Shown here piece by piece: positions 1 to 64,000 of a stretch of DNA of 64,000 nt. The notes under the pieces were generated by a model that did no database searches, had not been told where the DNA came from, and worked only from the letters and a program-made list of their open reading frames with translations. Every line of letters begins with the position of its first letter. Within the stretch, counting starts at the first letter, position 1. A program made the translations under genes and the position numbers. Origin of the DNA: Aureitalea sp. L0-47 (lineage in GTDB: Bacteria > Bacteroidota > Bacteroidia > Flavobacteriales > Flavobacteriaceae); contig NZ_JAFMTQ010000014.1 in assembly GCF_026126405.1 (NCBI RefSeq), positions 1 through 64,000 of the forward strand, written 5' to 3'.

Positions 1-2582
1 AGGTTACCCGCATTGGTTACCGTAAAGGTATAGGTGATCGTATCACCCTCAGCTAGGTCAACACAGTTGCCCGGCCCACCTGGTACCTGATCCGATGTTT
101 TTACCAGTGCAATGTCTGGATTTTGACAGATTGTAAGGTCAATAGTATTACTCGTATCGTTTACTGCTCCTAATGCTGTATCACCATTCGCAGTTGCAGT
201 ATTCGAAATAATACCAGCATCAATATCTGCTTGAGTAACGTTGTAAGAAGCATTATAAGTCCAAACTTCTCCAATATCTAATACGCCGGGATTGCTAACA
301 TCACCTGATGCCGGTCCGGCTACTACTCCACCCAGAAGTGGGTCATTAACAACAAGATTAGTGACGTCTACATCACCTAGATTTGAAACTGTAAATGTGT
401 AATTAACCGTACTTCCTTCTATATATGGATTACAATTAGACGTATCTCCATCTGTAGCTTTTGTTATCTCAATTTCGGCATTCTGACAAAGAGTGAATGT
501 TTCACTATCATCATCGTTAACATTAAAAGAAGCACTTGAACCCGTTACGTTTCCGTCTACGGTTGCGACATTTACCACCTGGCCATTCACAATATCAGGT
601 TGTGTTACTGTATAGCTCGCGGTATATGTCCAAACTTCACCTACATCTAAAATTCCGTTATTATTTGTATCTCCTGAATCTGGTCCGGGAATCGGGTTAA
701 CCGCATCTATAAGTGGATCATTCACCTCAACATCCGTTATCTCAACATTACCAATATTGGTTACTGTGAAGACGTAGTCGATATCCTGACCTGCAGGTAC
801 TGCATTACATCCATTAGGATCGTTATTAAGTGCGTTCTTCTCGATTACTATATTACAATCATAAATTGTTAAGGTAACTGGTGTTCTGTCCAGACTTGAA
901 CATCCGCTAACGTCGTCTACTGCTTCAGCATAATACGTTTCAGTACCAACACTACTTAGCGAAGGATCGGGAACCACATTACCTCCAGTAGCGGCATCGT
1001 ACCATACGATACTAGCACCTGGCGTTTGAACAACCTGAGCGGTAAGGGTTTGAACAGGAGAAGAAGCACACTCTGCCTGATCACCTCCTGAAGTTGGCAT
1101 CTCCGGTGGTAAGTATACCTGAATTTCGGATTCAACTACTACCGGAGGTAAATTACAATTGTTGTTATATGTTCCATTGTAGGTAAGTTGTGCCTTGAAA
1201 TCCCCTTGAAAAGGATCAATTCCTGAATAAGTAAAACTACCCGACAGGTCTCCCATGGTGGTACCAGAAACAGTACCTACGGAAACATCATTCAGGAAGA
1301 ATTCCCACTCAAAACCAAGAGTGAAAGGTGTGCACGTTCCAGGATCAAAAGTCGCTGAATAATCTATAACATTTGTACATTCAACCTGATCAACGACTGG
1401 GTCGGTAATCACGGGACATGGAACACAGACTTCTGGATTCGGGAAAGGTGTGGTAACGTTACTACAGTTAGCATCTTCATAACTCATGGAACTCATTCCG
1501 GAATTTTGAATTCCGCAACCTTGCATTCCAACAGCTTCAATAGTGTAATCAAGCATTAATGTTTCATTGGAAACATCTCCCAAATCCCATGTAATCGTAT
1601 TAGTGCCTGAATTATATGAAGCATTTACAGGGTCACTAAGTGATCCCGGTACCAATTGAAATCCTGAGCCAAGAATATCGGTCACAATCCCCATTTTGGC
1701 AGCTAGAGCCAATTGTCCAAGGATGTCATTATAAATTGTTGTTAGATCGGCCGCGCTTTCTGTTGTGAATAATCCTTTATTCTCTATCTCATCAAGCACA
1801 AACGTGGCGGCTGTTTGCTGATCTCCTTCGATAGCCCCAAAAAGACCTACCGAGAAAATGCTTTGGTCGTATAATCCCGGATCTGCCGGTGCAGGAGGGT
1901 TTAAGGTAGTTTGTGCTGCAACACCTTCATTGATGGCATCGGTCATACACTGTGTATTGTTAGCCGGGAATGGTGGTGTTGGAGAACTTGAACAACTTGA
2001 CCCGCCTAATGTACGGTTGGTAACACCATCGGTAAGTAGAATTATACTTCGGGAGGTAATACAGTCAAACGTTGCATTGTTTATCATGTGATTATCCGCA
2101 GTGTCCATAGCCCTGGCGATATTCGTTCCGCCATTAGCAACTAATCCGTCAACTGCATCAATTGCATCCTGTTTGTTTGCAGCAAGTACAAAACTCTCAT
2201 CCACTGTCGCATCGGTGGAATAAGATACGATCGCGATTCGGTTTAAACCTGTTGGGTTGTTAGCCGGTAAGAAGAGATTATTGATAAAATCGGTTGCGGC
2301 GTCTTTGGCATAATCAATGGGTTCGTTCGGATCGTTTGGAATATCGAATCCCATACTACCGGACCTATCTATAACGAGAATAACCTCCTGGGGAATTGGT
2401 GGAGGATTACCAGTTACGGTTAAAGAGATATCGAACTGATTACATAAGGCACTTTCAATTGCTGTCTTGTCCAGCGTAATATCTTGCGCCTTGAGCGTTT
2501 CAGCATTGGAAAGAAACAAGGCCAGAAAAAGAATGGTTGCCTTGGTAATTATGCTACTTCTCAAGTGTAGTTGCTTCTTCAT
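1..2582 (-). CDS. Giant secreted adhesin with vWA domain and DUF11-like repeats (partial, C-terminus beyond window)
   Basis: An open frame runs leftward from the ATG at 2582 to the window edge, giving about 860 residues without a stop. A signal peptide (hydrophobic residues about 15-27, ending near KAQ at 33) is followed by a von Willebrand A domain whose MIDAS motif DRSGSMG begins at residue 72, with the downstream threonine motif GGTN also visible. Beyond it come several beta-rich repeats of the DUF11/DUF7507 type, recognisable by VNYTFTVSNLGDVDVTNLVV and by recurring LCQN/TICQN junctions. Such proteins are cell-surface adhesins of Bacteroidetes, usually exported by the type IX system through a C-terminal sorting domain, which would lie outside the window. 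Adhesion is an inference; the vWA and repeat architecture is seen directly. Confidence 0.85.
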   Translation of the reverse strand, partial: MKKQLHLRSSIITKATILFLALFLSNAETLKAQDITLDKTAIESALCNQFDISLTVTGNPPPIPQEVILVIDRSGSMGFDIPNDPNEPIDYAKDAATDFINNLFLPANNPTGLNRIAIVSYSTDATVDESFVLAANKQDAIDAVDGLVANGGTNIARAMDTADNHMINNATFDCITSRSIILLTDGVTNRTLGGSSCSSSPTPPFPANNTQCMTDAINEGVAAQTTLNPPAPADPGLYDQSIFSVGLFGAIEGDQQTAATFVLDEIENKGLFTTESAADLTTIYNDILGQLALAAKMGIVTDILGSGFQLVPGSLSDPVNASYNSGTNTITWDLGDVSNETLMLDYTIEAVGMQGCGIQNSGMSSMSYEDANCSNVTTPFPNPEVCVPCPVITDPVVDQVECTNVIDYSATFDPGTCTPFTLGFEWEFFLNDVSVGTVSGTTMGDLSGSFTYSGIDPFQGDFKAQLTYNGTYNNNCNLPPVVVESEIQVYLPPEMPTSGGDQAECASSPVQTLTAQVVQTPGASIVWYDAATGGNVVPDPSLSSVGTETYYAEAVDDVSGCSSLDRTPVTLTIYDCNIVIEKNALNNDPNGCNAVPAGQDIDYVFTVTNIGNVEITDVEVNDPLIDAVNPIPGPDSGDTNNNGILDVGEVWTYTASYTVTQPDIVNGQVVNVATVDGNVTGSSASFNVNDDDSETFTLCQNAEIEITKATDGDTSNCNPYIEGSTVNYTFTVSNLGDVDVTNLVVNDPLLGGVVAGPASGDVSNPGVLDIGEVWTYNASYNVTQADIDAGIISNTATANGDTALGAVNDTSNTIDLTICQNPDIALVKTSDQVPGGPGNCVDLAEGDTITYTFTVTNAGN

Positions 2583-2676
2583 AAAATGTGATTTAGGTTG
2601 AAACCTATTATATTTTACTACCAGCAAAATGTATTTCGGTTAAGAATCGGGGGCGATTTCGGGGGCACGAAACCTA

Positions 2677-3168
2677 TTAGTTCTCCGTGGGGTCGGGAAT
2701 GTAAACTTTTAGTAATTTACGAGCTTCACTCTTCGAGCATGCTTCGGAAACGGCTTTCAGTTCAACGCACTTCCAAACATTCAGTTTAGAACCAACATTA
2801 ACTGAAATCTCCGCAAGGAAGGTTTTAGTTCCTCCTGCTGGTACAGTAATGAAATTACTTCTGGATCCTTCCGAAGAAATACTTACATTCAGATCTGAAG
2901 TCCTTCTACTGGAAGAATTAGACATGCCAATTTTTTCACATGGTTCTTCGAAAGCTACTGATTGAATTTCATAGGATTGAGATCGGCCGGACTTATTCGT
3001 GATCTCCATCTGAAATCTAGTGGGATCATTAACAGTCGCAGACCGGGCATCCCGGTTCTTGTGAACACTCAACTGAGTATCACAACTCTGTGCATGAACG
3101 GAAAAACCATTCAAAAAAAGAGCGAGGGCGAGTGTGATCAAAACTTTGATCGTGTACTTCTTTTGCAT
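2677..3168 (-). CDS. Small secreted protein with beta-sandwich-like body, function unknown
   Basis: The 163-residue product starts with a clear signal peptide (MQKKYTIKVLITLALALFL, cleavage probably after VHA-Q near residue 27). The mature part has four cysteines (around residues 29, 77, 132 and 143) and a pattern typical of an immunoglobulin-like or COG1470-type fold: a central VPAGGTKTFLAEISV segment and alternating hydrophobic strands. No catalytic motif is visible. It lies just upstream of, and in the same direction as, the vWA adhesin (94 bp gap), so it may be an accessory of that surface protein. A TATATTTG promoter box lies about 60 bp upstream of its start. Confidence 0.7.
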   Translation of the reverse strand: MQKKYTIKVLITLALALFLNGFSVHAQSCDTQLSVHKNRDARSATVNDPTRFQMEITNKSGRSQSYEIQSVAFEEPCEKIGMSNSSSRRTSDLNVSISSEGSRSNFITVPAGGTKTFLAEISVNVGSKLNVWKCVELKAVSEACSKSEARKLLKVYIPDPTEN

Positions 3169-3225
3169 GACTAAAATGTTTTAATGGAGGTCGAACATCT
3201 ATAGTTCTCCCACAACATAATCAGT

Positions 3226-3233
3226 CAAATATA
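3226..3233 (-). promoter_or_regulatory. Predicted -7 box TATATTTG
   Basis: Read leftward the bases are TATATTTG, an exact match to the Bacteroidetes -7 consensus TAnnTTTG, placed 58 bp before the start of the small secreted protein. No clear -33 TTTG was found at the usual distance. Confidence 0.45.
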
Positions 3234-3453
3234 AGTAGGAAAATACGTTCAGATTTAACAAATAGTTAAGTATTAGCCGAAGTGTAACAAATATTCGTTG
3301 AACTACATAATTTGATAGGAAAATCGGTGTTTTTTTGTAGGAATTATATGTACGTATATACACGTATATCCCTTATTTTTCAACATATATGAGAGCATCA
3401 TGTTGTAGGAATTGAAATTCCAATTTCTCGGTTAAAGAGTTTAAAACAAGCAG
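3234..3453. other. AT-rich divergent intergenic region with ACGTATAT direct repeats
   Basis: No gene is apparent here. It separates the leftward adhesin/secreted-protein pair from rightward prfC. Around 3350-3370 the string ACGTATATaC occurs twice in tandem, which could be a protein-binding site; this is inference only. Confidence 0.3.
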
Positions 3454-3461
3454 TATATTTG
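3454..3461 (+). promoter_or_regulatory. Predicted prfC -7 box TATATTTG
   Basis: TATATTTG matches TAnnTTTG exactly and lies 22 bp before the prfC ATG, which would leave a short leader of about 15 nt. No convincing -33 element was found. Confidence 0.5.
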
Positions 3462-3483
3462 CGCTAAATATTTAGCACAATTC

Positions 3484-5091
3484 ATGTCATTAAATAAAGA
3501 AATTGCCAGAAGGAAAACCTTCGGAATTATTTCCCATCCGGATGCGGGAAAAACTACTTTAACTGAGAAGTTATTACTCTTCGGTGGCGCCATTCAGGAA
3601 GCCGGTGCGGTAAAGAGTAATAAGATCAAAAAAGGAGCCACTAGCGACTTCATGGAAATCGAACGCCAAAGAGGTATTTCGGTGGCTACCTCTGTTTTGG
3701 CATTCGAATATAAGGACATTAAAATCAACATCCTGGACACCCCCGGGCACAAGGATTTTGCCGAGGATACATTTAGAACCTTAACGGCAGTGGATAGCGT
3801 TATTGTGGTTATTGACGTGGCTAAGGGTGTGGAAGAACAAACTGAAAAGTTAGTAGAAGTATGCCGTATGCGGAACATTCCTATGATCGTTTTTATCAAT
3901 AAGCTCGACAGGGAAGGAAAAGATGCATTTGAACTTCTGGATGAGATCGAGCAAAAACTTCACCTTAAAGTTACACCTCTGAGTTTCCCAATAGGTATGG
4001 GATACGACTTCAAAGGGATCTATAATGTTTGGGAGAAGAACGTAAACCTTTTCAGTGGGGACAATAGAAAGAACATTGAAGACACAATTGAAGTAGAAGA
4101 CATTTCTAGTTCTGAACTCGATGAACTCGTAGGCAAGGACGCGGCCGATACGCTACGCGAGGAACTGGAACTGGTTCATGAGGTATATCCTGATTTTGAC
4201 CGCGATGCCTATCTGGAAGGTGAGCTTCAGCCTGTTTTCTTTGGTTCGGCCCTAAATAATTTCGGTGTTAGAGAACTCTTAGATTGTTTTATTGAAATTG
4301 CTCCGCGCCCCAGACCTAAAGCAAGTGACACCCGGCTGGTGAAACCCGAAGAGGAAAAATTTTCCGGATTTGTATTTAAGATCCATGCGAATATGGACCC
4401 GAAACACAGGGATCGACTGGCCTTTGTTAAGATTGTATCGGGTACATTCGAACGAAACACTCCATATCTCCATGTACGAAACGGTAAGAAAATGAAGTTT
4501 TCTAGTCCGAATGCCTTTTTTGCTGAAAAGAAACGAATTGTCGATATCTCCTACCCTGGTGATATTGTAGGACTGCACGACACCGGGAACTTTAAAATTG
4601 GTGATACTCTTACAGAAGGCGAAATCATGCAATACAAGGGTATTCCAAGCTTCTCACCAGAACACTTTAAGTACATAAACAATGCTGATCCCATGAAAAG
4701 CAAACAGCTCGAGAAAGGGATCGATCAGCTTATGGATGAAGGTGTAGCGCAGTTGTTCATTCTTGAACTCAATGGCCGAAAAGTAATTGGTACTGTGGGT
4801 GCGTTACAATTTGAAGTGATTCAGTACAGACTGGAGCACGAGTACGGAGCCAAGTGCCGCTACGAAAACCTAAATGTTCACAAAGCCTGCTGGGTAGATC
4901 CGGAAGACCCAAATAGTGATGAATTCAAAGAGTTTAAACGAGTTAAGGCAAAGTTTCTTGCCAAGGATAAACGCGGTCAGTTGGTCTTCTTTGCAGATTC
5001 GGCATTCACGCTACAAATGACGCAGTCTAAGTTCCCAGGTGTCAAATTGCATTTTGTGAGTGAATTTGAATCTGTAGCAATTCAATCGTAG
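3484..5091 (+). CDS. prfC: Peptide chain release factor 3
   Basis: This GTPase recycles release factors RF1/RF2 from the ribosome after termination. The 535-residue protein is close to the usual 525-530. Its P-loop SHPDAGKTT spans residues 17-25, the G3 motif DTPGHKDF lies near residue 85 and the G4 motif NKLD near 139. The switch I region contains the family sequence SDFMEIERQRGISV. The C-terminal half continues as the RF3-specific beta-barrel and C-terminal domain (LEHEYGAKCRYENL), which separates it from EF-G and EF-Tu. It stands alone on this strand, with its own promoter box upstream. Its last 10 bp overlap the end of the convergent paralogue gene at 5082. Confidence 0.97.
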   Translation: MSLNKEIARRKTFGIISHPDAGKTTLTEKLLLFGGAIQEAGAVKSNKIKKGATSDFMEIERQRGISVATSVLAFEYKDIKINILDTPGHKDFAEDTFRTLTAVDSVIVVIDVAKGVEEQTEKLVEVCRMRNIPMIVFINKLDREGKDAFELLDEIEQKLHLKVTPLSFPIGMGYDFKGIYNVWEKNVNLFSGDNRKNIEDTIEVEDISSSELDELVGKDAADTLREELELVHEVYPDFDRDAYLEGELQPVFFGSALNNFGVRELLDCFIEIAPRPRPKASDTRLVKPEEEKFSGFVFKIHANMDPKHRDRLAFVKIVSGTFERNTPYLHVRNGKKMKFSSPNAFFAEKKRIVDISYPGDIVGLHDTGNFKIGDTLTEGEIMQYKGIPSFSPEHFKYINNADPMKSKQLEKGIDQLMDEGVAQLFILELNGRKVIGTVGALQFEVIQYRLEHEYGAKCRYENLNVHKACWVDPEDPNSDEFKEFKRVKAKFLAKDKRGQLVFFADSAFTLQMTQSKFPGVKLHFVSEFESVAIQS

Positions 5092-5942
5092 TAGTGGGCA
5101 ATAATTTGCATTTCATCTGCACCGGATCCTAAGTACATTTTTACCGCACCGGTCCCGGAAACATTACCCACTGCTAACTGAGCCGCAAAAAGTGCAACAT
5201 AGGTTCCTGGGGGCAATTTCACGTAGTCCGTACCTGTATTCCAAAAATTCTTGTATTCACCATTTCGGTTACTGTTGTTCGCATAAAATTGTCCGTTTAA
5301 GGCTAATAAACCACCTGTTTCAAGACATACGGTACCAGACGCATTCACATCAATACACCAGGGACCACCATTTATTGGAATTCCGTCTAAATCATTTATT
5401 ACTGCCGGGCCCGCATAAGGATCGGTAGGATCGGTTACTTCCCGAAAGTACAAGCCAGTTTGTACAATTCTCGCATGCTGATCATCTATTCTTCCACTCG
5501 CTCCGCTTGTTTTATATAAGGAATATGATACTGAATAATTCACTTCTACAATGGCATTTTTGGTTAAAGTGAATGTACTCCCGGCAAAGTCAGTCGGATA
5601 TCCGGCAATTTCATACCCGAATGCTGTTCCTGTTTGATTAACCAGACTGGTTGGGTTCTCAACATTATTGAGATAATTTTCGGAATCGACAAGCATTTGC
5701 ACATTATCACTTTCACTTCCTAATACCAAGTCTCCCTCTCCATCAACATATACCCTAGTCGTACTATTTATACCTAGATTTTCCGTGTTGTTAGACTCAT
5801 TTAAGCCATCTATCCTAACATTAGACGTCGAACCAGCGACATGAACTGACTGTTGAGGATTCGTAGTATTAATACCTACCTGCGCCAGTAAAGTACACGA
5901 AAAACCTAAGGCAAAAAAAACTATGGACGTTCTCATATTCAT
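5082..5942 (-). CDS. Secreted QVGINTTNPQ-module protein, paralogue 1 of 5
   Basis: This 286-residue product is the longest and last member of a five-gene array. It has a signal peptide ending at LLAQ, then the fixed module VGINTTNPQQSVHVAG, NVRIDGLNESNN and a strand YVDGEGDLVLG, all within the first 80 residues. The C-terminal 180 residues form a predicted beta-rich domain sharing signposts with its paralogues: FTLTKNAIVEVNYSVSYS, a DDQHARI segment, LPPGTYVALFAAQLAVG and a final MQIIAHYYD. It carries an insertion with two cysteines (WCIDVNASGTVC). The stop of its upstream neighbour at 5944 is one base away from its start. The N-module resembles phage-tail-fibre-like or S74-type proteins of Bacteroidetes, but no peptidase motif is visible. 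Function is unknown; surface exposure is inferred. Confidence 0.75.
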   Translation of the reverse strand: MNMRTSIVFFALGFSCTLLAQVGINTTNPQQSVHVAGSTSNVRIDGLNESNNTENLGINSTTRVYVDGEGDLVLGSESDNVQMLVDSENYLNNVENPTSLVNQTGTAFGYEIAGYPTDFAGSTFTLTKNAIVEVNYSVSYSLYKTSGASGRIDDQHARIVQTGLYFREVTDPTDPYAGPAVINDLDGIPINGGPWCIDVNASGTVCLETGGLLALNGQFYANNSNRNGEYKNFWNTGTDYVKLPPGTYVALFAAQLAVGNVSGTGAVKMYLGSGADEMQIIAHYYD

Positions 5943-5943
5943 T

Positions 5944-6735
5944 TTAATTATAGATTCTAATCTTTAAATAGTCCTGCGCACCTCCAAAGCCCACACTCGT
6001 ATAACTAGAGGCATCATCTTCTACACGTCCAAAAAAATATATTGTATGAGTACCTGCAGGAACTTTTAACATACCCTGACCATTTTGATATGGATATCCA
6101 ATTGATCCCTGATTAGAAGTTGCAAAATATTGAGATTTCTGGCCGTAATATTTCGAATCTTCAGTCGGATCAAGGAATCCATCATTACCTACATCCACCT
6201 TGAAGTATGTAAACATAGAAACGGCTTGATTCAAGGTAGGATAAAAGCACGGACAACCCGCAGAAAGATCATTACCCACTACAATCATAGTCATCCCATA
6301 TTTGACTTCCACGAAGGCATCCTGGGGAGTGTCAAAAGTTACTGTTGTAATGAGTCCTTCCGTTACAGTTTCACCAAGGTCATTGTTATTTACAACCACT
6401 CCTGTCCTGATTCCTAGGCTATAAGGATCATCCGTTACAAAATTATCAATCACTAAAAGAAAATTCAGAGGTTCCTGGCCGGTCGCGCCAGAGCCGTTTC
6501 CTATTGTAATATCTCCGTTTCCATCCACATAAGCTGGCGCTAGTTTTACACCGTCATTATAAGTATTATTTGCAGCATTCAAACTTTCTATTCGGATAGT
6601 GGAAGATGCACCGGATATATGAAGATCCTCTTGAGGGGTAGTCGTTCCAATCCCAACTTGAGAAAACAGAGCGTAGGATATCATAAAAAAGATACTTACC
6701 AGAATATATTTTTGAATGATCTGCCTAGTCTTCAT
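5944..6735 (-). CDS. Secreted QVGIGTTTPQ-module protein, paralogue 2 of 5
   Basis: The 263-residue product has a long N-terminal signal segment (YILVSIFFMISYALFSQ) followed by VGIGTTTPQEDLHISG, TIRIESLNAANN and YVDGNGDITIG. The C-terminal domain has the shared FVEVKYGMTMIV strand and VPAGTHTIYFFGRV near the end. Unlike its siblings it contains a GNDGFLDPTEDS loop resembling calcium-binding loops of dockerin or thrombospondin type, and a CPC pair around the middle. It starts four bases after the stop of the next gene upstream, so the two are probably cotranscribed. Function is not known. Confidence 0.75.
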   Translation of the reverse strand: MKTRQIIQKYILVSIFFMISYALFSQVGIGTTTPQEDLHISGASSTIRIESLNAANNTYNDGVKLAPAYVDGNGDITIGNGSGATGQEPLNFLLVIDNFVTDDPYSLGIRTGVVVNNNDLGETVTEGLITTVTFDTPQDAFVEVKYGMTMIVVGNDLSAGCPCFYPTLNQAVSMFTYFKVDVGNDGFLDPTEDSKYYGQKSQYFATSNQGSIGYPYQNGQGMLKVPAGTHTIYFFGRVEDDASSYTSVGFGGAQDYLKIRIYN

Positions 6736-6739
6736 AATT

Positions 6740-7495
6740 TTAATGTAATCTCATGAATAAATGATCATCTCCGACTGCAAATTCAACATAGGTGGCTTCA
6801 GCATTTGGTCCCCCACCTCCATTCTTAACTCCGGAGGAAACTCCACCTTCCAAGTTTATGGTATAAGTACCTGCTGAAGGCAAATAAATATAAGTGGTCG
6901 CACTGTTATAAAGAATACCATCCACGCCTGCAGAAGATAAATTTGAATAACATTTCGAAGTCCTTCCCCATCTTCTCGTCATGCCATCTACGGAAATAAA
7001 GTTAAAAATTCGTCTAGCTCGATTATCAGTTATTGTTGAATAACTATTATCAGCGTAAACTCTGGCGCTCATGCCGTATTTCACTTCTAATAAAACTGAT
7101 CGTGGGACTGTAATTGTATAACTTTGAATGGTTGTTCTTTGACCACCTGTAAGACTAGTTCCAAGTAAGGTAACAGTACTTGTGGACAAGGTTGTATCAT
7201 CGAATGCATCGATACCAGCATTATCCTCAAAAACAGAGAGTTCAAGCGTGAAATCACCGTTCTCATCTACATATAACGGATATGTATCATTGGTAAGATC
7301 CAAATCGCCATTGGCATCACCTCCATTGTAAGAATTATTTGTCGAATTAAGACTTTCTATTCTTAAGGTTCCTGTGGTTCCGGCAATGTGAAGTGATTGT
7401 TGAGGATCAGTAGTATTGATTCCAACCTGCCCATTTGCAGATATACCTCCTAAAAGCAAGGAAAGTAGAAACAAATATTTTTTAAATCCCATCAT
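6740..7495 (-). CDS. Secreted QVGINTTDPQ-module protein, paralogue 3 of 5
   Basis: The 251-residue product begins with a signal peptide (YLFLLSLLLGGISANGQ) and the array module VGINTTDPQQSLHIAG, TLRIESLNSTNNSYNGG and LYVDENGDFTLE. The C-terminal domain retains the strands SVLLEVKYGMSARV and LPSAGTYTINLEGGV but ends differently (DDHLFMRLH). A glycine-rich stretch near residue 225 (NGGGGPNAEA) may be a loop. A 311-bp non-coding gap separates it from paralogue 4, so it could begin a separate transcript with paralogues 2 and 1. Function is unknown. Confidence 0.75.
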   Translation of the reverse strand: MMGFKKYLFLLSLLLGGISANGQVGINTTDPQQSLHIAGTTGTLRIESLNSTNNSYNGGDANGDLDLTNDTYPLYVDENGDFTLELSVFEDNAGIDAFDDTTLSTSTVTLLGTSLTGGQRTTIQSYTITVPRSVLLEVKYGMSARVYADNSYSTITDNRARRIFNFISVDGMTRRWGRTSKCYSNLSSAGVDGILYNSATTYIYLPSAGTYTINLEGGVSSGVKNGGGGPNAEATYVEFAVGDDHLFMRLH

Positions 7496-7652
7496 AATAT
7501 CAGCCTCATAGACATTTAGTATGCCATGTCACTAAGATATTGGGGCGTAAAAAATTAAAATCGAACGCTCTGGAAGGGGAGTAACCGAGAACGAATTAAT
7601 CAGGATCAAGGAAAGTAGAAAACCTCAACCACTTGTTTCAAGTATAAATTTA

Positions 7653-7679
7653 CCAAAAAAAAGTCACCCGTGGAGGTGA
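7653..7679 (-). terminator. Terminator-like hairpin after paralogues 4 and 5
   Basis: Read leftward, TCACC and GGTGA can pair around a 6-nt loop and are followed by eight T residues. The stem is short (5 bp), so efficiency is doubtful, but its place downstream of paralogue 4 fits a transcript end. Confidence 0.4.
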
Positions 7680-7720
7680 AAAATGCTAAATGACATCATA
7701 AATGATTGATATTTTCGACC

Positions 7721-7732
7721 AAATACGTATTT
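7721..7732. promoter_or_regulatory. Perfect 12-bp palindrome AAATACGTATTT, possible operator
   Basis: AAATACGTATTT equals its own reverse complement, and a half copy AAATACG follows at 7741. It lies between two parts of the surface-protein array. Binding by a dimeric regulator is an inference. Confidence 0.25.
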
Positions 7733-7806
7733 ACGGTATCAAATACGCATAAAAGAGCGCATTACTTGATGAAAATCAGCTACTTATCTTCCTTTCGATA
7801 CAGACT

Positions 7807-8514
7807 TTACAGATAGATGGCGTGGATATCCAAACGATCCATATCGCCAAAGGTAACTCTGAATGATGCATCGGAGCTCAAGCCTCCGCCGTTTACTTCA
7901 CCATTGAGATGAATGCTGTAGGTGCCTGCATCTAAAGGCATGGTAACCGACCTGGAATTATAGATATAACCTGAAGCTGTATCACAATTTTCATTGGTAT
8001 ATACAGTTGATGTGGTTCCAAATTTCTTGGAAGTATCAGGATTTTCCCCATCACCGAGATACCAGTAATTATGAGCTATTTTAGTACGGCCATCAACAAG
8101 CTTTGAGGCGCCGTCATAGCTTTCAAACTCCATAGACATATAATAGGTCACAACTACATAAGCTCGCTGCGTTAGAGTAAAAGTTCTTGTATAAAGCTCG
8201 CTTGAATTAGTATCTGAATCGAAAGCAGTTTGCACAACCACGGGTGCTGAAAGTGCATTCTGAGAAAAAATTGCACCGGAGCGATCGGCTAATGAGAGAT
8301 TACCATCACTATCAACTACCACATTATACAAATCGGTTCCTCCCGAATTCTCACTGTTGTTGGAACTGTTCAAACCATCAATACGAATAGAACTATTCGC
8401 TCCGGCAATATGTAGCTTCTCCTGGGGATTCGAAGTCCCGATACCTACTGCCTGTGCCCAACCTGCTGTAACGGTTGTTAAACAAACGAGATAAAGAGTT
8501 ATTGTTTTTTTCAT
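7807..8514 (-). CDS. Secreted QAVGIGTSNPQ-module protein, paralogue 4 of 5
   Basis: The 235-residue product has a signal peptide (LYLVCLTTVTAGWAQ), the module VGIGTSNPQEKLHIAG, SIRIDGLNSSNNSENSGG and VVDSDGNLSLADRSG. Its C-terminal domain is very close to that of paralogue 5: both contain FTLTQRA, VVVTYY, KIAHNYWYLG, SGYIYNSRSV, PLDAGTYSIHLNG and the same ending DRLDIHAIYL. These two are therefore recent tandem duplicates, with differences gathered in the segment around residues 80-110 and at residues 170-185. The gene begins 42 bp after paralogue 5 ends. Function is unknown. Confidence 0.77.
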   Translation of the reverse strand: MKKTITLYLVCLTTVTAGWAQAVGIGTSNPQEKLHIAGANSSIRIDGLNSSNNSENSGGTDLYNVVVDSDGNLSLADRSGAIFSQNALSAPVVVQTAFDSDTNSSELYTRTFTLTQRAYVVVTYYMSMEFESYDGASKLVDGRTKIAHNYWYLGDGENPDTSKKFGTTSTVYTNENCDTASGYIYNSRSVTMPLDAGTYSIHLNGEVNGGGLSSDASFRVTFGDMDRLDIHAIYL

Positions 8515-8556
8515 GTTGCCTTATTTAAGAAAGAATTGCTTTCAAATGACTTCTCT

Positions 8557-9288
8557 TTACAGATAGATCGCATGTATATCCAAGCGGTCCAAGTCCCCAA
8601 AAGTTACCCTGAAAGCAGCATCTGAGGTTAATCCACCACCGTATACAGCACCGTTTAGATGAATACTGTAAGTACCTGCATCCAACGGTATTGTTACTGA
8701 TCTGGAATTGTATATATAACCCGAAGCTGCATCCGTACTTGAACTAAAGTAAACTGAACTCGTCATTCCATAGGACTTTGATGTATCAGGGGTAACTCCA
8801 TTTCCGAGGTACCAGTAATTGTGTGCAATTTTAGCCCGACCATCATCTACTTTGGCGGAGCCATCATAATTTTCAAATTCCATAGAGATATAATAAGTAA
8901 CTACCACCAGGGCTCTTTGAGTGAGAGTAAACGTTTCTGAATACAGCTCGTTCGAATTCATTCCTGAATTAGCAGTGGTTTGTATTACAACCGGAGAAAC
9001 CAAATTAGCTTCCGAAGATAACTCTCCGGAACGCTCTGCCAATTTCAGATTACCATCAGCATCAACAACTACATTGTACATTTCAGCACCTCCCATGTTC
9101 TTACTATTGTTGGTACTATTTAACCCGTCTATTCTAACAGAACTATCATTTCCCGCAATATGTAGTGCCTCCTGGGGATTCGTTGTTCCAATTCCCACCT
9201 GTGCCCAGCTACCATAAACGGCGGCTACACAAAGCAGACAAAGAGTAACTATTTTTTTCATAATGCTATATTTAAGTATAGTTTTCAA
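8557..9288 (-). CDS. Secreted QVGIGTTNPQ-module protein, paralogue 5 of 5
   Basis: This 243-residue product has two possible starts; MKKIVTLCLLCVAAVYGSWA, ten residues in (ATG at 9261), gives the better signal peptide. The mature protein starts QVGIGTTNPQEALHIAG and then SVRIDGLNSTNNSKNMGG and VVDADGNLKLAERSG. The C-terminal domain (about 140 residues) is nearly the same as that of paralogue 4. The gene follows the Ig-like secreted protein by only 8 bp if the longer start is used, so it is probably cotranscribed with it. Function is unknown, with a surface-exposed trimeric or fibre-like role being one possibility. Confidence 0.77.
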   Translation of the reverse strand: MKTILKYSIMKKIVTLCLLCVAAVYGSWAQVGIGTTNPQEALHIAGNDSSVRIDGLNSTNNSKNMGGAEMYNVVVDADGNLKLAERSGELSSEANLVSPVVIQTTANSGMNSNELYSETFTLTQRALVVVTYYISMEFENYDGSAKVDDGRAKIAHNYWYLGNGVTPDTSKSYGMTSSVYFSSSTDAASGYIYNSRSVTIPLDAGTYSIHLNGAVYGGGLTSDAAFRVTFGDLDRLDIHAIYL

Positions 9289-9296
9289 TATTGTTC

Positions 9297-10448
9297 TTAG
9301 TTGTTCTGTAATAGCGGTCCGTCAGCACCTCCCGAATTACACGGACACCCGTTATTAGGATAGGTTACATAGCTTATTGTTACCGAAGATGAATCGCAAA
9401 TACCTGAATTCGGGGCTGGTAGACAGACTTCATAATCGAAGGTTACATCTCCTAAATATCCTGATGTCGGCGTATAGCTATATGTTCCATCCGAATTAAA
9501 GCTAAACGAAACACCTGCTGGACTTGGACCGCTCACAAGTGAGAAAGTTGATCCTAGCGGCGCATTTCCGTCATTTACTGTGCCATTGAAATCTTGATCC
9601 ATACAACTGGTCTCAGTTTTGGGCTTAGCATATCGCTGAGCTATAAATACTTTACCGTCGCCATGGTCCTGAGTAGCCGCCATTAAGTCTACTCTTGTAA
9701 TTACAGATCCTACTGGAGCAAGATCATCCAATGTAAATATTGCTATCCCAAGTGTTCCACCATTTTCTATAACCCGGCCGGAGTTCCAGTAATCTACTCC
9801 AGCAGGAGGAGCATTGAACAAGGGGCCCCATTGGGTGGTATTCTCACGAACAAATGTATCGCCAAGGAATACTTCCGGGCCACCCCCAGAAGGAATCCCA
9901 TATACTGTTATATAGTAACAGTTATTGGCATTTCTTTCGGTTATTGCCAGGATACCTCCATCGTTTGAAGGGATTCCAGGTGAATAGGTAAGGGTCTGAA
10001 TTTGCGCGTCTGTTGTACCAACAGCAACAAAATCATTGCAAATGTCCCGTCCGTTATCATTTGAGTGGAAATAGTGATTCAAGTTCTTATCCTGAAAAGC
10101 AGCGATGGCATCAGCTTCCCAGGTTGCGTTGCTACTGTTTGTGTTAACATTTACGCCATTCAGAATAATATTATTTTCATTGTGACCATCAGGTCCCAAA
10201 CGTGTAAGACGATACTCGGTAGGCGCCGCAAATGTATTATATACTGTTCCGTCGATTGTAATAGAGCTAATTGTAGCAGGATCCGTATTTACTGTTTGAG
10301 TATCTGCCCATTGGAATGTAACCCCCGTCTGAACAGAGGGAGCTTGTGTTTGTCCAAATGTATCTTGGAAAATTGTAGAGAATATCGCCAGGATAATAGG
10401 TATCCATAACAATGTGAATCTCTTTGATTTGGGGGCTAAAGATTCCAT
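9297..10448 (-). CDS. Secreted protein with C-terminal bacterial Ig/cadherin-like domain
   Basis: The 383-residue product begins with a signal-anchor-like segment (FTLLWIPIILAIFSTIF) and a cleavage-like TFGQ near residue 33. The middle (about 35-270) is a beta-rich domain of unrecognised family with several cysteines. Residues about 280-360 form an Ig-like repeat of the type common in Bacteroidetes adhesins, marked by DGTYSYTPTSGYLGDVTFDY. In related large adhesins such repeats are followed by many more; here the protein stops soon after CPCNSGGADG, so it may be a shortened relative. It is first in the leftward array of surface proteins and has a promoter box 65 bp upstream. Confidence 0.7.
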   Translation of the reverse strand: MESLAPKSKRFTLLWIPIILAIFSTIFQDTFGQTQAPSVQTGVTFQWADTQTVNTDPATISSITIDGTVYNTFAAPTEYRLTRLGPDGHNENNIILNGVNVNTNSSNATWEADAIAAFQDKNLNHYFHSNDNGRDICNDFVAVGTTDAQIQTLTYSPGIPSNDGGILAITERNANNCYYITVYGIPSGGGPEVFLGDTFVRENTTQWGPLFNAPPAGVDYWNSGRVIENGGTLGIAIFTLDDLAPVGSVITRVDLMAATQDHGDGKVFIAQRYAKPKTETSCMDQDFNGTVNDGNAPLGSTFSLVSGPSPAGVSFSFNSDGTYSYTPTSGYLGDVTFDYEVCLPAPNSGICDSSSVTISYVTYPNNGCPCNSGGADGPLLQNN

Positions 10449-10512
10449 AAGTCTAATTTGGGTCGTCCACAGATCGCGATTAAAAAAAAGCGGGGGCTTC
10501 TGTGAACTGATA

Positions 10513-10520
10513 CAAAAGTA
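10513..10520 (-). promoter_or_regulatory. Predicted -7 box TACTTTTG for the surface-protein array
   Basis: Read leftward this is TACTTTTG, an exact TAnnTTTG match 65 bp before the start of the Ig-like protein gene. The -33 element is not convincing. Confidence 0.4.
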
Positions 10521-10676
10521 GGAAGCCTTCAGTATTTTCTTACACGTTTCGTCAATTATTCGATATCACGACCGATTTACTCGACAACTGACGTTTTTAG
10601 GGTAGAAATTGTAGGTTAGTGAGTAGAAAAATAAATGATTTATAGGGAATTTTTCTATAATTACTGCTGAATGAGC

Positions 10677-10705
10677 ATAAAAAATCCCCGCTATTTGCGG
10701 GGATT
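10677..10705 (-). terminator. Strong intrinsic terminator of the tuf-rpoBC-DUF3467 operon
   Basis: AATCCCCGC and GCGGGGATT form a 9-bp stem around the loop TATTT. Read leftward the stem is followed by a run of six T residues, 14 bp after the DUF3467 stop. It would end the long ribosomal/RNA polymerase transcript. Confidence 0.85.
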
Positions 10706-10718
10706 GATATAATTACAT

Positions 10719-11033
10719 TTAAGCCTCTCCTGTCGGCCCGAAATTAATGGGCATCGGAGGTTGCTGGTAGTCTTTGATCTCACCATGAGCATTCTCAAAC
10801 CTCTGAACGTTATCCGCTAGTGCTTTGAGGAATCGCTTTGCATGTTGTGGAGTGAGTACGATTCTTGATTTAACCTTACTTTTTGGCACTCCTGGCATTA
10901 TGGAGACAAAGTCAACCACGAATTCCGACTGTGAGTGGTTGATGATCGCCAGGTTGCTATAAATTCCCTGTGCGGTCTCGGCGTCTAATTCTATATTTAT
11001 TTGTCCCTGTTTGGGTTTCTTTTCTTCAGCCAT
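10719..11033 (-). CDS. DUF3467 protein downstream of rpoC
   Basis: The 104-residue acidic product matches DUF3467: INIELDAETAQGIYSNLAII, then SEFVVDFVSIMPGVPKSKVK and a C-terminal helix LTPQHAKRFLKALADNV. The family is widespread and often sits beside RNA polymerase genes in Bacteroidetes; its function is unknown. It is the last gene before the operon terminator and is separated from rpoC by a 50-bp gap containing a 9-bp hairpin, so its level may be set separately from rpoC. No enzyme motif or membrane segment is visible. Confidence 0.9.
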   Translation of the reverse strand: MAEEKKPKQGQINIELDAETAQGIYSNLAIINHSQSEFVVDFVSIMPGVPKSKVKSRIVLTPQHAKRFLKALADNVQRFENAHGEIKDYQQPPMPINFGPTGEA

Positions 11034-11048
11034 ACTATTGTTTTAAAC

Positions 11049-11077
11049 AACTTGCGCCCCGATGAGGAGCGCAAGTT
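11049..11077 (-). other. Hairpin between rpoC and the DUF3467 gene
   Basis: AACTTGCGC pairs with GCGCAAGTT (9 bp) around an 11-nt loop just after the rpoC stop. Only a weak T-rich stretch follows, so it is more likely an RNA processing or partial-termination element than a full terminator. Confidence 0.55.
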
Positions 11078-11083
11078 TTATTG

Positions 11084-14000
11084 TTAGTTGTAATTCACTT
11101 CTTGTTTCTCGCGGGTCATCTCCTCCAGTTCCTCTTTCGAACCTACGATGATCGTATCGTAGTTTCTCATTCCGGTTCCGGCAGGGATCCTATGACCAAC
11201 GATCACATTCTCCTTGAGTCCTTCAAGCGTATCTACTTTACCGCTTACCGCAGCTTCGTTCAATACTTTTGTTGTTTCCTGGAAGGAAGCGGCGGATATA
11301 AACGACTTCGTCTGTAGCGACGCCCTCGTAATTCCCTGGAGAATTGGAGTGGCCGTTGCTGGGACAGCGTCCCTGGCTTCAACCAGCGCCTTGTCAGCTC
11401 TTCTAAGAATGGAATTCTCATCGCGTAAATCCCTTGGCGTGATGATCTGTCCTTCTTTAAGAGTCTCACTGTCGCCGGCATTCTCAACAACCTTCATTCC
11501 GAAGATCTTATCGTTCTCCTCGATGAAGTCGTACTTATGTGCCAACTGGTTTTCCAGGAAGGTAGTGTCTCCACTATCTACGATACGTACTTTACGCATC
11601 ATCTGGCGAACTACCACCTCAAAGTGCTTATCGTTGATCTTCACACCTTGTAGTCGGTATACTTCCTGAACCTCGTTCACAAGGTACTGCTGAACGGCAG
11701 ATGGCCCTTTAATGTGAAGGATGTCTTCAGGAGTAATAGAACCATCAGATAATGGCATTCCGGCACGAACATAATCGTTCTCCTGTACCAGTATCTGGTT
11801 TGATAATTTCACAAGGTACTTCTTGATATCTCCAAGTTTGGATTCGATGATGATCTCTCTGTTACCACGCTTGATCTTTCCGAAGGAAACAACACCGTCG
11901 ATCTCACTAACTACAGCAGGATTCGATGGGTTACGAGCTTCGAACAGCTCCGTTACACGTGGCAGACCACCTGTAATATCACCTGCTTTCGCAGACTTAC
12001 GTGGGATCTTAACAAGGATCTTACCGATCTTGATCTTATCTCCGTCATCAACCATCAGGTGAGCTCCCACCGGCAGGTTGTATGAACGGATCACTTCATC
12101 TTTCTTTCCAAGGATATGAAGCGTAGGAATCTTCTTCTTATCTCTGGATTCAGAAATTACCTTCTCCTGGAATCCGGTCTGCTCATCGATCTCCACCTGG
12201 TAGGTCACTCCTTGCTCGATATTCTCGTATCCGATCTTACCGGCAAATTCAGAAATGATCACACCATTATATGGATCCCACTGACATACTACAGTACCTT
12301 CTTTCAGCTTTTGGCCATTCTTCACGAAGATGCTGGAACCATAAGGAATATTATTCGTACTTAAGGTAATTCCCGTTTTCTCATCGATCAATTTGATCTC
12401 TGAAGTCCTGGAAATCACAATATCCACTTTATTCCCTTCACTATCCTCACCTTTCACCGTTTTCAGGTCTTCAATCTCGGCTTTACCGTCGAATTTGGTA
12501 ACCAGTTTGTTTTCTTCTGAAATGTTACTGGCAATACCACCCACGTGGAAGGTACGCAGTGTAAGCTGTGTTCCGGGCTCACCAATAGATTGAGCCGCTA
12601 CAACACCAACGGCTTCTCCTCGCTGTACCATCTTATTGGTTGCAAGGTTCCTTCCGTAGCACTGAGCACAAATTCCCTTCTTAGCCTCACACGTAAGTGC
12701 CGAACGTACTTCGATCATCTCGATTGGAGATTCCGAAATCGCCTGGCCAACTTCTTCACTGATATGATCCCCTGCTGCCACCAATAGATCCTTGGTTAGC
12801 GGGTGATATACATCCTCAAGTGACGTACGTCCAACGATTCGCTCCCTAAGCGTCTCAACGATCTCCTCATTCTTCTTAAGGGCAGAAACTTCGATTCCTC
12901 GTAGTGTTCCACAATCCTCTTCGTTGATGATCACATCCTGAGATACATCTACCAGACGGCGCGTTAAGTAACCCGCATCTGCTGTTTTAAGAGCCGTATC
13001 CGCAAGACCTTTACGAGCACCGTGAGTAGAGATAAAGTATTCGAGAATCGATAATCCTTCCTTAAAGTTCGAAAGAATAGGGTTCTCAATGATCTCTCCA
13101 CCTCCAGCAGTAGATTTCTTCGGCTTGGCCATCAATCCACGCATACCGGTTAGCTGACGGATCTGTTCTTTAGATCCCCTCGCACCGGAGTCAAGCATCA
13201 TATACACCGAGTTAAATCCTTGCTGATCCTCGCGAATACGCTTCATGGACAATTCGGTAAGTTCGGCATTGGTAGCCGTCCAGATATCAATAACCTGGTT
13301 GTATCGTTCGTTATTTGTGATAAGACCCATATTGTAGTTGGCAATAATGCCATCTACCTGGCCGTTCGCCGAGTCGATCATCGATTGCTTTTCAGCAGGA
13401 ATAATAATATCCCCTAAGCTAAATGACAATCCTCCTTCAAATGCAAACTTATATCCCAGGTCTTTGATCTCATCAAGGAATCCAGCCGTTACAGGCACAC
13501 TGGTTACCTTAAGGATATTTCCAATGATATCACGAAGCGATTTCTTCGTAAGTACATCATTTATGTAACCTGCTTCTTCTGGTACTTTATCGTTGAAGAT
13601 CACCCTACCAATTGTAGTGGTGATGATCTGATTCACCAACTCACCATCTTCATTGAAGTCCTTGGTTCTTACCTTGATCTCCGCATTCAGATCTACTTTC
13701 TTCTCATTGTAAGCAATAAACGCTTCTTCAGGAGAATAAAAAGTAAGTCCTTCACCCAGCACTTTCGCGTCATCGGTGGACTTTCTCAATTTGGTCATAT
13801 AATAAAGACCCAATACCATATCCTGAGATGGTACCGCAACCGGTGATCCATTCGCAGGATTCAGGATATTGTGAGATGCAAGCATCAACAGCTGCGATTC
13901 AAGGATCGCTTCTGGCCCCAATGGAAGGTGTACAGCCATCTGGTCACCGTCAAAGTCGGCATTAAAAGCCGTACATACTAACGGGTGCAGTTGGATCGCC

Positions 14001-15382
14001 TTACCTTCAATAAGTTTTGGCTGGAATGCCTGGATTCCTAGTCTGTGAAGCGTAGGAGCACGGTTCAATAGAACCGGGTGTCCTTTTAATACGTTCTCCA
14101 GTATGTCCCAAACTACAGGTTCTTTCTTATCGATGATCTTCTTGGCACTCTTCACCGTTTTGACAATACCTCTTTCGATGAGCTTTCTGATCACGAAAGG
14201 CTTGTATAGTTCGGCGGCCATGTCCTTCGGAAGACCACATTCGAATAATTTCAATTCAGGACCTACAACAATTACCGAACGAGCCGAGTAATCAACACGT
14301 TTACCAAGTAGGTTCTGACGAAAACGTCCTTGCTTTCCTTTCAATGAATCTGAAAGGGATTTAAGCGGACGGTTGCTATCTGTTTTTACTGCTGAAGACT
14401 TACGCGTATTGTCGAATAGTGAATCTACAGATTCCTGAAGCATACGCTTCTCGTTTCTAAGGATCACTTCAGGAGCTTTGATCTCCATCAATCGCTTCAA
14501 ACGATTGTTACGAATGATCACACGACGATACAGATCGTTAAGATCCGAAGTCGCAAACCTACCACCATCAAGCGGCACCAGCGGACGTAATTCCGGTGGG
14601 ATCACAGGAACCACTTTCATGATCATCCATTCCGGACGATTTTCCCTGTTCTTGTTCGCATCACGCAGTGCTTCCACCACCTGAAGACGCTTTAACGCCT
14701 CGGTTTTACGTTGCTTGGATGTTTCGTTATTTGCTTTGTGACGAAGTTCGAAGGACAAAGTATCCAGGTCGATCCTGTTCAACAGGTCGATCAAACACTC
14801 CGCACCCATCTTCGCGATGAACTTGTTCTCATCGGAATCTTCCAGGTATTGGTTTTCCTGTGGAATGGATTCGAGTATGTTCAGATACTCTTCTTCCGTT
14901 AGGAAATCCATTTTCTGAATAGGCTCCCCTTCTTCATTCTTTGCGATACCGGGCTGAATCACTACGTAACGCTCGTAATAGATGATCATATCCAATTTCT
15001 TCGAAGGAAGACCTAGCAGATATCCTATTTTGTTCGGCAGTGAACGGAAATACCAGATATGTGCTACCGGTACTACCAGGTTGATATGCCCAACACGATC
15101 ACGACGTACTTTCTTCTCAGTTACCTCAACACCACATCGGTCACAAACGATACCCTTGTATCGAATTCTTTTATACTTACCACAGGCACATTCGTAATCC
15201 TTAACAGGACCGAAAATGCGCTCACAGAAAAGCCCGTCACGCTCCGGCTTGTGCGTACGGTAGTTAATCGTTTCCGGCTTCAACACCTCTCCCCTTGACT
15301 CCGCCAAAATTGATTCAGGAGATGCCAGACCGATCGAGATCTTGTTGAACTTCTGTACTGTGTTTTCTTTATTTCTTGCCAT
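11084..15382 (-). CDS. rpoC: DNA-directed RNA polymerase subunit beta'
   Basis: This is the catalytic beta' subunit of RNA polymerase, 1432 residues, the usual size in Bacteroidetes. The N-terminal zinc site lies at [11 protein letters not shown]...CDRCG (residues about 66-83) and the active-site magnesium motif NADFDGDQM near residue 474. The second zinc site uses CGTLRG and [13 protein letters not shown] near residues 820-900. The bridge helix and trigger loop region carries [18 protein letters not shown] near residue 940. It follows rpoB by 98 bp, and the gap contains a strong hairpin. The start [20 protein letters not shown] is standard for the group. Confidence 0.99.
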
Positions 15383-15452
15383 AATGCTCTGTACTATGCT
15401 TTGTTGTTATTTGATTTAAGAGTGTTGTTTCACTCCTTCTGAAGTTCGGATG

Positions 15453-15476
15453 GTTTCCCGCCATTTGGCGGGAAAC
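15453..15476 (-). other. Perfect 10-bp hairpin between rpoB and rpoC
   Basis: GTTTCCCGCC and GGCGGGAAAC form a 10-bp stem around ATTT, immediately after the rpoB stop. There is no T-run after it on the leftward strand. It may be an RNase processing site or a dispersed palindromic repeat. Confidence 0.55.
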
Positions 15477-15480
15477 TCCG

Positions 15481-18400
15481 TTATTCTTCTAATCTGATAT
15501 CCAGACCCAGTCCTTTCAATTCGTGCATCAACACGTTGAAAGATTCCGGTAGTCCGGGTTCAGGCATGGCTTCACCTTTTACTATAGACTCGTAAGTCTT
15601 GGCACGGCCGATCACGTCATCCGACTTAACCGTCAGGATCTCACGCAGGGTGCTTGAAGCTCCATAAGCTTCCAGTGCCCATACTTCCATTTCCCCGAAT
15701 CGCTGACCACCAAATTGTGCTTTACCTCCAAGTGGTTGCTGGGTAATGAGTGAGTATGGTCCAATGGAACGTGCGTGCATCTTGTCGTCTACCATATGGC
15801 CCAGTTTCAGCATGTAGATCACACCTACGGTTGCAGGTTGATCGAAACGCTGTCCGGTTCCACCATCGTATAGATAAGTGTGACCAAATCTTGGAATCCC
15901 TGCCTCATCGGTAAGCTCGTTGATCTGATCCAGTGTAGCTCCGTCGAAAATTGGCGTAGCGTAACGCTGGTTCAGTTTCTGTCCGGCCCAACCAAGTACG
16001 GTTTCGTAGATCTGCCCAATGTTCATACGTGATGGTACACCAAGTGGGTTCAATACAATATCCACTGGTGTTCCGTCCTCAAGGAATGGCATATCCTCTT
16101 CCCTAACGATACGGGCAACGATACCTTTGTTACCGTGACGACCCGCCATTTTATCACCTACTTTCAGCTTACGCTTTTTAGCGATATAAACTTTGGCAAG
16201 TTTCAGGATTCCGGATGGAAGTTCGTCTCCAACGGAGATCGTGAACTTCTCACGACGCAGGTTACCCTGAAGGTCGTTTTCCTTGATCTTATAATTGTGC
16301 ATAAGATCCTTCACCATACTATTGGTCGCAGCATCCGTTGTCCATGTACCTCCGGTTAGGTGGGTGTAATCGTCAACGGCATTCAGCATTTTAAGAGTGT
16401 ATTTCTTTCCTTTCGGGAAGACTACTTCACCCAGGTCGTTCATAACTCCCTGTGCTGTTTTACCACCAACTATAGCGAAGAGCTTCTCAACAAGGATATC
16501 TTTCAGGTCATCGAATTTCGCATCATAACGTGTTTCCAGTTCTGCAATATCCTCCTTATCCTTGGCTCTCTTTCTCTTGTCTTTAATTGCTCTTGCGAAC
16601 AACTTCTTATCGATCACTACTCCGCGAAGTGATGGTGACGCTTTTAAAGAAGCATCCTTCACATCACCGGCCTTATCACCGAAGATCGCTCGAAGCAGTT
16701 TTTCTTCAGGGGTAGGATCACTTTCTCCTTTCGGGGTGATCTTACCTATAAGGATATCGCCCGGCTTTACTTCCGCACCAATACGGATCATACCGTGCTC
16801 GTCGAGATCTTTAGTAGCCTCTTCAGAAACATTAGGAATATCATTGGTCAATTCCTCGTTTCCTAGCTTGGTATCACGAACCTCAAGCGAGTATTCATCG
16901 ATATGGATGGAGGTGAAGATATCTTCACGTACCACCTTCTCGGAGATCACGATCGCATCCTCGAAGTTATATCCTTTCCATGGCATGAAGGCAACCTTCA
17001 TGTTTCTACCTAGGGCCAATTCACCGGCTTCGGTAGCATATCCCTGGCAAAGTACTTGTCCCCTGGCAACTCTGTCGCCTTTCTTAACGATAGGTTTCAG
17101 GTTGATGGAAGTACTCTGGTTTGTTTTTCTGAATTTGATCAGGTTATAGGTCTTGTTATCACCATCGAAACTCACAAGTCGCTCGTCATCTGAACGATCG
17201 TACTTGATCACGATCTCATTGGCATCAACATACTCAACCACTCCATCTCCTTCAGCATTGATCAATACCCGAGAATCTGAAGCTACCTGACGCTCAAGGC
17301 CAGTACCTACGATTGGCGCATCTGCTCTTAGCAGAGGCACTGCCTGGCGCATCATATTCGATCCCATAAGTGCACGGTTCGCATCATCGTGCTCAAGGAA
17401 TGGAATTAGCGATGCTGAGATCGAAGCGATCTGGTTTGGCGCTACGTCGGCATAGTTCACCTGTTTTGGTTCCACAACCGGGAAGTCACCTTCTTCACGG
17501 GCAATAACACGGTCGCTGTCTATGGTTCCGTCCTTTTTCAGCGGTATGTTTGCCTGTGCAATTAGTTTTTCTTCCTCTTCCTCTGCGGAAAGGTATATCG
17601 GCTCATTCTTGAGGTCGATCTTACCATTTTCCACTTTTCTATAGGGAGTTTCAATGAAACCGAGGTTGTTCACTTTCGCATATACCGAAAGTGAAGAAAT
17701 AAGACCAATGTTCGGTCCTTCAGGAGTTTCGATCGGACACAGTCTTCCGTAGTGGGTATAGTGAACGTCACGTACCTCGAATCCTGCTCTTTCACGTGAC
17801 AGACCTCCTGGCCCAAGTGCTGAAAGTCGACGCTTGTGCGTGATCTCGGCCAATGGGTTGGTCTGATCCATAAACTGTGATAGCTGGTTCGTTCCGAAGA
17901 AAGAATTGATCACAGACGAAAGTGTTTTCGCGTTGATCAGATCGATCGGTGTAAATACCTCGTTATCCCGAACGTTCATTCGCTCGCGAATGGTTCTGGC
18001 CATACGAGCAAGACCCACTCCGAACTGCGCAGATAACTGCTCACCTACGGTACGAACACGACGGTTACTCAAGTGATCGATATCATCGATCTCCGCTTTG
18101 GAGTTGATTAGCTCGATCAGGTATTTGATAATGGTAATGATATCTTCTTTGGTAAGCACTTGCTTTTCCATTTCGATATCAAGTCCCAGTTTTTTGTTCA
18201 TTCGGTAGCGACCTACTTCACCGAGGTTGTATCGCTGATCACTAAAGAACAGCTTATTGATAATGCCTCTTGCCGTCTCTTCATCTGGCGGTTCAGCATT
18301 ACGCAACTGTCTGTAAATATGTTCAACTGCTTCTTTTTCTGAGTTGGTAGGATCCTTTTGGAGCGTATTATGGATTATCGCATAATCGGCCAACTGGTTG

Positions 18401-19293
18401 TCTTCCTTGTGAAGGAGGATTGTTTTAGAACCAGACTCCATGATCTCCTCGATATGTTCTTTTTCAAGAACGGTATCCCTGTCCAGAATGATCTCGTTAC
18501 GTTCGATAGAAACTACCTCACCTGTATCTTCATCCACGAAGTCCTCGTGCCATGTCTTCAGAACACGAGCCGCAAGTTTGCGTCCCATGTATTTCTTCAG
18601 GCCAGTTTTGGTAGCTTTTACCTCTTCAGCAAGATCGAAGATCTCAAGAATGTCCTTATCACGTTCAAATCCGATGGCTCGGAAAAGTGTTGTAACAGGT
18701 AATTTTTTCTTTCTATCGATATATGCGTACATCACGCTGTTGATATCGGTAGCGAATTCGATCCAGGATCCTTTGAATGGGATCACACGGGCCGAGTACA
18801 ACTTGGTACCGTTAGCGTGAAACGATTGTCCGAAGAATACTCCGGGAGAACGGTGCAATTGAGAAACTACTACTCGTTCGGCCCCGTTAATGCAGAAAGT
18901 ACCACTTGGGGTCATGTAAGGAATAGTTCCAAGGTACACATCCTGTACAATGGTTTCGAAGTCTTCGTGTTCTTCGTCGGTGCAATATAGTTTTAAGCGT
19001 GCCTTGAGTGGTACGCTATACGTCAACCCTCTTTCGATACATTCCTGAATAGAATATCTTGGTGGATCTACGAAGTAGTCCAGGAATTCTAGAACGAATT
19101 GGTTTCGGGTATCCGTGATTGGAAAGTTTTCCATGAAAGTCTTGTAAAGACCTTCGTTGCCTCTTTCTTCTGATTTAGTTTCTAACTGGAAAAAATCCTG
19201 GAAGGATTTGATCTGGATGTCCAAAAAGTCGGGATAATCCGGCTTATTCTGTACAGAGGAAAAATTCAATCTTTCAATTTGCGTTACTGACAT
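15481..19293 (-). CDS. rpoB: DNA-directed RNA polymerase subunit beta
   Basis: The beta subunit has 1270 residues, typical for Bacteroidetes. The rifampicin region is visible around residues 470-510 as [20 protein letters not shown] followed by [11 protein letters not shown], with the residues usually changed in resistant mutants (Asp, His, Ser) in their sensitive form. The C-terminal part carries [12 protein letters not shown] and [19 protein letters not shown], both hallmark segments. It lies in the order rplL-rpoB-rpoC. The start [13 protein letters not shown] is reached before any other in-frame start and fits the family. Confidence 0.99.
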
Positions 19294-19367
19294 TTACGGA
19301 CGGAATTTTAATTAAAAAAACAGTGACGCGTATACTCAAAAAATCTTAACCTTTATATACGCAAAAT

Positions 19368-19405
19368 GGTTTAGGCCCATCCGCATTGGGCGGAAGGCCT
19401 AAACC
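19368..19405 (-). other. Large hairpin in the rplL-rpoB gap, possible attenuator
   Basis: GGTTTAGGCC pairs with GGCCTAAACC (10 bp), and an inner CCGC/GCGG pair sits within the loop. A second inverted repeat, GCGTATA...TATACGC, lies at 19328-19362. In E. coli an attenuator and an RNase III site lie at the same junction and set the ratio of ribosomal protein to polymerase; that parallel is inference. Confidence 0.55.
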
Positions 19406-19428
19406 TTAAGGTTTGGAACTCGGCGAGC

Positions 19429-19806
19429 TTACTTAAGCTCAACCTCAGCTCCTGCTTCTTCTAACTGAGCTTTAAGTGCTTCAGCTTCGTCTTTGGCAAC
19501 ACCTTCCTTGATTGGAGATGGAGCGTTGTCTACTAATTCTTTAGCGTCTTTTAGACCAGCACCTGTTAGTTCTTTTACAAGCTTAACTACAGCAAGTTTA
19601 GATCCACCTGGAGCCGTAAGAATTACGTCAAACTCAGTCTTCTCTTCAGCGGCTTCTCCGCCTCCGGCACCTCCACCAGCAGCAACAGCTACAGCTGCAG
19701 CAGCAGGCTCGATACCATATTCTTCTTTTAGGATGTCAGCTAACTCGTTAACTTCTTTAACGGTCAAGTTAACCAACTGTTCTGCGAAATCTTTTAAATC
19801 TGCCAT
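19429..19806 (-). CDS. rplL: Ribosomal protein bL12 (L7/L12)
   Basis: This acidic stalk protein has 125 residues. The N-terminal dimerisation domain (about 1-35) is followed by an alanine/glycine-rich hinge ([20 protein letters not shown]) and the C-terminal factor-binding domain with [10 protein letters not shown] and [17 protein letters not shown]. It recruits translation factors such as EF-Tu, EF-G and RF3 (prfC and tuf are also in this window). It lies 51 bp downstream of rplJ, the universal pairing. Confidence 0.98.
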
Positions 19807-19857
19807 TTTCTATCGTTTTAATAAAATTGTATTTATAGTTTAATTAGTGCTAAATGA

Positions 19858-20379
19858 TTAACCTTCTCTTTCGGAAAGGGTTTTAACAATTCCTGCAATT
19901 GTTCCTCCACCGCTCTTAAGCGCAGAGATAACATTCTTGGCAGGAGATTGAAGTAAGCCGATGATGTCTCCGATAACTTCTTCTTTCGACTTGATATTAA
20001 CAAGTTTCTCAAGTTGATCGTCACCGATATAAACAGCCTCTTCAATGTACGCGCCTTTAAGTAGCGGGCGTTCAGATTTCTTTCTGAATGCCTTGATCAC
20101 TTTTGCCGGAGCGTTTCCAGTTTCAGAAAACATAAGAGAAGTATTCCCTTTAAGTACTTCAGATAAATCTCCAAAGTCCTTATCGGCACTCTCCATTGCT
20201 TTCGAAAGCAAGGTATTCTTTACAACACTCAGTCTCACTCCTGCTTTAAAACAAGCGCGGCGTAAATTTGAAGTGGTTCCTGCATCCAGGCCAGAGATAT
20301 CAGCCAAATAAATGGTGCTATTCTCAGCCAGCTGAGCAGTCAAATTTTCTATAACCTGTGATTTTTCTTCTCTAGTCAT
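19858..20379 (-). CDS. rplJ: Ribosomal protein uL10
   Basis: The 173-residue protein is the base of the ribosomal stalk and binds bL12 dimers with its C-terminal helix (AKNVISALKSGGGTIAGIVK). The N-terminal rRNA-binding part contains IYLADISGLDAGTTSNLRRA and VVKNTLLSKAM, typical of the family. It follows rplA by 11 bp. In other bacteria a complex of this protein with bL12 represses its own operon; no leader structure was established here because the gap is too short. Confidence 0.98.
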   Translation of the reverse strand: MTREEKSQVIENLTAQLAENSTIYLADISGLDAGTTSNLRRACFKAGVRLSVVKNTLLSKAMESADKDFGDLSEVLKGNTSLMFSETGNAPAKVIKAFRKKSERPLLKGAYIEEAVYIGDDQLEKLVNIKSKEEVIGDIIGLLQSPAKNVISALKSGGGTIAGIVKTLSEREG

Positions 20380-20390
20380 GTTTCTAAATT

Positions 20391-21086
20391 TTACTGCTCA
20401 ACAAAGCGCTTGGAATCAATTTCTACTGAAGGACTCATCGTAGAGGACATGTAAATGCTCTTGATGTAAGTACCTTTAGAGGATTGAGGCTTCATTTTTA
20501 CGAGTGTAGTTAGTAATTCTTTCGCGTTTCCTGCGATCTTCTCAGCATCGAAAGATGCTTTTCCAATTGCCGCGTGAACGATTCCGGTCTTTTCAACTTT
20601 GAAGTCGATCTTACCAGCTTTCACATCGGAAACGGCTTTAGCAACGTCCATAGTTACCGTACCGGTTTTAGGGTTTGGCATTAAGCCGCGAGGACCAAGA
20701 ATACGCCCCAGAGGTCCTAACTTACCCATAACACTCGGCATAGTAACAATAACGTCGACATCTGTCCAACCTCCTTTAATCTTAGTGAGGTATTCGTCCA
20801 ATCCAACATAATCTGCTCCAGCTTCTTTTGCTTCGCTCTCCTTATCGGGAGTAACCAAAGCAAGAACTTTTACATCTTTACCCGTTCCGTGAGGAAGGGT
20901 AACAACTCCACGAACCATTTGGTTTGCTTTACGTGGGTCTACGTTAAGACGTACCGCCAGGTCTACCGTGGCATCAAAATTTACCTTGGAGATCTCTTTT
21001 ATCAAAGCGGAAGCCTCACTAAGAGTATAGGTTCTATCCTCTACCTTTGCTTTGGCTTCTTTTTGCTTTTTTGTTAGTCTTGCCAT
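20391..21086 (-). CDS. rplA: Ribosomal protein uL1
   Basis: This 231-residue L1-stalk protein has the expected segments [31 protein letters not shown] and [16 protein letters not shown] (residues about 130-145), plus the C-terminal [19 protein letters not shown]. It assists release of deacylated tRNA from the E site. It is placed between rplK and rplJ as in most bacteria, and often acts as repressor of the rplKA message; no operator was identified. Confidence 0.98.
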
Positions 21087-21107
21087 TTCTATAGATTCTT
21101 TTTCGGT

Positions 21108-21545
21108 TTAGAAAGGTGCAGCACCTTTAACTTTAACTCCCATTGAACGAGCCGTTCCAGCTACCATTTTCATGGCAGACTCGACGGTAAATGCGTTCAA
21201 ATCGGGCATTTTGTCTTCTGCTATAGCTCTTACCTGGTCCCAGGATATAGAGGCTACCTTGTTAATATGCGGTTCACCAGAGCCTTTTTTAACTTTGGCG
21301 GCTTCAAGGATCTGTACAGCGGCAGGTGGGGTTTTAATTACAAAGTCGAAAGACTTATCTTTATAAACCGTAATCACCACTGGCAACACTTTTCCTTGCT
21401 TATCCTGAGTTCTTCCGTTGAATTGCTTACAGAACTCCATGATATTAACACCGGCAGCACCTAAGGCGGGTCCAACTGGTGGAGACGGGTTAGCGGCTCC
21501 TCCACGAACTTGCAGCTTAACTACTTTACCTACTTCTTTTGCCAT
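21108..21545 (-). CDS. rplK: Ribosomal protein uL11
   Basis: The 145-residue protein belongs to the GTPase-associated centre. The N-terminal domain carries [20 protein letters not shown] (residues about 18-37), the thiostrepton-site proline helix, and the C-terminal RNA-binding domain ends [14 protein letters not shown]. It follows nusG by 72 bp, the standard nusG-rplK order. Confidence 0.98.
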
Positions 21546-21617
21546 TTTTCAAATTTTAATTCGGGTTTTTTCGTCTTGGAAGCTTCAGAAAAAAACCTAT
21601 TATATAGCGTGTAACAA

Positions 21618-22172
21618 TTAAACTTTCTCTACTTGCATATAGCTTAACTCTAATGGTGTTTTTCTACCAAAAATCTTCACCATAACTTCAAGCTTGCGTT
21701 TTTCTTCGTTGATCTTTTCTACCGTTCCGTTAAATCCGTTGAACGGCCCGTCGATCACTTTAATGGTTTCACCAATAACATAAGGGATGTTTACGTTCTC
21801 ATCCTGAACGGTAAGTTCATCTACCTTTCCTAGCATACGGTTCACCTCGGCCTGTCTTAATGGCACGGGATCTCCTCCTTTGGTTTCACCTAAGAATCCG
21901 ATCACCCCGTTAATCGATTTGATAATGTGCGGGATCTCACCCTCCAGTTTTGCCTGGATCATGATATAGCCCGGGAAGTAAACTCGTTCTTTGTTTACTT
22001 TCTTCCCGTTTCGGATTTGAATTACTTTTTCTGTTGGAACTAAAACCTGCTCAATAGAATCCTCCAAATTAAGTCGTTTTATCTCAGATTCGATATACGA
22101 CTTGATCTTATTCTCCTGTCCGCTTACAGAGCGAACCACATACCACTTCTTTGTACTTTTAGTTTCCGTCAT
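21618..22172 (-). CDS. nusG: Transcription termination/antitermination factor NusG
   Basis: The 184-residue protein has an N-terminal NGN domain (KWYVVRSVSGQENKIKSYIE, residues 10-29, and RVYFPGYIMIQAKL) and a C-terminal KOW domain (GETIKVIDGPFNGFNGTVEK). NusG binds RNA polymerase and links it to Rho or to the ribosome. It is 6 bp downstream of secE, as is usual, and begins the run of genes that ends with RNA polymerase itself. Confidence 0.98.
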   Translation of the reverse strand: MTETKSTKKWYVVRSVSGQENKIKSYIESEIKRLNLEDSIEQVLVPTEKVIQIRNGKKVNKERVYFPGYIMIQAKLEGEIPHIIKSINGVIGFLGETKGGDPVPLRQAEVNRMLGKVDELTVQDENVNIPYVIGETIKVIDGPFNGFNGTVEKINEEKRKLEVMVKIFGRKTPLELSYMQVEKV

Positions 22173-22178
22173 TTCGAT

Positions 22179-22367
22179 TTAGGACTTAATCCAATTGAAA
22201 TATAACTCAACAACGTTGCTGAATACTTTGTCCACACCAAATACAGCTAGTGCCAGCACTATTGAAAAGGCAGCAACAATTACTGTAAGTTTCTGTGCTT
22301 CCGCCCAGGTTGGCCAGGACACGTGGTTCCTCAGCTCGTTATATGATTCTTTAATATAATCTAACAT
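22179..22367 (-). CDS. secE: Preprotein translocase subunit SecE
   Basis: The 62-residue product MLDYIKESYNELRNHVSWPT then continues with a single membrane helix (LTVIVAAFSIVLALAVFGVD, residues about 28-47). HVSWPTWAEAQKLT is the amphipathic SecE signature. A longer frame is open back to 22523, but it would translate through a dispersed repeat and the tRNA-Trp gene, so the ATG at 22367 is taken as the start. SecE is the essential clamp of the SecYEG channel; adjacency to nusG confirms the call. Confidence 0.96.
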   Translation of the reverse strand: MLDYIKESYNELRNHVSWPTWAEAQKLTVIVAAFSIVLALAVFGVDKVFSNVVELYFNWIKS

Positions 22368-22403
22368 CGTTTTCGGTGTTATTTCGCAATGTTTGAGAGA
22401 CTC

Positions 22404-22446
22404 CCCTCGACTCCGCTCGGGATAAACTTCTCGTCTCCAGAGAAGT
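22404..22446. repeat. REP-like palindromic element between tRNA-Trp and secE
   Basis: CCCTCGACTCCGCTCGGG (22404-22421) is an imperfect palindrome of the kind dispersed in many Bacteroidetes genomes. It is followed by a 7-bp hairpin ACTTCTC/GAGAAGT (22426-22446). It resembles the CGCTTCGCTCGG core of the tandem repeat at 24255. Confidence 0.5.
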
Positions 22447-22465
22447 GCTCCCTTTTTACTTTTTG

Positions 22466-22538
22466 CACGGGTTGAGAGACTCGAACTCCCGACACCTGGT
22501 TTTGGAGACCAGTGCTCTACCAACTGAGCTAAACCCGT
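22466..22538 (-). tRNA. tRNA-Trp (anticodon CCA)
   Basis: The 73-nt cloverleaf is complete: acceptor ACGGGTT/AACCCGT, D-arm GCTC..GAGC, anticodon arm CTGGTCTCCAAAACCAG with CCA at the loop centre and T-arm GGGAGTTCGAGTCTCTC. CCA is not encoded at the 3' end. It lies between tuf and secE, an arrangement common to many bacteria. Confidence 0.97.
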
Positions 22539-22583
22539 TTTTACAGTTCAGGTTACCTACTAAACTTTTGCTTTTTGCTCAGC

Positions 22584-22656
22584 CCTGCCTGCCGGCGGGC
22601 AGGTAAACCCCGTTATAAAAGTCAAGGCATCCGCCGGAGGCGGACACCTTATGACT
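22584..22656. repeat. Two GC-rich palindromes between tuf and tRNA-Trp
   Basis: The first, at 22584-22603, pairs CCTGCC with GGCAGG around a GCCGGC core. The second, at 22620-22656, pairs AGTCA-AGG-TCCGCC with GGCGGA-CCT-TGACT around GGA. They are far more GC-rich than their surroundings. They could act in processing the tRNA from the tuf message or be dispersed palindromic repeats. Confidence 0.55.
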
Positions 22657-22672
22657 TCCTATATAAACGTAA

Positions 22673-23860
22673 TTAGTCTAAAATTTCAGTTACCTGACCA
22701 GCACCTACTGTCCTACCACCTTCACGGATAGCGAAACGTAGTCCAACATTCATTGCGATTGGCTGGATAAGGTCAACAGTAATGGTAAGGTTATCACCAG
22801 GCATTACCATCTCAACACCATCAGGAAGAGCAATATTTCCTGTTACGTCAGTTGTACGTACGTAGAACTGTGGACGATAGTTGTTGTGGAATGGTGTGTG
22901 ACGACCACCTTCTTCTTTCTTAAGGACATACACCTCAGCTTTGAACTTAGCGTGAGGAGTAACAGATCCTTGCTTACAGATAACCATACCTCTACTGATA
23001 TCAGTCTTTTCAATACCTCTTAGTAGGATACCTACGTTATCACCAGCTTCTCCTCTGTCAAGGATCTTACGGAACATCTCAACTCCAGTAATAGTAGAAG
23101 TTAGTTTTTCAGCTCCCATACCAATGATGTCAACAGGATCACCAGTATTGGCAATACCGGTTTCGATACGACCTGTAGCAACAGTTCCACGACCAGTAAT
23201 TGAGAATACATCCTCGATAGGCATCAAGAAGTCCTTGTCGATCTCACGAAGTGGCTCTTCGATCCAAGTGTCTACAGCTTCCATAAGCTCAAGTACAGTA
23301 TCAACCCACTTTTGCTCACCGTTAAGTGCTCCTAAAGCAGATCCAGCGATAACAGGACCGTTATCACCGTCATAGTCGTAGAAGTTAAGAAGATCACGGA
23401 TCTCCATCTCAACTAATTCAAGTAGCTCCTCATCGTCTACCATATCCACTTTATTCATGAATACAACGATACGAGGGATACCTACCTGGCGACCAAGAAG
23501 GATGTGCTCACGAGTTTGTGGCATCGGTCCGTCAGTGGCAGCAACAACAAGAATCGCTCCGTCCATTTGAGCAGCACCAGTAACCATGTTCTTTACATAG
23601 TCGGCGTGACCAGGACAGTCAACGTGTGCATAGTGACGATTCGCTGTTTGATATTCTACGTGAGAAGAGTTAATAGTAATACCTCTCTCTTTTTCTTCAG
23701 GTGCATTATCAATTTGATCAAAAGATCTTGCTTCTGAAAAACCAGCATCTGCTAAAACTTTTGTAATAGCAGCCGTTAAAGTTGTTTTACCGTGATCTAC
23801 GTGTCCAATAGTACCAACGTTCAAGTGGGGTTTGGACCGATCAAATGTTTCTTTTGCCAT
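22673..23860 (-). CDS. tuf: Elongation factor Tu
   Basis: EF-Tu delivers aminoacyl-tRNA to the ribosome. The 395-residue protein has P-loop [13 protein letters not shown] (residues about 19-31), switch [14 protein letters not shown]3 [12 protein letters not shown] (near 81) and G4 [10 protein letters not shown] (near 136), followed by the two beta-barrel domains ending [14 protein letters not shown]. It sits directly behind a four-tRNA run, exactly as tufB does in E. coli, and carries the promoter described at 24195. No second copy is in this window. Confidence 0.99.
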
Positions 23861-23912
23861 CTTGTATTAATTTAATCTTAGTTTATATATTAGTGTTCAA
23901 TTCTTCTATGTG

Positions 23913-23984
23913 AGCCAATGACGGGATTTGAACCCGTGACCTCTTCCTTACCAAGGAAACGCTCTACCCCTGAGCTACACCGGC
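23913..23984 (-). tRNA. tRNA-Thr (anticodon GGT)
   Basis: The 72-nt cloverleaf has acceptor GCCGGTG/CATTGGC with two G-U pairs, D-arm GCTCAGGGGTAGAGC, anticodon arm with loop TTGGTAA (GGT) and T-arm ACGGGTTCAAATCCCGT. It ends about 50 bp before tuf and is probably cut out of the tRNA-tuf transcript. Confidence 0.96.
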
Positions 23985-24012
23985 GTAAAGTGTTGAATCT
24001 ACATAAAGCAGA

Positions 24013-24030
24013 TTCCTGCCTTCGCAGGAA
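24013..24030. repeat. Short palindrome between tRNA-Gly and tRNA-Thr(GGT)
   Basis: TTCCTGC and GCAGGAA form a 7-bp stem around CTTC. It lies in the 51-bp spacer between two tRNAs and may be a dispersed palindromic repeat or an RNA processing element. Confidence 0.5.
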
Positions 24031-24035
24031 AATTG

Positions 24036-24108
24036 AGCGGGAGACCGGGTTCGAACCGGCGACATTCAGCTTGGAAGGCTGACGCTCTACCAACTGAGCT
24101 ACTCCCGC
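24036..24108 (-). tRNA. tRNA-Gly (anticodon TCC)
   Basis: The 73-nt cloverleaf has acceptor GCGGGAG/CTCCCGC, D-arm GCTCAGTTGGTAGAGC, anticodon loop CTTCCAA (TCC) and T-arm CCGGTTCGAACCCGG. It is the first gene after the promoter at 24195-24226. Confidence 0.97.
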
Positions 24109-24194
24109 TTTTTGTTTCATCAAGGCACAATACCCTGAGAAAACCGATTTCAATATGTCAAAAAATGCACTTTATCTTGGACCATAAAAGCGTG

Positions 24195-24226
24195 CAAAGA
24201 TAACCAATATTTAGCTCTGGTCCAAA
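24195..24226 (-). promoter_or_regulatory. Strong Bacteroidetes-type promoter for tRNA-Gly/tRNA-Thr/tuf
   Basis: Read leftward, TTTG (24226-24223) is followed after exactly 20 bp by TATCTTTG (24202-24195). This fits the consensus TTTG-N19-21-TAnnTTTG for the main sigma factor of this phylum. Transcription would begin about 24188, some 80 nt before tRNA-Gly. Confidence 0.75.
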
Positions 24227-24254
24227 TAGTTGGTTAGATTCGTTAGCACAGGTT

Positions 24255-24416
24255 TACCTCGCTTCGCTCGGTGATCAAAATCTCAACTCCATGTTGAGGA
24301 TTACCTCGCTTCGCTCGGTGATCAAAATCTCAACTCCATGTTGAGGATTACCTCGCTTCGCTCGGTGATCAAATCTCAACTCCATGTTGAGGATTACCTC
24401 GCTTCGCTCGGTGATC
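24255..24416. repeat. Tandem repeat, 47-bp unit, 3.5 copies, within the tRNA-tuf operon
   Basis: Units start at 24255, 24302, 24349 and 24395. Each opens with TACCTCGCTTCGCTCGGTGA and ends with the hairpin CTCAACTCCATGTTGAG; the third copy lacks one A and the fourth is cut after 22 bp. The copies are otherwise identical. Because spacers are also identical it is not a CRISPR array. It separates tRNA-Tyr from the promoter at 24195. Confidence 0.92.
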
Positions 24417-24417
24417 C

Positions 24418-24497
24418 GTGAAGGGGGACCCTTCACTACAATTTTTCAAACGCAGATTTACAAAAGTGAACTTTTGACATCCGCATCTTGAAAAATT
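24418..24497. other. Cluster of three inverted repeats downstream of tRNA-Tyr
   Basis: GTGAAGGG/CCCTTCAC pairs at 24418-24436, AATTTTTCAA (24440) pairs with TTGAAAAATT (24488), and inside this CAAAAGT/ACTTTTG pairs at 24461-24476. Together they could end or process the tRNA-Thr/tRNA-Tyr transcript, but no classical T-run follows. Confidence 0.5.
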
Positions 24498-24501
24498 GAT
24501 G

Positions 24502-24584
24502 TGGGGAGAGCAGGATTCGAACCTGCGAAGGTAAAAACCAACAGATTTACAGTCTGTCCTCGTTGGCCGCTTGAGTATCTCCCC
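24502..24584 (-). tRNA. tRNA-Tyr (anticodon GTA)
   Basis: The 83-nt class II tRNA has acceptor GGGGAGA/TCTCCCC, anticodon loop CTGTAAA (GTA) and a long variable arm as expected for tyrosine. T-arm GCAGGTTCGAATCCTGC is intact. Confidence 0.97.
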
Positions 24585-24621
24585 TTTAGAAATTAACCAG
24601 TATTATAAAGAACTTTTTGAG

Positions 24622-24695
24622 AGCCGATGGAGGGACTCGAACCCACGACCTGCTGATTACAAATCAGCTGCTCTAGCCAGCTGAGCTACATCGGC
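24622..24695 (-). tRNA. tRNA-Thr (anticodon TGT)
   Basis: The 74-nt cloverleaf has acceptor GCCGATG/CATCGGC, D-arm GCTCAGCTGGCTAGAGC, anticodon loop TTTGTAA (TGT) and T-arm GTGGGTTCGAGTCCCTC. It is the first tRNA of the run and reads ACA codons, with the GGT isoacceptor three genes downstream. Confidence 0.96.
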
Positions 24696-24715
24696 TTTTT
24701 TGGCTAATTTCAACC

Positions 24716-24744
24716 AAAAAAAAGTCCGCTATTTCTAACGGACT
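24716..24744 (-). terminator. Terminator-like hairpin after hpf
   Basis: AGTCCG pairs with CGGACT around a 10-nt loop and, read leftward, is followed by eight T residues. It lies 50 bp after the hpf stop and 20 bp before tRNA-Thr(TGT), so it would insulate the tRNA run from hpf. Confidence 0.6.
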
Positions 24745-24745
24745 G

Positions 24746-24753
24746 CAAATGTA
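24746..24753 (-). promoter_or_regulatory. Predicted -7 box TACATTTG upstream of tRNA-Thr(TGT)
   Basis: Read leftward TACATTTG fits TAnnTTTG, and a TTTG occurs 15 bp further upstream, a rather short spacing. If used, transcription starts inside the terminator-like hairpin, so this box and the hairpin at 24716 may be alternatives. Confidence 0.35.
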
Positions 24754-24795
24754 TATAAATTATTTAATCAAAAAAACTTTTTTCAGAAATTTTCA

Positions 24796-25098
24796 TCATG
24801 CATGCGCACGCAATTTTTCCTTCCGTTTTTTAAGCTGTCGTTCCAATGATTGTATACACTCATCGGTTCCTGCCTCAAATGTTCTAGCCTCCTTTTTTAC
24901 AATCATATCACCACCCGGAACACTGAGCAAAATTTCAACTGATTTGTTTTCTTTTTCGCTCGTTTTCTGAACCTTTAAAAACACATCAGCAAAAATGATC
25001 CTGTCGTAAAATTGTTCCAACTTATTCAACTTCTTTTCAATGAAATCGATAAGTTTTCCGTCAGCGGCAAAATTAGGGGTTTGGACAGTTACTTTCAT
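24796..25098 (-). CDS. hpf: Ribosome hibernation-promoting factor (short HPF/RaiA family)
   Basis: The 100-residue protein has the family pattern KLIDFIEKKLNKLEQFYDRI (residues 15-34), a central VEILLSVPGGDMIVKKEART strand pair and a C-terminal helix with alternating lysines (LERQLKKRKEKLRAHA). It corresponds to the single-domain form that binds the 30S decoding region and inactivates or protects ribosomes in stationary phase. It lies between a xerC-like gene and the tRNA-tuf run, a placement frequent in Bacteroidetes. Confidence 0.92.
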   Translation of the reverse strand: MKVTVQTPNFAADGKLIDFIEKKLNKLEQFYDRIIFADVFLKVQKTSEKENKSVEILLSVPGGDMIVKKEARTFEAGTDECIQSLERQLKKRKEKLRAHA

Positions 25099-25206
25099 AG
25101 GGGTCTTGATTTTTTAGAATTCAACATTACAATAGTGCTCTTTCCAATGGATTTGTTGTGTCCTCTAGAAAAAGTAAGAGCTCATAAGCGAAATTTTAGT
25201 TTTTAC

Positions 25207-26097
25207 TTATTTCGAGTTGCGGGGATGCGAGTTGCGATAAACTTCCTTCAACTGTGCAATACTGTTATGAGTATATACCTGCGTGGAAGCCAAACTCGAA
25301 TGCCCGAGCAGTTCCTTGACTGCGTTTAGGTCTGCACCCTCATTCAAGAGATGCGTTGCAAAGGAATGCCGCAATATATGCGGACTCTTTTTTACCTTTT
25401 CCGATGCTAAACTAAAATAGGAATTTATTATGCGGTAGACAAGGGTTTCATATATTTTAACGCCCTTTTTAGAAAGTAACAGATAGTTAGGATCCTGTAC
25501 CTTTTCCAATCCATGACGCTCCTCCAGGTACGCCTTAATCGAATCAATTACGGAAGGCAGCAAAGGAATGATCCTTTCTTTATTTCGCTTTCCCAACACC
25601 TTCAGAGTGCGCTGCTCCATAGACACATCACTGCATTTTAAATTCACAAGCTCTGCCCGACGCATGCCCGTACTGTAAAATAATTCAACAATAAGCTTAT
25701 TCCGCTTTCCTTCAAATCCTTCTGCATCGGTCAACAAATCCAGAACATCTTCTATCTCCTTTTCTGAAAATGGCACCTGTATCTTCTTAGATGTCTTTAA
25801 CGACTTATGCTTCGCCAAAGGATTGATCTCTATCTGTTTTGTCTTTAGAAGAAATTTGTAATACGATTTCAATGATGCGATCTTTCTATTGATACTCCTG
25901 TTCGCCATCCCATTATCCACCATGGATACGATCCAGCTCCTTATGATGGAATATGGCACTTCTCGAATATCCCCCATTTCATATCCCTCAGAGACAAACA
26001 AGGCAAAGTCGCCCAAATCCTTCTCATAGGCTTTTACGGTATGAGGCGAATAGTGCTTTTCCAGGGAAAGATAATCGGTGAAATCTGTAAAGAGCAT
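25207..26097 (-). CDS. xerC: Tyrosine recombinase of the XerC/XerD type
   Basis: The 296-residue protein is a chromosome-dimer-resolution-type recombinase. The N-terminal SAM-like domain (residues 1-90, LEKHYSPHTVKAYEKDLGDF) is followed by the catalytic domain with Arg in YSTGMRRAELVNL (near 170), the HILRHSFATHLL box (near 243), His in LLGHSSLASTQ and the nucleophile Tyr in VYTH (near 276). All five active-site residues are present. Its housekeeping neighbours and standard length argue against a mobile-element integrase; which of XerC or XerD it represents was not decided. Confidence 0.9.
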   Translation of the reverse strand: MLFTDFTDYLSLEKHYSPHTVKAYEKDLGDFALFVSEGYEMGDIREVPYSIIRSWIVSMVDNGMANRSINRKIASLKSYYKFLLKTKQIEINPLAKHKSLKTSKKIQVPFSEKEIEDVLDLLTDAEGFEGKRNKLIVELFYSTGMRRAELVNLKCSDVSMEQRTLKVLGKRNKERIIPLLPSVIDSIKAYLEERHGLEKVQDPNYLLLSKKGVKIYETLVYRIINSYFSLASEKVKKSPHILRHSFATHLLNEGADLNAVKELLGHSSLASTQVYTHNSIAQLKEVYRNSHPRNSK

Positions 26098-26141
26098 AAA
26101 AGGTTCTTGGTTCTTGCTTCTAAAATACGACTTTGTACAAT

Positions 26142-26176
26142 AAAAAAACCGCCGGTAATTATATAACTACCGGCGG
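26142..26176 (-). terminator. Intrinsic terminator of rpsU
   Basis: CCGCCGGTA pairs with TACCGGCGG (9 bp) around a 10-nt AT-rich loop and, read leftward, is followed by seven T residues. It begins 23 bp after the rpsU stop. Confidence 0.85.
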
Positions 26177-26198
26177 CCTTGAATTATTTTGATCTTTT

Positions 26199-26393
26199 CT
26201 AGATCTCTTCCTGATCTCTAAGATTCTGAATGTACTGAGCTTTTTGGATCTGCGCTCTGCGCTTTACTGAAGGCTTAGTAAACTGCTGACGCTTACGTAG
26301 CTGACGCATAGTTCCTGTACGATCAAATTTTCTTTTGAATCGCTTTAGAGCTCTATCGATATTTTCTCCGTCTTTTACTGGTATAATTAACAT
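26199..26393 (-). CDS. rpsU: Ribosomal protein bS21
   Basis: The 64-residue basic protein begins MLIIPVKDGENIDRALKRFK and contains the arginine/lysine-rich helix QLRKRQQFTKPSVKRRAQIQ. In Bacteroidetes bS21 belongs to the pocket on the 30S subunit that hides the anti-Shine-Dalgarno end of 16S rRNA. Unlike nearly every other gene here it has a perfect Shine-Dalgarno (GAGGAGGTGA, 7 nt spacer), consistent with autoregulation when free bS21 is scarce. It is monocistronic with its own promoter box and terminator. Confidence 0.97.
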   Translation of the reverse strand: MLIIPVKDGENIDRALKRFKRKFDRTGTMRQLRKRQQFTKPSVKRRAQIQKAQYIQNLRDQEEI

Positions 26394-26400
26394 AGTGTCA

Positions 26401-26410
26401 TCACCTCCTC
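26401..26410 (-). promoter_or_regulatory. Perfect Shine-Dalgarno GAGGAGGTGA of rpsU
   Basis: Read leftward GAGGAGGTGA lies 7 nt before the ATG at 26393 and is complementary over its length to the 16S 3' end (CACCTCC core). Other starts in this window lack anything similar, so it stands out as a regulatory site. Confidence 0.85.
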
Positions 26411-26422
26411 TCTTTAGGACGG

Positions 26423-26430
26423 CAAATATA
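26423..26430 (-). promoter_or_regulatory. Predicted rpsU -7 box TATATTTG
   Basis: Read leftward TATATTTG matches TAnnTTTG exactly, 29 bp before the start codon, giving a short leader that contains the Shine-Dalgarno. Confidence 0.55.
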
Positions 26431-26475
26431 ATTAGATTTTTTAGATATCTGAAGAAAGATTATAGAGTTATTTTA

Positions 26476-27897
26476 CTATTGTTTGAACAAGGTAGCTCGC
26501 CTTGTGAGATCCTGGATCAACTGATCCTCTTCCTCGCTTTCCAGTAATACGTTGTAATTTTCCCAGAAATCCTCGTTGTAAGGCCGGGACGAGAATATGT
26601 CCGAAGACCATTTCTTTTTCAAGGCCTTGGCAATCGCATCCGGATCCTGAATGATCTCCGTAAATAATATTTCCTGAGTGGTGTAGTAGTACTGCTCGTC
26701 CTTATCAACACCTCTCTCTTCTTCGTTCCGTTCCCGATCTGATGATCTATCACCTATCTTCACCAACTTTGGTGTTTCATAATAGAAATAGTTGGGATAC
26801 ATACGGTCCCCGTATTCTTTATAGGAAATCACAAGTTTGTGATTCACCTGGGTACCAAAAAGACTCTTACTTCTTCTTTTCTGAGCATCCGATGCTGCCA
26901 CTAGCTCGTATTCCAATCGCTTTATGGCATAATTATCATAATATATATAGATCCAGCCCCTGCCTTCAAATCCTTCATTGTAGATTCCGGGCGTATTCAA
27001 ACCAACAAATTCTTTTCCTTCGAAGATCCTGATCTTGTAGATCTTCCTTCCGTCGTCTACTAGAATAGTATCTAGCTCGAACTGATGCCTTTCCAATAGA
27101 TCTTCACCCAACAATGCTTTTTTCATATTCGCATTGCGAATCATATTGAGCTTTCCTTTAAACAGGTTCTCCAAGCCGTTCACCCGGGTATCGTTCCATT
27201 TGATGGCGTTGACCAGTGAAGCTGTTCTTATGGTATCTCTTCTTAGCTTCTGAGACCTGGCATTGATATCCATCCCCCGGCTCTTTAAGTAAGAAGCATA
27301 AGTAAATAGACTATCTACCTCTCGCAGATCGTAACTCTTTCTAGTTTCATCTACGTTGATCCTGAGGTTCTTTCGCGAACCACTCTCGTAACTGGAGTCG
27401 TACACCGTAATTGCACTTTCGATAAGCCATTTGTACTGTTTCTTGTTCCGCTCCTTATGCCGAAGAAATCCCTTCTGAATGTAAGCGCTGTCCGGCAAGT
27501 TCTCGGGCAACTCTTCCAAAGCTCTCAACATAATGTCATTCCCTGTCTTGGGCCTGGTTTCAGCAACCACTACCACCTCATCCAGGGATGCGATATCTTC
27601 TTCAAGGAAAACCTCTTCCTCTTTAAATTCACTGATCACACTTTTATAACTCTCATATCCAATAGAAGAAATTATAAGGGTGTCATTCACGTGTTCTTGC
27701 GGAACGTTGAGGAGAAATTTACCATCCACATTAGTGATAACCCCAATAGTTGTATTCTTGATGTATACACTGGCGTTCTCTATGGGTAGGTAGGTAAGAA
27801 AGTCGGTTACTTTGCTTTTTATCTCGGTTTGGGCGATCCCCGTATTCCCGACGATCCAAATCAAACACAATGAAAATAATAGCTTACGATAGCTCAT
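26476..27897 (-). CDS. Secreted protein with carboxypeptidase-regulatory-like domain
   Basis: The 473-residue product has a signal peptide (LLFSLCLIWIVGNTGIAQ) and then a CarboxypepD_reg-like domain (about 25-110), seen in LPIENASVYIKNTTIGVITN, NVDGKFLLNVP and IISSIGYESYKS. The remaining 350 residues are rich in charged strands and contain SLDEVVVVAETRP at the junction, similar to the linker of TonB-dependent receptors, but the length excludes a full receptor barrel. Related proteins in Flavobacteria are outer-membrane associated and uncharacterised. The gene stands alone between rpsU and an acyl-CoA dehydrogenase. Confidence 0.75.
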   Translation of the reverse strand: MSYRKLLFSLCLIWIVGNTGIAQTEIKSKVTDFLTYLPIENASVYIKNTTIGVITNVDGKFLLNVPQEHVNDTLIISSIGYESYKSVISEFKEEEVFLEEDIASLDEVVVVAETRPKTGNDIMLRALEELPENLPDSAYIQKGFLRHKERNKKQYKWLIESAITVYDSSYESGSRKNLRINVDETRKSYDLREVDSLFTYASYLKSRGMDINARSQKLRRDTIRTASLVNAIKWNDTRVNGLENLFKGKLNMIRNANMKKALLGEDLLERHQFELDTILVDDGRKIYKIRIFEGKEFVGLNTPGIYNEGFEGRGWIYIYYDNYAIKRLEYELVAASDAQKRRSKSLFGTQVNHKLVISYKEYGDRMYPNYFYYETPKLVKIGDRSSDRERNEEERGVDKDEQYYYTTQEILFTEIIQDPDAIAKALKKKWSSDIFSSRPYNEDFWENYNVLLESEEEDQLIQDLTRRATLFKQ

Positions 27898-27968
27898 TCG
27901 TTTAAAATTAAGTTCACATTATTTGGAACCGGAAATATAAGACTTATTGCTGAAGATCGACTGTCCAA

Positions 27969-29135
27969 TCAGGTGGCGGGCTTATATTCCTTACCGTCTA
28001 TCACCATCTTGGCAATGATCTCTTTTAGTATTTCTGAAGTCCCTCCTCCAATGGGTCCCAGCCTGCTATCTCTCAGATTTCGTGCCAAAGGATATTCTTC
28101 AATATATCCATAGCCCCCTAATAGCTGAAGACAATCGTAAGCAACCTGGTCTGCCACACGGGTTGAGACCAATTTTGCCATACTGGCTTCTTTCACTACA
28201 TATTCCTTCTTTCCAAGTCGATATGCAGTTGTATAGTTGAAAGCCTTACACATTTCAACCTCACTGGACATTTCCGCTACTTTATGACGAAGTGCCTGGA
28301 ACTTATCGAGCGATTTACCGAAGGCCGTTCGATCTTTCATATACTGAATGCTATACTCAATGGCCCACTCACTCCGGGCATGTGCATTGATAGCCATCAC
28401 AAGACGCTCCAGCGCAAGATGTTGCATGAGATAGGCAAATCCCATCTTCTCTTCTCCAAGGAGGTTACTGGCCGGGATCCGAACATTATCGAATGCAATC
28501 TCTCCAGTATCACTTGCTCTCCAGCCCAATTTATCCAGCTTGGTAGCCGAGACCCCAGGTGTAGCTCTGTCTATCACAAACATACTGATCCCCTTGCTTC
28601 CTAATTCGGGATGCGTTTTAGCCGAAACTATAAGATAATCACTGTACACCCCATTGGTAATAAATGTTTTCGAACCATTGAGAACGTATTCATCACCTTC
28701 TTTAACGGCAGTAGTACGCATACCACTTACATCACTTCCGGCGAAAGGTTCGGAAATACAAAGACATCCTATTAGTTCTCCCGTGATACTAGGCACGAGG
28801 TACTTCTGTTTAATTTCTTCGGAACCTTCAGCATTGAGATGCGACATGGCCAGGTACGGGTGCACCCACATAGCCGCAGCAAAGCCTCCTGAATTGATTC
28901 GCTGCATCTCCTCCAGGTAAATTACCAGGTAGAAGATATCAAGGTCGAGCCCTCCGTATTTTTCGGGGTATGATATTCCGAAGTAACCCATCTCCCCCAT
29001 CTTCTCCCAGATAAAGCGTTCGATATGACCGGTCTTCTCCCACTTCTCGATATGCGGTACAACTTCTTTCTGAAGAAAATCTCGAAAACTCTTTCTGAAA
29101 AACTCGTGTTCCTCGGTAAAATATAATTCGTTCAT
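27969..29135 (-). CDS. Acyl-CoA dehydrogenase
   Basis: This FAD enzyme introduces the 2,3-double bond into acyl-CoA in fatty-acid or branched-chain degradation. The 388-residue protein has the N-terminal helical domain, the flavin/substrate segment CLCISEPFAGSDVSGMRTTA (near 127), NGSKTFITNGVYSDYLIVSA (near 154) and the C-terminal YDCLQLLGGYGYIEEYPLAR with the usual glutamate (EILKE near 374) and RDSRLGPIGGGTSEI. Its exact substrate cannot be read from the sequence. It stands between the carboxypeptidase-regulatory-like gene and the helix-hairpin-helix gene. Confidence 0.93.
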   Translation of the reverse strand: MNELYFTEEHEFFRKSFRDFLQKEVVPHIEKWEKTGHIERFIWEKMGEMGYFGISYPEKYGGLDLDIFYLVIYLEEMQRINSGGFAAAMWVHPYLAMSHLNAEGSEEIKQKYLVPSITGELIGCLCISEPFAGSDVSGMRTTAVKEGDEYVLNGSKTFITNGVYSDYLIVSAKTHPELGSKGISMFVIDRATPGVSATKLDKLGWRASDTGEIAFDNVRIPASNLLGEEKMGFAYLMQHLALERLVMAINAHARSEWAIEYSIQYMKDRTAFGKSLDKFQALRHKVAEMSSEVEMCKAFNYTTAYRLGKKEYVVKEASMAKLVSTRVADQVAYDCLQLLGGYGYIEEYPLARNLRDSRLGPIGGGTSEILKEIIAKMVIDGKEYKPAT

Positions 29136-29208
29136 GTAACTCCTTGAATTATTATCAAATTCGGAATAAAGCCGAAATTAAGACTCTGAAGTTTGAGAAT
29201 ATCTCAAT

Positions 29209-30087
29209 TTATTCAGTAGACAAATATAACTTAATTAGGCGTAATTTGGCAGGTGTGATTTCTTCAATTTTTGTTAATTCATCAAGGTCTTTAATGCCTT
29301 CCCGCACTCGCACAAAGCTCCAGATCTCTCTTGCCAGTTCGAATGAAATACCCGGCAGGGTCGCTATATCCGAAGCTGAAGCTGTATTGATATTATAGCG
29401 CTCCATTTCTTTCACCCCCTTTACGGAAAATCGCATTCCGATGCGATCGATCACCTCATCGCTCAATCCGTAAACCGCAAATAATTGCTCATTTACCGAA
29501 AAGCCACCAAGCTTTTCCCGATAACTGATAATTCGTTCCGAAAGCACTGCGCCAATTCCGGGTACCTGCCTGAGTTCCTCCGCTGTTGCTGTATTCAGAT
29601 CTTTTTTCAGGTGCGTCGGTAAGGCTGAAAAGCTCTTAGGTTTTGAATTACTGAAAGTTTTGCGATTATTCACCCAATCCGGAAACTTAAAATCCGCACT
29701 GATCACTTTCAGCAAAGAATCTGAAACACCCGTAACCTTCTTGAAATCGGTCACCGAATTGATCCATTTACCCTCATCCCGATATGACTTCAGTTTAAGA
29801 TATTCTTTGGCAGACAGGCCCAGCGTATATGCTTTGTATTCAGAAATAAAATTTGGATTGAACTTGTAGTTAGGCCTCGCACTTTGATCAGCCTTGATCC
29901 TTTTGAGCGAATCCATTTCCTCCCGAAGTAAATCAACCTCAGCAGAACTAAGTTTGAATTCCTGGGCTTTAGTCTTGCTGCGGAAGTATATTTTCAACCC
30001 AACAACTAGTAGAATGACCCCCAATAAAAAAAGAATCCCATTTCGCTGACCGCGGTCAAAAGTGAAATGGGATTTGTTTATTTTCAT
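29209..30087 (-). CDS. Membrane-anchored helix-hairpin-helix protein (ComEA-like)
   Basis: The 292-residue protein has one N-terminal membrane helix (NGILFLLGVILLVVGLKIYF, residues 16-35). It carries three HhH-type segments: KEYLKLKSYRDEGKWINSV, DLNTATAEELRQVPGIGAVL (near 165) and NINTASASDIATLPGISFEL (near 235). ComEA proteins bind incoming DNA during natural transformation; here the protein is larger than typical ComEA and the role in DNA uptake is inferred. No other competence gene is in the window. Confidence 0.8.
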   Translation of the reverse strand: MKINKSHFTFDRGQRNGILFLLGVILLVVGLKIYFRSKTKAQEFKLSSAEVDLLREEMDSLKRIKADQSARPNYKFNPNFISEYKAYTLGLSAKEYLKLKSYRDEGKWINSVTDFKKVTGVSDSLLKVISADFKFPDWVNNRKTFSNSKPKSFSALPTHLKKDLNTATAEELRQVPGIGAVLSERIISYREKLGGFSVNEQLFAVYGLSDEVIDRIGMRFSVKGVKEMERYNINTASASDIATLPGISFELAREIWSFVRVREGIKDLDELTKIEEITPAKLRLIKLYLSTE

Positions 30088-30137
30088 AACTCCTCGATGT
30101 AAGCGGGGAGTTAGAAATTTTTATGTTTTAGTCCGAA

Positions 30138-31748
30138 TTACCTGGCCATCTTTATGGCATCCAGGTACCTGCGCAGTTGTTTCTTTACAACCGGAAACAG
30201 GAAGTAGAGTCCTATCATGTTCGGGAATACCATCGCAAATATCATGGCATCTGAGAAGGCCCAGATAGAGTCCATACTTGCAGCAGCTCCAATAACTACG
30301 AAGACACAGAACAGTACTTTGTAGATCAGATCCATTTTCTTTCCTCTTCCGAAGAGATATTTCCACGACTGCAATCCATAGTAGGACCAAGAGATCATAG
30401 TGGATACCGCAAAAAGTACCACGGCGACCGTAAGGAATATTTTTGAGTATGGAATGTACTCTGCAAATGCTTTAGACGTAATACCGGCTCCCTCATATTC
30501 CATTCCGTCGATGATCACTACACCTGCTCCGGTAGCGTCACCATATTCAAAGAAACCACCGAAATTAAAGATAATGATTACAAGGGCGGTCATGGTACAG
30601 ATCACTACTGTATCGATAAATGGCTCCAGTAGTGCTACCAGTCCTTCACTGGCAGAATAATTTGTTCTAACCGCGGAGTGTGCAATAGAAGCAGATCCTG
30701 CACCCGCTTCGTTGGAGAATGCCGCACGTTGGAATCCTACAAGAAGGACACCTATAACACTTCCAACACCAATTGCTTTTGGATTAAAAGCTTCCGTAAA
30801 GATCAATGCAAAAGCATCGTCCACAAATGAGAAGTTACTTCCAATAATATAAAGGCAACAAAGTACATAGAGTACAGCCATAAACGGAACGATCTTCTCC
30901 GTTACAGATGCAATTCTCTTTATACCTCCAATTATTATGACACCTACCAGGATGGCCAGTACAACTCCAACAAGTGTTCCGGCACCCGTACTCTCCCAAT
31001 TAAACAACTCTTTTATTACTATGGTTGCCTGGTTCGATTGGGCCGCATTTCCACCACCAAAAGACCCTCCAATACAGAAGATCGCGAATAATACAGCAGT
31101 TATTTTCCCGAGCACTTTGAAACCACGCTCTTTCAAACCTTTCGACAAGTAATACATAGGTCCGCCATAAACGGTACCGTTCTCGTCCACATCCCTATAC
31201 TGAACCCCAAGCGTACACTCAACGAACTTGGTAGACATACCGAGAAGTCCACAAACTATCATCCAGAATGTCGCACCCGGACCACCGAGAGCAATAGCTA
31301 ATGCCACACCCGCGATATTCCCGTTACCAACGGTTCCGGAAACTGCTGTGGCCAGTGCCTGGAAGTGACTTACTTCTCCTTCTTTACTTTCATCCCGAAT
31401 GGTATCTCGGATGTCACCATCAACTGCTGCAGCTGCATCCCCTAACTCATGATGGTCGATCTCGTCGTACTTACCGCGTACTGTATTGATCGCCTTTCCA
31501 AAGAATCTGATGTTCGGAAAACCAAATACAAGTGTGAAGAAAGCTGCACTCGCTACTAATAGTATTAACACAAATGGTATACCTCCGATCTCAAAGAATA
31601 CTACCTGGGTAAAGAAATCGGATACCGGCTGAAATGCCTGGTCGATCTTTTGATCGAATCCTACCTCTTCAGCTGCCGTTTCAGTCTCCTGAGCGAACGA
31701 AATAAATGGAATTAATAGGGAAAATAGTGAAGGAAGAAGTTTCTTCAT
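30138..31748 (-). CDS. Alanine/glycine:cation symporter (AGCS family)
   Basis: The 536-residue protein has an N-terminal signal-like helix and then around ten to eleven membrane helices. The AGCS hallmarks are present: SHFQALATAVSGTVGNGNIA (about 125-144), GGPGATFWMIVCGLLGMSTK and CTLGVQYRDVDENGTVYGGP, plus GFQRAAFSNEAGAGSASIAH (near 340), which forms the cation/substrate site. It imports alanine or glycine with Na+ or H+. It is flanked by the ComEA-like protein (51 bp) and the K+ channel gene, with no close operon partner. Confidence 0.92.
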   Translation of the reverse strand: MKKLLPSLFSLLIPFISFAQETETAAEEVGFDQKIDQAFQPVSDFFTQVVFFEIGGIPFVLILLVASAAFFTLVFGFPNIRFFGKAINTVRGKYDEIDHHELGDAAAAVDGDIRDTIRDESKEGEVSHFQALATAVSGTVGNGNIAGVALAIALGGPGATFWMIVCGLLGMSTKFVECTLGVQYRDVDENGTVYGGPMYYLSKGLKERGFKVLGKITAVLFAIFCIGGSFGGGNAAQSNQATIVIKELFNWESTGAGTLVGVVLAILVGVIIIGGIKRIASVTEKIVPFMAVLYVLCCLYIIGSNFSFVDDAFALIFTEAFNPKAIGVGSVIGVLLVGFQRAAFSNEAGAGSASIAHSAVRTNYSASEGLVALLEPFIDTVVICTMTALVIIIFNFGGFFEYGDATGAGVVIIDGMEYEGAGITSKAFAEYIPYSKIFLTVAVVLFAVSTMISWSYYGLQSWKYLFGRGKKMDLIYKVLFCVFVVIGAAASMDSIWAFSDAMIFAMVFPNMIGLYFLFPVVKKQLRRYLDAIKMAR

Positions 31749-31844
31749 GATTGGTTTTTTAGTTAGAATTGGCTTTTCAGCTAGGCAAGATGCTAAAAAA
31801 TTTAGCCGTTATCAAATTTTAGCCGTTAAAAAGATAAGGAGTAC

Positions 31845-32855
31845 TTATACGTCGTAAAGTTCTTTCAGGTTGCGGATTTGATCGGGACGTCCAATTAAAA
31901 TAATCTTGGAATCGCGCTCCACTTTCAGGGTTGGTTCAGGGTTCACTATGTATTCCCCATTGGCATCTTTATAACCGATTACAGAGCATCCTGTCTTCCT
32001 GCGAATGTCCAGTTCTCGGATGGATTTCTCTTCTCCTTCCGGACACACTTTTTCGAAAGAAACTTGTTCAACGTTAATACTGTCCTTCTCGCCTGATACC
32101 GATAGATTATCTAAGAACTCAACCAGATCCGGTGTTACAACCAGGTTCGCCATGTGGTCCCCACCAATCTTGTCGGGAAGGATCACATTGTCCGCTCCGG
32201 CTAACTTCAATTTTTGGAAACTGGTTTCTTCAGTTGCCCGGCTGATGATCTTGAGATCAGGGTTTATCTGCCTTGCCGATAACACGATGAACAAATTATC
32301 CGCATCACTTGGCAGGGCACAAATAAGTGTGGAAGCTCTCATTATTCCTGCTTCAATTAGCGTATCATCATCAACGGCATTCCCATGAACAAACAAAACA
32401 TCTTCATCTCGAGCATTCATAATTGTATCCTCGCCCATCTCTATCACCACAAACTTCTCGTTATAGTCCCGTAACTTTTCCGTGGCTTGTTTTCCATTTC
32501 TGCCGTAGCCACAAACAATAACATGTCCCTCCATATGTTCAATAGATTTTCTAACTCGCCTGAGTCTATAGTTACCAATATTATTCTGACTTAAAATATA
32601 TTCCGAAATTACTTTGATTGCATAACCCACCACGAAAATCGCGAAGATAATCAGCAGGCTCGCGAATATCTTTTCATTCGGGCTTAAAGGATGTACTTCG
32701 CCATAACCAACTGTAGTAATAGTAATGATGGTCATGTAGATGGAATCGATCCAGCTATAATCGGAGAAGAATCTGAATCCTAAAACTCCCGCAAGGAACA
32801 CACACAGTACCAGGAAAAGCGCACCAAATATTTCAGATCTGAAGAGTCGTTTCAT
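31845..32855 (-). CDS. Two-helix potassium channel with RCK (TrkA-N/TrkA-C) domain
   Basis: The 336-residue protein has two membrane helices (GALFLVLCVFLAGVLGFRF and IFASLLIIFAIFVVGYAIKV) around a pore loop with the K+ selectivity filter TVGYGE near residue 48. The cytoplasmic part has an NAD-binding RCK domain (HVIVCGYGRNGKQATEKLRD, near 111) and a TrkA-C domain from about residue 245. It resembles MthK/Kch-type channels that gate on ligands such as nucleotides or calcium. Its start overlaps the end of the PspC gene by 4 bp (ATGA), so the two are translationally coupled. Confidence 0.92.
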   Translation of the reverse strand: MKRLFRSEIFGALFLVLCVFLAGVLGFRFFSDYSWIDSIYMTIITITTVGYGEVHPLSPNEKIFASLLIIFAIFVVGYAIKVISEYILSQNNIGNYRLRRVRKSIEHMEGHVIVCGYGRNGKQATEKLRDYNEKFVVIEMGEDTIMNARDEDVLFVHGNAVDDDTLIEAGIMRASTLICALPSDADNLFIVLSARQINPDLKIISRATEETSFQKLKLAGADNVILPDKIGGDHMANLVVTPDLVEFLDNLSVSGEKDSINVEQVSFEKVCPEGEEKSIRELDIRRKTGCSVIGYKDANGEYIVNPEPTLKVERDSKIILIGRPDQIRNLKELYDV

Positions 32856-33082
32856 AAATCAAATACTGAAGTTCTTTTTGTGTATACCAGGTCCTTTAGT
32901 CGCAACCAAAACGCAAGAGTGAGGTATATTGCAAACCCAACTCCCGCAGTGGCAAAAGACACGTAAATAAAAAAAAGACGGACACTTTTGGCCCGCATCC
33001 CCAGACGATCGGCCAGTCTAGCACAAACGTAGTAGCCATGTCGTTCGAGGTAGTGTCTGATCTTATAAACCAGTTGCAACAT
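32852..33082 (-). CDS. PspC-domain membrane protein
   Basis: The 76-residue protein has a basic N-terminal part (HYLERHGYYVCARLADRLGM, residues 9-28) and one membrane helix (LFFIYVSFATAGVGFAIYLT), the layout of the PspC family. PspC proteins sense envelope stress in enterobacteria; in Bacteroidetes short ones stand alone. It overlaps the K+ channel gene by 4 bp, suggesting that ion flow and envelope stress are linked, which is inference. Confidence 0.82.
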   Translation of the reverse strand: MLQLVYKIRHYLERHGYYVCARLADRLGMRAKSVRLFFIYVSFATAGVGFAIYLTLAFWLRLKDLVYTKRTSVFDL

Positions 33083-33134
33083 AGGTGCAAAATACTACTT
33101 TTTACTCATTTCATCTATGTTTAGGAAGCTACAA

Positions 33135-34406
33135 TTATTTTCCCAACACCTCATTCCCTATCCTGCATCTCAAACATCTTTTTTTAGTACAATATTCATT
33201 CTTTAACTGAAGTAACCCTTGGCTTTCCAGCATATTCCCCGTTCTTCTACCCAACCGTTCGAAATTTGAAATAATTCGGTTCTTCTCTGGAGGTAATCGC
33301 TCCGCCAGCGAGAGCAGCTCCTCATCATTAGAAGATCCCATCTCTCTCAAGTAGTAAAACTTCAAAGGCATCACCACATTGATCAGCAGGTGATCCTTGA
33401 ATTTCGCACTTATTGGTTTCGATTTACTCTTGTGTTCTTTTCCGAAGGTAAAGTGCTGCTCCCAATACGTACTCACCGTCGCATCGAATAATTTATAGTA
33501 TTCTTCTAAGGTTTCTGCGTCGAGAATATCCGAAAACAATCGCGGACGTTTTTCATACAAATCGGCTAACTGCGATAGTCGGATCGTTGGAAAATTATTA
33601 GGACGTAGCCGAAAGAATTTCGGAAGGATGACCCCTGAATTATTTAGTCTGAATTTTCGTTTCAGAAACAAATAATCATTCCTGAATTTTAAGTATCCTT
33701 CATCCCTGGAGTCATCTTCGAGCAATAAGGCCTGACCCAATAACATAACTTCAAGCTGACCATTTTCTCGAGCCAGTTTGCGAACTAGTGAGAAGTCTAC
33801 CGAGTCTGCAATACTTATGAAGGAGTCCTTATTTACCCTCGTTCCGAAGGACACACACAACTCGCGAAACAACAAAGCTTCCCAGTCGTTCTTTAACTTA
33901 TGCAGCACCTTGACATAACGGTCAGTTCGCTGTTCCATACGCTCAATAAAAAGCGCGTCGAGCCAATTCTTGTAGATGAAATCATCCACCCCGGAAAAAT
34001 CAGCTTCACAGGGAATCCAACGATGCATTCCTGAATAAAGTCGTTGATAATTCGAAATCGCCAGTGCCGGCACCCTGTTCTGCAATTCGATGGTTGGTAT
34101 TTCTGTATTGTCCCTTCGGAAGACGGGACGGTCATACAGCCATACAACGTGAAGTACCACATTATCGTAAGCAGGATCGTCCTGATGCTCATGGGCATAC
34201 CAAAGCGAGGATAAAATATGTACCTCAATGTTACCGGCCCATTGCTGATCGCCAATTCGGACCGCGCCATTAAAGAAATCAGGACCCGAATCGAGATTGT
34301 GTAGTCCGGGTGTTATAACCTCAACACTATCGCCAAGAGTTGTACGTAGATCGGAGGTGTCGAATTTCCGGAACTTCCACACATATTGCAGGAATTCTTC
34401 TTTCAA
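33135..34406 (-). CDS. DUF2851 family protein
   Basis: The family is restricted to Bacteroidetes and related groups and its function is unknown. Recognisable segments are GLHNLDSGPDFFNGAVRIGD, WAGNIEVHILSSLWYAHEHQ and a C-terminal cysteine set (CTKKRCLRCRIGNEVL) that may bind metal. The reading frame is open to a TTG at 34448, but family members usually begin MKEEFLxYxWKF, so the TTG at 34406 (KEEFLQYVWKFRKFDTSDLR) is preferred. Either start is a TTG; the longer form has 437 residues and the chosen one 423. The gene lies between the PspC and cysteine-synthase-like genes. Confidence 0.82.
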   Translation of the reverse strand: MKEEFLQYVWKFRKFDTSDLRTTLGDSVEVITPGLHNLDSGPDFFNGAVRIGDQQWAGNIEVHILSSLWYAHEHQDDPAYDNVVLHVVWLYDRPVFRRDNTEIPTIELQNRVPALAISNYQRLYSGMHRWIPCEADFSGVDDFIYKNWLDALFIERMEQRTDRYVKVLHKLKNDWEALLFRELCVSFGTRVNKDSFISIADSVDFSLVRKLARENGQLEVMLLGQALLLEDDSRDEGYLKFRNDYLFLKRKFRLNNSGVILPKFFRLRPNNFPTIRLSQLADLYEKRPRLFSDILDAETLEEYYKLFDATVSTYWEQHFTFGKEHKSKSKPISAKFKDHLLINVVMPLKFYYLREMGSSNDEELLSLAERLPPEKNRIISNFERLGRRTGNMLESQGLLQLKNEYCTKKRCLRCRIGNEVLGK

Positions 34407-34451
34407 AATATGCTGAATCTGCGGGAAGTGGAGAACTGAAGTATTCAAAAA

Positions 34452-34478
34452 TAAAAAATCCCGCCGTAAAGCAGGATT
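34452..34478 (-). terminator. Terminator-like hairpin after the cysteine-synthase-like gene
   Basis: AATCCCGC pairs with GCAGGATT (7 of 8 positions) around a 6-nt loop and, read leftward, an AT-rich T-run follows. It lies 24 bp after the stop, overlapping the 5' end of DUF2851's longer possible start. Confidence 0.55.
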
Positions 34479-34501
34479 CTTCTAAGTTTTTTTCTTCGGA
34501 A

Positions 34502-35482
34502 TTAATCAATAAATCCCTGCTTACGCATCCATTCGTCGTTGAACATCTTACCAACATACCGGCTTCCGTGATCGTGGAAAAGTACCACTACCACATCGTC
34601 TTCGTTGAAGTGTTCTTTCAGCTGAAGCACCCCTTTCATGGCCGCCCCTGCCGAATTACCAAGAAACATTCCTTCTATTCGGGCAAGCATCTGAGTGTAG
34701 ATCGCAGCATCTTTGTCGGTAACTTTGGTAAAACCGTCGATAATATTGAAGTTAACGTTCTTCGGAAGTATATCTTCTCCTATTCCTTCAGTGATATAAG
34801 GATAGATCTCATTCTCATCGAAAATACCGGTCTCGTGATACTTCTTGAATACACTTCCGTAGGTATCTACTCCCCAAACTTTCACGTTAGGATTCTTCAT
34901 TTTTAAGTAACTACCCACACCGGAAATAGTTCCTCCGGTGCCCACTCCTACAATGAAATGAGTCACCTTACCGTCCGTTTGCTCCCAAATCTCAGGTCCA
35001 GTAGATTGAAAATGAGCCTTACAATTGCTTGGGTTGTCATACTGGTTCACATACCAGCTGTTAGGCGTCTCATCACCCAATCGCCTAGACACCGAATAAT
35101 ACGATCTGGGATCGTCCGGGGCCACATCTGTAGGGCAAACGATAACCTCGGCTCCCATAGCTTTGAGAACATCTACCTTTTCCTTAGACTGCTTATCAGT
35201 GGTCACGAAAATGCATTTATAGCCTTTCACAACAGCAGCAAGCGCAAGTCCCATTCCGGTATTTCCTGAGGTACCTTCTATGATGGTGCCTCCGGGTTGT
35301 AAACGGCCATCGGCCTCGGCGTCAAGTACCATTTGTAATGCCATTCGGTCCTTTACCGAGTTACCAGGATTGAAGGTCTCATATTTTGCCAAGACCAGGC
35401 AAGGCAATTCCTTGGCCAGATGATTAATTTTTACCAGGGGTGTATTCCCAATGGTATCTAAAATGTTCTCTGCGTATTCCAT
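34502..35482 (-). CDS. PLP-dependent cysteine synthase / cystathionine beta-synthase-like enzyme
   Basis: The 326-residue protein is a fold-type II PLP enzyme. The cofactor lysine lies in ETFNPGNSVKDRMALQMV (near residue 44), the PLP-phosphate loop is GVGTGGTISGVG (near 180), and EGTSGNTGMGLALAAVVKGY (near 69) holds the substrate loop. Length and lack of C-terminal CBS domains fit O-acetylserine sulfhydrylase or a CBS-like short form. Which of the two reactions it prefers is not determined. It is monocistronic with a good promoter 18 bp before the ATG. Confidence 0.9.
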   Translation of the reverse strand: MEYAENILDTIGNTPLVKINHLAKELPCLVLAKYETFNPGNSVKDRMALQMVLDAEADGRLQPGGTIIEGTSGNTGMGLALAAVVKGYKCIFVTTDKQSKEKVDVLKAMGAEVIVCPTDVAPDDPRSYYSVSRRLGDETPNSWYVNQYDNPSNCKAHFQSTGPEIWEQTDGKVTHFIVGVGTGGTISGVGSYLKMKNPNVKVWGVDTYGSVFKKYHETGIFDENEIYPYITEGIGEDILPKNVNFNIIDGFTKVTDKDAAIYTQMLARIEGMFLGNSAGAAMKGVLQLKEHFNEDDVVVVLFHDHGSRYVGKMFNDEWMRKQGFID

Positions 35483-35499
35483 ATCTAACTAAAGCGGCG

Positions 35500-35530
35500 C
35501 AAAAGTACGTTTTCACCTTAGTTTGCGCAA
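35500..35530 (-). promoter_or_regulatory. Promoter of the cysteine-synthase-like gene
   Basis: Read leftward, TTG (35530-35528) is followed after 20 bp by TACTTTTG (35507-35500), matching TTG-N20-TAnnTTTG. The -7 box ends 17 bp before the ATG, so the mRNA leader would be very short. Confidence 0.65.
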
Positions 35531-35538
35531 GTTATTCC

Positions 35539-36774
35539 TTATTCAAATCTAATAGCCTTAACCGGAGATATTCGAGTTATGATCCATGAAGGTATGAGCA
35601 ACATCAATAAACACAGGAGGAAAGTACCCGCATTCAGAAGTAATACATAACCCACATCCAGGTACACCGGGGCTTCTGTTACGTAATAGGTTTCCGGAGG
35701 CAACGGGATAACTTTAAAATACTTCTGGATAAGTAATAGTCCTAATCCAATAACATTTCCGAAGAACAATCCAAGAAATATCAGGTACATTGCATTATAA
35801 ATAAACACCTTGCGAACGCTCCAGTCATTACTACCAAGAGCCTTCAGTATACCGATCATTTGAGTCCGTTCCAGGATCAGCACCAATAGTGCCGTGATCA
35901 TATTGATACCCGCCACCAAGATCATAATTCCTATGATGAGATATATATTAAAATCGAACAAATCCAACCATTCAAAAATTGATCCGTACTTCTGCCGGAT
36001 CGTCTGTGTGTCCATAGTACTGGCCGTCTCCATGTAAACCTGATTTCCTATGGCCTCGATATCGTCGAAGTCTGTAACAAACAATTCGAAAGCTCCCACC
36101 TGGTCGTCTTCCCAGCGGTTCAAACGCTGGATATGCCTGATGTCTGCAATCAGGTACTGCTCGTCAAATTGTTGAAACCCGCTATTGTAAATTCCAACGA
36201 TTTCAAACCCCCTGCTTCGAGGTAGTTTGGAGCTGTCGGTATTCATGAATAAGGTGACGATGCGATCGCCCAATTTTAGTCCGAGTCGATTTACCAGATA
36301 TTCAGAAATGAGTGCTTCAGAATTGAGGTCACCTGAAAAAACCGGCAACCGTCCCTCCACCAGGTATTCCTCAAAACTCGTCCAGCGATAATCATTGCCC
36401 ACGCCTTTTACCACCACCCCTTCGAAGTCGGTCGCGGTTCGTATCACACCACCTTTCAGGGCGGTGACCTGTATGTGTTCTATACCTTCAACCAGCTTAA
36501 ATTCAGGATAGAATTCCTGCTTTGTGGAGATCGGATTTTGGGAGTCGTTAGAGAAGTTGGTGTCGAAATTTGAAATGATGATATCCCCGTTGAAGGCGGA
36601 TACTTTGTCTCTTATCTTTTTCTGAAGTCCCACACCGGTCGCAATAGAGATCAGCATCATGATCACACCTATAGCAATAGCCGTAATAGCTATTTTTATT
36701 ATTGGAGCCGAAATGCTACTTTTATGATCCTTGGACGCGATTATGCGTCGGGCGATAAAGAATTCGAAATTCAC
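35539..36774 (-). CDS. FtsX-like permease of the LolC/LolE type
   Basis: The 411-residue membrane protein has a first helix (KIAITAIAIGVIMMLISIA, about 26-45), a large periplasmic domain (about 50-275) and three C-terminal helices, the MacB/LolCE permease topology. In LolCDE such proteins extract lipoproteins from the inner membrane. The start is a GTG (MNFEFFIARRIIASKDHKS); no ATG occurs upstream in frame. The ATPase partner is not adjacent, and the only ATPase in the window (47703) is a FtsE-type one. It is divergent from the NamZ-like gene with only 9 bp between starts. Confidence 0.85.
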   Translation of the reverse strand: MNFEFFIARRIIASKDHKSSISAPIIKIAITAIAIGVIMMLISIATGVGLQKKIRDKVSAFNGDIIISNFDTNFSNDSQNPISTKQEFYPEFKLVEGIEHIQVTALKGGVIRTATDFEGVVVKGVGNDYRWTSFEEYLVEGRLPVFSGDLNSEALISEYLVNRLGLKLGDRIVTLFMNTDSSKLPRSRGFEIVGIYNSGFQQFDEQYLIADIRHIQRLNRWEDDQVGAFELFVTDFDDIEAIGNQVYMETASTMDTQTIRQKYGSIFEWLDLFDFNIYLIIGIMILVAGINMITALLVLILERTQMIGILKALGSNDWSVRKVFIYNAMYLIFLGLFFGNVIGLGLLLIQKYFKVIPLPPETYYVTEAPVYLDVGYVLLLNAGTFLLCLLMLLIPSWIITRISPVKAIRFE

Positions 36775-36783
36775 GGGTCTCTA

Positions 36784-38085
36784 ATGCGATTTACCTACTT
36801 CAAAAATACACTATTCCTATTTGTTCTTGTCTGTTTTTCCTGCGGAAGTGGTTCCGGGAAGGAGAACGATGAAAAATCCAATGATATTGTCATCCACGAC
36901 GCGGTCTCCATAAACGGACTTCAGAAGAAAAAAGAAAGCGGTAATAATCAGCATGTCGTGGTTGGGGCTCAACGCTTCGATGCCTATGAGAACCTGCTGC
37001 GCAATAAAAAAGTAGGAGTAGTGGCCAACCAAACATCACTCGTCACTTACCGTTCCGAACCAGATAGTTCTCGATTCGAGATCAACGTGGAAATGCACCT
37101 GGTGGATTTTTTACTTCGGAAAGGAATAGATGTGAAAAAGGTCTTTTCGCCAGAGCATGGCTTTCGCGGTGAAGCCGATGCAGGAGAATTGGTTGAGGAC
37201 GGTGTTGATACCAATACGGGTTTGCCGATAGTATCCCTGCACGGCAAAAACAAGAAACCAACCGAGGAACAAGTGAAAGGTTTAGATGTCCTGGTTTTCG
37301 ATATACAGGACGTGGGAGTGCGCTTCTACACTTACATCTCCACCCTGCATTACATCATGGAGGCTGCAGCCGAAAATAACATCAAGGTGGTTGTGATGGA
37401 CAGACCAAACCCGAACGGAAATTACATCGACGGCCCGATGATGGAAGTCGAGCACACAAGTTTCCTTGGTATGCACCCGGTTCCGCTTGTACACGGTATG
37501 ACGATAGGAGAATACGCCAGGATGATCAACGGTGAAAGTTGGCTTGCCAATTCTGTGAAATGCGACCTCGAAGTGGTAATGATGGAGAACTATTCACATC
37601 ATATGCTCTATTCTCTGCCCGTACGGCCCTCTCCTAACCTACCAAATGATGTAGCCATCAACCTGTATCCCAGCCTTGGATTGCTCGAAGGAACGAACTT
37701 GAACGCCGGCCGTGGGACGGAGATGCAATTTCAGATCTTCGGGTCACCGAATCTGCCGGAGGAACTGTATCCTCTTCAGTATACGCCCATGCCGAATTTC
37801 GGATCTAAATACCCCAAGCACAAGGGTGTTGAATGCAACGGACTCGACCTGAGAAACACTCCCCGACTGGAAAAAGTGGATCTTTCGTGGATCATGGAAG
37901 CCTATCAAAATCACCAGGACAAAGACAACTTCTTCAACACTGCGAATTTCACTGCCCACGCGGGAACTGCAGAGTTGCAGAAAATGATCGAAGCAGGAAA
38001 ATCTGTTGATGAGATCCGGGATACCTGGGTGGAAGGCCTAACCAATTATCACCTGATGCGAAAGCAGTATATGCTGTATAAGTGA
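36784..38085 (+). CDS. namZ: NamZ-like exo-beta-N-acetylmuramidase (DUF1343) lipoprotein
   Basis: DUF1343 proteins include NamZ, which removes N-acetylmuramic acid from the non-reducing end of peptidoglycan fragments during cell-wall recycling. The ATG at 36784 is chosen because MRFTYFKNTLFLFVLVCFSC gives a lipoprotein signal with the modified cysteine at residue 20; an upstream frame from 36724 would overlap the divergent permease. Family blocks are KVFSPEHGFRGEADAGE, LVFDIQDVGVRFYTYISTLH, VMDRPNPNGNYIDGP and VPLVHGMTIGEYARMIN. The protein has 433 residues. Its stop is 3 bp from the end of the convergent YkgJ-like gene. Confidence 0.9.
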   Translation: MRFTYFKNTLFLFVLVCFSCGSGSGKENDEKSNDIVIHDAVSINGLQKKKESGNNQHVVVGAQRFDAYENLLRNKKVGVVANQTSLVTYRSEPDSSRFEINVEMHLVDFLLRKGIDVKKVFSPEHGFRGEADAGELVEDGVDTNTGLPIVSLHGKNKKPTEEQVKGLDVLVFDIQDVGVRFYTYISTLHYIMEAAAENNIKVVVMDRPNPNGNYIDGPMMEVEHTSFLGMHPVPLVHGMTIGEYARMINGESWLANSVKCDLEVVMMENYSHHMLYSLPVRPSPNLPNDVAINLYPSLGLLEGTNLNAGRGTEMQFQIFGSPNLPEELYPLQYTPMPNFGSKYPKHKGVECNGLDLRNTPRLEKVDLSWIMEAYQNHQDKDNFFNTANFTAHAGTAELQKMIEAGKSVDEIRDTWVEGLTNYHLMRKQYMLYK

Positions 38086-38088
38086 TTC

Positions 38089-38580
38089 CTAAGGAATTCT
38101 TCTTTTCATCTCCTCTACTATATTGAATGCCGCCGGGCAGATAGCCACGTTCTTTAACGTCAAAGTAGAGATCTGCTGAAATTTCTTTCGGTCGGTATGC
38201 GGAAATTCCCGACACGCCTTAGGGCGCACATCATAAATACTACAGTAATTATCGGCCCCCAGGAAAGTGCAGGGAACGGACTGTAGCACATAATCATTAT
38301 CCTCATCGATTCGAAGATAGGTCTCGATGAATTTCTGTGGTTTAATCCTGAAATGTTTCGAGATGCGTCCGATATCGCGATCTGTAAACAAGGGACCCGT
38401 AGTTTTGCAACAATTGGCACAGTCCAGGCAGTCGGTCCTGCGGAATTCCTCATCGTGCAGTTCCTGCATTAGGCTATCCAGCTGTTTCGGAGGTTTCTTC
38501 TTCAGCTTTGCAAAGAACTTCTTGTTGGCATTATGATTATCTTTGGCCCGCTGCGGGAGTTGTTTCAGAATCTCTTCCAT
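38089..38580 (-). CDS. YkgJ-type cysteine-cluster protein
   Basis: The 163-residue protein carries CLDCANCCKTTGP (near 55-67) and a second set C..YDVRPKACREFPHT (near 113-130), the eight-cysteine pattern of CxxCxxCC proteins (UPF0153/YkgJ) thought to bind zinc or an iron-sulphur cluster. The N-terminal helix is rich in lysine. The biochemical role is unknown. It ends 4 bp from the convergent namZ-like gene and starts 18 bp from the divergent methyltransferase. Confidence 0.85.
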   Translation of the reverse strand: MEEILKQLPQRAKDNHNANKKFFAKLKKKPPKQLDSLMQELHDEEFRRTDCLDCANCCKTTGPLFTDRDIGRISKHFRIKPQKFIETYLRIDEDNDYVLQSVPCTFLGADNYCSIYDVRPKACREFPHTDRKKFQQISTLTLKNVAICPAAFNIVEEMKRRIP

Positions 38581-38597
38581 TCTTCAAAAATAGGCAA

Positions 38598-39299
38598 ATG
38601 GACGATATTTTTGGCCAGGCATTACTGGATTATCACAGGGGTAATTATACCGAAGATCTACGGACGGAAACCTCAATTTCGGAACCGGACGAGATGCCGC
38701 TACCCTATCTTTTCAGAAGCTACGAGGAAATGCCGGAGATCGAGCAGACAGCCCTGGATGAAAGTCGTGGGGATATTCTGGAGGTTGGCTGCGGCGCTGG
38801 AAATCATGGTCTTTACCTTCAAAAAAAAGGGCTTAAGGTTACGGCGATCGATGAATCACCGGGAGCAATTGAGGTTAGCAGGGATCGTGGTATTCGCAAG
38901 ACTGAAAACGTAAGACTACTTGAATTCGAAGGCGGCCCCTTCGACACTATTTTACTTCTTATGAATGGGACCGGGATTTTTGCCAGGTTGGAATTTGTTC
39001 CCAATTATCTGAAACACCTGAAATCCCTCCTGAAACCGGGAGGACAAGTCCTGGTGGATGGCAGTGACTTGCAGTATATGTACGATCGAACTGAAGAAGG
39101 GGCTATTTGGGTGCCGGCTGATCGCTACTACGGCGAACTCGACTTTATCATCAGTTATAAAGGGCAATCCACCCCACCATTTCCCTGGCTGTACCTTGAT
39201 GAACGCCTGCTCGAAGAGTATACGACTCAAGCCGGTTTCGAATTCGAGATCGTTGTGCGAGGCGAAAACTTCGATTATCTGGCTCGGCTTACTCTCTGA
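38598..39299 (+). CDS. Class I SAM-dependent methyltransferase
   Basis: The 233-residue protein has motif I ILEVGCGAGNHGLYLQKKGL (near residue 57) and the adjacent VTAIDESPGAIEVSRDRG (motif II), with GGPFDTILLLMNGTGIF as motif IV. The frame is open further upstream to 38508, but the ATG at 38598 (MDDIFGQALLDYHRG) matches the family start and removes overlap with the divergent gene. The substrate is unknown. Confidence 0.85.
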   Translation: MDDIFGQALLDYHRGNYTEDLRTETSISEPDEMPLPYLFRSYEEMPEIEQTALDESRGDILEVGCGAGNHGLYLQKKGLKVTAIDESPGAIEVSRDRGIRKTENVRLLEFEGGPFDTILLLMNGTGIFARLEFVPNYLKHLKSLLKPGGQVLVDGSDLQYMYDRTEEGAIWVPADRYYGELDFIISYKGQSTPPFPWLYLDERLLEEYTTQAGFEFEIVVRGENFDYLARLTL

Positions 39300-39387
39300 T
39301 AAACAAAAGCTGTAATTCAAAAGGAAACAAATCCTATAAAAATCCGTTAAATCTGAAAGTCGATTTTTAAAATGCCCATTTAAAGGT

Positions 39388-39395
39388 TATGTTTG
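39388..39395 (+). promoter_or_regulatory. Predicted -7 box TATGTTTG
   Basis: TATGTTTG matches TAnnTTTG and lies 22 bp before the ATG of the metalloprotease lipoprotein. Confidence 0.5.
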
Positions 39396-39417
39396 TTAAA
39401 AATTGTTAGGTACGACC

Positions 39418-40179
39418 ATGAAGAATTTCCGAATTTACCTGTTGCTATGTTTTCTCTCTCTGGCCCTGTTCTCAGGCTGTAAAGAGGATGATTCCGATCA
39501 AGTAAACAATCAAAGGGCCGAGAATTTAAAAGCATTAGGGGAATCTGCAGAAGACTTGCTCTCCGATGATATTTATGACAGACTTGTTGTGGAAATAGTC
39601 TATTCCAATGGATTCAGACCAAAGCAACTATCGCTGGATACTTTTCGTACTTTCCTGAATCAGCGCCTTAACAAACCCGGTGGTATCAGCATTATTGAAA
39701 CTATGATCGACCCACCTACGGGAGAGCCCTACAGCATATCTGAGATAAGGGATATTGAAAGTAATGTGCGTACCCGATATACAAATGACAATACCATTGC
39801 AGTATATGTTTTCTTTGCCAACGGTAATTCATCCAATGATACACAAACCACGGTTACTTTAGGTTCTGCGTATCAGAACACCTCCATAGTTATCTACCAG
39901 GAAACACTGCAAAGCCTCGACCAGGACCTGTTCCTGATGGAAGCGACTACGCTTCGTCATGAATTCGGGCATATTTTAGGGCTGGTTGACATTTCCGGGG
40001 ACGATATTCATCCTACGGGACACCTTGATCCGGACAGTTCAAAGCACTGTATGGTAGAAGGTTGCCTGATGTACTTCGCAAGTACCATACCTCCTACAAT
40101 TGCCAATCCAACCGTAGCCGATATTCCCGCCCTGGACCCACTCTGCATCGAGGATCTTCAGGCTAAAGGGGGAAAGTGA
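39418..40179 (+). CDS. Lipoprotein zinc metalloprotease (metzincin-like)
   Basis: The ATG at 39418 starts a lipoprotein signal (MKNFRIYLLLCFLSLALFSG then Cys at residue 21); a TTG five codons earlier is less likely. The zinc motif HEFGHILGLVDI lies near residue 182 with the third ligand region H/G spacing HExxHxxGxxD, and a Met-turn-like CLMYF follows near residue 219, so the fold is probably metzincin. The 253-residue protein would sit in the outer membrane and cut proteins or peptides; its target is unknown. It is monocistronic. Confidence 0.82.
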   Translation: MKNFRIYLLLCFLSLALFSGCKEDDSDQVNNQRAENLKALGESAEDLLSDDIYDRLVVEIVYSNGFRPKQLSLDTFRTFLNQRLNKPGGISIIETMIDPPTGEPYSISEIRDIESNVRTRYTNDNTIAVYVFFANGNSSNDTQTTVTLGSAYQNTSIVIYQETLQSLDQDLFLMEATTLRHEFGHILGLVDISGDDIHPTGHLDPDSSKHCMVEGCLMYFASTIPPTIANPTVADIPALDPLCIEDLQAKGGK

Positions 40180-40447
40180 TTTAGTATTTTGGATTGTTAG
40201 TATGCAGAAATGTTGATGCGATTATTTGTTGATGCGTTTATTCGACACTGCTTACTGCTCACTGAAAACTGCTTACTGAACACTGCTTATTGTCTACCAT
40301 AAACAAATCACAAAAGACAATCCTCAAAAGACAAATAAATCTCAATATCCAATAAAGAAAGAATTCATAATTGGAATTTGAAGTTTGGAATTTATTTGTT
40401 ATTTGAAAGTTTAGCTTTGGAACTTGATTCCTCAACCAGACATTTGC
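40180..40447. other. Intergenic region with short direct repeats, no gene
   Basis: GTTGATGCG followed by TTATT occurs twice (about 40212 and 40229). ACTGCTTACTG occurs at 40247 and 40268, with a variant at 40282. The rest is A/T-rich with repeated AAAGACAA and GGAATTTG strings. Such low-complexity spacers recur in flavobacterial genomes. No promoter or terminator is convincing here. Confidence 0.5.
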
Positions 40448-42082
40448 CTAATCAACTCCAAACACCTTCTCCCCATTAACAAAGGTCGCCAGTACTTTAG
40501 TTCCTGGAATTGAGTCTTCCTGAACTTTCATGATGTCACGATCGAGAACCACGAAATCGGCGAATTTCCCTACTTCGATACTACCCTTTTCCTTCTCTTC
40601 GAAGTTGGAAAAGGCAGCCCAAATGGTCATCCCTTTCAGCGCTTCCTGCCTGCTAAGGGCTTCCTCCATGCGATAGCCACCCTCCGGGTAATTATCCAGA
40701 TCCTTTCGTGCTACAGCAGCGTAAAACGTATGCATTGGGTTTACTTTCTCAACCGGGAAGTCTGTTCCCAAAGCAACGATCCCTGCCTGGTTGAGTAAGG
40801 TTTTGAAAGCGTACGCGCCTTTAATTCGGTCCGGCCCTACCCGGTCTTCGGCCCAGTACATGTCACTGGTGGCATGAGTAGGCTGAACAGAAGGAATAAT
40901 ATTCATAGAGAAATAATCGAAGTCAGGCAGATCAATCACCTGTGCATGCTCTACTTTCCAGCGAGCATCGGTTTTACCTTCCAGTGCTTTGGAATAGGAT
41001 CTTAAGACAGCTACATTAGCCGAATCTCCGATAGCGTGTGTGTTCATCTGGTAACCAGCTGCGGCTATTCGCTGCGCCAGGGAATCCAATTGAGCTTCGG
41101 TAGTGATCATTAGTCCGAAATGACCCGCCTGATCGCTATACGGTGCTTTCATAGCGGCTCCCCTTGAGCCAAGCGCACCGTCGGCGTACACCTTTACACT
41201 GCGGACATTCAGCCGTTCTGTTTTTACAATACCATTTGAAAGAAAATGATCCAGGTTCTCCGGATAATTAGCCGCCATTGCATAGACTCTTATTTTCATT
41301 TCATCCGTTTGTTGCAGGCTGTCGAGCAACTCTATTGCTTCACGAGATAAACCTGCATCATTCACAGTAGTAAGTCCGTGCGAAAAGCAGATGTTTTCCG
41401 CATCCGTAAAAGCTTTTGCATAGAACTCAGCGTCTTCTTCCGGAATAATTTCACCAACAGGTCGCATGGCGGCATCGATAAGTACTCCAGTAGGCTCTCC
41501 GTTATCAACGATTACTTCTCCACCCGGCATTTTTGTTTCTGAAGTAATTCCCGCCATTTCCAGTGCCTTGGAATTACACAGCATTGCATGACCGTCTATC
41601 CTTCTAAGCGCGACCGGGGTATCGGGAAACAGTGAATCCAGTTCTTTTTTGGTTGGAAATTCTTTCACCTCCCAATCATTTTGATCCCATCCGCGACCCA
41701 AAATGAATTCAGATTTTTTTTCATTCTGAAATTGGACTACCCTTTCCAAAACTTCCCGGTAACTTTTGGTTCCCACCAGATTAACTTGTTGAAGTGTTAC
41801 ACCGAGGTTGAGTAGATGAGCGTGGGCGTCAATCAGTCCGGGAAGGACCACATTTCCGTCGGCATCGAAGGTTTCGGTTGGTTTGTATTTTTCTGAAAGT
41901 GAATTTGCCGTTCCTGTTTCGAGGATCTTCCCGTCTTTAACGACGAAGGCTTCAGCCATTCCAAAGGAATCGTCAATGGTATAAACAGTTGCATTGGTAA
42001 CTAGTAGATCTGCCGGAATCTTTTCCGAAGAACAAGAGAATAAACAACAAACAATAAGCAGTAGTGAGGGTATATATTTCAT
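40448..42082 (-). CDS. Lipoprotein amidohydrolase (YtcJ-like)
   Basis: The start ATG at 42082 gives the lipoprotein signal MKYIPSLLLIVCCLFSC, cysteine at residue 17; the longer frame to 42115 would overlap the upstream gene. The 544-residue enzyme belongs to the amidohydrolase superfamily: metal ligands in GLIDAHAHLLNLG (near 69), VEHAQVIDL (near 356) and ALGTDFPVE (near 439), with ILGRGWDQNDW typical of the YtcJ group. It probably hydrolyses an amide in the periplasm. It is last in an operon with the barrel protein and TPR protein. Confidence 0.85.
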   Translation of the reverse strand: MKYIPSLLLIVCCLFSCSSEKIPADLLVTNATVYTIDDSFGMAEAFVVKDGKILETGTANSLSEKYKPTETFDADGNVVLPGLIDAHAHLLNLGVTLQQVNLVGTKSYREVLERVVQFQNEKKSEFILGRGWDQNDWEVKEFPTKKELDSLFPDTPVALRRIDGHAMLCNSKALEMAGITSETKMPGGEVIVDNGEPTGVLIDAAMRPVGEIIPEEDAEFYAKAFTDAENICFSHGLTTVNDAGLSREAIELLDSLQQTDEMKIRVYAMAANYPENLDHFLSNGIVKTERLNVRSVKVYADGALGSRGAAMKAPYSDQAGHFGLMITTEAQLDSLAQRIAAAGYQMNTHAIGDSANVAVLRSYSKALEGKTDARWKVEHAQVIDLPDFDYFSMNIIPSVQPTHATSDMYWAEDRVGPDRIKGAYAFKTLLNQAGIVALGTDFPVEKVNPMHTFYAAVARKDLDNYPEGGYRMEEALSRQEALKGMTIWAAFSNFEEKEKGSIEVGKFADFVVLDRDIMKVQEDSIPGTKVLATFVNGEKVFGVD

Positions 42083-42101
42083 ACCCGAAAGATAGAAAAA
42101 A

Positions 42102-43904
42102 TTACTGCCAATCAAACTTATAGGTAGCGCCTACCAGCCCCTGGATACCTTGCACAGGGAAATGCTGCCATCTCTCATAATTCTCTCCTACAAGGTTACT
42201 TCCTTTGGCAAAGATCGATAGTCGCTCATTTACCCTGTACCCAATGTGAACGTTAGCGTCTATAAAACTGTCCAGCGTTCTGAATTCCACCATACCATCG
42301 CCGAAAATACCAATGTCACCCGTAAAAAGAATGCTTCGTTCACCCACATAGAAAATGGATGCACCGGCATAGATCTCATCTGTAATATCAAAATTTGTAA
42401 AGAGGGTGGCTTTCAGATCGGGAAGGTTCCAGGCTTCAGGTTCGTTGGTCATGGAATAGCTAAAATATTCGGCATTGATACCCAAAGCGAAGGAATCATT
42501 CACCTCAACTTTTAATTCTCCGAAGACCGCAAGTGTATTCACATCATCGTACACCAGGCCAAACGAATTTCCGTATTCATAACCTTCCGAAGGAGCGACA
42601 TCGATCACCGGATTCGCTTGAAAAAGTGGTTTATTCTCTTCCTTTCCGTAGGACGCTCTCACATTGTAACCAACCGAATTCGAAAGCTTCCCTTTTAAAC
42701 CTCCAAAGGCGTTGTACAATTCACTGGTGGGCATGATCTGTAAGGTAGGTGATACGAACGGATTCTCTTCCACGAAGCTATAATAGGTATTTTGACGAAG
42801 TCCTCCATCCGCACCACCATAAACTATTAGCAATTCATCCACCAATCGATAGGAAGCCGCAATGCGAGGGTAAATAAAGAAGTTGGATTCGCTATTTTCT
42901 GTGTCAAGTCCAACATAACCAGCCACTCCCAGGGAAAGCGTAAGATCTTCATCAACGTACACCAGTGACGGGCTAACGCCTGCATTCAGGTAGCTATAGC
43001 TCGTCCCACTTGTGCCGAACAAGCCCCGATCAAAGCTACCGGACAGGTAATTTACATCTCCGTCCACCTTCAAAATGAACTGGGTCAAGGGGAAAGAAAA
43101 CTCTGGTTGAGCAGAGAAATTGAATTCCGAAGAAGAATAAGAGTCCGTAAAGAAGCGGAGGTTGGCTGTGGCTTTTTCAAAGAATGAATCCTGAAGTGCG
43201 AGGCTCCCTCCTACGTAGCCTCCGAAATAGGTTTGCTGAGCGTCAATACCATTTATAAATTCTTCTGAAAGCGCATCGAAATAAACCGGAAGGCCGTACC
43301 AATTAACTAGCTGATGCTCGATCCCCGCGTCGGCTGAATAAGTAATGTCTTTCTGCCTGCTCGTATAATTACCATCCAGGCGGGTATCATAATACTTGTT
43401 TTCTATTCGCACATCATCTATCCCTCCCTGGGATGAATTATGCCTGAGGAAGAATCCGGCGTTATCCGTCCGGCTTATCTGGAAATTACTGTACAGTTCG
43501 GCCAGGATCGATGTGTAATTCCCGAATCCTAACGTAGCGTAATTATCGTACTGCCGAATTGGTTTTGCCTTTTCAACTGACGTTGCCTGACCCTTAGCCG
43601 GGGTGAAGGTTGATGCAACAGGAACCGAAAAGATCTGGTACTCCACTTTCTTCTTGGTGGTGTTCACGGAATCGTTCAGCACTGGGGTTTCTTTTACCTT
43701 AAATGCATCCGAAATTGACGGAGTATAAGGCTTCACGATGTTCACCACTTCGGTTCCCAGATTATCCTCCTGGGCAGAAGCTATGGTAACACATAGCAAT
43801 AAGAGGGTGATCACGATTACGATCCTGATTAGTCGTTCGCTATAGGATTGTGAACCGAGGAACATGGCAAATAGTTTGGAGAAAATGTCTTTTAACATTG
43901 TCAT
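42102..43904 (-). CDS. Outer-membrane beta-barrel protein (TonB-receptor-like), TPR partner
   Basis: The 600-residue protein has a signal segment (IVIVITLLLLCVTIASA), a plug-like leader VVNIVKPYTPSISDAFKVKE seen in related Bacteroidetes proteins, and then a barrel of about 20 alternating strands ending LVGATYKFDWQ with the terminal aromatic residue that BAM recognises. It lacks a full TonB-receptor plug domain, so it may be a porin-like transporter. It lies 28 bp after a large TPR protein; that pairing is frequent in Flavobacteria and suggests one complex. Transported molecule unknown. Confidence 0.75.
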   Translation of the reverse strand: MTMLKDIFSKLFAMFLGSQSYSERLIRIVIVITLLLLCVTIASAQEDNLGTEVVNIVKPYTPSISDAFKVKETPVLNDSVNTTKKKVEYQIFSVPVASTFTPAKGQATSVEKAKPIRQYDNYATLGFGNYTSILAELYSNFQISRTDNAGFFLRHNSSQGGIDDVRIENKYYDTRLDGNYTSRQKDITYSADAGIEHQLVNWYGLPVYFDALSEEFINGIDAQQTYFGGYVGGSLALQDSFFEKATANLRFFTDSYSSSEFNFSAQPEFSFPLTQFILKVDGDVNYLSGSFDRGLFGTSGTSYSYLNAGVSPSLVYVDEDLTLSLGVAGYVGLDTENSESNFFIYPRIAASYRLVDELLIVYGGADGGLRQNTYYSFVEENPFVSPTLQIMPTSELYNAFGGLKGKLSNSVGYNVRASYGKEENKPLFQANPVIDVAPSEGYEYGNSFGLVYDDVNTLAVFGELKVEVNDSFALGINAEYFSYSMTNEPEAWNLPDLKATLFTNFDITDEIYAGASIFYVGERSILFTGDIGIFGDGMVEFRTLDSFIDANVHIGYRVNERLSIFAKGSNLVGENYERWQHFPVQGIQGLVGATYKFDWQ

Positions 43905-43932
43905 GATTGTGATTGAATTTTGATTGATGATC

Positions 43933-46900
43933 TTAATTCTGTTCTGTCTCTATGGAAGCATTTGTCTTGGACTCAGCAGCTTTGATGATGGACAATTCTG
44001 CCTTGGCTTCTTCCACAATATCCGGGTAATCCGTAAAATTCGTGATCACGCTTTCCAGTATGTAAGTAGCCTGATAGGCATCGTCCAGGGCATAGAAGTT
44101 TTTGGCCATAAGCACAAGTCCTTTGGCTCCAAATTCCTTGTACCCGGAATAATCCCTTGCCAACTTCTGAACTGAAGCATTAGACCCTTCATGATCACCT
44201 TCTTTGTTTTTGAAATAGGCATCGAAATAAAGCGCTTCGGCTGCCAACTGCCCGGTTGCAATCTTAGCAACCTCCGTGTATGCGATCCTGGCTTTTTCTT
44301 CCTCACCTGTTTCCATAGCAGAACGGGCGATGACCACCTGGGCATCACTCTTGATCGAATTGTCGATCTTTTCCAGCGCAAGTACCTTTTCAGCATAAGT
44401 CACAGCATCCGCGTAGTTTTCCAGCTCATAGCTGGCTTTCATGCTATTGGTCTGTGCGAATACAATATTCTGTGGGAAATCGGCTTCTACTTCCAATCGT
44501 TTCAGATAGTTAATCGCGCTTTCATAATCTTTCTTTGCAAGGAATATTTCTGAAATTCTCGCGAGCGCCTGTTCCGTGAATTCGGTTCGTTCACGGTCCA
44601 CCACATATTGATAATGCGGAATCGCTTCCACTCCATTACTTTCACCGAAATAGATCTGAGCAAGGTAGAAATTCGCCTTCAGGGCATGGCGACCGTTTGG
44701 AAATTCTGATACATATTCTTCGAAGCGCCCGCGTGCCTGCTTGAGCTTGTTTTCCAGGTAAGGTTGCTCGGCAGCAGCATAGGTGGCATCGTCCAATTCG
44801 GCATCCTCTACCTCAACATAACTAAGGCCTCTAACCCAATCGGCATATTCACTAACACGACCCTGATCGATATAGATCAGCTTGGCAGATGCAACCGCCT
44901 GCAGCGATTCATCTGAGCCCGGAAAGTCATTGGCCACTCTTTTAAAGATAGAAAGTGCATCATTGCTTCGGCCGGTGTTGTCAAATATCAGGGCCTTTTT
45001 CATCAACGCCCGAGAAACATAGCTACTTTTCGGGATCTCGGTAACGAGTTTATCGTAGGTCCGGATGGCATCATCATTCTTTTCTAGAGCAACATAAGTG
45101 TTCCCCAATTCATACAGTGCGTCATCCTTGTAAATGGACTTCGGAAAGTTTTGGTTGAAGGATTCCAGTCCTTCGAGTTTTTGGTTGACCCGATCTACAA
45201 ATCCGTAGCTGATGGCTTTTTGAAAAGCCGCATAGTCTTCGTCCGGAGTTCCAAGAGTGATCGCCTGGTTGTAGTTTTCCATGGCAGGCCAATATTGGCT
45301 GGTAACAAAATAGCTGTCGCCCAGTCTAAGGTAGGCATCTTGTTTCCTGGCCGCATCGGAAGTTGCCGACTCTACAAATCCTTTGAAGTAGGTAATAGCG
45401 TCCGGGTAATTCTTCAGTTTAAAATAATTATACCCGAGGTTATACTTACTGTTCTTGAATTCCGGGGTAGTTTCCGCCTGTGGCAACTGCAGAAACTGCT
45501 TGTAGCCCACAAGTGCCTGGTCGAATTCTGAACGATTATAGTCGCTTTCCGCTTTCCAGTAAACGGCTCTAGCCGTGTATGCAGCATCTCTTGGCTCTTT
45601 CAGGGACTTGTCAAACAAAGCTACTGCCTCATCGTAACTACCATCGTTATACAATTCGAGTCCGCGAAGGAAAGTTACTTTCTGGTAGGCAAGTTTGTTT
45701 TCGAATGATTTGTTATCCTCCAGCAGTCGAACGGCTTCCTTGTAATTCTTCGAAGTGATATAGGAGTCGATGAGCAGATCTCTCAATTCCTCGTTGTTCT
45801 TGTTGTCCGGATAGGTTTCGATAAACGACAATAATACCTGCGGAACCGGTTCGTAGCTGTTCCCGATCTCGTAGCTAAGTTTAGCGTAATTGAGCCAGGC
45901 ATCTTCACGGATTTCCGGGCTGAAATCCATTTCCGAAGCATTTCTGAAAGCATTTAGAGCTTGTTGTTTCTTATCCAGCTTAAGGTAACTCTCTGCCAGG
46001 TGATAATAGGCATTTTGAGACACGGCGTTGTTCCCGTCTATGATCTTGTTGAACTCTCCAATCGCATTTTGAAAATCCCCCTGTTTGTAATAGGCGTAGC
46101 CCAATTGGTAGTAGTCGGTATTGGTCCATTTGCCGCGCTTTCCATTGTACTGACTCAAATACCCAATGGCCTCGGCGTATTTCTCGAGATTGAAATAACT
46201 TTCGCCTATGATCTTGGCAAGTTCGCTTTTTTCTTTCGGGCTGGAATTATCGAATTGCTCCAATCCCATATCGATCGCCTTCTGAAAATTCCCCAGTTTA
46301 AAATTCATATCAGCCTGATAGTAGGATAAATCTTCCGCATAGCGCTCCTCGCCCTGGACTGATTCAAAGAGTTCGGTTGCCTCTTCGTATTCGTCACCTT
46401 CATAGGCGATGAAACCCAGGTAATATTTGGCCTGGGCGCCATAGGTAGGTGAATCACTCACCCGGTTGAAGTATTTACTTGCTTCTGAATAACGTTTATT
46501 TCTGAAAAAAGCATAGCCATTGTTGAAATTGAATCGTTCGCGTTCACTCCTACCAAGACCGGTTTCATCCACTTTGTCATACCATTTCCTGGCGTAGGAG
46601 TATTTGCCGTTATCGAAGTAGTAATTCGCCACGTTGATGTAGGCATCGTTTCGTTTGATACTGGTAGGGAATTCAGAAACAAAATCCTCCATAAGTGCAT
46701 CGGCATTCTGCTGGTTTAAGCGTACGGCGCAATTTGCGATGTAGTAAGCACAATCTCCCTGAATGGTCTCATCTGTAGCCTCCCGTTTCACCCGGTCGAA
46801 CAAGGTTTGAGCTGCCAGGAATTGCTCATTGTTGTACAGTTCAACTGCCTTGCTATAGGTTTCGAGATCGTTGGTGAATATTTCGGTTTGCTGAGAGTAG

Positions 46901-46953
46901 GCTGAAAGCGAAACAACTACGAAGATCGCAGTTATTATAAGGTTTCTGAACAT
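43933..46953 (-). CDS. Large periplasmic tetratricopeptide-repeat protein
   Basis: The ATG at 46953 starts a signal peptide (MFRNLIITAIFVVVSLSA, cleavage at YSQ); the eight residues upstream are probably not translated. Around 1006 residues are built from about 25 TPR-type helix pairs: recurring patterns are A-x-x-Y-x-x-G-x-x-x-F-x-x-x-x-Y, for example YYLGFIAYEGDEYEEATELF and YNLGYNYFKLKNYPDAITYF. It resembles the N-terminal TPR scaffold of BamD- or CpoB-like proteins and is likely to bridge the periplasm and the barrel encoded downstream. Its ligand is unknown. Confidence 0.85.
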   Translation of the reverse strand: MFRNLIITAIFVVVSLSAYSQQTEIFTNDLETYSKAVELYNNEQFLAAQTLFDRVKREATDETIQGDCAYYIANCAVRLNQQNADALMEDFVSEFPTSIKRNDAYINVANYYFDNGKYSYARKWYDKVDETGLGRSERERFNFNNGYAFFRNKRYSEASKYFNRVSDSPTYGAQAKYYLGFIAYEGDEYEEATELFESVQGEERYAEDLSYYQADMNFKLGNFQKAIDMGLEQFDNSSPKEKSELAKIIGESYFNLEKYAEAIGYLSQYNGKRGKWTNTDYYQLGYAYYKQGDFQNAIGEFNKIIDGNNAVSQNAYYHLAESYLKLDKKQQALNAFRNASEMDFSPEIREDAWLNYAKLSYEIGNSYEPVPQVLLSFIETYPDNKNNEELRDLLIDSYITSKNYKEAVRLLEDNKSFENKLAYQKVTFLRGLELYNDGSYDEAVALFDKSLKEPRDAAYTARAVYWKAESDYNRSEFDQALVGYKQFLQLPQAETTPEFKNSKYNLGYNYFKLKNYPDAITYFKGFVESATSDAARKQDAYLRLGDSYFVTSQYWPAMENYNQAITLGTPDEDYAAFQKAISYGFVDRVNQKLEGLESFNQNFPKSIYKDDALYELGNTYVALEKNDDAIRTYDKLVTEIPKSSYVSRALMKKALIFDNTGRSNDALSIFKRVANDFPGSDESLQAVASAKLIYIDQGRVSEYADWVRGLSYVEVEDAELDDATYAAAEQPYLENKLKQARGRFEEYVSEFPNGRHALKANFYLAQIYFGESNGVEAIPHYQYVVDRERTEFTEQALARISEIFLAKKDYESAINYLKRLEVEADFPQNIVFAQTNSMKASYELENYADAVTYAEKVLALEKIDNSIKSDAQVVIARSAMETGEEEKARIAYTEVAKIATGQLAAEALYFDAYFKNKEGDHEGSNASVQKLARDYSGYKEFGAKGLVLMAKNFYALDDAYQATYILESVITNFTDYPDIVEEAKAELSIIKAAESKTNASIETEQN

Positions 46954-47204
46954 TAGAAATGGGTTTTTAACGCACATAAAGATACAGGTTACTCAAGTTG
47001 CCCAATGCCCGAAAGCAAAAGGTTTTTAACAATAAAATCAACAGATTTTGAGTAGTATTCTTACATACGAAAGCCGTTCAGTTTATGTGGTCAGCTTACA
47101 TTAGTAACGCAACAAAATGGAGATAATTATGTTTATCTTCACAAGCAGAATACAGCAGTTTAAAAATAATGCTACATTTATTGAACATAAAAATCAAGCC
47201 ATCT
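46954..47204. other. Divergent spacer between TPR operon and fibre-like gene
   Basis: No gene or strong hairpin is visible in this 251-bp region. It must hold both promoters, but no exact TAnnTTTG was found on either strand (nearest: TATCTTTA leftward and TACATTTA rightward). Confidence 0.3.
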
Positions 47205-47666
47205 ATGAAAAATTTCCTCATTCTAAGTTGTTTGCTAATAGTTTCCACATCCTTCGCGCAGCGGAATTTCAGCAACCTAACCGAACGTAACGGGAAAATT
47301 GGTATTGGTACGAAGTCCCCGGATGAACTCCTCACAGTAAAAGGAAAGATCCATACACAGGAAGTCCTGGTAGACCTGAATGGTGCGGTGGCTCCCGACT
47401 ATGTATTTGAAAATTATTTTTCGGGTGCTTCGGAATTGAAGCCGGAATACAGCTTTCCTACCCTTCAGGAAGTGGCATCTTATGTGGAGGAACAACATCA
47501 TTTGCCCGGCATTCCTTCAGCAAAAGAACTGGAAGCGGAAGGTCTCTCTCTGAAAGAAATGAATTTGCTTTTACTTCAGAAAATAGAGGAACTCACACTC
47601 TACACCCTCGAGCAACAAAAAGAAATCGAAGCCTTGAAAGAAAAAATGGCCAAACTGGAAGAGTAG
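47205..47666 (+). CDS. Short fibre-like secreted protein with GIGTKSPDELLTVKGKI module and coiled coil
   Basis: The ATG at 47205 gives a signal peptide (MKNFLILSCLLIVSTSFAQ); residues before it are unlikely to be used. The 153-residue product then has NGKIGIGTKSPDELLTVKGK, the same kind of module as the five paralogues at 5-9 kb, followed by QEVLVDLNGAVAPDYVFE, an HLPGIPSAKELEAEGLSLKE block and a C-terminal coiled coil (LLQKIEELTLYTLEQQKEIE). The layout resembles the terminal part of tail-fibre/S74-type surface proteins, without the peptidase. Trimer formation is inferred. It precedes ftsE by 36 bp. Confidence 0.8.
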   Translation: MKNFLILSCLLIVSTSFAQRNFSNLTERNGKIGIGTKSPDELLTVKGKIHTQEVLVDLNGAVAPDYVFENYFSGASELKPEYSFPTLQEVASYVEEQHHLPGIPSAKELEAEGLSLKEMNLLLLQKIEELTLYTLEQQKEIEALKEKMAKLEE

Positions 47667-47679
47667 CCAATTAATTGAA

Positions 47680-47687
47680 TATTTTTG
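47680..47687 (+). promoter_or_regulatory. Predicted ftsE -7 box TATTTTTG
   Basis: TATTTTTG matches TAnnTTTG, 15 bp before the ftsE ATG, so the leader would be under 10 nt. Confidence 0.45.
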
Positions 47688-47702
47688 TAGTAAACGATCT
47701 GT

Positions 47703-48386
47703 ATGTCCCAACCTGTTTTATCTCTCAAAAACGCATCGATCTTTCAACGAGAGAACCTCATCCTTTCAGATGTCACTGTCTCCGTTCAGGAGGGTGAATT
47801 CGTCTATTTAATTGGAAAAACCGGTACAGGGAAAAGTAGCTTCATGAAAACGCTCTACGGAGACCTGCCCTTGTTGAAGGGCGAAGGAGAAATAGTAGGC
47901 TACGATCTCCCTACGCTTCAGGAAAAAGACATTCCCTTCTTAAGAAGAAAACTAGGGGTGATCTTCCAGGATTTCAAACTCCTTAACGATCGCACCGTGA
48001 AAGATAACCTCATGTTTGTATTAACAGCTACCGGCTGGAAGGACAAAAGTGAAATGGACAGCAAGATTGACGAGGTGCTGGATAAGGTAGATATGAAGAC
48101 CAAGAGTTTCAAATATCCTTATCAACTTTCCGGCGGTGAACAACAGCGCGTGGCCATTGCAAGGGCATTATTGAACGATCCCGAGTTGATTCTTGCCGAT
48201 GAGCCTACTGGTAACCTTGATCCCCAGACAAGCGTAGAAGTGATGGAAGTGCTACAGGAGATCAATAAGAACGGGAATACCATCCTTATGGCAACTCACG
48301 ATTACGCCCTTCTCCTGAAATATCCTTCGAAGACGCTAAAATGTGATGATCAGCAAGTATTCGAGGTTGTTCAGAAGACTGTTTAG
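47703..48386 (+). CDS. ftsE: Cell-division ABC transporter ATPase FtsE
   Basis: The 227-residue ATPase has Walker [17 protein letters not shown] (near 36), signature [18 protein letters not shown] (near 139) and Walker [17 protein letters not shown] (near 163). It groups with FtsE/LolD. FtsX, its usual membrane partner, is not next to it; the only FtsX-like permease in the window is at 35.5 kb and reads the other way. In Bacteroidetes ftsE is often alone. The next gene converges, 3 bp away. Confidence 0.9.
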
Positions 48387-48389
48387 AGG

Positions 48390-50033
48390 TTATTCGGGGA
48401 AACCCTCTCGCAACACCAGGTCGCATTCCTTTTCCAGCGACGGATCAACCTTAAGATGTATGTTTCCTTTTGAATTTGGCCGAAGTATGGTGTTTGGGCC
48501 AATCGTGATACTGTTTTTAACGGTTAAATTGAGTGTAGATTCCTTTGTAAACTGTTGGTTGCGAATAGTCACATTTTCAGCATGGGAAGTTATCTTAAAA
48601 TCCCACCGACTGAATTTCTGATCCTGGATATAGGCTGTTTCACCTTCAGTATATAATTTATAAACCATTTCCACGGCCTTACCAATATTCAACATGCCGG
48701 AGCCATAAAGCCCTAGAAAGGGTTCATTGGGTTTTATATGATCTATGTTCCAGGAAGTCATTTTTAGAATACTTTCCACCTCATCCACGGGCAAACAAGG
48801 ATTAAGTGAGAACATCAATCCTATGGTCCCTGTTACAAAGGGAGCAGTTGGGGAAGTTGCTTCGTATTGAATATAAACAATCTCATTTTCCAATAGGAAT
48901 TTGGGAAGTTTCCAAACTCCTACCGACGGTGTAAGAATGTCTATCTTATCGTTTAGTGTAGTTGTAGAAACCCTATAGATATTCGGAGTGACGGATAGGT
49001 CATTGTTTTTGAAACCCATGGTCCTTCCAATATAGCCCCGTATGTTCGATGCATAGTAATTACCCTTTGGACCTACACCATAATTGTCCAGCGGATCAGC
49101 ATACTTGTACATTGCCGTGCCTACAGATATAACATGATCATAAGAAGCAGGATAGTACAACCATTCTCCTTTATTCTCACTGTACGGCCGGTTACCGGCT
49201 CCGGCCACAATAATTGTCCCGTTCTCGAACATTTCATCGATTACCGCCTGGGCAGTATCGTAATATCGAGATGAAACCCAACTACAATTGATCACTCTAA
49301 CACCCATATCCGATAATTCCTTGAGTTGGTCAAGTGTCTTGTAGCTGCCATAGGAAGTGGTATAGATCCCGCAATCGTAGCAAACTCCGGTCCCTCCGTA
49401 CGCATTATTTCCCTGGGCAGCGGCTATTCCGGCGACTCCCGATCCGTGGCCTTTCACATTTGGTGATTTTCGGATCACTTTTATTTTTCCTTTGAATTCG
49501 GCATTGACTGTATCCACTTCGGCGTCGGATATACCTACTATGGTTTCCCTATCACCTGTGGTATAGTACCAGGCCCTGGGCGCTTCCATAAAATCAAGGT
49601 AATCCAGATTAAGTGGTAAACCTTGGTTTTCACCTATAGTGCTGGTAATTCCATAGTCGTTGGGCTGAAAGATCTTTTTATCCTCTTGAGAGATCTCTTC
49701 ACCAAATTCGAAAATATCCCCCGCCCACCGAAGCAAATTATTCATGGTTTCAGGGTTATCCGAGATCACAAAGAATGTCCTTTTTAACTCATCCTTTTTT
49801 GTCCCTCTGAATGTTTTCTTGAACACTTTGATCTTGTTCTCGCTGAATGTACGCTCAAGGCCGGGATGATCACCTTTGTAGTCAATTTTATCGGCTAATT
49901 GCTTCAGCTCGGGTTCAAAAATCGTGTCCTTGGCCCGCATATAAAACCAGTGCTCCGTTTGCGCCCAACCCGAAACAGTAAGTGATAGAAAAAGTAAGCT
50001 GATTATAATTCGCATGGAAGTCTTATGTATCAA
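48390..50033 (-). CDS. Secreted subtilisin-like serine peptidase (S8)
   Basis: The 547-residue product starts with a signal peptide (IIISLLFLSLTVSGWAQ). After a prodomain of about 150 residues comes the catalytic triad: Asp in GISDAEVDTVNAEF (near 170), His in VKGHGSGVAGIAAAQGNNA (near 196) and Ser in EATSPTAPFVTGTIG (near 390), with the oxyanion Asn in VAGAGNRP (near 278). The Asp motif is less usual (SDAEVDT rather than DTGVD). A roughly 100-residue beta domain follows. It is probably exported and could process surface proteins; that is inference. It is convergent with ftsE. Confidence 0.87.
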   Translation of the reverse strand: MIHKTSMRIIISLLFLSLTVSGWAQTEHWFYMRAKDTIFEPELKQLADKIDYKGDHPGLERTFSENKIKVFKKTFRGTKKDELKRTFFVISDNPETMNNLLRWAGDIFEFGEEISQEDKKIFQPNDYGITSTIGENQGLPLNLDYLDFMEAPRAWYYTTGDRETIVGISDAEVDTVNAEFKGKIKVIRKSPNVKGHGSGVAGIAAAQGNNAYGGTGVCYDCGIYTTSYGSYKTLDQLKELSDMGVRVINCSWVSSRYYDTAQAVIDEMFENGTIIVAGAGNRPYSENKGEWLYYPASYDHVISVGTAMYKYADPLDNYGVGPKGNYYASNIRGYIGRTMGFKNNDLSVTPNIYRVSTTTLNDKIDILTPSVGVWKLPKFLLENEIVYIQYEATSPTAPFVTGTIGLMFSLNPCLPVDEVESILKMTSWNIDHIKPNEPFLGLYGSGMLNIGKAVEMVYKLYTEGETAYIQDQKFSRWDFKITSHAENVTIRNQQFTKESTLNLTVKNSITIGPNTILRPNSKGNIHLKVDPSLEKECDLVLREGFPE

Positions 50034-50091
50034 AGGAAAGGTAAAGAAAAAAAACTAATTCGCCCCGAATTTCGTTATATGCGATATATTG

Positions 50092-50099
50092 TACATTTG
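50092..50099 (+). promoter_or_regulatory. Predicted -7 box TACATTTG for the glycosyltransferase pair
   Basis: TACATTTG matches TAnnTTTG and lies 12 bp before the ATG of the first glycosyltransferase, so the transcript would be nearly leaderless. Confidence 0.5.
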
Positions 50100-50111
50100 T
50101 TGTATTCTTGA

Positions 50112-50993
50112 ATGATCTCGATACTCATCCCAACATATAATTATGATACGACGCCCCTGGTTCAAAACCTGTTGGATCAGGCAAAAAGTTTGAAGCAGTC
50201 AGTTGAAATACTGGTCTTCGACGATGGCTCTATAAACTTCAGGGAGGAGAACACGAAAAATGGCGAGTCGGAGCAGGTTACCTATCAATATTTTGAAAAC
50301 AATACAGGACGTAGCGCTATCCGCCAAAAACTTGCCGAACAGGCTTCCCATGACTTGCTCCTATTCCTGGATGCCGATGTGCTGCCCGAGTCGAGTAATT
50401 TCCTCGAGAAATACGTCAAGACTGCTAATGATGGTACAATGGTACTATGTGGGGGAGTAACCTACGATTCCACACCACCTTCTGAGGATAAAATGCTTCG
50501 CTATGTATACGGAAAGGAACGAGAGGCTAAGTCGGCCGCCGTACGGTCAATAGAACCGTACATCATAGTTACGGCAAACATGCTTATTCAGAAAGATCTG
50601 TTTCTGAAAATAAATGAAGACCTTACGAACTTCTACGGGGAAGACCTGTTGATCTCATGGAACCTAAAGAAACTAGGCGTGAATGTATCACATATCGACA
50701 ACCCGGTGGTGCATCTCGGACTTGAAGAATCCGCAAACTTTCTGGAAAAAGCGAGGAGTGCGATTACGAATATCGTCCGACTGGAAAAAGAGGGGAAAAT
50801 TGGTGAGGATTTTATATCCTTGCAGCGCGCTTATGGCAAATTAAAACGATTTGGTGGTTTGGGGTTATTCCATTGGATCATGAGAAGAATGAACCAAAGA
50901 ATACGGGCAAATGCTCTATCACACCGCCCAAGTATGTTCTATTTCAACTTACTACGGTTGTCTCACTATGCTGAACTAAAGAAAAATGGTTGA
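50112..50993 (+). CDS. Glycosyltransferase family 2
   Basis: The 293-residue enzyme has the GT-A fold: ISILIPTYNYDTTPLVQNLL at the start, FDDGSINF (nucleotide site, near 38) and the metal motif LLFLDADVLPESS (near 80, DxD as DAD). The loop YGEDLLISWNLKKLG is the acceptor-side ED motif. It probably transfers a sugar to a lipid-linked oligosaccharide at the inner membrane. It overlaps the next glycosyltransferase by 8 bp and so is coupled to it. Confidence 0.9.
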   Translation: MISILIPTYNYDTTPLVQNLLDQAKSLKQSVEILVFDDGSINFREENTKNGESEQVTYQYFENNTGRSAIRQKLAEQASHDLLLFLDADVLPESSNFLEKYVKTANDGTMVLCGGVTYDSTPPSEDKMLRYVYGKEREAKSAAVRSIEPYIIVTANMLIQKDLFLKINEDLTNFYGEDLLISWNLKKLGVNVSHIDNPVVHLGLEESANFLEKARSAITNIVRLEKEGKIGEDFISLQRAYGKLKRFGGLGLFHWIMRRMNQRIRANALSHRPSMFYFNLLRLSHYAELKKNG

Positions 50994-51912
50994 ATTCTCG
51001 GTCGCCATAGCGGTTTATAACAAACAGGACTATATCGGTAAGACGCTGGAAAGTGTCTTGAACCAAACATACCGGAATTTTGAAGTGATCATTGTAAATG
51101 ACGGATCTCAGGATAAAAGCGAGGAAGTTATTCTGTCATTTAATGATCCCAGGGTGAAATATTCCCGTCAGGAAAATACCGGTGCTGGAGCCGCGCGAAA
51201 TGCAGCAATATCTAAGGCCACCAAACCATGGATCGCTTTATTGGATGCCGATGACATCTGGTACCCGGACTACCTGGAAGAGCAGTCCCGCCTCATTCAG
51301 AAGTTTCCTTCAGAAAAAGTCTTCGCCACGAATAGCATGATCCATCGGGATGGAAAATTCTTAACGAGGGACTATTCGTTTACACTGCCAAAGGAAGATA
51401 CTGTATTCAATTTCTTTGAAGCCAGTCTCAGGGATTCTTTACTGAATAGCTCCCTTACCGTGGTGCACAGCGATGTGCTTTCTGAAGTAAACTACTACGA
51501 CACCTCCATCAAGAGTGGCCAGGACACAGATCTGTGGGTGAAGATTGGACTGCGCTACAATGTGGTTTTCAGCCCGAAAGTTTGTGGATATTATGAGATC
51601 AATGAAACGAGTCTATTTGAATCGGCAAGAAAAGTTTCAGAAAAAACAACCTTCGAAGCATACGAACATCTGGAAAAGGATAATAAACCTTTAAAGAAGT
51701 TCCTGGATCTAAACCGTTACTCTATCTGCATGATCGCAAAATTTGAGAGAAACAAAGAAGCTTTTAATAAGCTATATCCCAAAATTGACCTGAATAACCT
51801 CTCTTTCTCGCAACGTTTGCTACTGAAGATGAACCGGCCATTACTGGTCCTGGCAAAAAAAACACAAAACTTGCTTTCGCGTCTTGGGATTCGGTTAAGC
51901 TCCTTTAAATAG
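50986..51912 (+). CDS. Glycosyltransferase family 2
   Basis: The 308-residue enzyme begins VEFSVAIAVYNKQDYIGKTL, with VNDGSQDKSEEVI (near 37) and the metal motif IALLDADDIWYPDYLEEQSR (near 84), typical of GT2 enzymes of O-antigen and capsule synthesis. It shares no close identity with its neighbour, so it presumably adds a different sugar. Its final 18 bp overlap the end of the convergent FdtA-like gene. Confidence 0.9.
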   Translation: MVEFSVAIAVYNKQDYIGKTLESVLNQTYRNFEVIIVNDGSQDKSEEVILSFNDPRVKYSRQENTGAGAARNAAISKATKPWIALLDADDIWYPDYLEEQSRLIQKFPSEKVFATNSMIHRDGKFLTRDYSFTLPKEDTVFNFFEASLRDSLLNSSLTVVHSDVLSEVNYYDTSIKSGQDTDLWVKIGLRYNVVFSPKVCGYYEINETSLFESARKVSEKTTFEAYEHLEKDNKPLKKFLDLNRYSICMIAKFERNKEAFNKLYPKIDLNNLSFSQRLLLKMNRPLLVLAKKTQNLLSRLGIRLSSFK

Positions 51913-52305
51913 GAGGAATTGGGCGTAATCACGAATATAATCCGCCTCATCATATTCACCTGACGAGGCCACCAGGCAGATAGCCCCTGAGGTGAAATTA
52001 CTCAACCCCCTCCAGGTTCCTGTTGGGATGAGCAAGCCCCTATATGGCCGATTAAGTGTAAAAGTTCGTTTGGAATGTCCATCGTCCAGAACCACATCGA
52101 AGCTTCCGTTAAGCGCAACCAGGAATTCCAATTGTTCTTTGTGGGCATGTCCGCCTCGGGAAGAATCACCAGGAACGTCGTAGAGATAATAGACACGCTT
52201 GATCTCATAAGGAAGTAAGTCCTTTTCGATCACAGATAAGTTACCCCGACCTTCAGGATCGATGATCTTGGGAATTTCGATAAGTTGAATTTCGTCCAGG
52301 TTCAT
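51895..52305 (-). CDS. Sugar 3,4-ketoisomerase of the FdtA/QdtA cupin family
   Basis: The 136-residue single-domain cupin has the family metal and active-site segment SSRGGHAHKEQLEFLVALNG (near residue 48) and VVLDDGHSKRTFTLNRPYRG. FdtA and QdtA act on dTDP-4-keto-6-deoxyglucose, producing the 3-keto isomer that is then aminated. Reaction and substrate are inferred from family. It follows the leftward glycosyltransferase by 1 bp, and its natural partners (aminotransferase at 58.7 kb, acyltransferase at 54.7 kb) are elsewhere in the same cluster. Confidence 0.88.
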   Translation of the reverse strand: MNLDEIQLIEIPKIIDPEGRGNLSVIEKDLLPYEIKRVYYLYDVPGDSSRGGHAHKEQLEFLVALNGSFDVVLDDGHSKRTFTLNRPYRGLLIPTGTWRGLSNFTSGAICLVASSGEYDEADYIRDYAQFLLFKGA

Positions 52306-52306
52306 T

Positions 52307-53413
52307 TTATTCTAATAATTTCTTCCAACGTGCAGCAATTGCCTCCATTGAGAAGGCCTCAATAGACGATTTTGCATTCGATGATAGTCGTTCATATAAC
52401 GAATCATCATCTTTAATCTTGCGGATCGCTTCAGAAAATAAAGGTAGGCTTCTTTCGGGAATCAACAAACCATTTTCTCCATCTACAACAATTTCCGAAG
52501 GACCCGAAGCAATATCCAAAGAAATCACAGGAGTACCCACGGAAAGTGATTCAACAAGTACCATTGGAAAGCCTTCGTACCTACTTGTAAGTACCGTAGA
52601 TCGCGCATATTTTATCACTGGAAATGGGTTTGGCGTATGTGGAAGGAAGTCAACATGTGCTCCCGCTGCAGATTGCTTAGCATATTTTTTTATATCCTCT
52701 GAATCCGGTCCATCTCCCATGATCACCAAATGTGTTCCCTGTTTCCAAACCTCTGATTGTTCAAATGCATCAATTAAAAAACGCAGATCTTTGATCTCGT
52801 CTACTACCCTACCGTACCACAACAGGTATTGTTTATCACGAAGCTGAATTGGAAGTTCATCTCCTACACTTACCCAATTAGTATCGAAGGCATTATAAAT
52901 AGTAACAGTATTGTGAATTCCTGATGAATTCAGCAACTCGGTTTCAATATATCGGGAAACAGCTACAGTTGCGTAGTTCTTTGAATAAATGTCAATCATC
53001 CGTTCCTCTTTTTCCGAGAAATAGGAGAATTTATTAGAACTGTGAACGACATAGATCCTACGAATTCCTTTATACACATACCTGTCGTAGAACATCTCCC
53101 TTTTACTTTCATTTTTCGGACGGTGATCTATGATGAAATCGAAATTATTGCTCCTGAGAAAACGCTTTAATTTGTAAGCACGGTAGAGTCGGTCACCAAA
53201 AGAATCATTTTCTTTTTTGCCTTTCCCAAGGTTAAGCAATGTTCCCGAAAATGCCTGGTCCACCCTATCCTGAAGGATCACCGTATGAACCTCATAGCCC
53301 AAAGAATCCAGCATATTGGAAAGCATGGCGCACGACCGTTCTGCTCCTCCTTTGCCGAGTGACGTTGCCACCAGGCACACCTTAATTTTAGCCGATTTCG
53401 GAGGCCTCGTCAT
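52307..53413 (-). CDS. Glycosyltransferase family 4
   Basis: The 368-residue GT-B enzyme begins KIKVCLVATSLGKGGAERSC, with the GGAER donor-site loop near residue 20. The C-terminal domain has LLWYGRVVDEIKDLRFLIDA (near 200), HLVIMGDGPDSEDI and the conserved glutamate in TSRYEGFPMVLVESLSVGTP (EX7E, near 290). It retains anomeric configuration. It is followed by the ketoisomerase and faces a divergent GT at 53459, sharing a 45-bp promoter region. Confidence 0.92.
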   Translation of the reverse strand: MTRPPKSAKIKVCLVATSLGKGGAERSCAMLSNMLDSLGYEVHTVILQDRVDQAFSGTLLNLGKGKKENDSFGDRLYRAYKLKRFLRSNNFDFIIDHRPKNESKREMFYDRYVYKGIRRIYVVHSSNKFSYFSEKEERMIDIYSKNYATVAVSRYIETELLNSSGIHNTVTIYNAFDTNWVSVGDELPIQLRDKQYLLWYGRVVDEIKDLRFLIDAFEQSEVWKQGTHLVIMGDGPDSEDIKKYAKQSAAGAHVDFLPHTPNPFPVIKYARSTVLTSRYEGFPMVLVESLSVGTPVISLDIASGPSEIVVDGENGLLIPERSLPLFSEAIRKIKDDDSLYERLSSNAKSSIEAFSMEAIAARWKKLLE

Positions 53414-53422
53414 TAAATATCT

Positions 53423-53430
53423 TATTTTTG
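53423..53430 (+). promoter_or_regulatory. Predicted rightward -7 box TATTTTTG (divergent promoter)
   Basis: TATTTTTG matches TAnnTTTG and lies 28 bp before the ATG at 53459. It overlaps the start region of the leftward promoter at 53443. Confidence 0.5.
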
Positions 53431-53442
53431 AAGATGATGCAG

Positions 53443-53450
53443 CAAATATA
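53443..53450 (-). promoter_or_regulatory. Predicted leftward -7 box TATATTTG (divergent promoter)
   Basis: Read leftward TATATTTG matches TAnnTTTG. Predicted starts of this and the rightward promoter fall within a few bases of each other, so simultaneous firing should interfere. Confidence 0.5.
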
Positions 53451-53458
53451 ACGCATTT

Positions 53459-54592
53459 ATGAAGATACTATTGGTTGGGGAATACAGCCGCTTGCACAAC
53501 TCTCTCAAGGAAGGCCTTGTAAAATTAGGACATGAGGTAACCATTGTCGGTAGTGGAGATGAATTCAAAAAGTACCCTGTCGATATTCAGATCAAGAGTA
53601 AATTCGAGAAGGGCTGGCGCAAAAAATTCATGGTGTTGTGCTATAAACTCTTCGGAATAAACCTCAAAGCAAATAGCATCAAAAATCAGTTCTTCGAGCA
53701 TGCTGAAAAACTTAGAGGCTATGATGTGGTTCAGCTCATAAATGAAAGTCCGCTGGGTGCAAATCCGGAGGTAGAAATGGAATGTATCGACTTTCTGAAA
53801 TCGAATAATAAGCAGCTTTTCTTACTTTCCTGCGGAACAGATCATCTGAGTGTGAAGTATGCCCTCGAAAAGAAATTTCGTTATTCAATTCTAACTCCTT
53901 TGTTCGAAGGAAGGGTTTCCGAAGCCGATTTCGATCCGGTTCTGAAATATGTGCGTCCCGAATACAAAGCCTTACACGATTTTGTATTTGAAAGGATAGA
54001 AGGAGTGATCGCTTCGGATCTCGACTATCACATACCACTTATAGGTCATGAAAAGTATCTCGGGATGATCCCAAACCCTATCAATACCAAAAAGATCGAA
54101 TATATCCCTCTGGAGCCGACTGATAAGATCGTAATCTTCCATGGGATTAATCGGCCGAACTACTTTAAAAAAGGCAGTGATTATTTTTCCAAAGCCTTGA
54201 AACGACTTAAAATTTCTCACGGGGATCGCATTGAGATCATTACCGCTGAAAGCGTCCCTTATGCCGAATATATCAAGTTGTACGATAGGGCGCACATCCT
54301 CCTTGACCAGGTCCTGGGTTATGACCAGGGGTACAATGCCCTGGAAGCCATGGCAAAGGGAAAGGTGGTTTTCACAGGGGCCGAAAAAGAGCATACAGAT
54401 TATTTCGGACTTACGGAAAACGTGGCCGTAAATGCCAGTCCTGATGTGGATCAGATCTACGAATCCCTGGTAGATTTAATTGAATCACCAGTGAGAATTC
54501 AGCAAATATCAAGATCGGCCAGGGAATTTATTGAGAAGGAACATGACTATCTGAAGATCGCGCAGAAATACCTCGATATCTACACAGCTTGA
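53459..54592 (+). CDS. Glycosyltransferase, GT4-like
   Basis: The 377-residue protein begins MKILLVGEYSRLHNSLKEGL and its C-terminal half has IVIFHGINRPNYFKKGSDYF (near 225), IITAESVPYAEYIKLYDRAH and a donor-site loop LGYDQGYNALEAMAKGKVVF with the second glutamate of the EX7E pattern (near 300). It differs from the usual GT4 N-terminus (no GGAE motif), so its family assignment is less certain than that of the gene at 52307. It is the first gene of a rightward pair with the acyltransferase. Confidence 0.82.
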   Translation: MKILLVGEYSRLHNSLKEGLVKLGHEVTIVGSGDEFKKYPVDIQIKSKFEKGWRKKFMVLCYKLFGINLKANSIKNQFFEHAEKLRGYDVVQLINESPLGANPEVEMECIDFLKSNNKQLFLLSCGTDHLSVKYALEKKFRYSILTPLFEGRVSEADFDPVLKYVRPEYKALHDFVFERIEGVIASDLDYHIPLIGHEKYLGMIPNPINTKKIEYIPLEPTDKIVIFHGINRPNYFKKGSDYFSKALKRLKISHGDRIEIITAESVPYAEYIKLYDRAHILLDQVLGYDQGYNALEAMAKGKVVFTGAEKEHTDYFGLTENVAVNASPDVDQIYESLVDLIESPVRIQQISRSAREFIEKEHDYLKIAQKYLDIYTA

Positions 54593-54627
54593 TCGGATAA
54601 TTCGATCAACATTAAGCCACTATTGAT

Positions 54628-54635
54628 TACCTTTG
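54628..54635 (+). promoter_or_regulatory. Predicted -7 box TACCTTTG before the acyltransferase
   Basis: TACCTTTG matches TAnnTTTG, 19 bp before the start at 54655, so this gene may have its own promoter besides read-through. Confidence 0.45.
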
Positions 54636-54654
54636 TGCCAAATTACTTCAACCT

Positions 54655-55143
54655 ATGAGCATGAATGTTATATCCGACAAAGCCATTATTGGTAAAAATG
54701 TACAGATCGGTTCGTTTTGTGTGATCGACGAAGGGGTCGAAATCGGCGACAATACTGTCATCAAGAGTTATGTTGAATTGCGAAGCGGCACCAAGATCGG
54801 GAAGAATTGTTATATCGATTCTCGAGTGTCGAGTTCCGGTAATTGTGTGATCGGAGATAATGTGACGGTTAGATACGACAGTATTCTGGCTCGTGGTGTT
54901 AAAATTGGCGACGGGTCGTACATCTGCCCGAAAGTAATGACCAACAACCTAAACACGGAGAAAGAGCAAATTGGAGGTGCGCATCTGGGCAGCAATGTAT
55001 TTGTGGGTACCGGCTGTGTTTTACAGCATGGGATCGAAATTGGAGACAACAGTGTACTAGGTGCCTTATCCTTTGTTAATAAGCACGTACCACCTAATGA
55101 AGTTTGGTTCGGGAATCCTGCTTCTTTCAAAAAGAAACTTTAG
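54655..55143 (+). CDS. Left-handed beta-helix acyltransferase, FdtC/WbpD-like candidate
   Basis: The 162-residue protein is almost wholly built of hexapeptide repeats ([LIV]-G-x4), for example AIIGKNVQIGSFCVIDEGVE, EIGDNTVIKSYVEL and the coil exit HLGSNVFVGTGCVLQHGIEI. It ends FGNPASFKKKL, as sugar acetyltransferases of this class do. In pathways for dTDP-Fuc3NAc and related sugars an enzyme of this type (FdtC) acetylates the 3-amino group; that fit with the ketoisomerase and aminotransferase in the cluster is inference. Its last 4 bp overlap the convergent gene. Confidence 0.82.
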   Translation: MSMNVISDKAIIGKNVQIGSFCVIDEGVEIGDNTVIKSYVELRSGTKIGKNCYIDSRVSSSGNCVIGDNVTVRYDSILARGVKIGDGSYICPKVMTNNLNTEKEQIGGAHLGSNVFVGTGCVLQHGIEIGDNSVLGALSFVNKHVPPNEVWFGNPASFKKKL

Positions 55144-55889
55144 TATCTCCAGATATCCTTGTTCCGAAGTAACATGTCCTTTTCCGACTCCCAGTCGCGT
55201 ACATAATTTGTTTTGAGAAGTTTTGCGGGTATACCCCCTAACAGAATATTGCTACCGTACTCGGTATAGTCACGGTTGCACATGGAGTTTGATGCCACAA
55301 CACAGGAATCCGGTGTTTTTGTATTGTTCATAATAGAGACTCGATTCGAGATGGTGTTGTAATTCCCAATTTCGATCGCCCCTGCCATAGGGACATATTT
55401 CCCAGTAGTAAGGTCTTTCATAGGGTGAGCTGTGGTGTCCACAACCTGTGATTCATAACCGATTCCCGCCCAGTTACCAAGAACAATTCGGTGAGTACAA
55501 ATAAACTTGACATTTGAACCCAGGCAACCCATATCACCAAATTCGCAGTATCCGTTATGATGGATAAACACAAAACAATCTTTCCCTATATGTGCCCTGT
55601 TCTTAAAGACAATAGTTCCTTCGATGTCGAGTTCGGCCGTCCCGCGGTGGGTAGTCCCACGCTCGAATTGCAATCCGAAACCAATCATTCCCTTCTTTAT
55701 TGGCCCTTCTATTATTACCTTACCCGTAATATTGGTGAACTTCACTGGCCCATAGAACATAACAGGTAACTTAATGGCCGTGGACAGCGGAAATTTCTTG
55801 AAATTAAAGTAAATTGTTTTACCCCAATTAACAGAGCAGTGACGCCTGTATTTACGCTTGAAATTCCGGTATATTTTTCGAAGCCCCAT
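55140..55889 (-). CDS. Hexapeptide-repeat acyltransferase
   Basis: The 249-residue protein has an N-terminal basic segment (LRKIYRNFKRKYRRH) and then a left-handed beta-helix with repeats such as KVIIEGPIKKGMIGFGLQFE and VGNYNTISNRVSI-type coils (AIEIGNYNTISNRVSIM), and CDS end LLGGIPAKLLKTNYVRD. The histidine in FVFIHHNGYCEF may act in catalysis. It probably O- or N-acetylates a sugar of the polysaccharide. It follows the first flippase with a 1-bp overlap (TAATG). Confidence 0.82.
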   Translation of the reverse strand: MGLRKIYRNFKRKYRRHCSVNWGKTIYFNFKKFPLSTAIKLPVMFYGPVKFTNITGKVIIEGPIKKGMIGFGLQFERGTTHRGTAELDIEGTIVFKNRAHIGKDCFVFIHHNGYCEFGDMGCLGSNVKFICTHRIVLGNWAGIGYESQVVDTTAHPMKDLTTGKYVPMAGAIEIGNYNTISNRVSIMNNTKTPDSCVVASNSMCNRDYTEYGSNILLGGIPAKLLKTNYVRDWESEKDMLLRNKDIWRY

Positions 55890-57376
55890 TATTTCTTTCT
55901 TCGGTTTATAAAATCTCGTATCACCCCAGCTATGTCCATTTTCTTATTCAGGAAATATACAGTAAAAATAACAGACAGCAGAGCGAGGAATCCCTGGAAT
56001 ACATAACGTTGCAGGTCACCTTCTAAGTATCCGATAGCAAAGCCAGCCCCAACCATTATGGTGCAGACGATAAATATTCCATAGAATTCCGCGGAAAGAT
56101 AAAAGCTATACCTGAAATAGGTTATCACTGCCAGTCCGACAAAATGCACGAAGTAATAGATACAAAAGCTAATTCCCAGACCTTCCAGGCCTCCCAGGTT
56201 GTATCCCAGCACATTACTCGCGACTAGTAATGCACTAAATCCTATAGCGGTTTTAATGAACAAGGACGAATCACCCTTGGCGATGATCACATAACCAATG
56301 GACCAGGATGCCGCTTTAAACAGCATTCCAAGGATCCCCCAGCTCACAAAGATCACAACCGGCAGGAAATCCCCGGAATATAATATTGTAATGATTAACG
56401 GAGCAAATACCAGGAATAACAATATGATGGGCGTAATTAATAAAACCGCGATATAGGCTTGTTCAAATACTGTTTTTCGCACTTCAACCATGGAATCTGT
56501 GATCGCCGAAAGTCGAGGGAAATAGTCGGTGGCCATGGCGTTGAATATAAGTCCAACGTATGTATTCAGGATCACGATCCCGGCCGTGTAGTAACCCACT
56601 TCGCTCACACCTCCTTCAGAACTGATATAGATCTGGATGATGTATGCTGCCAACAAGGCGATCATACTGCTCACGCTTAAAGTAATACCCAGTTTTACCA
56701 TTTCCTTTCCTTCGGAAAAGACATTCTTCGTAGCAACTTCCACTTTTTCGAGCTTCGTTTTTGCCCTGTAATAACTAGTAAAAGCAAAGCTGAGTAAGGT
56801 CGAAATGATAATGGCGGGCACAATTGCATCCAGCCTGAAAAAGTAGTACAGAGGCACAGTGATAATCAGTCCGGCGAGGTTACCGAAAACATTGGCAGAA
56901 GCCAGGTGCTTTAGTTTCCGGAGGCCTTGAAGAACCGCCAATTCTCCACTTGCAAGCTGCTTGAAAAGTAGAGCCAGGGCGATCCACACGAACGCCAGGG
57001 AAAAGGAGGTATCTCCAAACGCCAGTTTACTCAACAGCCAGGAAAACACCATCATTAACACAGCACCAACCACGCCCGTAATCCAGACTAGTCTTCGCAG
57101 CACTTTCACAGTTCGGGCGACCTCAGTGTCAGTACCATTCTTCAGGGAATATGAGATATCTTTCACACCACTTTTATCAAGGCCGAGGTTTGTTGCACCA
57201 TTCACAAGATTCAGAGTAGTGTTTAACAGCCCGGCGATCCCCATTCCTTCTGGGCCAATGAAGAGGGCGATGAATTTTGATCGAACGATCGAGATGAGGA
57301 TATTGAAGACCTGGACACCCCCAAATAGTGAGGTGGCCTTCATAACCTGTCTGTATGAACTTTTTTGATCGCTCAT
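55889..57376 (-). CDS. Polysaccharide flippase (Wzx / MOP superfamily)
   Basis: The 495-residue membrane protein has about 14 helices and opens MSDQKSSYRQVMKATSLFGG then VQVFNILISIVRSKFIALF, a hallmark of O-antigen translocases. SNEDxx-type charged loops and IYISSEGGVSEVGYYTAGIV (near 245) fit the Wzx fold. It would carry the lipid-linked sugar unit across the inner membrane. It follows another flippase-type gene by 1 bp, making two in tandem. Confidence 0.88.
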   Translation of the reverse strand: MSDQKSSYRQVMKATSLFGGVQVFNILISIVRSKFIALFIGPEGMGIAGLLNTTLNLVNGATNLGLDKSGVKDISYSLKNGTDTEVARTVKVLRRLVWITGVVGAVLMMVFSWLLSKLAFGDTSFSLAFVWIALALLFKQLASGELAVLQGLRKLKHLASANVFGNLAGLIITVPLYYFFRLDAIVPAIIISTLLSFAFTSYYRAKTKLEKVEVATKNVFSEGKEMVKLGITLSVSSMIALLAAYIIQIYISSEGGVSEVGYYTAGIVILNTYVGLIFNAMATDYFPRLSAITDSMVEVRKTVFEQAYIAVLLITPIILLFLVFAPLIITILYSGDFLPVVIFVSWGILGMLFKAASWSIGYVIIAKGDSSLFIKTAIGFSALLVASNVLGYNLGGLEGLGISFCIYYFVHFVGLAVITYFRYSFYLSAEFYGIFIVCTIMVGAGFAIGYLEGDLQRYVFQGFLALLSVIFTVYFLNKKMDIAGVIRDFINRRKK

Positions 57377-57377
57377 G

Positions 57378-58694
57378 CTAACTATTATTCGATTCTGAAG
57401 TTAGATCATCCGGCCTGTCCGGGTTTTTTCTGAAATAGCGGATCAGAAGGAGTAATACAACCACAAATAGTACAGCGTATCGGATAAGGTGTGCAATAAC
57501 AACCCCTTCCACTCCGTAATCGGTGATCAGGTAACGCGAAAGCACAAAAAAGAGTGCCACAGAGACCAATTCAGTAAAAACAAAATTCCAAACTAGTTTC
57601 TTCGCGATGAACTGATGGATAAGTACAAGTGTGGCCAATCTCACAAAATCACCGGCCAGTTGCCACTTGAACAAGGGCGCCATTCCATCGAAATCAATAA
57701 AAATGTATTCGATAAAAAGAAATCGCATGAAGTAAATGATGAACATCCCCACGGCAAATAAGGGAAGTAAGGTCTTGTAGATTACTCCAACTTCTTTCTT
57801 AAAATCATTCTGCGTTTTGATACCCACGAATTTTGGTATCACATACAGTGTGAACAAGGCTGAAGAGAAAACCATATAATTCTTAGACAGGGTTGTCATA
57901 CCGGTCCAGATACCGGCATCCGACTCCGAAAGTCGGTTTGCAAGTACCGATCGAATATCAATCTCCACCAAATTCATTAGCACTGTGGATGCAACCGACA
58001 TCACCGTAAATGCCAGTAGTCTTTTGGCAAACGGAGTGGCTAATTTCAATTTGCTGAATTGCACATACTCTCTAAGCACCTTTATGAAGATGAACAACAT
58101 AACGATCACCTGTAATACTGGGATCACGGCAATCGCGATCAAGGCACCATCCAGGTCGTAATTATAGAGTAAGATGAGCGTTAGAGCCGCTCCCAGCAGG
58201 TAGGCTGTGAGTTCGATGGCAGCGAATTTCTTGTACCTGGACAAGCCGTTCACGATCCCATTGAATACCCTTTGAATTGAAATAAAGGGGACGATTACCG
58301 ACACAAGCTTTATGATATATTCGTATTCCCGAGTGTAAAAGAAGTACTCACTGATCCAGCCCGAACCAAAAAACAAAACCGCAAAGCACAAGGCGCTACC
58401 CAGGATGGTAAAGACAAAGGTTGTGGAGAACAATCGTTGAAGTTGCTCCCTGTCTTCTTTGTATTCGGCAACGTATTTAACGACACCATTGAAGGTTCCG
58501 AAGGAGGTAAGCGACATCAGGATCTGACCCAAATTTCGCAGGGAGCCGATCTTCGCATATCCGGCTTTCCCGGTAAGCTCGGTAAGCTCACGCTGTAGAA
58601 AAAAGGCAACAATCAGACGCACCACAATAACTGTCGCATTCAACGACGTCATCTTCAGCAAAACATTGTTCCGTATAAATCTCGGGATCTTCAA
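57378..58694 (-). CDS. Second MOP-superfamily flippase
   Basis: The 438-residue protein has 12 or more membrane helices. The region ELTELTGKAGYAKIGSLRNL (about 34-53) is a family block in O-antigen flippases, and NRLSESDAGIWTGMTTLSKN is a second. The start is a TTG immediately after the stop of the aminotransferase gene (TAATTG); the next in-frame Met is at residue 15. Two different flippases in tandem are unusual; each may take a different unit. Confidence 0.85.
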   Translation of the reverse strand: MKIPRFIRNNVLLKMTSLNATVIVVRLIVAFFLQRELTELTGKAGYAKIGSLRNLGQILMSLTSFGTFNGVVKYVAEYKEDREQLQRLFSTTFVFTILGSALCFAVLFFGSGWISEYFFYTREYEYIIKLVSVIVPFISIQRVFNGIVNGLSRYKKFAAIELTAYLLGAALTLILLYNYDLDGALIAIAVIPVLQVIVMLFIFIKVLREYVQFSKLKLATPFAKRLLAFTVMSVASTVLMNLVEIDIRSVLANRLSESDAGIWTGMTTLSKNYMVFSSALFTLYVIPKFVGIKTQNDFKKEVGVIYKTLLPLFAVGMFIIYFMRFLFIEYIFIDFDGMAPLFKWQLAGDFVRLATLVLIHQFIAKKLVWNFVFTELVSVALFFVLSRYLITDYGVEGVVIAHLIRYAVLFVVVLLLLIRYFRKNPDRPDDLTSESNNS

Positions 58695-59795
58695 TTAGTA
58701 ATTATTTAATACCTGGACCACCTTGTCGACCTCTCCATCACTCATTACAGGGGAAATAGGGATACTTACTGCTTCCTCATGAATGTGTTCACATACAGGG
58801 AATTTCAAGTGACTGTATTCCTTTAATGCGCCCTGTCTGTGTGGTGCAATTGGATAATGAATGAGACAACCGATGCTGTTGGATTTTAAATATTCCATAA
58901 ATCCAACGCGATCGGACACACGTACCACAAACAGGTGAAAGATATGATCCTTTTTACCCGAATAGGAAGGCATAGTTATTTTCTCATTTTGAATTCCCTC
59001 GAGATATTTAAGAGCGATTTCTCTTCTCCGCTCATTATCCTGATCCAGCAATGGCAGTTTACACAACAGGAAAGCAGCCTGAAGTTCATCCAGTCTCGAA
59101 TTGAAGCCTTTAAGGTCGTTCACGTACTTGGAGGAAGCCCCGTAGTTTCGCAATTTTCGAATTACTTCGGCTAGTTTAGCATCATTGGTTGTAACCGCTC
59201 CTCCATCTCCAAGGGCACCGAGATTCTTGGTAGGATAGAAACTAAATCCCGCTGCGTCCCCCAGGTTACCAGCCATTATTCCTTCGGAATTCATCGCACC
59301 ATGACCTTGTGCCGCGTCTTCGATAACCAACAAGCCATGTTCCCTTGCAAATTCGTTGATCACCTCCATAGGCGCCAGTTCGCCGTAGAGGTGAACCGGC
59401 ATAATAGCTACTGTCTTTTCCGACAGGTGATTTGTCAGGTCCTCCGTTTTGAAATTATAATTGGACGTATCTGCTTCCACCAGGACCGGAATCATACCCA
59501 CCTGTTTTATTCCAAGAATAGTAGCGATATAGGTATTCGAAGCCACCAGTACCTCGTCTCCTGCTTTTACTTTTCCCATGAGCTTATAGCCTTCCAGGAT
59601 TAGACGTAAAGCATCGAGTCCGTTGCCCACACCAACGCAGTGTTTGGTCCCGCAATAATCTGCAAATCGGCCCTCAAAAGCAGTCACCTGGTTTCCCAAT
59701 ATGTAATAACCAACATCGAGAAAATCCTCGAAAACCGACTTGAATTTATCTTCAAATCGTTGGTTGATCTTATGTAAATCCAGGAATTGGATCAT
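58695..59795 (-). CDS. DegT/DnrJ/EryC1 aminotransferase, FdtB/QdtB-like
   Basis: The 366-residue PLP enzyme has the cofactor lysine in [18 protein letters not shown] (near 190), the nucleotide-sugar motif [12 protein letters not shown] (near 157) and a C-terminal [20 protein letters not shown]. Members of this family aminate 3-keto or 4-keto sugars; beside a FdtA-like ketoisomerase the 3-keto substrate is likely. It overlaps the upstream FemAB/GNAT-like gene by 4 bp (ATGA) and is followed immediately by a flippase. Confidence 0.92.
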
Positions 59796-60766
59796 CTCAG
59801 TTCGATGTTTAATTGCTTATAAGATGCAGTAGGCAGTAAATAGTTGTCTATAGTATGAGCTCTTGCCCCACAGGTTTCCTTCCAGAATATGAGACCGGCA
59901 CTCAGCGCGGCTCCATTTTCCAGGCTGGACGTATTGAAGTTGAAATAACGCCTTCCTTCGGAAAACTCGTTTATGATGAAGTCGTAGCAAAGATCTAGAC
60001 TACCGTATTTATTTTTGTCAGCATTGCCCGACACGTATTGAGGATGCACTGTTGTTTTTGTAAGAAATACAGTAGTTCCAGCCACAATGTTGCCATCCGA
60101 ATTATAAACGTTCACTTGCTTGATATTATCGGGAAACCTTGAAGTGAGTAATTGAATCTCTTCCAGGGTGTGCACGGGCTCGGAGTCGTGTTTCTGCTGA
60201 AGATTGGGAATAAGGATCTCGTTCCAGAACCCTTCTATATTATCATCGATAGTAACTCGTAAACCATGACGAACCGCCTTATTGATACCTTCTCTTCGGT
60301 TTTTCTGAAAACGGATTTTATGATCGTAATCGAGGACCATTAATATATCTCGTTTAAGCAACTTCCCACCTGCCCTGTGCATCAGGTAATCGATCTCATC
60401 GGAAGGAACAAGATGGTACAATCTTGGGATCATTCGGATTTCAATATCCTGAACACCCTGTTCATTTAAATACTTCAATACCTCAGCAAATGCGTCGAAT
60501 GTATCTTGAAGTTTAGCTTTTTCAGACAATACGAATCCGCCGTAGGTCAACCCCTGATGTGAGTGCACCCTACTACCTTTCTTATTTGCGGGAAGTACTG
60601 CGAATAACTTACCTTCCTTAAATACGAGCAGTGAGAAGTCTTCAAACCGATCGCTGTGATATTCCATGAAACCCCGTTGAAAAAGGAATGTTGCATTTTT
60701 AGCCTTGGAACAAAACTGGTCCCAGGCTTCTTGGTGAGAATCGTTGTATTGTACTACTTTGTAAAT
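59792..60766 (-). CDS. FemAB/GNAT-like acyltransferase, apparent ATT start
   Basis: An internal ATG at 60667 gives 291 residues, but family members extend further upstream with a segment that ends [17 protein letters not shown]. Translating upstream in the same frame gives [40 protein letters not shown] without any ATG, GTG, TTG or CTG before a stop at 60805, which leaves ATT at 60766 as the only near-cognate start (324 residues). The body contains [20 protein letters not shown] and a C-terminal [20 protein letters not shown]. It may acylate the amino sugar. An alternative is that the shorter form is real or that the segment was lost by mutation. Confidence 0.7.
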
Positions 60767-60768
60767 AG

Positions 60769-62232
60769 TTAGACCTTTTCGAAAGTTACTTTTCCGTCCT
60801 CGTCAATACACTTATAAACGCCTTTTGGGGCATTTTCTTCTATGATTATATAACTGCTGTTCTCTTCGAGCTTGTTCAAATATGACTCATTTTCGGCTAA
60901 ATACGAAAAAAGAATCCTGAAAACATTAACGGGCGATTCAAGTTTGGAATCAAATTCCGGGGCTATTCCGTCCGGCCAGTGAATGGCAAGTTGAGCGCTG
61001 TATATGCTATAGATCCAGTCTCTTTCCAAGGATTTTTTCCTGGCCTGCAGGGTGTAATCCATCCCTACATCGCCACCGTGATCTGCCATTATGATAATCA
61101 GCGCATTCGGGTCATTGGCCTTAATTATGTCAATTGCTTTAGTAAGGGTGGTGTTGGCGATCTGTAGGCGCTCGATCCACAGTTCCTTTTCCTTTTCAGC
61201 ACCTAAACTACTTTCTTTCCTCGAAGGAACATGACCTGGCTTGAAGATCTCAACAAAGTAAAATTTCGGTTGAAGGGAATCGAGTTTCATAGTCGTCTCT
61301 AGCGGTTCGAAGATCTCTTTTTCCTTGCTATATCCAGTTCCTATAAAGCCCACATCTTCTTTTGTGAAGTTGCTGTAGTCATATCCCATTTTCGGTTTGT
61401 TGGCCAGTAAATAAGGGACTTCCGCAATAAAATGCGTCTTATACCCATTGTTCTTTAGTATATCCAGCACAGGGTTACCAGAAACGATAACTTCCCTGCC
61501 ATTAATGGTCTCTGCGAGATTAAACCCGTAATTGAGGTAGTGATGTTTCATTCCGAAAGTAGCCATATTTGAGGCGAGGGTTGCATTGTAATTGCTTCGG
61601 AAACCATCGTACAGCGTAAATCCGTTCTTCTCGAGATAGTTTTTGAAGTCACTATTGTCAATTTCATAGTAACCTCTATCCATCTCCGAAAAGTTCACAT
61701 ACCCATCAGGTTGCAGGTAGTAAATATTGGGTGTCTTTTTAAAAATTGCAGCTTCGATATCATCCGGCTGTTGCATCCAGGCGTCCGAATAGTTCAATTG
61801 CTGAAGTACCGTTGGGACTAGTGAAAACAATCCTATAAAGGCCAGAAGTAATTGAAATACAACCAGTTTCTTAAGATGCTTATACAGGAAATAGGCAAAA
61901 ACTACAGAGACAATCACGATACCAAGCGTAAACCATAAACGGAATTGTGCATACAGAGACAGCTCAATAAAAACTAAGAAAAACAACAAACTCATGAAGG
62001 GGAATGTGTATTTTCTAAGTCTCGATAATGCATCAATTTTAAGGATGCGGCGAGTAATGAAGAAGGCAACAACCGGTACGATTAGAAAAAGACAAATGAA
62101 AAAACCCAGATGCTTCCACGAATTGATGAGGGAATAATTATTTGAGTAATAGAATATAACCGGGTACAAACCGCAGGCTAACCCCAGAAGGAGGGGTTGG
62201 GTTAGTTTGTCATTTTGAATCTTTTCTGTCAT
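60769..62232 (-). CDS. Inner-membrane enzyme of the alkaline-phosphatase/sulfatase superfamily (first of a pair)
   Basis: The 487-residue protein has about five N-terminal membrane helices (residues 10-150) and a periplasmic hydrolase-fold domain. The fold's markers are YYLQPDGYVNFSEMDRGYY (metal aspartate region, near 175), a candidate nucleophile Thr in SNYNATLASNMATFGMKHHY (near 220) and NALIIIMADHGGDVGMDYTL (metal DH motif, near 375). Such proteins include LTA synthases and phosphoethanolamine transferases, so it may add or remove a phosphate-linked group on the polysaccharide. The exact reaction is unknown. It ends 3 bp before the ATT start of the FemAB-like gene. Confidence 0.75.
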   Translation of the reverse strand: MTEKIQNDKLTQPLLLGLACGLYPVIFYYSNNYSLINSWKHLGFFICLFLIVPVVAFFITRRILKIDALSRLRKYTFPFMSLLFFLVFIELSLYAQFRLWFTLGIVIVSVVFAYFLYKHLKKLVVFQLLLAFIGLFSLVPTVLQQLNYSDAWMQQPDDIEAAIFKKTPNIYYLQPDGYVNFSEMDRGYYEIDNSDFKNYLEKNGFTLYDGFRSNYNATLASNMATFGMKHHYLNYGFNLAETINGREVIVSGNPVLDILKNNGYKTHFIAEVPYLLANKPKMGYDYSNFTKEDVGFIGTGYSKEKEIFEPLETTMKLDSLQPKFYFVEIFKPGHVPSRKESSLGAEKEKELWIERLQIANTTLTKAIDIIKANDPNALIIIMADHGGDVGMDYTLQARKKSLERDWIYSIYSAQLAIHWPDGIAPEFDSKLESPVNVFRILFSYLAENESYLNKLEENSSYIIIEENAPKGVYKCIDEDGKVTFEKV

Positions 62233-62259
62233 CTGAATATTAAAATTCGAAATTGCGTT

Positions 62260-63771
62260 CTATTGCTTAATGAATACTATTTCGCCTTCATCATTTATAT
62301 ATTGATATATTCCCTCAGGGGCGTCATTCTTTAGAACTACGTAACTCCCATTATCCTGTAAATTTTCTAGATAGGCAGTGTTTTCGGAAAGATAAGAAAA
62401 CAATACGCGAAACAGGTTAACGGCAGTTCCAATGTACTGGTCCGTTTCAGGAGCATCTCCATTGGGCCAATGGATCGATAACTGACTGCTAAAAATAGAA
62501 AAGATCCTGTCCCTATCTTGTGTTTTAGAGTAGATCTGTCTACTGTATTCCATACCAACAAAGCCACCGTGATCTGCCAAAATGATGATCAGTGCGTTCG
62601 GGTCGTTCGCTTTGATCTGGGTAACATAATCTACCAGTTGCTCACAGGCATAATCCAGGCTTTCCAGCCACTTTTTCCTTTCCACTTCTATACCTCGTGA
62701 ATTTGCAGATCGATTTTGAATATGGCCGGGATTGAAGATCTCCATGAAAAAGAACTTTGGTTCGTCCGGATCCTCTTCCATGAATTGCTTTAGATGGGGC
62801 ATGAGATCTCTCTGAGGTCCGAGACCGGTGCCGATATAACCCACATCATCGAGTGATAGGTTGCTTTTATGATAGCCCATTTCTGGCCTGTTCAGCAATA
62901 AGTAGGGCTTTTGCGCAAGGAAATGCGTGATATAGCCATTCTTCTTGAATAGGTCCAATACTGCGTTGCCTGAAATAAGAAGGTTCCGCGCATTGATAGC
63001 TTCACTATAACTCCTACCACCGTTATAATAGTGATGCTTCATCATGAAAGTAGCACTATTTGAAGCTAGTGTTGAAGCATAATTACTTCGGAATTCAGGA
63101 TAATTAACGAAGCTATTGTCTAGTAGAAAGTTCTCAAACTCGCTAATATCGTAGTTGTAGTATCCCTTTTTAAGCTCTGTAAAGTTGACAAAGCCATCTG
63201 GTTGGATCACGTAAACATTTGGTTTTTTGACAAATACAGCGTTCTCTATATCGTCCGGTTGTCTCATCCATTCGTTCGAGTAATTGAGCTGGCCATATAC
63301 CTTCGGAATAACACTGAATACACCAATTACGGCTAAAATCAGTTGTAATACAATCACCTTCCGAAGATATTTATGGAGGAAGAAGGTAAAAACAACAGAT
63401 ATCACAAAGATCAGTACAATTAGTTTCTTCTGAAGACCCGCATAAAGACAAACTTTCAGCAGGAACAGAAAAACAAATATGTTTAGAAACGGCAACACAT
63501 ATTTTCGAACTTTATCGAGCGTTTTTAACCTTGATACCCGATCCAATACAAAGAAAATTACCAAAGGCACACATATAAACATTATGGCAAAATAGGCCAC
63601 ATGTCCCCAGGTATTGACAAGCGAATAGTTATTAGTGAAATAGAAGAAGATCGGATAGGCTCCGGCAGCAATCGCGGCAAACAGAAATAGGTATTTTTCA
63701 GAAGTAAATAGGGTCCTCAACCAATTTCCTCGTTTGGATTCTATATTGCTATTTGTGTTTTTTTGAGTCAT
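62260..63771 (-). CDS. Inner-membrane enzyme of the alkaline-phosphatase/sulfatase superfamily (second of a pair)
   Basis: This protein is a close paralogue of the one at 60769, with matching segments NYSLVNTWGHVAYFAIMFIC, NVYVIQPDGFVNFTELKKGY, SNYASTLASNSATFMMKHHY and NALIIILADHGGFVGMEYSR. It has about five N-terminal membrane helices. The ATG at 63771 (MTQKNTNSNIES) is preferred over 63786. Tandem duplication within a polysaccharide cluster suggests two related modifications; biochemistry is unknown. It is 27 bp from its sister. Confidence 0.75.
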   Translation of the reverse strand: MTQKNTNSNIESKRGNWLRTLFTSEKYLFLFAAIAAGAYPIFFYFTNNYSLVNTWGHVAYFAIMFICVPLVIFFVLDRVSRLKTLDKVRKYVLPFLNIFVFLFLLKVCLYAGLQKKLIVLIFVISVVFTFFLHKYLRKVIVLQLILAVIGVFSVIPKVYGQLNYSNEWMRQPDDIENAVFVKKPNVYVIQPDGFVNFTELKKGYYNYDISEFENFLLDNSFVNYPEFRSNYASTLASNSATFMMKHHYYNGGRSYSEAINARNLLISGNAVLDLFKKNGYITHFLAQKPYLLLNRPEMGYHKSNLSLDDVGYIGTGLGPQRDLMPHLKQFMEEDPDEPKFFFMEIFNPGHIQNRSANSRGIEVERKKWLESLDYACEQLVDYVTQIKANDPNALIIILADHGGFVGMEYSRQIYSKTQDRDRIFSIFSSQLSIHWPNGDAPETDQYIGTAVNLFRVLFSYLSENTAYLENLQDNGSYVVLKNDAPEGIYQYINDEGEIVFIKQ

Positions 63772-63845
63772 GAATGAAAAAGGCACAAACCAATAACTAA
63801 ATTTACTCTTTTGAAGTCTGAAAATCGACAGACCTTCTCAGGGAG

Positions 63846-64000
63846 CTATTTTCGTTTCAATAAATACAATACCCGCTGAGTACCGGCTATCTGTTCTTTT
63901 TGAACTATTTCAAAATACTTCGAAAACCCTTTTTCAAATTCTCCTTCATTATAAAAATCGAAATGATTTATAAATTCCCTTTTCCGAACCAGTAGCGACT
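63846..64000 (-). CDS. C-terminus of a SAM-dependent methyltransferase (partial)
   Basis: The last 51 codons of a leftward gene are visible; translation ends FSKYFEIVQKEQIAGTQRVLYLLKRK in form, with the segment HFDFYNEGEFEKGF before it. This tail resembles class I methyltransferases found in polysaccharide clusters. The rest lies beyond the window edge, so the assignment is tentative. Confidence 0.5.
   Translation of the reverse strand, partial: SLLVRKREFINHFDFYNEGEFEKGFSKYFEIVQKEQIAGTQRVLYLLKRK

Follow-up and report, generated by a model that had tools for sequence, protein, structure and literature searches.

A NoeA-like kinase-methyltransferase gene and tandem alkaline-phosphatase-superfamily genes in a putative glycan-decoration module of Aureitalea sp. 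L0-47 and related Flavobacteriaceae

Two membrane proteins of the alkaline-phosphatase (AP) superfamily are encoded in tandem in a glycan locus of Aureitalea sp. L0-47, directly downstream of a gene for a homologue of rhizobial NoeA. We conclude that this module is a tandemly expanded, NoeA-NoeB-like glycan-decoration module. On balance, the two AP-type proteins are probably NoeB-like periplasmic phospho-group transferases that decorate the Wzx-exported surface glycan together with the upstream NoeA-like kinase-methyltransferase. The window, the stretch of 64,000 nucleotides that was analysed, covers both AP genes, the 3' end of the NoeA-like gene and the adjoining glycan-locus genes described below.

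The AP-superfamily pair and its locus

The minus strand carries both AP genes. P0001 (positions 60769-62232, ATG start, 487 aa) is the copy beside the FemAB gene, and P0002 (62260-63771, ATG start, 503 aa, with a possible alternative GTG start at 63786) is the copy beside the NoeA-like gene. The first-pass annotation had described two paralogues with shared membrane segments, a TLASN and an ADHGG motif, and aminosugar and flippase genes as neighbours, and each of these points was borne out. The proteins were 49% identical over their length, five membrane segments were predicted in each, and both motifs were present in both. The last two segments of P0002 appeared fused in a crude hydropathy scan, and the model of P0001 placed helices at residues 11-31, 39-63, 67-94 and 99-146. 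Taken together, hydropathy and model helices gave five N-terminal membrane helices followed by a periplasmic catalytic domain, which is the layout of EptA and EptC.

The NoeA-like gene enters the window at 63846-64000 (minus strand); its full extent on the contig is 63846-65249, encoding 467 aa directly upstream of P0002. Further upstream and outside the window follow bipA and then a kdsA-like gene. On the other side, a conserved FemAB/GNAT-like acyltransferase gene (59792-60667, minus strand) stands between the AP pair and the genes for a DegT/DnrJ/EryC1 sugar aminotransferase (58695-59795), a Wzx-type flippase (57378-58694), a second Wzx-type flippase-like protein (55889-57376) and a hexapeptide-type acetyltransferase-like protein (55140-55889), all on the minus strand. 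A glycosyltransferase gene on the plus strand (53459-54592) is followed on the minus strand by those for a group 1 glycosyltransferase (52307-53413) and an FdtA-like sugar ketoisomerase of the WxcM C-terminal family (51895-52305). A gene for a subtilase-family protease marks the edge of the glycan locus (48390-50033 of the window). In promoter and terminator scans, promoter-like sites were no more frequent than in shuffled sequences.

The earlier assignment to the alkaline-phosphatase superfamily was upheld by an AP-fold AlphaFold model of P0001, run with 81 homologues (pLDDT 93.2, pTM 0.91), and by the conservation of D176, T/S218, D384 and H385. The best structural matches in the PDB were the periplasmic domains of EptC and YejM (VIA Z ~21-22), LtaS, EptA/MCR-1 and many sulfatases. 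PDB sequence searches with a single protein or a 22-row profile returned nothing significant, and the Pfam Sulfatase family PF00884 matched P0001 at 25.3 bits against a curated cut-off of 25 and P0002 just under it at 20.8.

Residue conservation was counted over 145 full-length relatives. The predicted metal ligands of P0001, D176 in PDGY (61705-61707, minus strand; D192 in P0002) and D384-H385 in ADHGG (61078-61083, minus strand; D400-H401 in P0002), were invariant in 145/145. The same holds for H231 and for the predicted active-site His H334 in PGH (61231-61233, minus strand; H350 in P0002), which aligns with the His of LGTHIKY in EptC. At the predicted nucleophile T218 in TLASN (61579-61581, minus strand; T234 in P0002), Thr was found in 133 relatives and Ser in 12. 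The formylglycine motif C/S-x-P-S/A-x-R is absent from both window copies, and none of the 145 proteins has PxR after the Thr or Ser; a Thr-nucleophile phospho-enzyme is therefore the natural reading. The periplasmic parts of P0001 and P0002 contain at most one Cys each and therefore no EptA-like disulfides.

Both copies are under purifying selection (pN 0.12-0.27 versus a saturated pS of ~0.8-0.9 against relatives), and selection keeps both intact. In the tree, P0001 and P0002 fell into different supported clades, each grouped with the same-position copies of relatives, which indicates that their duplication is old and not recent.

The NoeA-like partner and its coupling to the AP genes

Over its full length the partner is homologous to NoeA of rhizobia (hhalign E 3.9e-58, 446 columns), and plasmid tblastn matched it to NoeA as well. 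The genes noeA and noeB were reportedly described in 1995 as host-range genes. The pair decides the range of plants open to infection by a root-nodule bacterium, and to our knowledge their chemistry has so far only been hypothesised. The C-terminal half of the partner is a class I methyltransferase domain (Z 16.5 to NodS). Its N-terminal half has invariant R35, D120, N125 and D137, set against the kinase residues K72 (replaced by Arg), D166, N171 and D184. A PDB fold search with the partner was filled by methyltransferases and recovered the methyltransferase half but not a kinase fold, and Pfam gave weak RIO1 matches only for the N-terminal half. This half nevertheless appears kinase-like, judging from residue spacing, secondary-structure order and the published analysis of a homologue. 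There, Lani_1194/NoeA was described as a kinase-methyltransferase family, set apart as a separate and novel family of kinases, and the neighbouring Lani_1195/NoeB was predicted to have an alkaline phosphatase fold (PMC9758233). WbdD, which acts on O-antigen by adding a methyl-phosphate cap, likewise combines kinase and methyltransferase in one protein, but its methyltransferase is N-terminal and followed by the kinase and a coiled coil, whereas the order in the partner is reversed (PMC3482155).

The order bipA - NoeA-like - AP(1-6) - FemAB - DegT - Wzx - GT - GT - FdtA was strongly conserved across 78 related loci, nearly all from Flavobacteriaceae among the records naming a family. The NoeA-like gene stood immediately upstream of the AP genes in 71 of these loci, and 65 of 72 NoeA-AP junctions overlapped or were at most 30 nt apart. 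AP genes were present in one copy (33 loci), two (30), three (12), four (2) or six (1), whereas the NoeA-like gene was single-copy in 44/44 genomes. Of 299 genomes of the family, 46 carried AP genes and 44 carried the NoeA-like gene; 43 genomes had both, three the AP genes only, one the NoeA-like gene only and 252 neither (Fisher 3e-47, with phylogeny taken into account only through the within-genus contrasts given below). Two of the AP-only genomes, G051 and G618, hold AP remnants only, and in the third, G021, the contig begins inside the AP array. In the NoeA-only genome G058, a divergent PF00884 gene directly follows and overlaps the NoeA-like gene. Both genes went together in each of the four genera in which both states occur (G044/G585, G048/G587, G051/G591 and G052/G592), and three genomes in which they are unlinked (G016, G047 and G566) retained both.

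Some further arrangements were noted. An extra lone AP paralogue lies beside dnaK in L033 (9367-11157), L034 (9789-11282), L036 (9503-10963) and L047 (1255-2751), with dnaE-like genes near in three of the four and the NoeA-like gene elsewhere in the genome. The six-AP array (L069, 8529-16247) comes from a Flavobacteriaceae metagenome bin, and one of its copies is a 114-aa fragment. In L182 (8774-11495), a NoeA-like gene overlaps a very divergent PF00884 membrane gene in a different polysaccharide locus.

The association extended beyond the family, and nearly all of the distant NoeA-like genes had a gene of the PF00884 type beside them. Of 11 other Bacteroidota genomes that carry a NoeA-like gene, 10 have an AP gene right beside it, recognised as PF00884-type or by profile match; in the remaining one, G130, such a gene is kept at another site. 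The noeA gene of Ensifer and Rhizobium is followed by noeB, annotated as sulfatase-like, and NoeA-like genes are followed by a sulfatase-like gene in Novosphingobium, an AP-type ORF in Gemmatirosa (Gemmatimonadota) and an 'LTA synthase family protein' in Singulisphaera (Planctomycetota). The deltaproteobacterium Smac51 has a PF00884 gene on the upstream side. Ten NoeA-adjacent AP proteins, found in Novosphingobium, Gemmatirosa, Singulisphaera and six further genomes of Bacteroidota, scored 31-64 bits with the profile of the window subfamily, and hhalign comparisons with other NoeA-adjacent partners gave 5e-12 and 2e-11. With the same profile, EptC, OpgB, YejM and the remaining sulfatase-like proteins of the genome scored around zero or lower. 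NoeB of the S. meliloti type (E 0.086, -0.5 bits) was too divergent to be joined by profile, and some other partners likewise scored near zero; NoeA partners thus do not all belong to one AP subfamily. Since only one additional genome was recovered when 296 genomes drawn from across the phylum were searched with the AP profile under a strict cut-off, the window subfamily proper is mainly found in Flavobacteriaceae; when P0001 served as a plasmid tblastn query, the one match was weak, to a sulfatase-like protein of Skermanella.

The exceptions G058, G051, G618 and G130 do not contradict the coupling of the two genes. That the NoeA-like and AP-type proteins act together is well supported by their distribution. 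Two further features of these loci are worth recording: a hypothetical gene of ~71-75 aa directly precedes the noeA-like gene in rhizobia and Novosphingobium (L184 and L189, 5757-5972; L187, 5759-5986) and was not seen in flavobacterial loci, and in one Bacteroidota locus (L204) AP-type genes flank the NoeA-like gene on both sides (5197-6684 and 8170-9645).

The bipA-femAB slot and the competing functional readings

Among 99 relatives, FemAB was found in 34 versus AP genes in 16. In AP-less relatives, the interval between bipA and femAB contained a GT2 gene with a GT-C-kind membrane protein (the GT-C label is our interpretation of a protein with no Pfam match), an MBOAT with a DUF1574 protein, a single membrane protein, or nothing. 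GT2/GT-C or MBOAT/DUF1574 modules also stood beside the AP array in several AP-positive loci. O-acylation by MBOAT proteins and GtrB-type systems are additive decorations at the membrane or periplasmic face, and most of the alternative modules of the slot are of this kind. In two loci with an AP remnant and a lost NoeA-like gene, L048 (G051) and L175 (G618), a GT2/membrane-protein module and small methyltransferases fill the slot.

A periplasmic phospho-transferase that decorates the glycan is plausible from fold, conserved residues, topology and neighbourhood. Because an AP fold, a Thr nucleophile and a kinase-like partner occur together, the group added would be phosphate-linked. The cytoplasmic NoeA-like protein may make a donor or a modified precursor by phosphorylation and/or methylation, and the AP-type proteins would then use the Thr nucleophile and metal to transfer a group linked through phosphate to the glycan at the periplasmic side. 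The AP paralogues may differ in acceptor sugar or position; the ratio of one partner gene to many transferases suggests a common donor or precursor that serves several acceptor specificities. In the searched literature, no usable account was found of a surface glycan from a flavobacterium whose defined phosphate substituent could be traced to the locus.

The closest known arrangement is that of S. meliloti NoeA-NoeB and Lani_1194/Lani_1195, in which a kinase-like-methyltransferase protein is likewise followed by a membrane AP-superfamily protein and the pair is conserved across phyla (PMC9758233). The flavobacterial form differs by the tandem expansion of the AP gene to 1-6 copies, by its position between bipA and femAB in a glycan locus of the Wzx type instead of a nod operon (the nodL-noeA-noeB host-range operon of S. 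meliloti), and by an AP subfamily that S. meliloti-type NoeB does not join on profile score.

Precedents for installing a phosphate-linked group on a glycan are Lpt-O and GacH, and EptA, EptC and LtaS offer a further comparison. The periplasmic domain of EptA and EptC has several disulfide-forming cysteines, which the window proteins lack, and the first metal ligand of EptA and LtaS is a Glu, whereas an Asp is predicted in the window proteins. EptC/EptA and LtaS (6a82, 5fgn, 2w5q, 4uor) share with P0001 and P0002 the fold of the catalytic domain, a Thr nucleophile with a following Ser (TxxS) and the DH metal pair, but only ~10-16% identity. Lpt-O of Shigella flexneri adds phosphoethanolamine (PEtN) to O-antigen and resembles the pair, by its published description, in its C-terminal sulfatase domain (aa 165-465) and its role in O-antigen modification; it differs in being a plasmid-borne single gene, for which the parts of the report consulted mention no kinase-methyltransferase partner (PMC3458804). 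GacH adds glycerol phosphate (GroP) to the streptococcal group A carbohydrate. It similarly uses a membrane-anchored extracellular catalytic domain to decorate a polysaccharide with a phosphate-linked group, which a lipid donates, but it is a Gram-positive protein whose 824 aa include a far larger membrane domain (1-395) (PMC12282279). The statement of the first-pass annotation that such a role was not known for this subfamily is therefore too strong in view of Lpt-O and GacH.

These precedents also open a different reading, in which the window proteins would be classical PEtN or GroP transferases with PE or PG as donor, in the style of EptA, Lpt-O, LtaS and GacH, and the NoeA-like protein would separately methylate or phosphorylate a sugar of the same glycan. 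The shared architecture of five helices and an AP domain, the common fold and the TxxS pattern are in line with it, as are the transfers of this kind by Lpt-O and GacH onto O-antigen and a cell-wall glycan. By itself, however, it leaves the near-perfect co-occurrence with the NoeA-like gene, unlinked cases included, unexplained, and the scarcity of periplasmic cysteines does not fit it; we regard it as possible but on the whole doubtful.

The first-pass annotation had left open whether the pair installs or trims phosphate-linked groups on a surface glycan, and fold, conserved residues, topology and neighbourhood favour the former and disfavour the latter. It is improbable that the proteins are phosphatases or phosphodiesterases removing a phospho-group, such as one added by the kinase-like partner, from a lipid-linked or exported glycan: the AP-superfamily fold serves hydrolases too, and one can conceive of a kinase in the cytoplasm working with a hydrolase in the periplasm, but the nearest membrane-anchored topological relatives are mostly transferases, expansion to six tandem copies better fits acceptor-specific transfer, and the slot otherwise holds additive decoration modules. 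Non-catalytic envelope regulators of the YejM/PbgA (LapC) type seem more improbable still. YejM was among the top structural matches, with a Z of 22.6 for the whole chain but an rmsd of 15.7, and the window-subfamily profile gave a comparison E of 0.12 and a negative score against it. The invariance of catalytic-type residues in all relatives counted, the variable copy number, the accessory distribution and the location in a glycan slot all argue against a regulator. Glycan sulfatases are scarcely credible and sulfatase function was rejected as largely excluded, for although PF00884 was the only Pfam match above cut-off and sulfatases abound among the structural matches, T218 in TLASN takes the place of the formylglycine motif and the locus is biosynthetic and not catabolic.

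Implications for surface-glycan decoration

The association of NoeA with NoeB is itself already reported from bioinformatic work. As far as the searched literature shows, the tandem-expanded flavobacterial form, its residence in a glycan-decoration slot with interchangeable contents and the almost absolute co-occurrence, unlinked cases included, are new. Recognition of the NoeA-like partner, which the first-pass annotation had missed, changes the most likely identity of the system. The flavobacterial loci place a pair of the NoeA-NoeB type inside a glycan locus, in a slot of known kinds of decoration modules, and the pair forms a near-obligate couple of which the transferase half expands in tandem while the kinase-methyltransferase stays single. 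The prediction for these bacteria is that their exported glycan carries a group linked through phosphate and possibly methylated, and the finding could explain a long-open question of symbiosis.

More tentatively, and in our estimate improbably, NoeA-like proteins may make a lipid-linked donor, for instance one bearing methyl phosphate, for several acceptor-specific NoeB-like transferases, by a scheme common to marine bacteria, planctomycetes and rhizobia. If true, such a system of one donor maker and many transferases would also explain the host-range role of noeA and noeB.
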